NCBI GenBank assembly: GCA_914767715.1
Contig: OU612070.1
Location: 21,502,025 to 21,566,024, forward strand
DNA length: 64,000 nt
Direction: 5' to 3'
Source of the DNA: Membranipora membranacea
Taxonomy: Eukaryota > Bryozoa > Gymnolaemata > Cheilostomatida > Membraniporidae
In this document: positions 1 to 64,000 of the stretch, in pieces
How positions within the stretch are numbered: position 1 is the first letter of the stretch
Layout: every line of letters begins with the position of its first letter
The notes under the pieces: model-generated
What the model saw: the letters and a program-made list of their open reading frames with translations, nothing else
Database searches by the model: none
Told to the model about the DNA's origin: nothing
Made by a program: the position numbers and the translations under genes

Positions 1-131
1 TTTGTTAGATTGTAATGAACCATCAGCCAGCTGGTTTGACCTCTTGTCCCTGTGGGAGGGAATCATTCCTATTCTAAGATCACCACAAATCCCAACATGC
101 TGAGAATATAATATGATATGACGTTTTTTAG

Positions 132-228
132 AATGGTACCATCCAGCTGAACAGAGAGTTATACAGTAAACTGTGGCACGATTACTTCCTGTCCGACGAT
201 CAGGCTGCAAAGGGCAACGCTCTCTTTG
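132..228 (+). CDS. Internal coding exon of an unrecognised gene
   Basis: A pyrimidine run ending in TAG is followed by a 97-base open stretch (32 codons plus one base) closed by a GTAAAA donor. It encodes a segment containing LNRELYSKLWHDYF and DDQAAKGNALFG, which reads like a folded cytosolic protein. The upstream part of the gene must lie outside the window. A phase-compatible but unsupported last exon exists at 1062-1123: strong acceptor, stop TGA. I do not recognise the family, and with one exon no function can be given. Confidence 0.5.
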
Positions 229-1672
229 GTAAAAGTCAATGGTAGAACTATTTTATCCTTAGAGAACATTTTTTTCTGTAAAGCAAAACACAATCGAAAT
301 CTTTAACTGCTTTAATTACATTCGGACTATCTACGTCTAATCCTTAACTGCTGCGAAATAAGTGTAAGCGTTGTCTTTGTGCAATTCAATTTTCAAACCC
401 TCTTCATTTGTTATATTTTTTGATATGTCGAGTTGCTTTTCTTGACCATCACCGAGCTATGTTAGACTAGAGTATACATAGATCTCAGCCCTGTGTGTTG
501 GTCAATGATTTCCATTTGCACTCCGTGAATCTAGTTAATTAATGTGAATTTGTTTTATTTTTTATGTCTTAAATTTGTAACTAAAAAAATGATAATTTCA
601 ATCTTGTGTCATAATGTGCATTAGATTTGCATCAAGGTGTAACAAAATGGAATTTAATATCATGTAAACTTCAATTTGACATCGCAATAAAGACATAATA
701 AGATATATTATTATAAAACTAGTGTGGTGCAAGATGAAATAGACAAATTGGCTGATGACCTACTGTCATGGAAGTTATCACCACTTAGTGACAAAGGACC
801 GGATTTTATGGTCACAATGGTCATGTGGTCGGTTATGCACTCTGAAGCTATATAAAGTCTTTTGAATTGAACTGATTTGAAAGAAGATAAATCTTCCATT
901 GATGTGTGTCCTGATTCAAATTTAAGTTTTTTTGACACTAGTTCATATTTTCATAACCTTAATCGTGTTGTCAACCCGGCCTAAAACCCTCATTGACTCA
1001 TAGTGGGTAACCCACTCTTAATTTATCAATATACCTGTGGATATTGACTTTCTCTCCTTAGCATGGATACATTGTAGTGAATTTATTAGAATGAGGAGTG
1101 AAACAACACAGTCAGCAGGTTGAAGTACAGCTCAACACGATACTCAGGCACACATAATAGGACAGCAGATAATTGGCTTCAACATGTAATTGATCCCGTT
1201 ATTGTGTATTTTGTGCCCATTAACATCGTTTGTTAGCAGCAATAAGTGCTTTAATTTGTCAGATTATTGAGTTATCTTCTTGTGCCGAGAGCCGATCAAT
1301 TGACACTGATTTATCCTGTCATCATAATTATTTCTACTCCAGTTACTCCACTTCTCACCACACGACAATAAAGCCAACAAGTCAGCAAGGCATTAGCGTG
1401 TCAGCTTACAGCCTGGTGTACTTTTGTATAATGTCAAATGTTGCTAGTTGTCTTTTGACTTGGTAACAGCAGTGGTATCAAAGAGTAGTAAAAAGTAGTA
1501 AAATTACCGGCGTATATACAAGAGAGCGAACTTACATGTTATTAAAGTAGTAAGTTTTACAGAGAGGTGTAAGTGTAAGTCTGTCTTACCAGGTAACAGC
1601 AGTGGTATTACTAACATAGACATTTAATAGTCTCGGGTACTAGTTGATGTTTTGCTAAGAGGAGCTGGAATC
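229..1672. other. Mostly non-coding stretch
   Basis: No convincing exon apart from a possible terminal exon at 1062-1123, which would continue the reading phase of the exon at 132-228. A 17-base word, GGTAACAGCAGTGGTAT, occurs twice, near 1463 and near 1592. Open frames here are short and look random. Confidence 0.4.
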
Positions 1673-4592
1673 ATGTCTGGGAGTAGATTTGGTATTCGTC
1701 GCTCCTGCTCTGAGCCATGTTCACTAGAGCTCACGCTAACAGCGAGAAACCAGCAGCCGCAGGCTAGCCTTCATCACAAACTCAGGATAAGCAAAAAATG
1801 TAAGTAAATTATTGTTTATGGTATGTATAGTATATTTATAAGTTCAAGTTAATGTTCGCGGAGATCTGGGCCAGCAGAGGTAGATAAAAAGGCTGACAGA
1901 ACCCTTGGTAATATGCTTTGTGGTATAGCTAAGGGCTTCTCGGCCTGTTGGCTAAGATCAAAGTGTCACTGCCAATGGCTGATTAGTACCTGTTTAAGTT
2001 TCTGGCAGCTTGCTGCACACTTATGATTAGGAGGTCCACCATGGCCTCACCTCTAGGATGCATTCTAGTTCACTAGGATGTATCACACTCTCAGTACGAG
2101 GACTCCGGGCAACTTGCGTCCCTCTTTAGGGGCAGCCCACCCTCTGTTTTGTCATAAACAGGGCTTGAAGCTGTGAAGAAATTTAAGGCGGTATTATTTT
2201 TGAAAGTGTGTACCTTCCTGCAACAACATGATTTATATGGTGGAAAGTATTTTTATCACCGTTCTTACGGTATTTGACCTCCGACAGTAGGAGGTAGCTC
2301 AGTTGGTGAGGGCGTTTGCTCTCTAATATGCAAGTGTTGGACTGACTCCTGGGCTCAATTGTTGCCCCAGATGGGCTACGACCTGCCTGCAAACTGAGAG
2401 CAACTTGGCGCTGAATTTGGCGGCTACGCCCTTAAAGCACCATTATTTCTCAGTCTTTGGACAGAGACAGAACCATTTATTTGTATATCAGAAACCAAGT
2501 TGTAAATCTATTTTTATAGCTCTAAGATGCACAGATATAGGAGAATGCAGCATCATGGGTAAGTTTATGTAATATATGATCATAATCAATAACAATGTTA
2601 TCAATCCATGCACACATATTATTGTGTTATCTCCAATCAGAGCCAAAACATCTACTGGCTAACAGTGTTGAAACATTGATCTAAGGTTTGCTGCTTTCGA
2701 TTAGCGTCTTTTAGGCAAGATCCCATTATTACTCTGCGAATTTATCTGATGTAATCTGATATAATCTTATATAATCTGATATGATCACATGATACTGATG
2801 AAACGACACTAACAGAGCATCCACCGTGGATAAATAATGCAAGAAATGTATTATATCTGATATACATGTTTAAAAATTAATAATATAAATTTGTGCAATG
2901 ATAAAGTAAAGACTCATTCTTCAGTATGACCACCATATCCTGATAACTTATGTTATTATACCAGGGTTACAAATTTTCATGGCCATTGAAGCCGTGAGTC
3001 AACTGTGTTTTTTAGCAAGGAGTTTGAGAAACTCCGTGTTCTGACCATTTTAATTGCAAATCTGGTTTGTCTACCCTTCAATAGGGGTATGACAACTCCA
3101 AAAAAGGGATTTTGAAGCGTGGGTGCCAGCATGGAGTTTGGGACCGCTGGAGATTGCACTTCAGCTGTCACGTGACATTTGTTATCACCAGGGAGTTTAT
3201 ATCCCAAACTCCCTGCTGCCAGGGGCTCTTTCAGAGGAAAAAAAGTATTCGATTGTTCCTCATTCAGTAGGTGAAAACCCTGCCCAATCTCATGCGGAAA
3301 TGAGATTTATGAAAACTCCAAAAGAGGGAGGAATTTTAGAGAAATGAGACCAATATTTTCAATCGAGCAGTCACACTCCTGCTTACCAAAAGAACGCCAG
3401 GCAATGATAGTTTAGCACTGATATGTCTTCATATGACCATCTAATTCAGGAGCCAAAATCTCATTCCTTTCAAGTACATATCAGGCGAGGGAGCTATTCT
3501 AGGAGACTTTTGTTTGTAAATTTAGATCATAAGATAAAGTAGACCAGCAATATTTCCGTTACAAATTTAGACCTTGAGTTATAAACTGCGTTTTAACCTA
3601 AGACTACCCAGTGCTCACCAGGGTACAAAATAAGATAGAAATAAGGAGTTGGAGGTTCTTGACGGAAAACATCGCCTGAAAATTTCAGGTAAAGATAACA
3701 TAAATCCAAACCCTGATTTGGATTTCAAGATAGTTACGCAGGAGTAAGGTTAAGTGAGGTCTCTGTTGAATTAAACAGTGAGAGTTATGAGGCACCTGCC
3801 TATATGTGGCTGGCCTTATGGATAGTCAGTATGTACTCAAGTACAGTCTCGAACAACAGTAACTCTCAACTCTTAAAAGCATGACTACCTTTGAAAAAAA
3901 CTGAAGGACGTACATTGAACAGAGATGTGATGCGTTTGAGTAGAACTTGTCCAGGGATTCGATAGCAGACCGAAAGGTCATTGTTTTCTGGAGATGTGTT
4001 CATTCCTTTGATTAAATGCAGCATTATCAACAAAATACTGCTGCTGGTATATACGATCTAAGGGCTCTCTAGTTATTTATGCTGTTGGATTGTCAGCGGT
4101 GTCTAGTCTAGTCTAGATCACCTACATCATCTATATGTTATATAAATCACGCTCACTGCTTTGGTTAGATAACAGCATGCAGTAATGATATCTTTTATCT
4201 TTATTCTGTGGTAATAACATAGAATAGCTAGGAGGCAAAATAATCAATTTACAAGTGAAGGCCTTGTCCATAATTATTATGTACCAATTTGTATGCAGTG
4301 TATCCAATGAAGAAGAGATGAAAAGCAAATCGATAGCATAACACAGGGTAATTATTGTCATTATATACCAAGAGACTGTCGCAGTATTCTTCTGGGTGGT
4401 CTTCAGTTGACAGTATATACATAAATGATGACAGTCAGGCAAAATCTAAGATACAGCAGATAGTGCACTTAATGTCCTCATACAGTGGGAATTCCCCAGA
4501 GTTCTTATGCGGAAGATACTTCAGTCAGCTCTGTAAATATTCTCACATCAATATCGAGTGAAATTCTGCTGCTTAGGCAAACATCGGACATG
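1673..4592 (+). CDS. Weak three-exon gene candidate, unknown product
   Basis: Three segments could join in phase: 1673-1799 (ATG start, begins MSGSRFGIRRSCSEP), 2520-2558 and 4486-4592 (contains SSVNILTSISSEILLL). Each is bounded by plausible GT/AG sites, and the donors read GTAAGT. The product would be Ser- and Arg-rich near its N terminus. No domain is recognised and no terminal exon was found. A further exon-like stretch with ATG lies at 4722-4802 but does not join in phase. Chance agreement of phases is possible, so treat this as a hypothesis. Confidence 0.2.
1934..2165 (+). repeat. U2-snRNA-like sequence, pseudogene or U2-headed repeat
   Basis: Bases 1934-1966 closely match the universally conserved 5' end of U2 snRNA, including GGCTAAGATCAA after the CTTCTCGGCC stem. 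The following 200 bases match U2 poorly: no clean Sm site or 3' stem-loops are visible. This is therefore not a functional U2 gene. It is either a degraded pseudogene or a repeat with a U2-derived head. The tail contains GGGGCAGC and GAGG words, as do the tRNA-derived repeats nearby. Confidence 0.5.
2286..2445 (+). repeat. tRNA-derived SINE-like element
   Basis: The head contains GGTAGCTCAGTTGGTGAG, a good tRNA A-box, followed by a decayed B-box region. The body carries GACCTGCCTGCAAACTG, shared with the element at 11369. The cloverleaf no longer folds well, so this is a repeat and not a tRNA gene. Confidence 0.55.
2559..4485. other. Non-coding stretch with no clear gene
   Basis: Contains a short degenerate run of the type TATAATCTGA near 2745-2790, and a segment at 3113-3245 whose GGGAGTTT words recur near 21520 and 37530, suggesting a dispersed repeat. 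If the candidate at 1673-4592 is real, this is its intron. Confidence 0.35.
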
Positions 4593-5662
4593 GTAAGTGT
4601 CTATTTTTACGAACATTACAATGCTTTAAATGTCGCGTGCAAGTTAAGTAGCTGTTTGATACTCTGCGTGTATGTGAGGAGTTTGTTTCATGACTAGTTG
4701 TGTTGTGTTGCGGGAGGACGATGGATTACACTACTAACTACGTTAGAAGTTTGAGCCGTAGTGTAGACTCTGCATTCGAGATATCACATCATTACAAAGC
4801 TGGTGAGATTAAAGTTCAATTTATATTTGCTTCAATTCAGCCAAGATTCTGCATACTATAATTATGGTAAAACAGGCTTGCCTATAATCTGTGAACTAGA
4901 GTTATGTTTGTTAGTACATTATTCAAATAGCAAAATGGGGAAAGTCCTCAAGTTAATTGGAGTTTTTGAGCAGAGCCTGAGTTTTAGAATGAGCATCACC
5001 TTGACAAAAAGAAGTTCACGCTGTACAATGCTACCGAAAAATGATGATGAACAAGAGATATTATATCCAAATACTCAGAATGTAAGATTATCATATAGTA
5101 TGGGGCCTGAAACCCCAAAACTCAAACAATATTTTTGTGTTAGTTAAGATACATTGGGTTGGATGTGGAAGGGGGGGGCAGGGGTGCAAAAGACTGAGGG
5201 GGCGGGGGTTCAGACTTGTCCACCACCTGTCATCATAGGAGACCTTTTAGTTTGACATCATGCGGTAGAAGTGCAAAATACACAGGATCCATATCATATT
5301 ATGTACATATGTAGTATTATGTACGCGAATTTCTCCTCTCCTTCCGTTTGTGGAAACTGGGCACAGGTACAGAATCTGCACAACATGGATGATTTGATAG
5401 GCAGTCATATCAAGTCGAACTATTCCAACACAAAAATCTGATGGTGAATTTTTTCTCTGGTTTTTGTATTAACACATGTGAAAGCAATAAATACTTTCTC
5501 ATGGCAATGGTTTATATACCCTAGAGGAGCTATGTATTCCCAGGAGGAGAAGCTGTTTATTTTGCACATCCTCGACAGCCGACGCGGAACTTTGTGACTA
5601 AATTTTTACACACCCTCTTTACGATAGATAGACATGCACCTCAGCTAGCCATCATTCAGTGC

Positions 5663-6135
5663 TAGCTAAAATAAAGTCACCACCAAGCTAGCTAACATAA
5701 AGTCACCACCAAGCTAGCTAACATAAAGTCACCACCAAGCTAGCTAACATAAAGTCACCACCAAGCTAGCTAACATAAAGTCACCACCAAGCTAGCTAAC
5801 ATAAAGCCACCACCAAGCTAGCTAACATAAAGTCACCACCAAGCTAGCTAACATAAAGTCACCACCAAGCTAGCTAACATAAAGTCACCACCAAGCTAGC
5901 TAACATAAAGTCACCACCAAGCTAGCTAACATAAAGTCACCACCAAGCTAGCTAACATAAAGTCACCACCAAGCTAGCTAACATAAAGTCACCACCAAGC
6001 TAGCTAACATAAAGTCACCACCAAGCTAGCTAACATAAAGTCACCACCAAGCTAGCTAACATAAAGTCACCACCAAGCTAGCTAACATAAAGTCACCACC
6101 AAGCTAGCTAACATAAAGTCACCACCAAGCTAGCT
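5663..6135. repeat. Minisatellite, 26-bp unit, about 18 copies
   Basis: Near-perfect head-to-tail array of the unit CTAGCTAACATAAAGTCACC plus ACCAAG. Every junction recreates the palindrome GCTAGC. One unit, near 5806, differs by a T-to-C change (AAGCCACC), and otherwise the copies are almost identical, pointing to recent expansion or homogenisation. There are no spacers, so it is not a CRISPR-like array. Confidence 0.97.
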
Positions 6136-8806
6136 GCTGAAGCCTAACTAACATTTTTCCTCTAGGGAAAACCATACACTTCAATGATAGTTACGTTTCT
6201 TGACAGCGCACTCCGTTTTTCGATTTTTGAAATTTGACGATATAAAGTCTGGTTACTTACCAAAAACTCGACTGCAGTTTAATTTGCAAAACTACCTTTT
6301 TATGAAAGGCAATAAATCATTCTGTATATACTTCAAAGACTTTTAGACATTTCAGATGTCCAATCTAGCCAAAAAAAGTGGCTACGTGATCAAGTTATGG
6401 TATGCTTTCCCCAGGGCTGTCACTCCTTGGTCTAATCTTCAAGCGACAATCTCCTACATGCTATCACACATGGAGGCTAGGGGTTGTCTGGCTTTTGAAG
6501 TTATTATACTAAATTGATTAATGTGGTTCAATTATCATGATTATAGGTTCAGTAAACTAGAAGTTTGCTCAATATATCCTAAAAGTGTCTATCCCTGCGA
6601 TTATGTTCTTTTGTCTAAGAAGTTTGCTCAATATATCCTAAAAGTGTCTATCCCTGCGATTATGTTCTTTTGTCTAATGTACGGCAAAGCTGGCAAGTAC
6701 AGAATATTTTATAATTCAGGCACGCTTGCATACATTTATACAGATATTAAATAAATGTACTAGAAAATATCTATTTCAGAGCCATAAATTTTCCAAATAA
6801 TACCGGATTTCTGCGATCATGTTAGGACTGGCAAACATTGTGGATGTCTTTTCTTAATCTGATAGATCTTACGGTGTAGTGTAAAGATTAACACTGTATT
6901 GACCCAACATCTATCAGTTGTCATATATAGATCGCAGTGATAACTCATTTCAACAGCTAAACGACCCAGAGCCTATGGGACCGTGCAAAAAATGACAATA
7001 TTAGTGTTCAGCTTGAAGCTTGCATATTACTGAAAGGTTAGACTTCAGTAATAAGGATTCGGGAATCACGATGACCCGTCATAGGTAGGTGTGCCTGCAT
7101 TTCAAATTGCCACTGTAGCGTAATGAGATGATGAGTTTTTTTTGCACCCAGTTGAACATTATTTTCCCCTAGTAACTCATTGAGGTGTCCTCTTTAGTAT
7201 AACCCTTATACTGTGATAATATGCTGATAAAATTCTATGGAGAAAACTTTCGTAACTAGAAATTTCAAATAATGGAAACAGAAATGTCCAACAGGAAAAC
7301 ATTGCGTGAAAAAGATAGCTAAGTGATTACCTTGTTAGTTTAGATGTGTAGAGTTGTTACTTGTTGACAAAGGCCGATTCATGGAAATGCACACTGCTTC
7401 ATTCGCGTAGAACATGAGAATTTAATTATTTATTTATAAGCTGGCGCTGCTATCCATGTGAAGTTCAAATATTAAAGTTCTGAACACGAAATATACAACA
7501 TGGTAAACAACTGAACAATTACATAATACCATAGCTTTCTCTGTCATAATTTGGATGATATTGCCGATAATAGTATAGTAGCATGTAATATTACCAACAC
7601 ATAACAGAGAGCAATGAATACAATCTTCTCACAAAAGCTATGAATGATAACATGTGATAGTCGTAGAATTAGCTTTTACATTATACAGCAAAGAGGGTGC
7701 CCTCATGTGTTTGGGGCAAACAGAGTATTGTGAAAAAGAGTTGAAAGCTTGATCGTGTGTATCTTGGAACGTGAAAGTGAATTAAGTATTAGAAGTGAAC
7801 AGGCATGATTTGGTAAATCACCACGACGCATGGAACAGCTGCAAGGAGCAAGGGAACCAATTGAGCTGTTATAGATATGGAAGTTACACGTTACGGCACC
7901 TGAGCAACACATCAAGTAATAAACTCTGCATTTTAAAGTAATAATTCAAAGGAGTTGAAAATCTTAGTTTTGTATTTCGTACGCAAACGTGGAAATATCA
8001 AGAGGGATTTCCATCGATAGAAAAAAAGTCCTTGAATATTGCTCCTTGAGGGATTTGAACCCCATTCATTCACCAACCATCTCCTGGCAGTGAGAAGCAA
8101 GAGCGGTCACAGGGTTACTGTCTTGCTACCCTCAGTTGGTGGTAGGCTTGATATTTCGTATAATATATTATTCTAGTAACAATAGATTAAAAAGTCAATT
8201 TTATGTTTCATAGACCTTTATGCTTCATAGACAGGAGTTTGTTGGCCCGTAGGCATTTTGCATTTGAGGAGATAATGGTAACATTTGCCAATCTTTATCC
8301 ATCATAATCACGCACTGAGTGCTATGTCCCATAATTTATTGCCGCCAGATCAGCTGTTCAGGTATATCGGCTTTCACTTGCAGTCTTTTAGACCAGGATA
8401 TAGCCATCTAGATAAAAACATCATTAATCTTCCCAAGACATGCCTGACTTGGTGTCATGCAAAGAATGCCAAATGTTATGAGTGCTTAGAGATGAGATCA
8501 CAGTTCTGAATAAGTTGCTTCTGATTCAAGTTCTACGCAGAACATTAGTCATCAACTCTGATTGGGATCTGGTAGCTCCTGGTGTTTGTCAAAAAACAAA
8601 AACAAAAGTGACAACTATAAAATCTAGAAAACGAAGTGAAGACTTTACAAGGGACACTGACACAGCAAGACAAGCACCTGCTACACCTGCTTATTCTGGC
8701 ACTAGTGGATATAATAAAAAGGGCACCTGCAAACTGATATAGTGACAGTACAAGATGCGATCGTTATTAAGATTATTGAAAGCATGTATTTTCCCGTCTT
8801 CTATAG
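6136..8806. other. Gene-poor stretch upstream of Rab27
   Basis: No recognised gene. Two adjacent 59-bp direct repeats lie at 6559-6677. A possible exon at 8543-8742 (acceptor CTACGCAG, open to a stop after ...KGTCKLI) has no recognisable homology. A non-coding 5' exon of Rab27 is likely somewhere here, because the coding start of Rab27 directly follows a strong splice acceptor. Confidence 0.4.
6559..6677. repeat. Two-copy 59-bp tandem duplication
   Basis: The 59-base unit beginning AGAAGTTTGCTCAATATATC is repeated immediately with no visible mismatch. It is a recent local duplication and no coding role is seen. Confidence 0.95.
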
Positions 8807-8808
8807 AT

Positions 8809-11800
8809 ATGCCAGAATCAGTGACAGATGGTAATCTACACAGTCACACGTTAGCTGACTACGACTGTCTCGTCAAATTCCTCGCATTGGGTAAGAGTAA
8901 ATATCAATCTGCTTTTTAATTCTGCATGATCCTCTTTGTTATGTCTGCTCAGAAGGATGTGATCTTGCAGGTTGCATCCTTGCCTTGTCACACTGCCACT
9001 TTTTTGGAAGTGGCCGTGTGACAAGGCTAGCTGCATCCATCACTGTTTATCAATCAGCATGCATACATGCCTAAGGAGTAGGAAGGAGCTCAGTTGGTTA
9101 GAGTGAAAGCGTCGAAGGTCATGGTTCGAGACTACTGGGGTTTGGTTGGTGCCGAGGTGTGATCTGACCTCGTAAAACAGAGGGCAATCTGGGGCAGCAA
9201 TTGCAGTCTCGCTCTTAAGGGTACCAGTATCTTGCCGTCTATGCATCAGGATGTGGCATGTGATAAGACCAGCTTTATTTTAATCAACCATGAGGTATTA
9301 TACTAGTATACACAAATTATCAGTTCCATCCTTCTGACATGAGATGAAGTATAGCTCCTAGGTCATCCACTCTAATAAGTACTCAATGATGTCTTAAAAA
9401 GTTTGTTTTGCACTTTTACTGTCAGAGATAGGGTGAAGGCTATAATCTTGAAATCGATTTCAAGGTACAGGTTACAAGGCATCAATTTCATTTCAATTTA
9501 CGTCAGAGTCGTTGACATAGTTCTGCAAAACTTCTACCTCCTAGCCTAGAAGATTAGGTGATTAGGCACAATCTTTGAATTTCTCATAACCAACGGTTAG
9601 TCCTGGTTGGAGACTAGTTTCTCATCCAGAACCCACGGTACAGTTCATTAATCCCCTATAACTTTATCAAGCTTAGCTAAATGATTGGAACATTCTTGAT
9701 TAATTCAATAATTGAATGACAATGACCCAACATCCAATAGTGTCACTGTGTCCCAGCCACCACAGGGTCCCACAGTGCTCCATCTTTGCAGACTAGAAAT
9801 TTTCATTTGCATGTGATATAAACATTAAAACATATGCTACTACCAGCTATCCCGCTCAGATTAAGCCCCTAAACTAATGTTTAAGTGGTATATCCGTTCC
9901 TTAGCCGCCAGCTGAGTTATGGCCATAGATAATATCTATGGTATTGGCCTAAGATTGTGAGACCACGGGATCAAGCTTCTGTTTTGTTGCATTTTATTAC
10001 CCATTAGGATCTGTGTTTAATTCATAACCTATGAATGTATATAGGTGATATATTGTATGGTTAGTGTTTATTTCGTAACTTATAAATGTATTTAGTTAGA
10101 TACTATATTATATGATTCCAGGTGACAGCGGAGTTGGTAAGACAAGCGTACTATGCAGATATACAGATAATCATTTCTATCCAACATTCATATCTACAGT
10201 AGGAATCGACTTTAGAGAAAAGAGAGTGGTAAGTTTTGTGCAGCAACTCATGTTTTGCTCTACACAAAGTTTTAGCGATATCCTGCAAATCGTCATAGTC
10301 ATCATACATTCCGCTAATGGAATAAAATTGACTGCCAATAAAAGTGTAAAAAAAAATACAAATTCTTCAACCAGAATTGTTTCATTTATAGGAGTTGCCC
10401 TCCAACTATTGCTTCGTTTGAGGAAGGAAATATTTCCTAATTTTTCTAAAAAATTGATCTTGAACGATAAACTGAAAGCCCTCTGATGTGCAGCCAGTTA
10501 CGTTATATGAGTTCACATTGAGGATTTACACACGTTAGTTCCCTCTGTGATGGCCAAGTGCAACTGCAAAAGTCAAGTTACGGGGTGCTGCGACGTGATA
10601 TGCAAATTTTTAGGCATTCCTCCATATTCACAGAGGGAACGAATTTGTTCTAGATGATGACAAGTAATTAAAACATTGCCTTTGGAAGTGTAGGCCTAGC
10701 TCCTGATATAAATTAATGATATCACACCAATTATTATATAATATATTATAATAATTATATTATAGTTGTACAAAGTAAAGACACCAGAGGGCGAGGTCAC
10801 AGGAAGGTCACTACGATGCCACCTGCAGCTCTGGGATACCGCTGGTCAGGAAAGGTCAGTTAATCTTTATACGTATTTACTCTTGTGGCTCGGCCAGGGG
10901 GCTTTCAATTAGAAACAGCCAAAATCACAATCTGATCGCTCACTCAGTCAGTGAGCAATACCTGCTAGGCTCTCGCTTTCAAACCTCCAAGTCATTGATG
11001 GAACTATGTACATTCTGAGTGAGCAAGTTGGGAGTGATCTTGTCTCATATGGCTTATTGATATGCGCTTGGAAGGAGAAAGAGTTGAAAATCACGGAGGT
11101 TTTTATGAGTACGAATCTTTCACTACTCCATCCCCACGTGCAATGCTTAAACCTGTTCTCATGTTATAAGGAAGTTATAAAACTCATCTTCCACATGTGA
11201 CTGATAGGTCATAAATATGCATTTTTAATGTCTACAATCAGGCTGATCTAAATGAGTTTTTAGTTGGATGATTGATGGTAATGGTCTTTTTGATAAGCTC
11301 TAAATCTAAGTTATGAAAAATGAGTTCACCCACCTGGGTATTGTTGGTTTTTCGAATATTTAATTTCCAGTAGGTGGCTCAGTTGGTTAGAGCGCCGTTC
11401 CTTTAGCATGCAAATGTTGCAGGTTGTGGTTCAAATCCCACTGCATTCCATTGACTACTGGGGTTTGGTTGGCCCCCAGGTGTGCTCTGACCTGCCTGGC
11501 AACCTGGCACAGATGATGCAGCCTTGCCAATAAGGGAACTACTATTCGGTCCACGCTTCGGGATGTGGCCTGTGATAAGACATCTTATTTTACAACACAG
11601 TGCAAACAATATTCTCAGATCATGATTTTGTTGTTACTAGGTTTAGAAGTCTGACCACAGCGTTTTTCCGCGATGCAATGGGTTTCATCCTGATGTTTGA
11701 CCTCACAAACGAGCAGTCCTTTCTACATGTACAGAACTGGATGGTTCAGCTACAGACTCACTCATACTGCGACAGCCCAGATGTGATACTCGTCGGCAAT

Positions 11801-12782
11801 AAAGCAGATCTGGAAAGTACACGTGTCATCTCTGAAGAGAGGGCCAAACAACTGGCTGATGAATACAAGTAAGAGTCTGATAAATAATCCTATACTTTCT
11901 TGGTAACAGGTAAAGACCCTAAATGTTTACCTCCAATTAAATAATATGGTTGTCGATCATGAAAAAACCGCATTATGAATGTGTAGGCAAAAAAATGAGA
12001 AACTGCTGAGGTTATCACGATTATCTATTCAATTTCGGAGGGACCTAGCCCCTCTTGACCAGCTTTCTCGTGTTTTTGGGGCCCCCCCCCCCCACAATAA
12101 AGCTTCTCAAGACAGGTTTAGAGGGACCATCCATAGACAAATGTATGGAGATCATCACTGAACAGAAATTGGCTCACAACGCCTTGATTTTACCAAAAAA
12201 ATAAGCCTGTTCGTCAGTCAGTTACAGACTGTGGTATTAACTAAAATAAATTGAACAACATAACAAATGGTGAGGATGTGAATCACCCAGTGACGCCAGG
12301 TCTGGCACAGTTGTGTAACCTTTGGCACATTTAAAGAAAAGATCAATGACATGATAATGTCCTTTTCTGATTCCTGCGCTTATATTTGGTGTCTATTTAT
12401 CCAGTTTATGGCTATTCACTGTCTTTGAAAATCATCATCAACATCATGGTTGGTTAAAAAGTAGGTTGTGAGGTCAACAAGTTGTTATCTGTATACTTTC
12501 AAGCCAACTCTATAAATTAATAAACTGATCTTGATGTTGCAATCCCACACATGCTTATTTTATTTTTGTTGTAGAATACCTTATATAGAAGTCAGCGCAG
12601 CGTCAGGGCAGAACGTCGAGTTATGTATAAGTACTCTCTTAGATGGCGTTATGCAGAGGATGGAAATAGAGGTGGATAAGCAACTTAGTCAGAATAATAA
12701 TAATGGCGTAACAAATCTCAAGGGTAAAAATGACAATACTACGGTATCTAATAATACACGAGATCAGCAATGTGCGTGCTGA
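8809..12782 (+). CDS. RAB27: Rab27-type small GTPase
   Basis: Five coding exons join in phase: 8809-8890, 10122-10228, 10766-10854, 11641-11868 and 12575-12782, giving about 237 residues (vertebrate Rab27 is about 220). Seen: P-loop GDSGVGKTS, switch I/RabF1 [31 protein letters not shown] (switch II), NKADLE, the G5 motif ETSA-equivalent EVSAASGQN, and a C-terminal CAC for double geranylgeranylation. VGIDFREK and FFRDAMGF are Rab27 hallmarks. Rab27 recruits effectors (Slp, melanophilin, Munc13-4 types) to secretory vesicles and docks them at the plasma membrane. The ATG lies two bases after a pyrimidine-rich acceptor, so a non-coding first exon is expected upstream. The C-terminal linker is Asn-rich. 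A tRNA-derived repeat sits in the third intron. Identification is firm; exon borders are read by eye. Confidence 0.96.
9084..9290 (+). repeat. tRNA-derived SINE-like element in Rab27 intron 1
   Basis: Head with AGCTCAGTTGGTTAGAG (A box) and GGTTCGAGAC (B box), body with TGGGGTTTGGTTGG, tail with GGATGTGGCATGTGATAAGA. Head, body and tail match the element at 11369-11600 in the same order, which defines a family. Confidence 0.75.
10538..10640. mobile_element. Short MITE-like element with 13-bp inverted ends
   Basis: GTTCCCTCTGTGA at 10538-10550 is perfectly mirrored by TCACAGAGGGAAC at 10628-10640. It is about 103 bases long, non-coding, and lies in Rab27 intron 2. A target-site duplication is not obvious. 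Confidence 0.6.
10893..11045 (+). repeat. Dispersed repeat, copy A
   Basis: Shares AACAGCCAAAATC and, further on, ATTGATGG and TACATTCTGAGTGA in the same order and spacing with 19483-19632. No coding potential is recognised. Both copies are in introns or flanks of genes. Confidence 0.65.
11369..11600 (+). repeat. tRNA-derived SINE-like element in Rab27 intron 3
   Basis: GGTGGCTCAGTTGGTTAGAG (A box) and GGTTCAAATCC (B box) form a clear tRNA-like head. The body TACTGGGGTTTGGTTGG and the tail GGGATGTGGCCTGTGATAAG match the element at 9084. Insertion ends about 40 bases before the exon at 11641, leaving its acceptor intact. Confidence 0.8.
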
Positions 12783-13007
12783 CACTGCGACAGGTAATCT
12801 CCCCTAAGGGTGACAGGAATGCGCAGATAATCACAGAATGAATGGGGTGTTTTGCAAAGAAGGATTACCAGGGTAATCAAATCGCCGCTTCATTAACGAG
12901 ATGATTTTTGTCAAGTGTCAATATCAGGCACTTACTTTACAACTCAGGTTTTTTTTGCTTCAAGCTGAATTATTAGTTATTATATTGCAGTGGTATATTT
13001 TGTGGCA

Positions 13008-13013
13008 AATAAA
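13008..13013 (+). terminator. Polyadenylation signal, Rab27
   Basis: AATAAA about 225 bases after the Rab27 stop codon and in the right orientation. No closer canonical hexamer is seen. Confidence 0.5.
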
Positions 13014-13094
13014 GAGAAATAACGCAACATGCTGCACAATGAACTCCGCTTCTTACTTGTATATGAATTTTGAGTTCGCATCTGCTGATTTATC

Positions 13095-13250
13095 TAGTCA
13101 AACCACGGCCAGCCCTTGAAAGGGTTTGGGATGGCATCCCAAACACATTTAAGGGCTGAGTCAAACATGGACCTAGTTTTCCTGCATTCGGAGTTGCTTC
13201 TGATCCACTGCGGCGTGACCAGTAGAAGGGAGCAAACGGAATGCAGGCAA
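13095..13250. repeat. Pair of imperfect hairpins
   Basis: GCCCTTGAAAGGGTTTGGGA folds on TCCCAAACACATTTAAGGGC, and CCTGCATTC is mirrored by GAATGCAGG about 55 bases further on. This is probably a small fold-back repeat between the convergent Rab27 and KMO genes. Confidence 0.4.
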
Positions 13251-13932
13251 TTGGATTAAACTTGATCTAAGCCAAAAATATTATTTTGGTTGGATATACA
13301 TAATTGATTAACCACAGTTACAGCTGGAGGTTAATTCTCTCTAGATTTTATCTTTAATATCCAATGATAAAGATCATGAGGAATAAAGGAATTTGTTTTA
13401 TTTCTAATAGTAATCAATGATGTGAAATTTTGTTTTTAAAAGGTTATTTTTATTTTTAAAAATAGCAAAAGAGACGGTCATGTCTTCACAATAAAACGTT
13501 GGCAAAATGAAAGCATCTGACTAACCATATATATAATATCTTTATCAAATGAGTAAAAGTTTGGCACAAATTTACTGACACTGCTGGAATTAATGAGAGA
13601 CCAGTCACTAATTTTGTGATGATTGAGATTATTTTGAAGTTCTGTAGCTAGTGCGCTTGTCTGGATGTGGGTGATGGCTGGAGGATGGTCACCAACAAAA
13701 AACATAACCAACACGAGTCAGGCTAAGGCCACGTCATGTATAAAATCTAACTTAAGAGATTGGTACAAAAATTATATTATCAGAACAGTCACCATAAAAC
13801 TATATCAGCTCTTAGTACAACAAAATCATACTGGATATCAGAAAAATGGACGATTATTGTTAGCTGCCTCTCAAAGAGATATGACCGGACATGTCCCTAC
13901 ATGCCCCTACATTCCTACACATGTAATAATAA

Positions 13933-13938
13933 TTTATT
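13933..13938 (-). terminator. Polyadenylation signal, KMO
   Basis: AATAAA on the minus strand about 30 bases after the KMO stop codon. Rab27 and KMO are convergent, with about 1.2 kb between their stop codons. Confidence 0.45.
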
Positions 13939-13969
13939 ATTCTTTAACCTGTTGCCACAAACACTGGGT

Positions 13970-19825
<5,856 letters not shown>

Positions 19826-20880
19826 AGTTTAGTTTATCCTTCTCTATACTGATGACTGATGAGGAAACACTGTGAGAAATAAGGTCAGAGGCTAAACACA
19901 CTAGGCCTGTCATTGATTCACATTTAGTAATTCTATTCACATGTAGTTCAATAAGTAGTGTTTCCTGATGTATCATGTTATGGCCTTCGCCTTTGCCTGT
20001 GGGAGGCATGCTAGATAAGAGTTGTTCCAGAATATCGAGTGCCATTGGATGACAGACTATCACTAGGATAACATTTTAACAAATGTCGGAAATCGACAAT
20101 CCCACCACTGCCAATCTAAGGCACTTCCGGCATACCATGACCAAGAGTTCCCTAACACAACTATCCCAGTTTTGAAAGGTACATTTTGTATGTAGGGTGA
20201 TGATATGCATGAGGCCTCAAGACAGCTCTGAAACGACTCAAAACTGCCTCACAACATCTCAAGACTGTCTAGCAAACTCTCAAGACCGCCCCACAACATG
20301 TCTTAGCCCAGGAGCTTTGAACATTCATCACTAGAAATCAGTCGAAGTGTCTTTTTCAGAACTGATTAATAAATTGTGAAGACGTAACTTGAACTAACTG
20401 GGGAGTTGAGTATTTATGATGCCTCTAAAATTTAGCCTTCACCCGGAGGCCGTTGGACGGGGGGGGGGAAGAGTTTAGGGGGCCCAGACTACCTACACCC
20501 ATTCAAATTCAGTCCAAAAAGTGATACTTCTTTGATAAACAAGCCTAACGGATCTGCTCTCATATTTTACGTTACAGAGTGAGTTGGCCTAGAATTTGAT
20601 GGGCGCTGCTGTTGTACCCTCTGGATGGTTTTTAGAGAGTTGAATCAACATGAAAAGGGAATGAATGAACGAAAAATAATTAGATGGGTAGCCAGTTAGC
20701 AAGTAAGTAGTGTAGAGTGAGTAACAGCAAGTGGGTAGTAGGTAAAACCAAAGAGTAACAGGGGACACTGAAAACAGGTCTATTCCAACACCAGAGCAAC
20801 TCTCTGACAATGTTCGGCTGGCTAAAGGGGCCAGTCATCCAGGTCTTGGGGTAGAAAAGCTACTCTCTTCACTAGCCAAT
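19826..20880. other. KMO upstream region, no gene seen
   Basis: Holds the KMO promoter by position. There is a run of G near 20459-20468 and no recognisable TATA or exon. Open frames are short and uninformative. Confidence 0.4.
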
Positions 20881-21036
20881 CATATGGCATATATAGGCAT
20901 CTGGAGTTACAAACAAGCATGTATCATCATCATGTATACTTTCAAATACTTTGCCAATGTCCATGATCAACCATCCCCGTCCCAAAGACATTGGAAAAGT
21001 ATACATCTGGTTACTCCAGATGCATTTATATGTCCT
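20881..21036. repeat. Small nested fold-back element
   Basis: GCATCTGGAGTTAC near 20897 is mirrored by GTTACTCCAGATGC near 21009, and inside these GTATACTTTC and CCAATGTCC are mirrored by GACATTGG and AAAAGTATAC. The whole 155 bases would fold as one hairpin. Confidence 0.65.
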
Positions 21037-21519
21037 ATGTAGCCGATTCAATGACATGTGACTTGTGTTGGCTCTGAGTCTGATTTAATCAACTCCCACC
21101 AATCACAGGCAAAACCATATACAAAACACACTGTGTGTTTTGTCTATGAGCAAAACATTGGCATGCACCACCATGTTCCTTTGTTACAGCCACGCCAGTC
21201 ATCTACTTCCTCACTGAGAAGCCATTGCTCTGGTTCTAATGCAAGTGATGCACAATATGTTTGAGCTGTTGAAAGAAAGTTATGTAAACCGAAACAAATT
21301 TGCTGCAAAAGTGTGGACCTTCAAGAAAGGTCATAGACAGTATTCACATCAAAATTTGCATATTGTATTGGGGTGATAATGACGGGCTTGGGAAGTATGT
21401 TATAGATCATAGTCTAAATAATGTCATTGGTCTAACCTTTTTTCTTTGTCTTTCAGAGCACACAACTCCCATAACATTGTTGATAGTTCTCCCAGGGAGG
21501 GGTGATTCTACATCGGGAG

Positions 21520-22075
21520 TTTGGGACAACCCATAGACTTAGTAATAAACCTAGACAGGACGCTATATGGAGCATTAGCATTGAGGCAGTTAATTGAGGG
21601 CAACGTAACAACATTGGAAGGTGTAGAAGCAATGATGCTATCAATGATTTACTGTACAAAATCCAGCCTGTTTTTTGTCAATAACTCGATCCATTTTGAT
21701 CGGATTTTGAGTTTGAAAATTAAAATAGACTTACCAGCTTATCCTGAATAGTTTGATACTAATTTAAGCAGAATTTTTTTGAAGAAGAAACAGCATCAAG
21801 TTGATAACAATAATATGCTGCTGATTGTAAAGTAATTTTCAAATTCAAAATCCGATCAAAATTGATCAAGTTATGAACAAAAGACCTTGATTATGGGCAG
21901 TAAATCCATGATAGCATCATTGCTTCTACACCTTCCAATGACGTTACGTTGCCCCATAATTAAGTGCCTCAATTCAGCTGTATACAGTGTCCTGTCTAGG
22001 CAAGGAGTTGTCTACAACTCCTTGGTCTAGGTTTATTATTAAGTCTATGAGACAACCTCTATGACTAAATTATGA
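21520..22075. mobile_element. Fold-back element with arms of about 250 bases
   Basis: The left arm (from 21530: TAGACTTAGTAATAAACC, then GAAGGTGTAGAAGCAATGAT, then TTTTGATCGGATTTTGAGTT) is mirrored in reverse order by the right arm (AACTCAAAATCCGATCAAAA type words near 21850, ATCATTGCTTCTACACCTTC near 21916, GGTTTATTATTAAGTCTA near 22030). About 100 bases of non-palindromic centre remain. No transposase is present, so it is non-autonomous. Confidence 0.8.
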
Positions 22076-22099
22076 CTTTGCAAGCCCTATACCTCATTG

Positions 22100-22570
22100 T
22101 GAATTTCATGTACAAAAGAGGGTGAAACTTTCCGATATCGAAGCAATTTTTGAATGCTCCTCTATTTTTCTCTACGCGTTTCATTTTGTATTGTTGTTAG
22201 CCGTGTTAATACTCCACACTTCCTACTTCCTTGTGGATGGCACCGAGTAGTTTCGAGATTGGACATTCTATCGCCATGTCAAACGAACTTGATCAGTGTT
22301 CAAAGTGACCCAGGCTAAACTGAAGTAATCTGGAAATCTGATCCCAGCAAAGTACAAAAGAAAGATAAGACTTCAGCTGCAACAGTGCAAAGATACTTAT
22401 GGTTATAAGCGGGCGCTTGTAATGAAACTGAGACTGAAGTGAAAATCACATCAATCGGGGTTTAAAGAGAAAGATTGCAGCGAAACAAATTATTTTAGTA
22501 TTTCCCAAAATATTAAACTTTTTGATGGAATGTTTACCAGCAATCAGTACACATGTATCCATTTAAAAAT
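22100..22570 (+). repeat. Unclassified dispersed repeat, copy 1
   Basis: Collinear with 63185-63680: shared words include TTGAATGCTCCTCT, TTGGACATTCTATCGCCA, GTGTTCAAAGTG and GCAGCCAAACAAATTATT-type ends. Non-coding on both strands. It immediately follows the fold-back element. Confidence 0.75.
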
Positions 22571-24212
22571 CACTCATTGAATATCTGATTGAATAGGAAA
22601 ATTTTAATTTGGACGTAGTTGATCATCTCAGAAGAGAGCTGGCCAACCATCACCGCAAATGACATCAATAATCTGAACAGAGGATCCAAGAAGTGATGGC
22701 AAGGGAAAAAGCAGCTCACTGATGCTGGCTCACATCAATTTGTTATTCAATGTTTGTTTTAAATGTGATATATTCAGATGACAAAATGTAACAAGAATTC
22801 TTTGCCATCAACTGTGGATATTACTTATACCTGCTGTGTTGAATTCTAGCTGGGTATATAGGCATTTGCGGTAACTCAAAATGGTAGTGTTTAGAGTTGT
22901 TTTTTTTATTTCTGTGCTGACAATTATGTTGTGAATATTTTGACAAGATGCGTTAAAAAAATTAATAGAATAAAATATAACAAAGAGTCAATAAAATTGA
23001 AACCAAGATTATTTTTGATGTATCAACCCTTCGAAAATAACATGTTCAATGCTAAAACAGATGACACATTCTTTTTGTTAGAGCTGGCTTGTGTTTATTT
23101 TTCTAACCATATTCAAACTAGGTTTTACCAGCTGTTGAGGTTCTATCGGAAAAAAACTGCAAATAAAACAGCTTGAGAAGACTAGGCTTGGAGCTGTCCC
23201 AAAGGGCATTCCCCATATGATTGCATCATTTTGTTGAACAGAACAGAGATACACCTGTCAGGTATGTCATGGGTTGAAGACAGTAAGTTTATATAAAATT
23301 CAAGGCTCATAGATTATACTTGCAAAAGGCCAAAGATTGCACACTATCATGATTGTAGCAGTTGATGCCAACAAAAAAACGGAAGTGATGTGAGGTAAGC
23401 GTTTATTGAGGTGATTTTGATTTCCAATGTAATTTGTGATTGTTATTTGAAAGTGGATGAAGTTGACTCATATGCAGACCTGGACTGAATCTGAGGGACG
23501 CTCACAGACAGATCATCATATCAGATGTTTTTATAAATATATATCCTTAATGTATATCCTAAACCTTAATAAAAAAAATAAGCTGGGTTGATTGGAGTTG
23601 TTTTCCTTTTTTCAGTGCTGACACTTTGGGCTTCAATTTCACCTTCACAAACTGTACAATGTCACTTTGACTAGAGGTAGATTGCTTATATATGGTAAGG
23701 TAGGCAATAATAAAAGCAAGGAAGAGCATGGAGAGGACCCCTTATTTTATATATATATATATATATATATACTTTTATTGTCAGACAAAACATAAGTGAA
23801 TATAAGGAGGTAAGTGGGAAATTTGGAAGATAATTTGGAGCCACTTGTTGCTGTGTTCATGCTTGTTGCATTCTGCGCATGCGACACCCTGATACATGAG
23901 CCGATCTCTGCAAAGTTTAGTCTTGATATTCCGAGGCAATCTGAGTGTCCAGATCACCAGAGCTAGTAGGGCCAGCGCTTTTGTTGCACACTGACATCGA
24001 AACTACACTATTCACAATATTATCTCTGGTTGTTAGAGTCGATTTACTGTGAGTGCCTTACATGTTCCCGTAAGTTTCTGGATATGGTGGCTGCCAGACC
24101 TAATGTTTCATGATCTTTATTTTTTTACTCCGTAAGATAATTTCCCTGGTAAGTTCGACCACATTGGCTATGTTTTTTATAACCTATCAAATTGTGTCCA
24201 GGTAGAAAAATC
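22571..24212. other. Intergenic, no gene seen
   Basis: Contains a short TA dinucleotide run near 23748-23772. A possible SLC5 polyadenylation signal lies at 24116-24121 on the minus strand (AATAAA), about 330 bases past that gene's stop. Nothing else is supportable. Confidence 0.4.
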
Positions 24213-24285
24213 AACCTCTTACGGGACTCGAACCCGCAATCCCCTGCTTAGGAGGCAGATGCCTTATCCATTAGGCCACAGAGGC
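24213..24285 (-). tRNA. tRNA-Arg (anticodon CCT)
   Basis: Reads GCCTCTG-TG-GCCTAATGGATAAGGC on the minus strand, with a clear D-arm, anticodon loop CTCCTAA and T-loop TTCGAGT in a GCGGG/CCCGT stem. This matches the animal tRNA-Arg-CCT sequence pattern. The acceptor stem has a G-T pair at the top and one G-A mismatch at its base, so slight decay is possible. No intron. A CCA end is not encoded, as expected. Confidence 0.9.
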
Positions 24286-24447
24286 TGCTATTTACCAAGA
24301 CTTTTGAAATAGGAAATACCATACTAGATGACCTCATCATCAGTTATGGCTTCAAGCGTTTCATTTTTTAAAAGTGTCAATCACTAAAGCCTATCATGGA
24401 TTTTGATAATCAGGGAAATTTTCAACAGTGCTGATGGCTATGATTTG

Positions 24448-27400
24448 CTAATTCTCTGAGAAATAATGCTCCGCACCCAAAGCTACTGTTTCCTGTTCCA
24501 TAATATCTGATGCCTCATCTAACCAGCAGGTGACATTATCCAGCTCTCTAGATTGATGCCTTCGGTCATTCTTGTTCTGTTGTACCAGGTCTACCTTCTG
24601 ACTCCAAAATTTCCAATTGACTCTAACCGCCGTATTAGGAAGTCTACCTCCACCTGAAAAGGCAAAATATCCAGCAAAGATTCTGTGAGTTAAATTACCG
24701 ACTACCTCATTAGTTAAAGAGTATTTGACTTTATTGTCTCTAGGCTGTTCAACCGTTCAAAACATAAAAAACCCCTACCTGTTATGGCTGTCACCAATAC
24801 GCTGACAGATACAAACACTATCAGACAGACAAAGTCAACAAAATATCCATCAAGCTGCTTTGGTCCTCTCCAGATGTCGTCTCTATAAAATTATGTATTC
24901 AAGTCGGTGACATCATAATGCAGAGAATGGGAGTTACCTTCCATAATTCATGGTGAGTAGAGCATTGAAATTCTTTACCATGCAAATCTGAAAATACTTT
25001 ATCACAAACAACTGCTGACTCTAACATGCATAGGTTTTTGGGTAGGCTTTGAGCCATCATTGAAAAGTGGTGCGAACCAGCTGTCAACAGAACAGAGACT
25101 TAAAATGGCAAAATAACAACATATACTTACATGTAAATGTAGTCTGTGTTATTGGGAAAGTCCTCCATATAATAGCTTTGTGATGTTTGGTCGCTCAATG
25201 GAATCTAAAAGACAATACCTGATACTCAGCAATTTGTATGATGTAGTCATCGTGACCAAGAAGCTTGTTCAAGACTAAGATTTTAAGAACTGTTAATAAC
25301 TTTTTGCAGTTACTAGTGCAGTATTTGACTCTCTGCCCAAAAGTGCTCAGCAGTCGATTCACCCATACTGATATGAGAGTAGGCGCATGAGGAAAGTATA
25401 AGTGACCACAAAGTCTCTTGTTTCTCTGCTCGATGTCCTTTGACTCCTCATTGAAAAAGTATGTCAAAATGACTAATGCAATGAATAAAAAATGTATTAA
25501 AAAAAAACAAACAGCTTCAGGTTTTTTGGAGACTATTTAATGAGAACTCATTATACAAAGACAATCTTCAGTATGCTTACCTGATAGTCATAAAGCTGCG
25601 TGCCCGGACTCAGATTCTCGGTTGTGACATTGAAAAGAAGATATGGAGGTGAACTCTCGTCATATGCAAAACTCTGTGATATTCTAGGTGAGTAACTCAT
25701 ATCCATCAGATAAGTAGCTAATCTGTAAGTAAGGTCTCCAAAGAAGATGGTTAATAATCCCGCAGACATACCCTGTATAACATAAATCAAGTCAAATATA
25801 TTTAAATAATTCAAATGATATATTGTGCAATATAATATATAATGATAGAACTCCTGATATTATTGTATAGATTGGTTTTATGATCTCTCTGAGCGTATAT
25901 AAAATATTTTCCAGATGTTTTATCTGCAAGTGATCAAAATATTTGAGCATGCTATTTAAACATAGCAATGGTTTCCCATGATCTATATGTAAAACTCAAA
26001 TACGAATACGAAATATTTGTCAACTAAACTCTTCCATACAAAACCTTCCAATCGATGGTGGAAATAAATATAACCATCACAGCTGCCATCGAGAAGGAGC
26101 CGCTCATTGAGGAGATTATGATGTCTATCACCTGAAATAAAGAGGGCAAGACATATGTGGTGTCATTTGTAGTGCACAATAAACATCTTGATGTTTTTAG
26201 GTATTTCAGTTTTAGCAAGATTTAAAGTCTTTGTTAACCAATTAATAATCATTTTCGTAAAATAAGAGTTATCATACCTGGCGATAAACTCTGCGTGAGT
26301 ATGGTTCTATCACCATATGTAGAGAGGCAAACAGGAAGATTGTCCCTCCTGATATCACCACTGTGTGAAGCACGAAGATACCAAATAAGGCTTTGAGAGT
26401 ATTACAAAATCAAATTTTTAACAGTATTATAATCAAAAAAGGCATCCACCGTTAGAGAATCTTACTTGGTTGGTTGTCAGAATCATTATTGGCAGCAGCT
26501 TCGGGAGTCTGAAACAATTTCCAAGTTTTTGTCTCAGCTCAGATTTTACAGGAGACTAGTTTTTCTGGTACAGTTATGTAAGATTTTGATGTTGAAAACA
26601 ATATGGATAGTATTAGAAATTGAGACCTCCTGCCTGGTACTTTATGTAAATTTGATTATCAGTCCATTGTAGGTACAGAAGGTATATCGGGCTGTGTTTT
26701 TCATGCCTTAATCGACAAAACACTTACTTTGGGATGTGTACAACTGAAGAATAGTTCAATATTAGAAGCAACATGTCATAGTAACAACCACATTAAACTG
26801 ATTTTGTTATGTCGCATTGTCAACAAGAATGCGTCACCGACTCACCCAAAATAATCTGCAGTGATTTAACAGTCTTACAGAAACCACACAGTACTTTGCT
26901 CACAGCTGTATCCTCATACACTATAGTCATCACAGATGTCATCAATGAGCCAACTGAGCTAAGGGACCATGGAAAATATCACATCACACGATAAACTTGT
27001 ATCTAGAACTGTCATCTACAAGGAATCTAGGTATTTATAAAGTCCGCTGAGTAGCCTCCAACTGTGTGAGAAATGATGAGTCGTTTTATCTTATTTTAGA
27101 TCTGAAAGGTGTTAGTTACGATAAGAGGATAAGATGAACCTGAGATCCACGAGACAAGACAGGATTGTCTTTGCAGATTCTCTTGTGGTTCACAAATACA
27201 CAAAATACTCAGCTCTACTTACCTGAGTGTAGCTGAGAATATCAGGCTCAAAATTAGTCCAGTACTCCAATTCGCTGTGCTTCCCACGCCAAACTGAAAT
27301 AAAATCAGGAGGTGATATATTTTACTACCAGATCTCTTGTGTTCTAGCTAATGTATATGAGTGATTGCTAGTGGGATTTCAGACCTTTAAGTACAGAATT

Positions 27401-30400
27401 TGGGCTAACTGTTTTAAGCAATGTAAAAAAGCCAACTTCTCCTCTTGCGAATACTTTAGGGTAATTCAAATCCCTAAACTACTAAGGAATACAATTTTAG
27501 CAACATTTAACATTGTAAATAAACTAATGGGTGAGAGATGTTACTTACCAATGAAGCAGTGATATGCAGCAGGAGAAGTAAAATAATAGAAAACAATCCC
27601 TGTAATATCACGCACCTGCAGAGGTACAATGAGAGAACAATAATATCTAAAATATGGCATAATAAATTTCTCTCAAGACAGTAACAACAGATTGATACCT
27701 AAAGTTGACCTAGGATGGTATGAACTTGTATGCCTAGTGAACACAAATAAATTAAATATTAGAAAGCTACAAAAAATGGAACCAACTTCAGTAATCACGT
27801 AGTATTTCCCTTGTGTTTGAATGACTGCAAATGGAGTAGGAAACATTAACTATCTACTCACAAGGATGCCTGCTTTACTGATCTAGCTGATGATATTCTG
27901 AAGAAAGAAGCGTGGTCCATACCAAACAGCCTGATTGCTGTTAGAAAGCCTGGAAATACTGACCAATAGAAACTCATCGTATCTGTAGCTGTCACTCTAG
28001 GATACAACCTTGCAATTATAGTAAAAAAATAATCAATAATAAAAAAACCGTACTATTATCTTAACTTCAGTATATTTGTAAGTACAATGGACATTTGTAC
28101 TGTAGGCCTAATAGATAAATAGTTAAGGGTAAGCCTTTCCCTACCCTCACATGGGTTTGGCTGACCCAAATTGACATTTCAATTCAATCGGTAGATAATG
28201 GCCCAAAATTTAACAGGAGTCACTGAAAACGCTCTCTACAGTTGAACAAAGGGCTCATTTATAATTTGTTACTTACAATGAGTCGGTTAAAGAGTCATCT
28301 GATGAGCTGAACCAGTCAGAAGACCAATCAGATGAATTGTTGTTACTCCGCACAACCGCAGTAGCAAATAGTATGGATGTACTCAAAAGCGTTGCTATAC
28401 TGTGTATAGCTTCACACCAAATAACTGCTTTCATACCTCCCTGTAAACATAAATCAAATCGAAGAAATTTATATATTGTGATTGCACACTAATTGCAATT
28501 TACAAAAATTGCTACAAATCTATTTATCAGCAGTAATAGGGGCCTATGCTATATTTGTCATCTATTGCTTGCGCACTGTAGTTTTGAACTTGAATATATA
28601 TATACAAGAACTACAGATGAGCAGCTCACCATGATAATAATAAAAGCAGGAACCAAGATGAATATGAAGATCAAAGCCCAGTATGAGACATCAGATAACA
28701 CGGCTAAATGTGAAGTCACATAATATACAGCAACCTGGCAAACTAAACCCTGCAAAATAAAATTTCTTTTGTCACGTTCTCAGCTCAAATCTAGGTAAAT
28801 GGTTCACCTATTCAAGTTGAGATTTTTGGAAAAAAGATTAAAGATTTTCTTTGTCCAAGAAGCACAAACAAGCGCTTTTTGGGTCACCACTATGAAATAT
28901 TTACAAATCATAAAAACCTGAAAGTTAACCTAACTATGACAACAGTGGTGATGTGTAATTATGCGTGTCATCCAGGACACAGGGCGTTTTCCAATCAGTT
29001 ATAGGGTCAAGGGTCAAGACAAAGATTTCAAATGCAATGATCCCAGTCATCGAGATAACTAGTGAAACTAGTTGAATTGATGTCAGAAGATATAAAAGGA
29101 ATTACACTTATACTCTGTAATATGGGCGATTCCGACCTTGACAGACTAACTGAGCCCTCCCCAATGTCATATCGACACAACACTATTGCCAAATTTAAAA
29201 ATAGAAAGCATCCTTACCAGATGTATCAGGCTAAATCCGACACTTATTATGTACACAGGCTGAAATTGCGGGAATCTTAACCTTAAAACCTGCAAATACA
29301 AATTTAACGTTTTGTGAGCTGGAAAATTTCAGAAATCAGATAGGAGAGTCATTTTGTATTAACAAAATACTTATCAAGGTGGAGTAAAAAAGAGTAAAAG
29401 CGTTGATGCTTGCTGAATTTTCATCAAACAAGCAAAAAATGGGATTTAGCCTTGCTGTCAGTCGGTGTATTGGTGATTTATCCCTTGTATGAAGGAAGAT
29501 ACAGCTGTAAAATGTCATGCAATTTTATCATAATGACTTTGGCTTGGCTGGCCTACTTGCTGCTTTATTTACTTTATTTATGGTGGTTGTTTGTAATCGA
29601 TAAAGCACTGGGATGATAAACAAAGCTGAGACGGTTGAAGCCAGGATACATCGAATAGAAACAAGCACCGAATCTATCCCGCTCTGGTTTGCTTGCAGAA
29701 ATTCTAAAAAGCAAAGAACCAATCATTAAGATCCTAGGTTATCAATTGGGCGTCTAGAGACACCACCAAAATGTGAGGTTAAAACTATAGCACAGCTGCC
29801 GAACCCATTTACTCTGGGTTGTTTAGAGGTGTTAAGTTTTCACGCACATAAAACGATCAAAATGAAAAATAAAAATAAAGCTTGCCTGGATACACCTTGC
29901 TTATTTCATTCAGAAAATTTTTGGAAAAGTTCACACATACATACATACATATATACATACATATGCCCCCTACTCATACATATGACCCCTACTCATACAA
30001 ATGCCCCCTACTTAACATATCCAGTTTGAGATACATAAGTCCCTTCGATCAAAGGGTTGGATGCCATATCCTATTACTTGCTTCTACTCACCCCATATGT
30101 TGGGTCCTGTATTAATTGACATGAGTGACAATGAAAGGACAAATATGTTGTTATCGTTCCTGAGCTGAAGCAAACTTTCATTTTTGTTTCGAATCTCTCT
30201 CAACAAAAAAAATACCATCACCACTGCTAGGTCCACACAAATGATAGCTGGAATGAAGAAAAAACCAAATAATAAGCAACATTTGAAATGATCAAACAGT
30301 TATTTAGTGATTGACATGCGACACTATTTGGTTGTCTAAATATTACAAACCCCGTAGCTCTCTTCAAAATTTAAATTTATCATGAAAAAATTGCATCTGT

Positions 30401-30687
30401 CTTTACAGCAGTCATTTGTAGGGCAGCAGTCTGGCAAGCATTTTGGAGGGATTGTGTGACTTATTCTGCACTGGACAACAAAAATGACAGTTGCACTATT
30501 TAGGTCAGGGGTGCAAAGTAAACAAATTAAAAGAATTGAAATGTAAAAGATTTTAGTAACGTTATTGATATCGTCAAAAAACTGCGATTGACAACATACC
30601 TATCGAGGGGATGTAGTTATTGAAACTGATTGACAAATAATGGTTTCCCTGAACTGAACTGTTATAGTTTTCATCTTCATAATCCAT
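24448..30687 (-). CDS. Divergent SLC5-family sodium:solute symporter
   Basis: About sixteen exons join in phase: 30687-30600, 30247-30092, 29703-29573, 29259-29218, 28749-28630, 28440-28277, 28008-27862, 27615-27545, 27293-27223, 26508-26466, 26390-26278, 26131-26045, 25772-25581, 25204-25131, 24882-24779 and 24653-24448, about 600 residues. Seen in order: N-glycosylation-type N terminus (NYNSS), LSLSLMS in TM1, FIIPVLYRLQTT in TM2, GGMKAVIW (SLC5 signature), FFRISSARSVKQA matching the QVQRYLS-type loop, IEPYSRR, IDWKGMSAGLL, and a last TM segment followed by TGGGRLP. It most resembles the multivitamin/monocarboxylate/iodide branch, but substrate cannot be told. The usual E-RF stretch between TM2 and TM3 is absent from the exons found. 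Donors of the form GTAAGTAA made one border ambiguous; the 27545 border keeps the frame. Confidence 0.85.
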
Positions 30688-31576
30688 CCTTAACTTTGTC
30701 TCAACCCATAGCACCATTTCCTAGCTCGGTTGCTCATACTTAGATTTCTAGGTTTTTTCAGAGGGTTCTTGCCCTCATACAAGATATTGATTGAATGATG
30801 ATTACATTATAATAATAATTAACTTTCTGCAATTTTTTCATACCCATTAAACAGTTATTTCTCTGATTGTGGCAGCCTTTAGTTAATCACTTGATCAAAT
30901 ATAAATTACATGGAAGATCTAGCCCCTTGATTAGTGATTATATGATATTGACCTCACAAATTAGATCAGAAAAGTAAAGAATCTGAAGGGATTGAATATA
31001 AAATATATCTCACTGTTTTAAGTCAATCAGATTCCCTGGAGTAATAAAAAGTGTCAATCTATTTAAAGATATTTGCTATCAGTTTCCTAACATACATCCT
31101 ACAGCATAAACTGACCGTAAGGAACACATGCTCATTTTTTTTAAAACCTCAAAACAACTTGCGCTTTGCAGGAAAATCAATGTGAACACTATTCCGATTC
31201 AACACTTAATAATGGTAAAATTTGGCATGACTGTTGCTGAGACAAAATACTTTTTGATATTATTCTATTCCAAGGGTAGAAAGTCTTGAGCAACTTTGAT
31301 TTATTGTGGCGCACATTTCTTTTCCATATGACTGGCTGTTAATAAATGGATGATAACCTTATAAAGTTACAAAATATTGCATCAGATGGTTATGTGCAGC
31401 TCCATCGGCTATGATGATTCAGTTGTAGCAAAATATCTGCAGACGATGTTTTTCTTGTGGGGTGTTGCATAACTAGGTACTGTTTTCAATCACAGTCATC
31501 TTCCTATGAAAGAATCTACTTCTTTATTAGTCACAGCTAGGAGTATATTTAGATGTAACAGTAGCATTAGACAACA
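30688..31576. other. Intergenic between two divergent genes
   Basis: No exon is seen. The SLC5 and DCST-like genes are divergently arranged, so both promoters should lie here. No clear TATA box stands out among many AT-rich words. Confidence 0.4.
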
Positions 31577-34500
31577 ATGGATTACCTTGGTCTTGATCCT
31601 CAACTGCGTTTTGAGTCTATCAAAAAATACAGTGCAGAGGATGAGAACACGGACAGTGTTATGGACATGGATCTCAGGGATTGGATGAGAGACAAATATA
31701 GGTACATAACTCAATATTGGGGACATACTTACTTCTGCTGAGTTTGTTGGTGAGTCTGCTGCTAATTTTATACACACGGTCTTACAAATATGTTTTGTAT
31801 AAAACAGAAAATTGTATTCACATGGAAAGGACAGAAAACACGGTCAGCAGAATAGAGTTAAACAAAGAAATTTGTGAAAAATGTAGATTTGTTTCAAGTA
31901 CACCATGTCACCTTCGTATGACTTCGGCCCAGTTCCTAAAGCATTCTCCTTTTTCAAATTGTCAATTCTTCCTGGTATTGACTTAAGTTTGACTCAATTT
32001 TATTCAGGATATTGACTGAACTCAATACCATTTTTAGAGGTAGACAAAGCTCTGATGAACTAATCTTTTTGCAGACGACGAATGGTGTATGGGTATGAAT
32101 GTCACAAGTTCAGAAGTGGGACTACTTCCATATGCGTTTATCAAGGCCGAGGATGGAAGTAATTCGATACATTCTGCCTTGAGGAAGACATTCCCAAAGC
32201 TGCTAGTCTCTGAGAAACCAGCCTTTAAGGTAGCCGCACATCCATTCAGCAAATTCATCGAAGATTACCACAAAGCCTATAGCGAGACTAACAGTAAGGC
32301 ATATAACATACTTGCTGCGTCACTTGCTCATTGTTAAAATGCAAAAAATGTGTTTGCATTTGTTTGATCTGCAATGACTGCGTCATCATTTGCAAGCATT
32401 GCAGCAATTTATGACGATATCATCTACGTGATTCTTGGTATATTCTGTGGTATAATGTTTTTACATATTTATGATGTTTATCGAGTATATTGATCCATCA
32501 AGGCAGAAATCATCAGAGGTGAGAATGGTAAATTTATAATAAATACATAAAAGAAGATTTAACTTCATAAGACGTAATAAATTGTTGCTGAAAACAAACC
32601 TAGTTCACCAAAAATTCACTACAATACTTTCTGGATGCTCGGATCCGGAACTTTAAGCTGATTATCTTTTTTGAATGTTCCTTTGTGCTATTTAAGGTAG
32701 ATTACTGTCACAAGACAATTACCAAAAGAGGAGTACTGTCTCCAACGTCAAAGAGGAATTCACAATACTAAGGAGAAAGTTCATGTGGCAAAAGGTGATT
32801 GGTGGAATACTAGCAGGAATCGATCTTGGTAGGTAGTAATCGACTACAAATTGAAAAACTATTTCTTATCACTAATTACTTCACATACAAGCTTCATGGG
32901 CTGAAATTCAAGCACAGGAGACTGTGAGTTGAACTTGAAAAATTTCAATTTAATTTTTTTTAGGAAATAGGTTCCTATTGAAATCACATAATTGGGCCTA
33001 TATGCAACCACTAAGATAAGAATTTACCTTTCCTTAGCTGGCAAAGTAATTAATTGTTTGCAATATGTTTTTAGGTGCTTGTTCATTTGCGGGCATGTTC
33101 TAAGCGATCGGCCTTCCGATGGATATATCGGGTACATAGCTATTAACTGTACATGTATAATGGTAATTGGTCTCGGGCTTAGTACTGAGTTCCGGGGTGT
33201 TGTCACCATGAGTCTCCCAACATTCGCAATGAAATCAGGTGAGCAAGTTCTCCTTTTTTGTAACAGGACATTTTTGTCATGGCTATAATGAATAGAATGT
33301 ACAGTGTCAGTTTATTGCTTGGGGAACATTGTTGGGCGTGTTATAGATTTTGATTAGCGCATGTTAATTGATGTCATGTCGACAAAAATGACGTACACAG
33401 AGCATTGAAAATGTTTATGTATTCCTCCACAACTCAAGTTACTATATTGAAGAAAAGCAGATAAAATGAAACAGGTAATTATAACAAGAACAATCCCATG
33501 AGTTCACTCATCACAAAGTGAGATGTGCTTGTAATGTTGAGACATCCTGAACCCATGGTCAATCATTTGTTTGTATGGATATGTGGGGGTCATTTACAAG
33601 CTATTATATTTTCTGTTTACAGGACAAAGAGCTCTGCATGCCTTGATAGTGGCGCTTATCACCAGCGGGCCAACAGCTAATACAGTCAGTAACCTTGTAC
33701 ACTTAGGCTCAATCAGTTCTTGTGGTGCTGTAAAACTGCATAATCAGAGTCAGACCAGGCTTATAGAAACTCAGATGAGAGAAGCTTATCAGCGTATCGC
33801 TGATGGTGAGTCATTCAAATATCAAGGAAGGCACTTGCATGCTAACAGGCAATCTTTATGTTGCTCATGTTATGGCTCATGCCAAATGTTTTGCAATACC
33901 TTTACAAGTATGAACCTTCAATTGCCAGGGATATAGTCAACGAAATGACAATACAACAATAACAGTTGGCACTTTATCACTGAGTCAGAGCGGGTTGTAT
34001 GCATGTCCTTTAGTGCCTTGAAAATTGCAAAAAGCGCAAAATTATTAACTGCAACAGAGTTGTCCCCTTATTGACAAAATCAAATCTACTATTCAATCTA
34101 CTTGAATGCAGTTATAAAATGCATTATCGGGATTGTATGAGAGATTGCTGTCATCGGAGTATCCAACTGGGATGAATAGGGGCTTGGTAAAAAGAATGTT
34201 GTGGCATAACACATGTCAATATTGCAGGATATGAAGACATAAAGAAGGGTGGAATCTCTCAAGGGAAAGTAAAGCGTGCCACTTGTAAGCATTCCCACAT
34301 GTTTTATGATATTACTACAATTGCAAAAGTAACATAGTGCTTACTGGTAAAGTCTCATTCAATAGTACCTTTTGAAAACCTGATTTATCTTGATACAATT
34401 CAGCCTAGCACCAGATCAGCTATAAATACTCGCAAATTTCGGCATTTTTTTGCAAAAGCGCACCTGACATGAAATTACTGTTGTTGTAAATTTATGTTAT

Positions 34501-37500
34501 TGTTAATGAACAGAATTGTTCTGTCAGCATCAGATGCAGATAAAACAATGAAAGGTTAGATGCATAACAAGTAGCCCTCAGCTGTTATAATTTTTTCTTT
34601 GTTGAAGAGGAACATTATGAGGGTATGATTTACAGAGCTGACCTATCAGCAGAGGAGAGAAGAGCTCACAGGGAGGGAAGACAGACATGTGGTGCAGAAT
34701 GTAGGGTCAGAGATAAGTTCTCAAACGCTTTTGACAAAATAAACTTGAGCGTCAGAAATGATGTCCAAGGTGAGGTTTGTCATCTACTTTTCATGTTCAC
34801 TATCTGGTAGGGAGTGACACTAACTGAACGCATTTTCTTCTGTGCTGCCAAACTCTTAATTTCTTTATCCATCCTCTGTTTCACTATGAGGAAAGAGCTA
34901 GAAGAAGTATCACTAATAATGTCTTTGTATATTACCTCATATCATATGCTGGCTTAATCACAATGATTGTTTAAGTTGATGCGCTTCCTACAAAATCTAA
35001 AGAACAGATTCAGCAGCAGATCAAAGACGTGTTGGAAGAAGATTTGGATCTAGCTAAGGAGATTATCAGATATGCAAAGTTTGTCCTCTCGTTCACATTT
35101 ATAATAGTGGTTATAAGCTCATGAAGACTTGTCAATAAATATCTAGACAACATTGAATTTGAAAACCATTATGTTGAGCAAGTCTTCATCCAGCTCGATG
35201 AGAGGAGAAAATGCAAGTTTTACAAACAACTATACTATACATGATAACAATCATTAATACCTGAAGCTAAGTTGTATTGAAAAGGAATGCAACTCTGGAA
35301 ATATTCGTAATGGTGTATTGATATTTCAATAGAACAAAATTATGATTATTGTGGGTTTCACACTCTGGAGTTGTCGGCGGGGGGGGGGGCAAAAGTCTGG
35401 GGGGCTCCGACTCGGACCTTACATAAATAAAATTTCCATCATCGTTGATAATTTTGCTTTTAGGGATTTATTATCAAAATAATTTCTCCCTATATCTAAG
35501 CATTAAAATGCCTGTTTTCATTACCCAGCTGACTTAAAAGGCCACCTATAAATATAAGCTCATGTGTTAGTATAATATTCTATACCCCATAATAATTCAC
35601 ATCCCTCCTCACTTATTTTAGCCAGAAACAAATCATCATTACTTCCACTGTCTGATACGGAGGAGAAACTGATCATGAACATGACAAGAGTTCTTCCACC
35701 ACCTCAAGAACTGAGAGCAATTGCTTTAGACTTCATAAAGAGACTTGCTTTCTCAATAGGTAAGAACCCCGAACTTTGTCCCATGAGCAGGTGCGAAGAA
35801 GACCATAAAATGGCTAGATTGATGAAGCATGTCCCATTGTAAGAAATTACAACTCTAAACCATGACATTTATGTTTTCATGTTTGTAGTGTTGGCTCGAA
35901 ACAGAATTCACACTCTACACACTGTGTTTAAGAACTTCATTCTCATTGTTTCAGTTGGAGTTGTTTTTGTCTTGGGCGACTTATTTGTCTATGGCTTGCT
36001 TCAGAAGGCAAGGAAGCACGGAGATATCAAGCTTCACTATCAACAGAATGTCGATATAGGCTTGCTGTTGAGTTACTCTTCTGACAAAACAGCCTTTCAT
36101 CAGGTAACACCACAACTTCTAACTAATGTACCCAAATACATTTTTATAAATTCGCTAATATTGACTGGGTTAAGAAGAGTTGAAGACCAGCAATGGGCTG
36201 TTGTTAGCTTGTGACAATTTTTTTTCGACCATATGTGGATCAAACTACACTATTTGCTCGTTACAGAATACGGAGTAATCCAAGAGTACCTGAAGAAGTT
36301 CAGCATCAATGAATCCATAAATGAAACATCAGAGTTTATATACTGTGTTTCAGAGGGTTCGCCACCAGATCAGAGCCGGGCACTAGGTAAGCACTCACTG
36401 AGCCATATATCGTTTTTACAAGACTCTGTGTTACTCATTAAGTTGTGATCTGTGACAATCAGACTGAAAGTGAAGAGAAATATGAGAGCACGACTCTCAG
36501 TAATAAAGAGCTGTCAAGTAGCTGCATGATATGACGGAATGTTGGGATAATCTCCCTGACATTGTAATTCATTAAAGAAAGTTTTCCGTTTGCTACTCCC
36601 TGATGGAATCCGAATTATTCAATGATAATGTCGTAATTCCCATGATGCAATGATGCTTTGTGATCAATCACACCGGACATTACATTAACAGAATATTGTA
36701 AACATGCCATTTATGTATCTTGTCAACAGAGATCGGAATGCTGTATGTACTAGTTTTGCTGCTGGTACTATTCTCAGCTTATTTTGTACGGCTGAGACAC
36801 AAAATGGCCAGTTACTTTTTCCCACGTCATCACAAGCTAAGAGTGACTGGTCTCTACCATAGGTTACAGAGAGAACGAAGGGCTGTAAAGAAGAACATTA
36901 AGGTAATTTATCACTGGGGTAGCTGATTCTCATAGCCTTAATGTTATTGTTCAACCCAGTCACAGTATGCAGACACACAAAAACACCATTATTAACCTTG
37001 AGCATGACATTTCTGAAAAAATATCTCAACACAGTCTGGAGGGATCTTTCAATAAAAAGGTGCTGAAGTTGCTCAAATTTTTCTCCTCGTTTATTGCAGT
37101 TCCGATTCCAGCTATCCATGAGAGAAATGAATGAGAGCAGTAATAGCAGTCGTCAGACCGACCTGATCAGATATTTTGTCAACAGATGTTGCATACCTTG
37201 TGGATTTCCTAAACTTCGCTGCTCTGTTTGTCTCATCAAGAAGTCTGAAAACCAACTGAAAAGGCAGACAGTTGGGAGAGATGAGGAGGAAAACCAGATC
37301 TTTTGTTGCAGACATCAGATCTGCGATGTAAGTTTCATTAGATTTAAATTTAGAAGTTTTGTGTTTGGGATTGATATCAGAAAGATATAATAATACAGAA
37401 TTATAAGTTGTCTTCCCTCTCTCCACGCAGTGACAACCCCAAACCTGCTAAGGTTATAAATCTCTCTAACCAGGGAAGGCGGAACATAGGGACACCCAAA

Positions 37501-38155
37501 CCATCCCCCACCCTCCCTACTCTAACCAGGGAGTTTGTCTCAAACTTCCTGTACAACTCTTCATGTGATGTCTTGAATTGTCAGATATTGAACTGTCGTG
37601 CGACCTGATCATAGAAGGATCTATAGTGAGAGGTGATTCAAACTAAGAATCAAGATATTTTCTCACAATTTCCAGGTTTGCTTGGAGATATATGAGTTTG
37701 GAGACAGTAGTGTCTGTCCCTGTGTTATGGGTGAAGACTTTGATATAAGCTATGAGCCAGTGGTACAGACTGACTTCCATAATCAGGAGGATCTAGAGAT
37801 GTACAGCTATATACATTCTAGAGTGTGTACTAATGGTGGGGAAGAAAGGTCTCTGCATTATCAGTCAGGTGTATTGGGATATGAAGCAGTACCTACCATA
37901 TCAGCCTATTCGAGACTGGCTAAACCAGAAATGATCCTACTACAACTGACAACCAACGCAAACATGAAATCAAGGTCAAATCCTGGTCCTCGGTTGAAAG
38001 CATCAAATTACCCCTCTGGTGTGAGAAACTCTACTGATTCGAAAGGAGCAGGAACTAGTGAATCTACCAAACAACACAAAGATAAAATCAAGCCACTGAC
38101 ATATGACCACTTTTACCAAAATGGACATATGAATAGTGAAATTGATTTCCCCTAA
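31577..38155 (+). pseudogene. DCST1/DCST2-like gene (DC-STAMP domain), possibly disabled
   Basis: Exons read by eye: 31577-31701, 32075-32293 (optional), 32701-32832, 33075-33238, 33623-33805, 34228-34268, 34610-34769, 34976-35216, 35626-35759, 35889-36103, 36267-36386, 36730-36902, 37100-37327 and 37676-38155, about 800 residues (human DCST1 706, DCST2 773). Seen: GPTANTVSNL (DCST signature), LDERRKCKNKSSLLPLSD, FVRLRHKMASYFFPRHHK followed by LYHRL, and a C-terminal RING-like cluster (CSVC ... CCRHQICDVC ... CPC). Family members (Drosophila sneaky, C. elegans SPE-42/SPE-49, mouse DCST1/2) are sperm membrane proteins needed at fertilisation. An in-frame TGA at 35122-35124 interrupts a conserved transmembrane exon, and the 36103/36267 junction is off by one base. 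The gene is therefore either a recent pseudogene or carries sequence errors. Family call is strong; functionality is doubtful. Confidence 0.82.
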
Positions 38156-41100
38156 TTTGCTGGTTCAATTTATTAAAGATTGATATTCGATAGTAAAAAA
38201 TGCGTCTGAATTTCATTTGATTTTTTTAATGTTAAAATGTGACAGTATGACCAGTTTTGCATATATGCTAAGCCCTACTTGTTTCAATTTGTTTATTGGG
38301 CTGTCGAAGTCAGATGCAAAACTGGAACAACATGGACAGCAGTAGTTTAAACGCTCAAATGATAAACTGTTTGTTGGTATTGGTAGTTCATTATCAACCA
38401 AGTATTGAGTACCGAGTATTGACAAGGCTAACAACAATATAAAACAAAATGGAAAGGAAAAAATTGGAGCGTTCAAAAAGGTGGCTTATTAAATAGTTTT
38501 TCAAAATAAATAAATTTTTATTTTGTTATTTGCCCAATGATGTAAAGCATATTTTCTCAAGCAAATTTTGAAGAGAGCAGAAATACCAAAGCAATATATA
38601 GTCTGGCAGCCAGTTCTGCAGTAGTTATGCAATGTCTTGACACTGAAAAAATGCATAGCCCTTAAAACCTTGAAAGCTCCTCACTAAGACTCACACCCTA
38701 ATTTCCAGCGGTACAAATCGCCTGACAGTGAAGATCAACCGCACTTATCAATTGCACCATCTCAACATAAAAAAAACAGGTTAATCATGGCAAATTAGCT
38801 GACCCGCCATTCACTACTCACATCCCAGAAGCTCATTCAATTGAACTGTTGCCCTAACAAGGCGTACATGTTGTGTTTGTTGGATCTTACATGGTCCATT
38901 GCTAGTCGAAAGCAGATATACTGTGGGGCTCATTAATTATTTTTTCTGGAAGGCCGCACGATATCACCGGCAATTTATTTCCATCCAGATTGAAGATGCA
39001 GCATATCTTACTTTAAACTCCCGAGATTAAACAGTTGTCAGTGAACTATCTGTTTATTAGAAGTTGTATATCACTCATATGTTAATAGTTGAACAAACAG
39101 ACACTCTATTTCAAAATTCCTTTCTAATGCAAGCTTTTCGTTTTTAAGACTGGCCAAAATCAAAACAATCATTCTCTGATGATGACACAGATAGTATAAA
39201 ATGCCCTGACCATCGTATGGATTGGTCAAAATGCGAGTTAAATTTGAAAGTTTTGTTATCTGGATGCTATCTGTAGATGAATGAAACTGTCTGCCAGTGG
39301 CATCAATGTATGTCATCTCTTCAACCTTCTTGAGGTTGTGAATGCAGCGTAATCACTGTACTGCTCAACAGGCGCTATGAGAACGTAAAAAAGGAAGTAT
39401 GCATGTGAATCAGTTTGGAAGTTATCTTTTAATATAATGATGTATTCCAAAGATAAGGTGATATCAGCATCGTACAGTAGATATGTATAATAAAAACACT
39501 TAAAATAAGAGAAATCATCGATCGATGCAGAGCATTATAATCATATGCAATACAGATAACAACAGTTAATAATCATAAGTTTAAAAAGTTAATATATCAT
39601 CCAGTATCCCCCTACCCCCACATCTGTTCGGCTACTAGAACTAGGGGCTATATTAGCATAAATATGGACAAGGTGGCTGAGTGGTTAAGGCGGTTCACTG
39701 CTTATCAGTTCGAATCCCATCCTTGTTGGTAGGTTTTAATAGAACATTATAATGATAAAAAGAAAAAATTATTAAAAAAGAAAGAAATTAAAACAGAAAA
39801 ATAAACTATCTGTGGCCTACTGCATTATAAAATAGCTAATACTTGACCAGGGAAAAGCAGCTGCAGAATGAAAACCATAGGGTTATCAAATACTCTATGA
39901 TGAAAACTTAGACAACCCAGACACCCTGTGGTTGAAGAAAAGAGATGACGAACATTCTCACCTTCATCAAAATTTTGTTTTCCCATTTCTTTCATGATGG
40001 CTGATTTTATAAAATATTTTCATCATATGAAATCCATGGCCCTGAAATAAAATGCTGTATTTTTTTCAGCGGTTTGATGGCCTTCTTACCTAAGCTGCTA
40101 GATAACATCGGTGTGAAATACCAGTTGTATGCTATCAATACTGTTCTGGGGGAGTTTTGGTGAAAATAAAATAACCACCAACTATTAAACAGCTAGATGG
40201 AGAGTCAAGCAGGTTTCTATCAATCATCCCCTCCTTCATAGAAAATAGCTATTTAAAGTGGAACCTAATGAAGACACAATTCATTGAGAATGCTTGCCGA
40301 TGAGGCTCAAACGTACAACTCCTGTGGCACCATATCCCTCGCAATGAATACATTCTGCGCTACTTATCGCATTATCCTTCCTTCATAGGTGATTGTTGAA
40401 TTATGCAGCTTTTGTGTTTAATCTTCATTTTGTCCATCGAGGTGTAAAATCCATTGAAAAGACTAGCGAAATAAGCATTAAAGGGCAACCAGGGCTTCAA
40501 AGAACTTCTCATTGATTAATAGCAGATTGCACCTTATGCATAGGGAACAAGACAAAATCTAATTCGGATGATTATTCAGCCAGAATTCTTGTGCAACATT
40601 GCCTCCATCAAGTACTCAAACTCAGCTAAAATAGAATCTCACAGAGCAGTTTCCTGTTCCTGTTTCCTTTTAATCAGCTTTGAGTCAGCAACTACTTTGA
40701 GTTTTGCACCGCGTCATGCACAAAGCTGATGCTGCCCAACAAATTCTGCACTACCCATTTATGCATTGCTGCGAAACCTTAGTTGCCCTTTAAATGATAA
40801 CTAGATTAGTTTGATAAACAGTTCATAAATTTGATATAATATCGCTTGCTCGATTTTTAATTTTTTTGACGCCAAGGTCTAAAAATATGTAAAAAGATAA
40901 TTCGGTTTATAGATTTGTTATAACAACTTTATTGGCATAACCTTCAGTTGGTGTATACTATGGTTTTTTTCAAAATCAGCCAATAAAAGGGGGAGAAAAA
41001 TTTCAATCAAGATGAAGAAAACTGAATCCAGAAAAAAGACATCCAAATGATTTATGCTTGATGTTTGAACGTAAACTAAATGATATTTTGTGAGAAGTTG

Positions 41101-41635
41101 ATTAACAGTTACCATTACTAGCAAATGTTTATAGTTTGCATTGTGTTGTACTGTAAAATATTTCCAAAACTAGAATGCATTTTCAAAGCTTTAGAATAAT
41201 TTATGTCCAACACATAAGACACAAATCGGGTTAGGGGGAGACATCGACAACAAGCTGAACAAGTCTTCTTTGTGACAAGTAGAAGGTGCAAGCTCTGGAT
41301 ATGAATAGTAATTATAGGATATTTTCATGTCATGTGAATCAATCAGCCAGGAATGAGAATTGGAATGCGAAGAGTTTTTATATCTTACGAAAATATTTGG
41401 TACTGTTTATACAAAGTTTGCGATTCAAATATTGTAGAGGTGGGACAATGACAAGTCATTCAATTAAAATAGCAGAAATAGTCGGAAGTTGATTGTTGAT
41501 TTGATCACATCTAATTCGATGTTTAATTGAATTATTCTGGATCTTATGCAATGATTATAAGTGGATGATTATGTGGATGATTATGAATAGTCCTCATGTA
41601 GAGATGCCTAATTCTTTGAATAAAAAGAATTACAT
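38156..41635. other. Non-coding left-arm flank
   Basis: No gene seen. ATTAAA at 38172-38177 may serve as the DCST polyadenylation signal. The stretch is largely mirrored in the right arm, with a decayed tRNA-Ser-like element at 39667-39727. Open frames are short and not shared between the two arms. Confidence 0.5.
39667..39727 (+). repeat. tRNA-Ser-derived relic
   Basis: Begins GACAAGGTGGCTGAGTGGTTAAGGC like the tRNA-Ser gene at 60799, but the anticodon arm is altered and the variable arm is missing. The 25 bases upstream also resemble those upstream of 60799. Confidence 0.6.
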
Positions 41636-43369
41636 CTAACATTTAAATCCACACTTGGCTTTATAGCATTTACATGATGAGTCATACTCTAGATTACAGC
41701 TATACTCGCAAGCTCTCTTAACTCTGCCGCTGCTTGTCTTTGTTGTCTGCTTATTGCCTGCAAATAATTGAGGTAAAAAAATCATTTCAAATAGGTGGGA
41801 CAAAAAAACAGATCTACAGATCAATCTATCAATAACCTTAGAGGTAGATTTTTTTCTTCAGATTGTTGATTATTACTTCAAGACTTTCAAGGTATTGTTT
41901 TAAGTTGATCAATAAATATTATACAACAGCACTCAAAAACATACCCGTTGGAAATCGCCAGAAAATCCCTGCATCACATCTTTCAACTGCATCATCTGGT
42001 AGAAAGCTTGTGTCTTGAATTGATCCACTAAGATTTATGTAGATGGAGTCATCAGGAATCATTTTGACTGCTGTCCTCTCAGTGACTTGGCGAGTAGAAT
42101 TTGTCATCAACTCAACTACTTCAGAGTCTTCTTGGCTGGTCTCGATTGGAGTCACAAAGCAGTCTGACTCACCAGAAGACTTTGTAACCTTCAATGCCTA
42201 AACAGAGGAAGACAAAAATTTGATTAGCTTTCAAGTTCAACAGTCGAATGGATCATCTCATCCATTACCGATCATATTGAACTGATTGACCATGAGTAAA
42301 ATGAAGATTATTCCCAGTGACACAATGAAAAACAAAAAAAACTCTCAACTAAAGACATATTCGCAGGTTTCCCACGGTAACTCTGACTACTTAACTTAAG
42401 GATTTGTAAACAAAGAAATTGAGTTTTATGCCACAGACATCCAAAGCCCCCTTTGAAAGGACATTTACTTGGCTAAAAGAGAGGTGCCTGGTGAAGGCAC
42501 CTCAATGTTAGGACTGTTACATGGTATGGTAGTTATTACAATGATGTCACTACCATCTGATCATACCTTCTTCAGGTCCTGAGCTGTGAATGAGCCGTCA
42601 CTCCCTTCAAACCAGATCAGACCCTTCTGCTTGATAAAATACATCTCTTCATAACCCTGGATTAACAAAATATAAAGCATATATTACACAGTCACATGCT
42701 AACAGAAATATTCACAACAACCCGATGGGAATTAGTATCGGCTGTTATGTCAAATTAAGCAGTAACCAGTAGCTTTGTAATGTGGTGTAAATGATGAAGT
42801 CACAGTTGAATCTTTAGGATCATTTAGAGATAGCCGTCATCACAGCTACAGCAATCATTGAGGTTGATTTTACTGTTAAACTCACCATCTCAACGCCATT
42901 AAAGACCATCACAAGCTGCTCATACTCAGTAAAGTTTCCAGCGTTATCAAATGGTAAGGCTGCCGTAAATGTCGCCACCGCTCCCAAAAACAGAAGAACC
43001 ATTCTGATAGCCTGAAAGAATTCAATTTGAACCTTTGAATATTAATGTGAGTGCAATAATAATGGTATATGTTTCTGTACATGAGGCCATATCCATTTGA
43101 AAACTTTTTTACGAGGTAATGGAAGCAGATGGCATGATTTGTTTTAATAAGATCTTGCTCTCAGCTGCACCAATTAATATTCCTTAACTGAAAACTTTAT
43201 TTTTGCTTCCTTTTAGTTCGAAAGAGTAGGTGAAATACAGGTGTATACTTCACAGATTTATGTCAGTAAAATATGTTGAAGCTGTCCTAAAAAGTAACAT
43301 ATTCCATGTATTTTTCATGTGTAAATTATTTAATTGATCCACTTTATAGCAATGGTAAGTACTTACCAT
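41636..43369 (-). CDS. BRICHOS precursor of a six-cysteine secreted peptide, copy 1
   Basis: Five exons, all in phase: 43369-43367 (the ATG alone), 43011-42886, 42656-42567, 42197-41945 and 41757-41636, 197 residues. Order of parts: signal peptide (MVLLFLGAVATFTAA then LP), linker with N-glycosylation site NFTEY, BRICHOS domain from about residue 45 to 157 (GLIWFEG, DLKKALKV, then SDCFVTPI with its first Cys, and ERCDAGIFWRFP with its second), spacer, furin-type site RVKR, and a 25-residue C-terminal peptide beginning AC. The six Cys are spaced CX3CX7CXCX4CX3C. BRICHOS domains act as intramolecular chaperones for beta-prone peptides; in annelid arenicin-type precursors the peptide after BRICHOS is antimicrobial. 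That function is inferred here. Net charge of the peptide is about +1, lower than in arenicins. Lies inverted relative to copies 2 and 3. Confidence 0.9.
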
Positions 43370-43466
43370 TTTTACAGTGATGATTGATGTTAGAAAGCTT
43401 TGTCAGTTTATGCTGTTTCTTCTAGGTTCACAATGTTGACTGATTTCAAAACTACAACCTTTGCTG

Positions 43467-43474
43467 CTTTTATA
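43467..43474 (-). promoter_or_regulatory. TATA box, BRICHOS copy 1
   Basis: TATAAAAG on the minus strand, about 98 bases before the ATG, followed by AGCAGCAAAGGTTGTAG and, closer to the ATG, AACAGCATAAACTGAC. The same arrangement precedes copy 3, and the second word also precedes copy 2. Confidence 0.75.
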
Positions 43475-44481
43475 AAGATTATAGGAGGAAGGAGGAAAAT
43501 AAGATGTTTGCACTTGTAAGATAAAACAGTTATTCATTGGTACAGGCCCCTTATCAATGTCAAACCATTGATAAGCACTATTTCACAAGCCAATATATGT
43601 CATGAAAACTAGCTCCCTAGTTGATTGTTTTCTGGTAGCAAATTGTGATGCTACCATCTGGCCATATTCTCATGGCAACATTTGAGGAAAACTTTGTTCT
43701 TATCATTTTATACAAACCAAAATCATTGCAGTTTTATCTTTTCAAAAGTGCTGAATCAAGTGTGATGAAATCAACACTATGCAAACAAAAACAAGTTGTT
43801 TTCCATAATATGAATTAATTTTGATTCGACCGTATGTTCCCAAATTTATGTTAAACCAAATATTGTATGCTAGAGTTTAATTGACTGTAATGAAAAATAT
43901 TTGGAGTTCTATGACATCTGTATCTGTATCTGTATCTGTATCTGAAGAACTCTGACCTGTTCAGTGTGTTAGCATGGACTTCATGTCAACTTAGTCTGTT
44001 GTAAGTTATGGGTGAGATTAGAGTGATGAGACTGTGCTGCATTCCAAGACTTATTTAATTAGGAAAGAGTAAGCTTAATGCTGGCAGTATGAATGATATG
44101 TTTGCACGCTCAAAGTGGTACAGTGGCTGAATTCCCGGTATCTTTTGAAAAGCCTAAAATGAAGATGAAAAAGAAAATGAACTCCATACCAAAGCCGAGA
44201 GGTAACAACAAGGACTACATCCGCCTCTTGTTGCTCTATCATTTCTGTAGTATTCTCTGGTAAACTCGGAAATCCACTGAATTCATGTAAGGTCCATGGA
44301 ATGTGCGAGAGTGAGACTCTGCTAGCACCGCTATCTCTCATAAACAGGCTGAAGAATTAGTTGTTTTCTGTTTTGCCATGCAGGGAAATTTTAAGAACTT
44401 TAAATTCCAGTCTGCGATCCTCCACCTCTCCCCCTCAGCTGCTTAGCAGTGAAATTTAAGGGCAACACTGACCAAAATATA

Positions 44482-44558
44482 GACAAGGATGCCGAGTTGG
44501 TAAGACGACGGTCTGCTAACTCATTTTCCTCTGGGAACGTTGGTCGAAATTCGAGTCA
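44482..44558 (+). repeat. tRNA-Ser-derived relic
   Basis: GACAAGGATGCCGAGTTGGT with TCTGCTAACTCA and CTCTGGGAACG keeps the tRNA-Ser(GCT) layout, but the D-arm and T-arm are broken. Its mirrored partner is at 55499-55573. Confidence 0.6.
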
Positions 44559-45005
44559 GTAAATTAATCGAATTAAACCTCTGGCAGATTTTACAGTACA
44601 CAGTGATTGAAGTAGCAGTAAAAAAAAGCATCTCAAAACTCAGGCAAGCTGCTTTATGTAAGTTTTACAAGTAGTCCTCCATAGAATTACTGGACTATTG
44701 GACCAATGAAACAGGAAACTAGATTCCTATAACCATGCATGGGGATGCCATTTGTTTGTGGAGGGTCAATCATATCCCCCTAATCCATGAAAATATATCA
44801 GAGGGGCCACCACTTGCAAGTTAAAACTACAAGAGTGTAGTGTTTCATTTTTGAATAATTTGTATTCAAACTTTATTAGGCGCATCAACGTATGAAACGA
44901 TTAAGATCAACAAACAAAAACAAAGCCTTACTCTGACCTTATCACATCAATTATCATCTTTATTTTTCTCTGCAATATGCATGGATTCAGATATTGAAAC
45001 CATTT

Positions 45006-45086
45006 CAACAAGGATGAGTTTTAAACTCACGCTCCCAGAGGGAAATTGATTAGCAGTCCATAGCCGTAACCACTCAGCCACCTTGT
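45006..45086 (-). repeat. tRNA-Ser-derived relic
   Basis: On the minus strand AACAAGGTGGCTGAGTGGTT then GACTGCTAATC and TCTGGGAGCG; acceptor ends no longer pair properly. Its mirrored partner is at 54970-55050. Confidence 0.65.
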
Positions 45087-45888
45087 TTAGATATCTTAGA
45101 ATTCTTTGAGAAGTCCGAATGCCAGCTGAGTGGGAGGAGTTGGGGTTGGGGAAATAGACAATAAAATTCAAATCTGATAATTACTATCTGCCATTATCTG
45201 ATTGTCCGCAAAAAAGACCCAGACTCTGAGAGGCATATAATTATTATATGTCTCTATGTTATTCCTGTATGTATTGATTTGTGGTCTTTTACGGGATAAT
45301 TGGTCTGGTGCCTTTATCACTAGGTAATTAGAATTTAACCAGCGTAGAAGGCTAATTTTGTTTATTGATTCATTCTTCTTGCCGCTACTACAATTAAGAG
45401 ATGAACTGATATGTATACCATACTGGTATGTACAAGCAGTTCAGTTTTAGCATGGTACTGTGACCTCGTCCCAAGGCCAAACAATAAACTGTGGAAATGT
45501 TTGTTTTTGAAGTAGCTGATTCATCCATTTGTTTCCTCTTTCCTCAAGATAAAACTGCTACAACACCTCTCAAAACAAAGATAAGAACGATATTGTCCCT
45601 GTCTGTCAGTTTGCATATATACTAATGAATCAGTGTTATGAGATTTCATCACTGCGAGAATGTAAACAGATGGCCAGTAGGACATTTGTATACTAGAAAA
45701 CAATAAAACTTGTTTTCGTGTCACCTCATAGCTTGAAATCACATTCATCAATGTTTTGGATTGGTTACAGTGTGAACTGTAAAGCCAATCAAGGAGGCGG
45801 ACCACTTTTAGTACTAATGAACATGGCCTCTTTATCATCCCAGTGGCAATGAAAGCCACTGCCCTTATTTTGTTGCATATTCATTTCA

Positions 45889-45894
45889 TATAAA
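45889..45894 (+). promoter_or_regulatory. TATA box, BRICHOS copy 2
   Basis: TATAAA about 110 bases before the ATG at 46000. The leader contains AACAGCATAAACTGAC, shared with copies 1 and 3, while the sequence just after the TATA box differs from theirs. Confidence 0.7.
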
Positions 45895-45999
45895 GGCGGC
45901 GGTGATCATGATTGTGGTAGAAGTGAATGTTTTGTTGGAGGAGAAACAGCATAAACTGACCAAGTGACCTATCGACAATCATTTCTCAGTCCTGAAACT

Positions 46000-48494
46000 A
46001 TGGAAATGGTAAGCTCTTAGACTTTTACAAAAAAGCGTTTTATTAAAGAGATACATTAAATAAATCAATAAGCTAAATATGAGATATATGGCTCTTGTTC
46101 TTGTTCTTTTTCTTTTTCCTTACTATTATTGCCATCCCATCAGTTTATTTTCGATATCATACCTATTGCTTGTACATATAGATTAAGAAATTTTAAGAGT
46201 TGTAATATCAAACCGTTAATATCACTATAGAATATTTTCATTCATAAATCTTTTCTGCTTATTTCATGTTTCAGTTGTAATATTGTTCTAATTAATATTC
46301 CACTAATATTGATTTCTAATTTAAATTGATATAATTTGCCAGGGTTTTTGAAAAGTAATTTAATTCAAAATGAAAGTCTTTGGTTTATCAAATACGAAGA
46401 TCCATTGTGGCTAAAAACAAGGAGTCCTTGCAACAAAATATTTGATCAGAATCTTTTATCACATAAACAAAATTTACATAAAAAAATCTTGTGACTGAAT
46501 CAATGCCCGAGAAGGGTATCTTTGATGAATACAGCCATATTGCTATTGCAAACACAATAATATCGATTTGAAATTGCTTTATTTTAGGCTCTTAGAAAAG
46601 TTTTATTGACTTTGGGGATGGTGGTGACAGTCACAACAGCTTTACCATTTCGTAATGCTGGAAACTTTACAGAGTATGAGAAGCTTGTGATTGAATGGAA
46701 TGGAGTGGAGATAGTGAGTTAAACCATACATTTCTTATCAGCATCGTGAATTCTTGTGGACTACAATTTCCAGACCCTGTCACAAACTCTCTTCCCTTTT
46801 ATTTACATGATAACCCGTTATGATAATCTAGATATAAAAAATAGAATCAATTATTAGTAAAATGAAGTAGCTGGTGAGTTGAAAACAAAACCACCAAGAA
46901 AAGCTAAATTTTCATTTGTTGACCACGAGAGTGATGCAAGGGAGCAAGAAAGACCATAAAAACCAAACAGGTCCATCTATGTTACTGTTGGAATGTTACC
47001 TTATTATATACTTTACATGATATTTAACCAGGGTTATGAAGAGGTGTATTTTAACAAAGAGATAGGCTTGATCTGGTTTGAAGGAAGAGACGGTTCATTC
47101 ACAGCTCAGGACCTTGGAAAGGTATGATTGAACTCAAATATTTCCTAAAGGTGACCAAATCAGTACATTTTAATTCCAATAACTAACACCTTGACCAGCA
47201 AATGGTAACCCTCTATATATTTCTCTCGTGTTCAGCGAATGTACTTTATACTTTAGGAAGAAGCTGGGAATAGCCTCAAATCTGTGAAATTGCCAAAATA
47301 CTCAATTGATAACACCTAGACTAATTTTAAATATCATTGCGTGATATATCAACTGCAAGGCAGTACTAAAAGTAAGATTGTTCAGAAATTGATTAAAATT
47401 TCTCTTTGATTTTTGTGGGACATTCTTTGATTGCTGCCGCCACACAAATTTATTTAGCAAACTTTGAAGATGAAATTCAACTATCATAAAAACTTGGGAA
47501 GCTGCGGCAGGTTATGCTTTTACATTTAACAGATATAGTAGGTATTTTGAACGTTGTAGACTCTGCAATATTTGAAAATATTTGGATGAATTCCAGGGAA
47601 ATGCTGCAGATGTGATGTATACCCTAGGTCTGATATTAAAATATGATCAATAATACAGTTGACTTTCTCTGTTTAGGCATTGAGAGTTACAAAGTTTTCT
47701 GGAGAGTCAAACTGCTTTGTGTCTTCAATCGAAACCAGCACAGAAGACGCTGCAATGGTTGAATCGCTGATTCATTCTGCAAGCCAATTGTCTCAGGGGA
47801 AGACAATCCAGATGATTCCTGATAACACCATCTACACGATTGTAACTGGACCCATTCAAGACACCAGTTTTCTACCAATGGAGGCAGTTCAGAGATGTGC
47901 TGCAGGGACTTACTGGCGGATTCCAACAGGTATGATGTCAAGTTCAACATACACCTTGAATCTTGTTTTTTGCACATCTTTGAATGGATCCAGAGATAAA
48001 TAGTGCAAATTAAAAGTATTGTAAATTGTAGCCCCAATCTTACCCTCATTGGTTATAAGCATATCATTAGAGGTTTCATTTTAGAGAGTCCCATTTGACA
48101 CATTAGGACCTGATCAGACCCGAGCCAACTCCATTTTGAAAGCTTAATGTTATATTTTGTTTGCAATGCTATTTTCCTTCCGAACACAACTCTGGCAAAA
48201 ACCTCAATTGTGTTGGGGTTAATAGATATTTGAATAATTTACGTTGATACCGATTTTTTCTATTGTTGATGCTTTGATCACCTTTTTGTTTCATTGCTGT
48301 AATTTATATAGTCTTTGCTTGAACGATTAATAACTGTCAAGACTTACGGTTTTTCTCAATTACTTGTAGGTGAGAAACAGGCACAAGATGTAGGCAGCAG
48401 ATCTAAGCGAGCTTGCGCCTATGGTTGTGATCTTGTGTATGACTCATCGTGCAAGTGCTATGAAGCCAAGTGCAGCGTCAAATGTGACTTTTAA
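46000..48494 (+). CDS. BRICHOS precursor of a six-cysteine secreted peptide, copy 2 (divergent)
   Basis: Five exons in phase: 46000-46008 (MEM only), 46588-46713, 47032-47121, 47677-47929 and 48370-48494, 200 residues. Exons 2 to 4 have exactly the same lengths as in copies 1 and 3 (126, 90 and 253 bases). Signal peptide KVLLTLGMVVTVTTALP, glycosylation site NFTEY, BRICHOS with the Cys pair in SNCFVSSI and QRCAAGTYWRIP, then a furin-type site RSKR. The C-terminal peptide keeps the spacing CX3CX7CXCX4CX3C but ends with two extra residues (DF), giving 27 residues. Several charged positions differ, and its net charge is about -1, so a membrane-disrupting role is less likely than for arenicin-like peptides. 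It lies between the inverted arms, in the same orientation as copy 3. Confidence 0.9.
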
Positions 48495-49181
48495 ACTCTG
48501 TGCCGAGTAATGTTCAAACAAGTCACTCTCAATAGAATGCTCTCTACGGTTGCTTGAAAAATATAAAACTAGATTCTGAGATGAAAAAATAAGGAAACTT
48601 AGTTTAATGCGACGAATGCAGCAATCAAGTTGAGTTTTATTGAACAGCACCGTGTGACTTTTCCATCTTAAATTTGATATAGTAAAATATATTATGTCAA
48701 AGTAGATGGGTGTCGTCCGAGTGCATAATAAATGTATAGGCTTTCCCTTTATATCACAGTGATATTTGAAGTTTCCTACTGTTTTGGCAGGATGACTGGC
48801 CTCTCCGGGCAACATAGACCATGCTCCTTGACCATGCTCTATCCCCTCATTGTCTTTGTCTCCCAATTTTCTTCTGTTATTATTCCATTGGTTTGCTTGC
48901 TTTGGCACATTCTGAAAAACATCATTTTGATGATAAAAATTGTTTGTCAATAAATATTGAAAAAGAAAATACATTTGCTGAATCATGCAGAAAGAGTACA
49001 CATTTTTTAAATATTGTTGAATCGAATATAATACAATGATATACAAATATTAAATGTTTCTGTATTTTCTTGGAATACTAGCCATCAGAGCTTAACCAAT
49101 CATAATCGCTTATGTAACAAAGGAGCTGAACCATCCCAACCTGCAGTAATTGTAACAATTGGGATACTTTCCTGGAGGAAA
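48495..49181. other. Non-coding gap before the LINE
   Basis: No gene. A 200-codon minus-strand open frame over 48444-49046 has no recognisable domain and runs antisense through the last BRICHOS exon, so it is not listed as coding. Confidence 0.5.
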
Positions 49182-51572
49182 ATGGAACATCAAGTCTATA
49201 TATCCTCAACCATACTTAAATTGTCGAAACGCTTTTCCAAGGCGCAGTTCCTATTATGCGTGGATTTTAACAGACTACCTATAGACGATATCACTGCTCA
49301 GTTTGGCCTCTCCAACCTGGTTAACTTCAATACTAGGGAGGAAGCTATGCTGGATTTGATATTAACTGACATACCGCAATACAGCACAAGTGAGAAACTA
49401 GCCCCCATAGCAAACAATGACCACTTCTGTATCTACCTAAAAGGAGAGGGCATAGAATCAACTAAATATATTAGAACAAAACGCCGACTAGTGACACCAC
49501 AACGAAAACTCGATGTACTCGCCGACCTAGCAAGAGAATCTTGGGATACAGTTTTACAGGCTAATGATTTCCACAGCAAGGTTACCACCATGCACAGCAT
49601 CATTAATAAAACACTTGACAAGCACTGCCCAATGAAGACTACTAAGGTACGAGCCGACAAACCACCATGGATGTCTGACACTATTATGAAGACAATCTCT
49701 GCAAGAAATGAGGCATACAAAGACAAATGCCCATCATACAAAGTGCTACGGGCTCTGGTACAGAGACTAGTACGCACTAGCAAAAGAAAATATGTGAACG
49801 AGACTCTTAATAAAAATCGTAACTCTAAAGAATGGTGGGACACCGTTAAAAAACTCACCAATAAAGCACAACAGTTACACAAATCTGATCATATCATCAT
49901 CGAGGACAAGAAACTACCTAACGCTGAATTCTGCCATAAACTGAATAATTACTACATAGAAGTCGGGGGAATACGAGCTACCCCGCAACCTGCCCAACAA
50001 ACGACAAACAGAACAAAACTACAACACCTTAGTATAGGTGAAGTTAAAATGCTGATGAGAACGCTGAACACCTCAAAGGCTACATCAACCGAAGACTTCC
50101 CAACATGGGTGTCCAAGGAAGCCATTGAGGATGTATCAATTCCTCTACATGATATTATCAACCACTCACTCGACACTGGCACATTCCCTACTATGTGGAA
50201 ACGCGCGCAAGTAGTTCCAGTACCGAAGACCAAAACTCCCACCATCTACAAAGACTTCCGACCCATCAGCCTATTATTTCATCTCGGCAAACTCCTAGAG
50301 CAGGTGATCCTAAGTAAGATGACGACACATCTCGCTGATATAATAGATGTGAATCAATATGCCTACCAACAGAAACTGAGTACCACTGACACACTACTGC
50401 AGCTACTCGATGACTGGACATCAGCTCTTGATCAGAACTCAAACATTAAATTTGTCCAGAACGCAGTTATAGATTTTTCAAAGGCGTTCGACAGAATGCA
50501 ACACCCGATCTTATTGTCTAAAATGAACTCGCTAGGATTTAATTCCAATGTTATCAACTTGGTAGGAAATTTTCTAAATTCAAGACAGCAGTGTGTCAAG
50601 TTTTCTGGACAATTTCCAACATACAAGCCCATTGATGTTGGTGCACCACAAGGCACTAAGCTTGGGCCTATTCTCTGGCTGATATACTTTAATGACTTGA
50701 AAGCTGAAGGTTTTAATTGTGTGAAGTACGCAGATGACACCACATTTTATAAGCCTATTGTAAACCTCACCGATGACAATGTCTCTGCTGCTATATCAAA
50801 TGCTAATAGTTGGTCTTTAGAAAACAGTATGCTTCTCAACTCAAGTAAGACTGTTGTATTGAATATTGCTTTTTCTGACCGACCTGGTATGAACCTCGAT
50901 GTAAACCCCAGTGATGATACTTTTATCTCCCCATCTAAATCTGCTAAACTATAAGGAGTCACTGTAGACTCTCAACTGTCTTTTAGTGACCACATAGACT
51001 CTGTCGTGAGCAAATGCAATAGCAGACTGTATCTGATGAAGCAGCTTAAGACCATGGGTATGAACACTGCAGGACTGATAACATTCTATGCTGCCAATGT
51101 CAAACCCGTTCTTTCCTACGCCTGCCCAGTATGGTTTCAGTTTATCTCCGAAGCCGATAAAGAGAAACTAGAGAAAGTGCAGAGATACGCTACACGCATG
51201 ATGATGCCACACATAGAGCACTATGACGATAGACTGACCAAGCTAGCCTTACCCTATATATCCGACTTCTTAATGTCTCTATGCAGCGAACACTTTTTAA
51301 AAATTTCAACCGATAATACCCATCCGCTGAACAATAGAATCAGACCTAACACTCAAAGAAAATCCGCCCGTAAAGCAGTAATCGACAAATACCGACCCAG
51401 CAAATGCCGCACTGTAAAACGGCAGAACAGCTTTTTTGAATTCTATATGAGATTTTTCAACTAGTGCAATATTTTTCCATCAATTTTTATTTAAACATTT
51501 CAATTTTGTCAACCTTTTTAGGAGTGATACCAGAAATGTCTAAATAAACAAACATCAAACATCAAACATATA
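49182..51572 (+). mobile_element. CR1/L2-like non-LTR retrotransposon, 5'-truncated
   Basis: One long frame (49182-50954, continuing in the same frame at 51006-51464) encodes the end of an AP-type endonuclease (ends ANNDHFCIYL), a linker, and a full reverse transcriptase: FRPISLL, motif A DFSKAFDRM near 50470, motif B GAPQGTKLGPILWLIYFNDL near 50640, and motif C YADD near 50727. A C-terminal region with KPVLSYACPVW follows. The only lesion seen in the RT part is an in-frame TAA at 50952-50954. The 3' end carries repeated ACATCAA units (51550-51570), typical of the CR1/L2 clade. The 5' endonuclease part is incomplete. Long open frame and few lesions suggest a young insertion. Confidence 0.92.
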
Positions 51573-53439
51573 CTAAGGAGGTTTTAGGATGTTTTTTAGC
51601 AATGTTGACGTTTTTTGGGCGATTTTGAATTGTTGTCTACCAATGCAACGTTTTCTGATGTTTCAAAAAATCGAGCAATTTTGCAAAAAGTTCAAAGTTG
51701 TTTTCTTTCCGATATTCTCATTGGCACTCACTTAATTAAGACAGAGGGAAGAGAAATTGGATACATTGATAAAAACGCCCAGAAATCACCAGTTGGGAGG
51801 GCAGCTCTCCAAAAATGTCCAAAAATCATTAACAATGCTAAAATTGTCCATAAAGCGTCCTAGTATAAACTAACCTTAAATTATCAAGATTTATCAACAT
51901 TCATTATTTCAGTTTTCTCTCAATTCTTAAAATGAACGAGGTATTCACCCATTGACACATAGCAGAGCGGATACAAAAGTCAGCGCATAGACCTCAAGAC
52001 CTTTCCTGTTCTACACCTTATCTGAGTTACTTTTCTATTAAACCTTGTCAGTGTTGGAACATTTGGGAGAGCACAGAACCGGACATACCCGAATAGAAAG
52101 CTAAATGCTTCAGTATACATAATTCAGTAGCAAAATGAAAATTTTAAAGGAAACAAATACATAGCTGCCATTGTCACACTAGATCATTCATATACGCACT
52201 GCCTGATACCAGTTCAAGATTTTGAAGGTTCACCTCTTATTAACCTGTGATCACAGATATTACTGTGCTAATCTAATCAAAACTCTGACTTTTTGTGTCC
52301 ACACAAATATGGAAACAAGAAGCAGTGTTCACCCAAAAAAGATGCTTAGCACAAACAAGTATTCTTCTCGCAAATATAAATAAGATCATTGTAGGGAGTA
52401 AAACATCTTATGCGGAAAAGGCTTCTGCCCTCAACTACATATTAACTATGTTATTGCATTGTAAAGATGATCCACTTAATCCACAGCAAAGCTTGATTTT
52501 TGGATTCTATGAAAGGTTACATATATAGCCTTTATATTTACGTCCTTTGAATATTATCTCTGTTCTACGTAGCAGACTAAAGCTACATACATATATTACC
52601 CATTAGTTATAATGCAAAGAAATCCCAAGGGTGGCCAACTACATGGTAGGAGCTATGTTGACATTGAAGTGAGTTTGAGAGAGATTTTGACTGCTAGAGG
52701 AGCAATATTTTTCAGCTTGATAATCCACTGGTCATATCTTGGAGCTCTGTTAAAGATTGTGTTTCTATCATTTCTTCAAAATAATATTCTAATCCCCTGG
52801 CATATAATTAAATCACAGCAGATCTGAAACACATTTGCATTTTGGTTTGACTTGACCAAAATTTCACAGCCTTCCTTGCCTAGTAGCTGAGCTTAAAAAT
52901 CCGGTAGCATCTTGCTTGCTAATACAACAGATTATAACCGATCATAAGTTCATTTTTGGATGTTCCAATCCTTTAAGTTAAGAAAGTAACAAGGAATCAG
53001 AATATCTATATTGGCTCAGTGATATTTTGATCAATACATAAATCCTACACAGGCCTGTAATTCAGTTTTAGGGGCAGCAGTAAGGCACATACACTAGAAG
53101 TTGGCTAGGCTCTATATCTGGTGAAGCATCACCTTGCAAACTGGGTTAGTCTTGGGGACTCTGAAAGCCTCCGGTGACGGCAGAGGGCATCACCCAAGCC
53201 GCTGAAGCTCTTATAAATTTTTGATTTTGATGTTACTTTATTATGCGATTACTACAAATTGCTCAATTCTACCAATTGGTATACAGGCTGTCATCATGTA
53301 AAAATGTATGAACTACATGCAATTGGATATACTAGGTTGTAAACTAAACCTCATGACAACGGATTTAGCAAATAAACTTTCACTAAGCTCTTAGGTGCAA
53401 AAGTGGGATGGCTATGACATCACCTGTTACCATACCGAA
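51573..53439. other. Gap between two LINE fragments, no gene seen
   Basis: Short open frames only, none with a recognised domain or flanking splice sites that join in phase. Confidence 0.4.
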
Positions 53440-54186
53440 TAGGGCTACAATTTCATGCATGGTATGCATGGTATGGCATGCGCTATATACATCGAACCGA
53501 AGTTACAACCGAACTGGGGGAGGAGTAGCCATCTACTCTAAATCCAGCCTCACGACTAAATTTATATCACGATACACCTACTAGCTCTACAGTATCTTCT
53601 CTATGGATTTAATTACAGCGAGACGATAACATGCCTGCCATCATATACGCAGTAATCTACTATCATGGTGAATTTAACAAGCAAAGGAAAGCTGGTGTAA
53701 TGGACCATATCCACGACACCACAACATTGTGCCTCGAGAAGTTATCAAACGCAGAAATTCTGATGCACGGGGATTTTAACGACCTTGACGTCACTGAACT
53801 CAACCAAACATTCAGACTAGATCAGATGATTATGTTTCACAACAGAGTTAATGCTACCCTTGACCTCATCATGACTAATGTAACTGAGTACAAACGAGCA
53901 ACCATCAACAAATTAGCGCCAAAAGGAGCTAACGACCACTGTGTGATAGAAATAGCTGCACCCACGAGCTAAGATCAAAATACACAACACGAACAAAGCA
54001 TATGGTCACTAAAAAAGCCATATCACTCATCACACAAGATCTACAAAAAGAATCTTGGTCGGAAGTATATAACACTAACGACATCAAAATAAAAGTAGAT
54101 CGCTATCAAAACATCAACAAAAAAATATTTACCAAACACTGTCCTAATAGGAATGTGAAGGTTAAGGTGGGGAAACCCCTTTTGGA
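53440..54186 (+). mobile_element. 5' fragment of a related LINE (endonuclease region)
   Basis: Decayed frames include GGGVAIYSKSSL, HGDFNDLDVTELNQTF and LDLIMTNV, ending GANDHCVIEI (AP endonuclease motifs), then LQKESWSEVYNTNDIK and KHCPNRNVKVKVGKP. These align with the N-terminal part of the 49.2 kb element (LARESWDTVLQANDF, KHCPMKTTKV). Several stops and frame changes are present. The match ends near 54186, where sequence related to the 38.3 kb and 63.7 kb repeats begins, so there is no RT domain. Confidence 0.8.
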
Positions 54187-54850
54187 GAATTCCAAAACAA
54201 TTGGGCTTAGAAGACTTAAAAATAAACTAAACCGCAAGGGAAATCCAGGATTGAAGATAGTTAATATAAATGAAATACCAATACCAGCAACTGGGCAACA
54301 TTTGAGCGCATAAACTACTACTGTCCACGTTGTTCCAGTTTTGCATCCAATTTCATAAAATTTAATGACAATGAGTATAGTTCTTTTAGTTAAAAAAACT
54401 TCCTAAAGTGAGTCCACAACCTCTATAATAAACATCATATAATATAATTAATATTGCTGTCCGTCTAGATAGACGCTGGCGGCATAGGAAGAGGTTTATA
54501 GTGACGACTAGGTTTCCGAGTCGTTAGTGCCACTTTTTAACCACTGACAGCTTTAACCCAGCGTGAAGAATATTGCTACAAGGCCGGAGCCGCAGTGGTT
54601 GATGACAGCATCCTCCTGTATAGAGCTATACCATACAGGAGGGTTCTTTAATCTGCATGCACGACGGTGTTGATCATACAGAAGACCTCCATTATTTATA
54701 GTCCTGATCCGATTAGTGGAAATTGATTTTACTACTCATATGGCCATTTTGGTAAAAGTTGTCATAAGTCATCTGCTTAGTTTCATCTTTGCATTGTTGA
54801 GTATATTCACTAGTTCCTGCTGCTTTCAAATCAGCTACCTCTCTCATTAA
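54187..54850 (-). pseudogene. Antisense fragment of the DCST 3' end with flanking repeat
   Basis: 54718-54850 is the reverse complement of the last DCST coding exon (about 38020-38152), with scattered substitutions; 54250-54370 likewise mirrors 38300-38410. Between them, 54380-54700 is an unmatched insertion. The fragment carries only the final 45 or so codons and cannot encode a working protein. It abuts the outer end of the right arm directly. Confidence 0.8.
54380..54700. repeat. Insertion rich in hairpins
   Basis: Contains CCTCCTGTAT mirrored by ATACAGGAGG near 54610-54640, GACGACT mirrored by AGTCGTT near 54505-54525, GTCTAGATAGAC, and a longer pairing of AACCACTG with CAGTGGTT. It interrupts the DCST-fragment repeat. 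No coding potential is seen and no known RNA family is recognised. Confidence 0.45.
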
Positions 54851-54969
54851 TTAATTTTTATCCGGCAGATAGTAATTATCAGATTTGAAATTTATTGTCT
54901 GTATCCCAAACCCCAACTCCTCCCACTCAGCTGGCATAGGGACTTCTCAAAACATTCTAAGATATCTAA

Positions 54970-55050
54970 ACAAGGTGGCTGATGGGTTACAGCTATTGAC
55001 TGCTAATCCATTTCCCTGAGGGAGCGTGAGTTTAAAACTCATCCTTGTCG
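54970..55050 (+). repeat. tRNA-Ser-derived relic
   Basis: AACAAGGTGGCTGATGGGTT then GACTGCTAATCCA, GGGAGCGTGAG and CATCCTTGTCG; the anticodon arm is damaged. Mirror partner of 45006-45086. Confidence 0.65.
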
Positions 55051-55498
55051 CATTGGCTTTAATAACTGAATGCATGCATACTGCAGAGAAAAATAAAGAT
55101 GACAATTGATGTGGTAAGGTCTGAGTAAGGCTTTGATTTTGTTCGTTGATCTTAATCGTTACACATGTTGATGGGCCTAATAAAATTTGAATACAAATGA
55201 TTCAAACATGAAACACTCGACTCATGTCGTTTTCACTTGCAAGTGGTGGGACCTCTGATATATTTCCATGGATTAGGGGAATATGATTGACCCTCCACAA
55301 ACAGATGGCATTCCCATGTATGGTTATAGGAATCTAGTTTCCTGTTTCATTTATCCAATAGTCCAGTAATTCTACAGAGGACTACTTGTTAAACTTTCAT
55401 AAAGCAGCTTGCCTGAGTTTTGAGATGCTTTTTTTTACTGCTACTTCAATCACTGTGTAATGTAAAATCTGCCAGAGGTTTAATTCGATTAATTTACT

Positions 55499-55573
55499 GA
55501 CTCAAGTTTCGACCCACGTTCCCAGAGGAAAATGAGTTAGCAGACCGTCGTCTTACCAACTCGGCATCCTTGT
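55499..55573 (-). repeat. tRNA-Ser-derived relic
   Basis: Minus-strand GACAAGGATGCCGAGTTGGT, with the same damage as its mirror partner at 44482-44558, so the damage predates the duplication. Confidence 0.6.
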
Positions 55574-56557
55574 CTATATTTTGGTCAGTGTTGCCCTCAT
55601 ATTTCACTGCTAAGCAGCTGAGGGGGAGAGGTGGAGGATCGCAGACTGGAATTTAAAGTTCTTAAAATTTCCCTTCGTGGCAAAACAGAAAACAACCAAT
55701 TCTTCAGCCTGTTTATGAGAGATAGCGGTGCTAGCAGAGTCTCACTCTCGCACATTCCATAGATCTTACATGAATTCAGTGGATTTACCAAGTTTATCAA
55801 ATAATACTATAGAAATGATATCGTGCAACAAGAGGCAGATGTAGTCCTTGTTGTTACCTCTTGGCTTTGGTATGGAGTTCATTTTCTTTGATGAAACTTT
55901 AGGCCTCTCAAAAGATACCGGGAATTCGGGTGCTGCACCACTTTGAGTGTGCAAACATATCATTCATACTCAACACTTTCCTAATCAAATAAGTATGGGA
56001 ATGCAGCGCCATCTCACCACTCTAATCTCACTCATAACTTAGAACAGACTGACTTGACATGAAGTCCATGCTAACACACTGAACAGATCAGAGTTCTTCA
56101 GATACTACTGCAACATGTCATAAGACTCCAAATATTTTTCATTACAGTCAATTAAACCCTAGCATACAATATTTGGTTTAAAGTGAATTTGGGAACATAC
56201 GGTTGAATCAAAATTGAATCATATTATGGTGAACAACTTGTTTTTGTTTGCATAGTGTTGATTTCATCACATTTGATTCCGCACTTTCCACAAGATAAAA
56301 CTGCACTAATCTCGGTTTGTATTATGATATGAACATAGTTTTCACCATGTGTCGCTATTAGAATATAGCCAGATGGGTAGTATCACAATTTGCTACCAGA
56401 AAACGATCAACTAGGGAGTTAGTTTCCATAACAAATATTGGCTTGTGAAATCGTGTTTACCAATGGTTTGTCACTGATAAGGGGCCTGTACCAATGAATA
56501 ATTGTTTTTATCTTCAAAGCGCAAACATCTGATTTTCCTTCTTCCTCCTATAATCTG

Positions 56558-56565
56558 TATAAAAG
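56558..56565 (+). promoter_or_regulatory. TATA box, BRICHOS copy 3
   Basis: TATAAAAG about 117 bases before the ATG, followed by AGCAGCAAAGGTTGTAG and AACAGCATAAACTGAC, as at copy 1. Confidence 0.75.
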
Positions 56566-56674
56566 CAGCAAAGGTTGTAGTTTAGAAATCAGTCAACATT
56601 GTGAGCTTAGGAGTAACAGCATAAACTGACAAAGCTATCTACAACAATCATTTCTCTGTCCCATCACTGTGAAA

Positions 56675-59027
56675 ATGGTAAGTACATAGCATTCTTATTA
56701 TGTTGATCAATTAACTAATTCTCACATGAGAACTACATGGAAGATGTCACTTAATAGGACTGGTTCAACATAAAGTTACTAACATTTTACACGAGAATAG
56801 CCAAATACCTTGCACAAAAAGGATAAGAGAGCCTGGATTGCAACCGTTCTCATTGGATTTCAAGCTTCAACATCAGATCTTCATTGACTGAGACATCTGG
56901 CTCTTGCTCTTTGTTGCTTTCACTTTCTATTGTTCCATATCACCGAGTAATTCCCCTATCAAATGGTGGCAGGAACTACCATGTATTCCTAGATATGATT
57001 GTGCTTTTGTCATGTAACCATCTCTCTTGAAATTCCGTCAATTCTGCACCAAATTAAATAAGCGTCTAATGAATGGCAAGTACTCTGTCTGCCAAACAAT
57101 TCATTATAGTGATGTTATCATCACTTTTGGTTATCAATCTGTGAAGTATACACCCATATTTCCCCCACTTTTTTTAGGATCAAAAGAAAGCAAAAAATAA
57201 AGTTTTCCAGTTGAGGGCATGGACTTATTACAACAAATCATGTCATCTGCTGCCATTACCTTGTAAAAAAAATTGCAAATTGATTTGGCCTCATGTACAG
57301 AGATAACTCCAAACACACATCTCATTATCTTTGCATTCACATTAATATAAGGTTCACATTGAATTATTTCAGGCTATCAGAATGGTTCTTCTGATTTTGG
57401 GAGCGGTGGCGACATTCACAGCAGCCTTACCATTTGATAACGTTGGAAACTTTACTGAGTATGAACAGCTTGTGATGGTCTTTAATGGCGTTGAGATGGT
57501 GAGTTTAACAGTAAATTCAAACTCCATAATGGCTGTAGCTATGATGACGGTTATCTCTAAATGCTAAAGATTTAACTTGTGACTTCAACAATAAGACCCT
57601 GTAACAAGGCTACTGGTTACTGCCCAATTTAACAAAACAGCCTGTAATAATTCCCATCGGGTTGTTGTGAATATTTCTGTTAGCATGTGACTGTGTAATA
57701 TATGATTTATACATTGTTAAACCAGGGTTATGAAGAGATGTACTTTATCAAGCAGAAAGGTCTGATCTGGTTTGAAGGGAGTGACGGCTCATTCACAGCT
57801 CAGGACCTAAAGAAGGTATGTTCAGATGGTAGTGACATCATTGTTTTAATTACCATACCATGTAACAATCCTAAGCGGTCAATGGCATTGAGAAGCCTTC
57901 AACGGACACCTCTCTTTTAGCCAAGTAAATGTGCTTTCTGATGTGGCTTTGGGTAGCTTTCGACAGCTGCATAAATATAATATTCAATTTATTTGTTATG
58001 GAATTCTTAACTTGAGGAGTCAGAGTTACCAAGAGATCCCTGGAAAGCTATCTGCAGTTGAGAAGTTTTATTTGCTTTTTATTGTGCTGCTGGGAATAAT
58101 CTAAATTTATCATGTTCACCATGAGGAAATATGAAAAATATTGCATAATATACCTACCTCACACCTGTATAAAGACCACCGATATACATCATGTATTAGG
58201 AGAACGTATCTCACCCTTAAAAAGCATATGGCAATTTGTGTGTGATTGGTGGAAACCATGTCTTATCTTTGATTGGACCAAAAGTTCAGTAATACTACAG
58301 TCGTCCACTTGTAAACATATGTCAAGTAGCTTGCATGAGTTTTGAAATTTGTAAGATTTCTAATTTTCGCTTTCCTCTGTTAAGGCATTGAAAGTTACAA
58401 AGTCTTCTGGTGAGTCAGACTGCTTTGTGACTCCAATCGAGACCAGCCAAGAAGACTCTGAAGTAGTTGCGTTGATGACAAATTCTACTCGCCAAGTCAC
58501 TGAGAGGACAGCAGTCAAAATGATTCCTGATGACTCCATCTACATAACTCTTAGTGGATCAATTCAAGACACAAGCTTTTTACCAGATGAGGCAGTTGAA
58601 AGATGTGATACGGGAATTTTCTGGCGATTTCCAACGGGTATGTTTTCAAGCGCTGTCATATAATATGTATGTATCAACTTAGACCATATTTTGAAAGTCT
58701 TGAAGTAATGATGGCTAGGGGCTTCTACACAGCTGGAAACCTTAGAGGCTACCCCCTACCCAAAAAGTCAATATGTGATGAGAATTTTTGTGTTATACAG
58801 GCCAATCTGAAGAAATCTATTTCTATTCTTTTTTATAGATTAATCTGTACTTCCGTATTTATGTCCCACCTATTTGAAATGATTTTTTACCTCAATTATT
58901 TGCAGGCAATAAGCAGACAACAAAGACAAGCAGCGGCAGAGTTAAGAGAGCTTGCTCCTATAGTTGTGATCTTGAGTATGACTCATCATGTAAATGCTAT
59001 AAAGCCAAGTGTGGATTTAAATGTTAA
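56675..59027 (+). CDS. BRICHOS precursor of a six-cysteine secreted peptide, copy 3
   Basis: Five exons in phase: 56675-56677 (ATG only), 57373-57498, 57726-57815, 58385-58637 and 58906-59027, 197 residues. Same plan as copy 1: signal peptide MVLLILGAVATFTAA, NFTEY glycosylation site, BRICHOS (GLIWFEG, DLKKALKV, SDCFVTPI, ERCDTGIFWRFP), furin-type RVKR, 25-residue peptide with Cys spacing CX3CX7CXCX4CX3C and the core YDSSCKCYKAKC. It differs from copy 1 at about eight residues, two of them within the 25-residue peptide. Exon and intron borders are identical in position. AATAAA at 59283-59288 is a likely polyadenylation signal. Function as a defence peptide is inferred from the architecture shared with annelid BRICHOS antimicrobial precursors; an epithelial or signalling role is an alternative. 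Confidence 0.9.
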
Positions 59028-60798
59028 ATGTGATTCTTTTTATTTCAAAGAATTAGGCATCTCTACATGAGGACTATACATAATCATCCTCATAATCATC
59101 CACTTATAATCATTGCATAAGATCCAAAATAATTGAATGAAATTTTGAATTACATGTGATCAAATCGACAATCAACTTCAGACTATTTCTGACACTTTAA
59201 TTGAATGACTTGTCATTGTCCAACCTCTACACTATTCAAATTGCCTAACTTTCTATTACCAGTATCAAATATTTTTTTAAACAATAAAAATTTCTCTTCG
59301 AATTCCAATTCTCATTTCTGGCTGATGACTTCACATGACATGAAATAATCCTATAATTACCATTTATATGCAGAGCTGGTATACATTAAGGTATAAAACC
59401 GATGTCATAACGCATACAATCTTAGATCTAAAATTTGACCACTAACAAGCCTCTTAATGTCAACCAGCGTGCTGATTCAATGCAATGGCTCGTCATTGCC
59501 AAATTAAAAGTGTATTTATATCTCTGACTAATTTTTTTTTTAAATAATGAATTATTTTGATCCATGAAACCAAATACAATAGCTAACATGACATGACTAC
59601 CAACTATCCAGCCATTACATTACGCTATTTACACAAACACATTACATATAATAATCTTCTACTTGTCAGTCTTGTTCAGCTTGTTGTCGTTGACTCCTAC
59701 TAACCTGATTTGTGTCTTATGTGCCGATCATAACTTATTCTAAAGCTCTTAAAGGAAAAAGTTTTTGGGGCTCAGACTAGCTAGTAATGGTAACTGTTTA
59801 TCATCTTCAAACAAAATACCATTTAGTTTACATTCAAACATATTTTGAAAAGACTTAATTTACACTGTAATAAAGTTAAAAAAAGCTATATTTCTTGTTT
59901 GGTCGCAGTGTTTACAGTACCTTGTAGGGTGAGAGGATAAAATATTTATACAAGGGTTAGAATCTGTAAAGGGAATTATCTTTTTACATTTGATCGGACC
60001 TTGGCATCAAATATCATCCAGTAAAGAGTCTTTCAGAAATTTAAACAAAACATAAAATATTGCAATAGAAACAAGCAAAAAAATCATCAGAAGTGACACA
60101 GTACCAAATTTAATGGTACTGGTTTTGAAATGTGCTACATGAATGCAAAATGTTTTTTTTTAGTTTAGAAAAGATGTAGCCTAATATCAGCAATGCACCA
60201 TAGTGATAAAGAAATGGTGATATAAACAACCGAGAGCCAACAACTGTAGAGGGGAAAGGTCACTGTTAAACACAGGTGTTAACCTGTGGAATTCATACCT
60301 ACTTGGGGAGGGGGCTCCTTTTGCTTTGCGTGGGAGGTTGGCGTCCTAGCTGTGGGGGGTGTGGTTCGCTTCTTGCCGAGTAGGCTTCATGTCTGGGCTC
60401 GCTCTGGGGACAGCAGCCCCTCGTTTTCCCGGCGATCGGATGGTCGCCATACTAGTCCTGGACTAACCTGACCATGCCATTGCCTTATTTTATTTCACTA
60501 TTTTGGTCCATTGATTTTAAATACAATCAATTGTTGCAAAACAAAAAAAACCAACTGTAAAGCACAAATAGCGATCATGAGATTAACGTTATCAGTTCCT
60601 GCGGAAACAATAACTAACTAGAGGCCACTATTATAATTATATGCCGTACAGGAGTTGTAAAGATTGTTCTTGTTCAGGTAGGATCGTCAGCAATTATCAG
60701 ATTTAGACCTTTATATACAGGCCAGTATCACCTCCCTCTCTCCTCTACATGTCATTTGGTTAGGTTTCACATTTGGGGCCAAAATTAGCACAAATGTA
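59028..60798. other. Non-coding right-arm flank with a GC-rich island
   Basis: 59028-60010 mirrors 40830-41635. 60285-60480 is markedly GC-rich against its surroundings (GGGAGGGGGCTCC, GTGGGGGGTGTGG, CCCGGCGATCGGATGG); it has a 61-codon open frame of unconvincing composition and no recognised RNA. No gene is assigned. Confidence 0.45.
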
Positions 60799-60880
60799 GA
60801 CAAGGTGGCCGAGTGGTTAAGGCGATGGACTGCTAATCCATTTCCCTCTGGGAGCGTGGGTTCAAATCCCATCCTTGTCG
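60799..60880 (+). tRNA. tRNA-Ser (anticodon GCT)
   Basis: Complete class II cloverleaf of 82 bases: acceptor GACAAGG/CCTTGTC with discriminator G, D-arm GCCGAGTGGTTAAGGC, anticodon stem ATGGA/TCCAT around CTGCTAA, long variable arm CCCTCTGGGAG, and T-arm GTGGG/CCCAT with TTCAAAT. All stems pair. No intron. Internal A and B promoter boxes are intact. Five decayed relatives lie in the window, so it could also be the parent or a young copy of a repeat family. Confidence 0.93.
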
Positions 60881-63184
60881 ATGGAGTTTTATTGACAGGT
60901 CTCTCACCCAGTGTAACAAATAGGTGACCTTTGGCTGCACACTGTGATAGACAAGTACTAGTATCTGCTGTCAAATAAAATCTTAGAAAATGGAGTAAGC
61001 GATATTATATCAAATATGAACTGGTTATCAAAATTATATTATTAGCATATTGGCGTTAAGTGTTTAATGCTTATTGTGCTAGTGGCTTCAATGGATTTCA
61101 CACCTTGATGGACAAAATAAGTACAAAATACAAAAGCTGCATAGTCCAACAATCACCTATGAAGAAATGATAATGCTAGCGCATCATGTGTTCATTGCTT
61201 GGGATATAGTGCAGCAGGAGTTGTACGCTTGAGCCTCATAGGAGAAACATTGTTGATCAATTGTGTCTTTGTGAAGTTCAACTTTAAATAGCTATTTTCT
61301 ATGAAGGAGGCGGTGATTGATAACGCCTGCTTGACTCTCCAGCCGTTTTCTATAGTTGGTGATTATTTTTCCGTCACCGAAATACCCCCTTATATGACCT
61401 GTAGATAACCTTCACTAATGTTAAACTACTTTTCAATTCTGCTGCAAACATGTTGCCCTTTTTCTCACAAATTTGTAATGGGCGAGTTAAATTAACCTTT
61501 TTTCTTGTATTTATTACTGCGCAATCACATCAAGCATGCTGTCTTTTCCTATAATATATTAGTAGGCACATTGGAAAAATCTTTCTAAATGTGCTCAACC
61601 CTTGTCTATATTGTCAGGATTGATCACATATGGTTACGTTTGAGGAATCAGTTGTGATGAATGAATGTTCTAAGTAGCAGAGGAGTTGGATTGTAATGTA
61701 ATCAGATTTGTAGTTGACTCGCTATCTGTTACGTCAGAGTACTCCCCTGGTGGTCTTGTTATCCTAGCCTCGATGTTGCCTACATTTGTTTGTATTTCAT
61801 CCTAGGAATTGAAAAGAAAGAATTGATTTGGAATGAAGGTAAGGTATAAGGTTTGAACACTGATGTGGTACATTAACTTCATGCACAGATATGCATTTGT
61901 TACATAAAGAAAAGCTAAGTTGACACTTTCCACCATTTTCCAACAAATTATTGACAACCACACAATCACTGACGCTGGTTATCACGGTGTGGATTAATAT
62001 ATTTATCAGTGTCACTTGGCCTTTGATAACATACTCCAAAATTCCAATGTTAAGCATCAGCTGTCAGTGACTCACCATCACATGTCCGAGATGATCCAAG
62101 TTAAAATAATCTGTTTCTACGGCTGCTCCTGTCTGCCAGCTCATCCTAATCCAATTGGTGTTTAGGTGTTGACTGCAGACACAGGCCTGATATACTAGTA
62201 CGATTACAAGTGTGAGGCTTGCTTGAAGCGAGGAACCAGTAAATGAGGAGATAGTTTGTCTGGTGATTGTCAGCTGGCTGATATCAGCTTCTACTGTTTG
62301 GCAATAACATGTGAAATGAAGCTAATACATTTTTTTCCTCTGTTTGGATGTGAAAATTGAGAAAAAAATTTAGGAAAAGTTTCATATTTTTCCCTTGCTT
62401 TTGTTTCTTTTCCAAAATGAAAGTGCTCGGTTTGAGGTTTCATGGGGTGGGGGCACGATTGGAACTTCTTTTTGGCTTATACTGTGAAATATTGTTGAAC
62501 ACGGTAATTAGCCGAAAATTTTCTATTATGTTTCTTTTATGTTTGCTTTTTTCAACATTTTGTAACGCGTGTAAAACACAGACCTTTTTCCAAAAACTAT
62601 GAGTTAAACATGAGATTTTTTGAATTGATACTCATTTGCTTGAATTAGTTTGCCTGTCTCACATTAACTGGTTATAATTCATTCACAACCAAAGAATATT
62701 AAAATTAAAACTTAGATGAAAATATAATAGCTGATGATATTGCGCAGCCCCTCCAGAAAAAGTAATTTCTTGCTTTCTCCTAGCAATGGGCCATGTAAGA
62801 TCCAACAATCACAACTTGTACGCTGTGTTAGGGCAATGGTTCAATTGAATGAGCTTGTGGTATGTGGGTAGTGAATGGCGGGCTAGCTAATTTGCCATAA
62901 TTAACCCATTTTTTTGGGATGATGAGATGGTGCAATTGGTTAGCGCGTTTGCTATTCACTGTCAGGCGATTTGTGCTGCAGGAGTTGTGTGTTTGAGTCC
63001 CTTTAAGGGCCATGAATTTGTTCAATGTAAAAATATTGCATAACTACTGCAGAACTAGCTGCCAGACTATATATTACTTTGGACCTTCAGCTCTCTCACA
63101 ATTTTGCTTGAGAAAAATGGTTTAGATTAATTGGGTAAAATAACAAAATGAAATTAAATTTTTTTCGAAAAAAAAATTAATTAG
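60881..63184. other. Non-coding right-arm flank
   Basis: Blocks 61050-61380 and 62750-63140 mirror the left arm. A decayed tRNA-like stretch (GGTGCAATTGGTTAGCGCG at 62928-62946, GTGTTTGAGTCCC near 62990) is also present in the left arm near 38700-38770 in reverse. No gene seen. Confidence 0.5.
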
Positions 63185-63680
63185 CCAACATTTTGAATGC
63201 TCCTCTTTTTGTTGTATTGTTGTTAGCCCTTTCAATACAATACAGAGTAAACGAGAGCGTTGAAAAAGTGTGGTTGTCTGACCACTGAAATTGGGTGGAT
63301 CTACCCTGTACTACCTACTTGCTTGTGGAAAGCACACATCGAGTGGTTTCGAAGTTGGACATTCTATCGCCAAGTCAAATAAATTTGACCAGTGTTCAAA
63401 GTGGTTTAGGCTAAACTGATATAATCTGAAAATATGTCCCCGGAAAATAATAAAAAAGTTAGATTCCAGTGGCAAAGTATAAACAGAGACGTTTGTGGTA
63501 TCGTTGCAACTGTGCAGAGATACTTATTTCCACAAGCAGTGCTCTTGAAATGAAACTCGTTGGAGGGGGAAAAATCACACCTTGATCAGCATTCAGTGGT
63601 AAAGATTGCAGCCAAACAAATTATTCTAGTATTATTTTAAATTATAACATTATTGATGGAATCTATACCAGCTATTGTAT
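63185..63680 (+). repeat. Unclassified dispersed repeat, copy 2
   Basis: Collinear with 22100-22570 and absent from the matching place in the left arm, so it was inserted into the right arm after the duplication or lost from the left one. Confidence 0.75.
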
Positions 63681-63948
63681 AGGAGTATTTAATTTGGGAC
63701 ATGGGTGTCAATGAAATACCGAAATACGATGCGAGCAAACAGTGCATCATTTGAGCGCTTAAATTACTCCTGTCCATGTCTCTCCAGTTTTGCATCTGAT
63801 TTCAATAGCTCGATAAATAAAATGTTACAGTATGACCAGTTTTGCATCCCGCTGCAAGGCACTATTGTTTCAATTTAACATCAAAACAGTTCATCAATTG
63901 GAAATCAGACGCTTTTGAATTCTGAATTAATTCAACCACCTTATTAGT

Positions 63949-64000
63949 GAAAATCAATTTTACTACTCATATGTCCATTTTGATAAAAGTGGTCATAAGT
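63949..64000 (-). pseudogene. Antisense DCST 3'-end fragment at the window edge
   Basis: The last 50 bases are the reverse complement of the end of the DCST coding exon (about 38105-38155) with a few substitutions: CATATGTCCATTTTGATAAA against the parent's TTTACCAAAATGGACATATG. How far it continues is not visible. Confidence 0.75.

Follow-up and report, generated by a model that had tools for sequence, protein, structure and literature searches.

A cluster of BRICHOS-type precursor genes with a six-cysteine peptide in the bryozoan Membranipora membranacea

Introduction

The closest described systems are annelid BRICHOS precursors, which we compare here on the basis of excerpts from the published accounts. 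According to these, alvinellacin, capitellacin and arenicin are made from precursors in which a signal peptide and an acidic BRICHOS pro-part are followed by a basic cleavage site and a short cysteine-containing peptide. The annelid peptides outlined there are cationic with two or four cysteines, and those assayed are mostly antimicrobial, nicomicin-2 being reported as without effect on bacteria. The alvinellacin gene is described as having five introns, of phase 0 except for the last, which is of phase 1; the peptide lies in the last exon and the genes are tandemly duplicated. Within Alvinella, the same sources give the peptide as nearly invariant and the BRICHOS domain as variable.

For Heteromastus filiformis, the HfBRI set is summarised as 13 peptides in nine families, of which HfBRI-75 and HfBRI-91 carry 11 cysteines; going by that summary, more than four cysteines in a BRICHOS-released peptide are already known. 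Arenicola marina is briefly mentioned to possess the cysteine-rich, BRICHOS-related AmIMP1 and AmIMP2, named integral membrane proteins (PMC10745061). In Bri2 (ITM2B), residues D148, C164 and C223 give an Asp–Cys distance of 16 and a Cys–Cys distance of 59.

Results and discussion

We analysed a window of 64,000 nucleotides from the bryozoan Membranipora membranacea (contig OU612070.1, assembly GCA_914767715.1), for which a sequence-only reading had proposed three intact five-exon genes with identical exon phases. This proposal was confirmed. Gene A (41636–43369, minus strand; exons 43369–43367, 43011–42886, 42656–42567, 42197–41945 and 41757–41636) and gene C (56675–59027, plus strand; exons 56675–56677, 57373–57498, 57726–57815, 58385–58637 and 58906–59027) each encode 197 amino acids plus stop, and gene B (46000–48494, plus strand; exons 46000–46008, 46588–46713, 47032–47121, 47677–47929 and 48370–48494) encodes 200 plus stop. 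All have five coding exons (3/126/90/253/122 nt in A and C, 9/126/90/253/125 nt in B) that translate in an open frame with no internal stop, and 12 of the 12 introns are of the GT..AG type, with phases 0,0,0,1 in each gene. Exons 2–5 of A and B are 72–83% identical, versus 41–58% for the introns. Synonymous exceeds nonsynonymous divergence in this pair (dS 0.518, dN 0.219; Fisher p = 4e-5) as well as between A and C (dS 0.108, dN 0.021; p = 5e-4; counts rounded in both tests). A TATA-like box, TATAAA[AG], precedes the ATG by 105 nt in A (43468–43474, minus strand), by 111 nt in B (45889–45895, plus strand) and by 117 nt in C (56558–56564, plus strand), and the leader element AACAGCATAAACTGAC is unchanged across the three. 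Given the exon versus intron identities, the excess of dS over dN and the shared box and leader, A, B and C behave as genes; chance open reading frames and pseudogenes were ruled out by the splice sites, dN below dS and the confinement of conservation to exons.

Two further six-cysteine genes, D and F, lie 3.2 Mb away in the same genome, with cysteine spacing identical to A–C and, like these, with intron phases 0,0,0,1 (5/5 six-cysteine genes); the phases of a more distant gene, E, are 0,0,1. In A, B and C, a signal-like hydrophobic start (judged by hydropathy, and by eye in D–F) precedes an acidic pro-part with a BRICHOS-like domain, an R-X-K-R site and the six-cysteine peptide; the pI of the pro-part is 4.5–5.0 in A–E. 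This architecture and the intron phases resemble annelid genes for BRICHOS antimicrobial peptides and support the proposed combination of a BRICHOS-type precursor, a furin-type site and a six-cysteine peptide. From their sequences, A, B and C are probably functional genes whose products would be secreted precursors of annelid BRICHOS-peptide type, a judgement made jointly for their nature as genes and for the chaperone, hairpin and effector roles considered below.

The assignment of the pro-part to BRICHOS was supported, its weak point being the profile score. When genes A–E were scanned, PF04089 was the sole or top Pfam match for B (18.4 bits, E-value 0.0026; exon 4 alone 19.3 bits, E-value 0.0014), D (21.8 bits, E-value 2.3e-4) and E (20.7 bits, E-value 5e-4; exon 4 alone 21.3 bits), in each case under the curated Pfam cut-off of 25 bits, while the scan gave no PF04089 match for A and C, exon 4 included. 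The putative BRICHOS core of gene B (47110–47929, plus strand) starts in exon 3 at the codon of Asp72 (47110–47112) and takes in all of exon 4, where Cys88 and Cys149 lie. Its counterparts in exon 4 of A (41945–42197, minus strand) and C (58385–58637, plus strand), both with Cys86 and Cys147, are 56% and 55% identical to exon 4 of B. An Asp stands 16 residues before the first of these cysteines (Asp-X15-Cys) in 6/6 genes, A–F, and the two cysteines are 61 residues apart in A, B, C, D and F, and 63 in E. AF2 modelling of exon 4 from three sequences reached a pLDDT of 39.5, and a BRICHOS chain was not found in PDB sequence searches. As read from these sequences, the BRICHOS domain of the A–F family is divergent.

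The predicted mature peptides comprise 25 aa in A (41639–41713, minus strand) after RVKR (41725–41714), 27 aa in B (48411–48491, plus strand) after RSKR (48399–48410) and 25 aa in C (58950–59024, plus strand) after RVKR (58938–58949). With three disulphides, their calculated average masses would be 2841.2 (A), 2969.3 (B) and 2800.2 Da (C). The spacing previously read in each gene, CX3CX7CXCX4CX3C, was found again; translated in all six frames, the window contains it three times, in A, B and C alone. Across A, B, C, D and F, the last exon encodes a peptide of 25–33 residues with an invariant six-cysteine frame and a predicted charge (K+R minus D+E) of +1, -1, +1, +2 and -3, respectively. The same reading had suspected a different, six-cysteine fold. 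That idea was not supported, as the sole usable prediction, an AF2 model of exon 5 from three sequences, is a two-stranded beta-hairpin, seen for the peptide of B (mean pLDDT 75, best block 94; one of five models scored 40.5). The suspected novelty of the peptide fared better: no Pfam family matched the peptide or exon 5, and the peptide retrieved two PDB sequence rows at E-value 0.5, both named ORF 37, and NCBIfam rows at E-values of 0.037 and 0.089, all taken as chance, so that a known six-cysteine family was rejected. In the papers searched, none of four spellings of the spacing of the first four cysteines occurred, and, going by titles and abstract openings, none of those retrieved deals with a six-cysteine BRICHOS peptide.

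The copies differ strikingly in how their peptides have changed. Between D and F, 136 of 166 residues of the precursor are identical (82%), versus 2 of 18 non-cysteine residues of the mature peptide. Accordingly, pN is 0.080 in the precursor and 0.741 at mature non-cysteine positions (p = 2.3e-20), and the mature pN exceeds both precursor pS (p = 3e-8) and the divergence of the 3' flank (116/365 sites, p = 4e-7). Such acceleration is weak between A and C (p = 0.012), where mature synonymous change is raised too (2.5/9.8 versus 10/111.8 sites), and absent in A–B (p = 1) and B–C (p = 0.42). Since the peptide has changed nearly everywhere except at the six cysteines between some copies, these sequences suggest a diversifying family of the defence or venom type.

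Set against the excerpted descriptions, the six-cysteine genes share the alvinellacin phase pattern and the peptide in the last exon, but have four introns instead of five. Their precursors follow the layout of alvinellacin, capitellacin and arenicin, whereas the peptides carry six cysteines and a weak or negative charge, unlike the cationic annelid peptides with two or four. The D–F pair diversifies in the peptide, opposite to what is stated for Alvinella. With the HfBRI set the present genes share many BRICHOS precursors per animal, signal-peptide and membrane-anchored types and structurally diverse peptides, but no CX3CX7CXCX4CX3C peptide features in the HfBRI account, which permits comparison by description, not by sequence. 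AmIMP1 and AmIMP2, comparable by their brief mention, may belong to the same family. Bri2 as summarised resembles the six-cysteine precursors in its Asp-X15-Cys motif, its cysteine pair and the C-terminal peptide freed by a convertase, but is a transmembrane protein and releases 23 residues. To our knowledge, it has no six-cysteine frame.

In the favoured reading, the BRICHOS domain would hold a short, beta-prone, cysteine-rich client in the endoplasmic reticulum until its disulphides form, and furin or a like convertase would then free it at R-X-[KR]-R. The peptide would be a disulphide-braced beta-hairpin, with C2–C25 and C6–C21 as best guess for the bonds and C14-X-C16 near the turn either bonded locally or used otherwise. 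Once released, it would act extracellularly as an effector in host defence or in some other antagonistic role. Its surface would be under diversifying selection, given that D and F differ at nearly all non-cysteine residues of the peptide while the rest of the precursor is conserved.

This D–F contrast could also stem from exchange of a stretch of about 90 nt, by gene conversion or from another paralogue, in place of point-by-point positive selection. Such exchange is conceivable because pS is likewise raised in the mature part (0.665 versus 0.230, p = 0.001; 9/13 versus 25/109 sites, rounded), but a donor was not found, exon 5 of F matching itself, D and C (E-value 0.46) among the three genome candidates scored, and the two copies can still be aligned over 35 nt in the 5' part of this exon (89%) and over 353 nt of 3' flank (67%). 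We regard exchange as possible, yet rather doubtful. Nor need the effector kill microbes. Conotoxins and some defensins combine a fixed cysteine frame with hypervariable loops, and the fixed frame and hypervariable loops of D and F, together with the weak or negative net charge, would suit a disulphide-rich ligand, an inhibitor or a venom or mucus toxin matured by a BRICHOS pro-domain; HfBRI-75 and HfBRI-91 are likewise described without pronounced cationic character. We find this unlikely, given that the annelid peptides assayed in the accounts cited were mostly antimicrobial, nicomicin-2 excepted for bacteria, and that no toxin family matched in Pfam or PDB sequences.

Six cysteines within 25 residues, including CKC and CGFKC, could instead bind metal through CXC and CX3C in the manner of metallothionein, and the Cys/His-alternating candidate at another BRICHOS locus (see below) fits this. 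But convertase-processed secretory precursors pass through an oxidising compartment, and both the predicted exon 5 hairpin and the hypervariable D–F loops speak against metal binding, which we judge very improbable. Least credible is an unrelated two-cysteine pro-domain in place of BRICHOS: the scores below the cut-off, the missing matches of A and C and the PDB searches would allow it, but PF04089 heads the matches of three diverged members, the Asp–Cys distance of 16 and the Cys–Cys distances of 61–63 fit those of Bri2, and the intron phases fit alvinellacin.

The favoured reading, a BRICHOS chaperone with a hairpin effector as client, gains from the rest of the genome (339 Mb, 18 contigs). 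Exon 4 of B had 22 matches there, BRICHOS-like by eye, with candidate beta-alternating or cysteine-rich peptides downstream of several; at one locus the BRICHOS exon is followed by the beta-alternating candidate GWLRIRIKIKITIKISFKRR, and at another (L037) by one with Cys/His alternation. Beta-alternating candidates are the client type expected of BRICHOS and were counted in favour. A PF04089 search of the genome at E<=0.001 returned nothing, which says little since 0/14 control genomes gave matches either; at E<=10 it returned three rows, of which one is gene E and two look spurious on frame reading. Among viral contigs, 129 pattern matches were obtained, none confirmed as a relative. It is a tentative idea, one we would not yet call probable, that this one animal employs BRICHOS as an all-purpose chaperone to deliver a large and quickly changing arsenal of secreted peptides, the chaperone being kept and the client swapped, with the six-cysteine class (fixed frame, conotoxin-like hypervariable loops) beside beta-alternating, four- and eight-cysteine and Cys/His-alternating ones.

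Human BRICHOS has been studied as an anti-amyloid chaperone. With closely similar BRICHOS pro-parts and predicted clients that differ at almost every non-cysteine residue, D and F offer a natural experiment on client recognition. The family would extend BRICHOS peptides to a six-cysteine, weakly charged class, for which the genome supplies concrete candidates for synthesis.

Genes A and C are borne by the two arms of an inverted duplication: pieces of the left arm (40148–45192, with gene A) are 70–92% identical to pieces of the right arm (54864–61389, with gene C) on the opposite strand. Between the arms lie gene B and a retroelement.

Six-cysteine precursor genes

Genes A (41636-43369, minus strand), B (46000-48494, plus) and C (56675-59027, plus), modelled from sequence, each comprise five coding exons joined by GT-AG introns of phases 0, 0, 0 and 1, and are intact as the sequence-only reading had claimed. 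Their products (197, 200 and 197 residues) have a hydrophobic start followed by an acidic pro-part (pI 4.6-4.8). The reported furin-type RXKR site (R-V-K-R or R-S-K-R) was confirmed in all three, as was the six-cysteine peptide behind it (25, 27 and 25 residues, cysteine spacing 3,7,1,4,3); this spacing was absent from every other frame of the window. A and C share 189 of 197 residues, while B is 64% identical to each. An inverted duplication carries A and C in its arms (40148-45192 and 54864-61389; pieces 70-92% identical), with gene B and a retroelement between them. A, B and C are conserved genes: exons of B and A are 72-83% identical versus 41-58% for introns, dN is below dS among the genes compared, and all three have TATA boxes as well as a common 16-nt motif in the leader.

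The genome comprises 339 Mb in 18 contigs, and the window lies at C6:21502025-21566024. Searching this genome with exon 5, we reached gene D, on the minus strand of C6 and 3.2 Mb away from the window. D and gene F (C6:24786159-24789106, plus strand) are arranged head to head, and both have five exons and the cysteine spacing of A-C. Gene E (contig C2) emerged when PF04089 was searched at a relaxed threshold; its precursor has an anchor-like hydrophobic start and four cysteines in the peptide. With D and F, the genome holds at least five six-cysteine genes (A, B, C, D and F). Exon-5 queries from C and F, for which only four and three candidates were scored, revealed no sixth; the C query missed F.

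PF04089 matched B (E=0.0026; 18.4 bits, below the cut-off of 25; exon 4 alone, E=0.0014) and left A and C unmatched; by itself, the match of B is suggestive. PF04089 was also the first match for D (E 2.3e-4) and E (E 5e-4), both still under the cut-off. In all of A-F, an Asp lies 16 residues ahead of the first cysteine of the presumed BRICHOS pair, and the pair is 61 residues apart (63 in E). Excerpts of PMC9627735 and PMC9278091 give D148, C164 and C223 for Bri2, with distances of 16 and 59 compared to 16 and 61-63 here. The published alvinellacin gene has five introns, whereas the six-cysteine genes here have four, but its phases agree in being 0 up to a last intron of phase 1; its peptide is coded in the last exon, according to excerpts of PMC5431198. 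Structure prediction of exon 4 gave no usable model (pLDDT 39.5). We judge the pro-part domain to be a divergent BRICHOS.

Change and fold of the mature peptide

Between D and F, 136 of the 166 aligned precursor residues are identical (dN 0.084, dS 0.275), versus 2 of the 18 non-cysteine positions from the first to the last cysteine of the peptide, where all six cysteines are kept. Replacement differences per site were 0.741 in the peptide versus 0.080 in the precursor (Fisher, rounded counts, p=2.3e-20; acceleration p values are raw, per pair, over ten pairs). The mature replacement rate was also higher than synonymous change in the precursor (p=3e-8), and higher than divergence in the 400 nt of 3' flank, where 116 of 365 sites differ (p=4e-7). 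Since alignment still holds in the 5' part of exon 5 (89% over 35 nt) and in the 3' flank (67% over 353 nt), the change forms a hypervariable island between alignable flanks. Within this island synonymous change is likewise elevated (9 of 13 sites; p=0.001), so block exchange is a possible source of the island. Acceleration was absent in A-B (p=1) and B-C (p=0.42), and weak in A-C (p=0.012), where synonymous change was raised as well; the six pairs that link one of A-C to D or F were significant (p 0.02 to 1e-4), but with saturated precursor synonymous sites. The six-cysteine peptide can evolve fast.

The prediction for exon 5 (three sequences, B first) yields a beta-hairpin whose strands span 15-24 and 29-38, at a mean pLDDT of 75.1; four exon-5 models scored 72-75 and a fifth 40.5. 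From strand symmetry we infer that, in the mature peptide, C2 would face C25 and C6 would face C21, with C14 and C16 at the turn. Alternatively, C2 and C6 might pair with C14 and C16, plus C21 with C25; the layout of the four-cysteine peptide of E, two early cysteines and a CXC (spacing 4,15,1), points there. Under either pairing, the precursor would fold in the ER under BRICHOS, followed by convertase cleavage and then secretion of the peptide. The weak or negative net charge (+1, -1, +1, +2 and -3 in A, B, C, D and F) speaks against a simple lytic peptide of the cationic kind. Our best guess is a defence or antagonistic effector, given the antimicrobial background of the family and the loop diversification between D and F.

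In excerpts of PMC6780910, annelid members are cationic beta-hairpins that carry one or two disulphides, nicomicins being a different type; in contrast, the peptides here have six cysteines and weak or negative charge. Multi-cysteine BRICHOS peptides as such are already known, since PMC10745061 reports 13 from Heteromastus in nine families, two with 11 cysteines, and mentions AmIMP1/2 as cysteine-rich. A six-cysteine class with spacing 3,7,1,4,3 was not found in open-licence PMC literature, covered mostly as excerpts. The sequence-only observation is confirmed and its interpretation supported in part. What is new is the family of five genes sharing one fixed cysteine frame, the island that changed between D and F, and the apparent expansion of BRICHOS beyond this family.

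BRICHOS-like exons across the genome

Of 23 candidates scored with exon 4 of B, 22 were genomic matches at E<=10, A-F included. Five of these are strong (A, B, C, D and F), and the other 17 are weak, with E from 0.003 to 5.8. Loci L029, L031-L035 and L037-L047 lie on contigs C2, C3, C4, C6, C9, C10 and C11, several in local pairs. The weak matches look real because, by eye, 19 of 19 out-of-window frames carry C...SF...C..G-aromatic-x-W or a close variant. This suggests a large lineage expansion of BRICHOS-like exons.

Downstream of these exons, a mechanical rule (phase-1 exon after AG, basic site, stop) yielded candidate peptides, by sequence reading only, with R-x-[KR]-R at 5 of 14 loci and with a looser basic site at 13 of 15, some doubtful (e.g. 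L043). Among them are GWLRIRIKIKITIKISFKRR at L038, found with the R-x-[KR]-R rule and missed by the looser one, and GWPKISVSVTITIKFSF at L046. Candidate alternating beta-type peptides (IKIKITIK, ISITITI, VEVEVEVE) follow BRICHOS exons at L038, L042, L044, L046, L047 and L032, and candidate eight-cysteine tails occur at L040 and L041. At L037 (near C11:10072685), a candidate tail of alternating Cys and His, HCPCHCHDGHCHCHCGCGCG, follows IVKR, and the candidate last exon behind BRICHOS at L031 is a Cys/His-rich tail. Both are possibly metal-binding and have no counterpart among BRICHOS peptides in the excerpts of literature compared. At L034 (C11:10256417-10256629), the BRICHOS frame runs without an intron via IVKR into a GQPG stretch of collagen-like type and a tail with eight cysteines.

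Other features of the window

Ras-family GTPase exons that resemble Rab27 lie at 10100-12779 (plus); their first two frames match Pfam Ras at E 3.7e-9 and 4.5e-20, and the third gave no match. A frame at 18696-19007 (minus), which by eye we take to resemble kynurenine 3-monooxygenase, had no Pfam match at E<=0.1. Two adjoining frames at 35576-36211 (plus) are weakly DC-STAMP-like (E 0.022 and 0.051, below cut-off). A non-LTR retroelement carrying a reverse transcriptase (49032-51461, plus; RVT_1, E 4e-21) has its frame broken by a stop. Both this element and a second remnant, which is weakly endonuclease-like (53613-54310, plus; E 0.085), sit between the two duplication arms. Two tRNA matches were found (24213-24285, minus; 60799-60880, plus); diverged relatives of the latter at 39644, 44459 and 54946 suggest a tRNA-derived repeat. 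A minisatellite at 5661-6135 consists of 18.3 copies of a 26-nt unit, with 99% matches.
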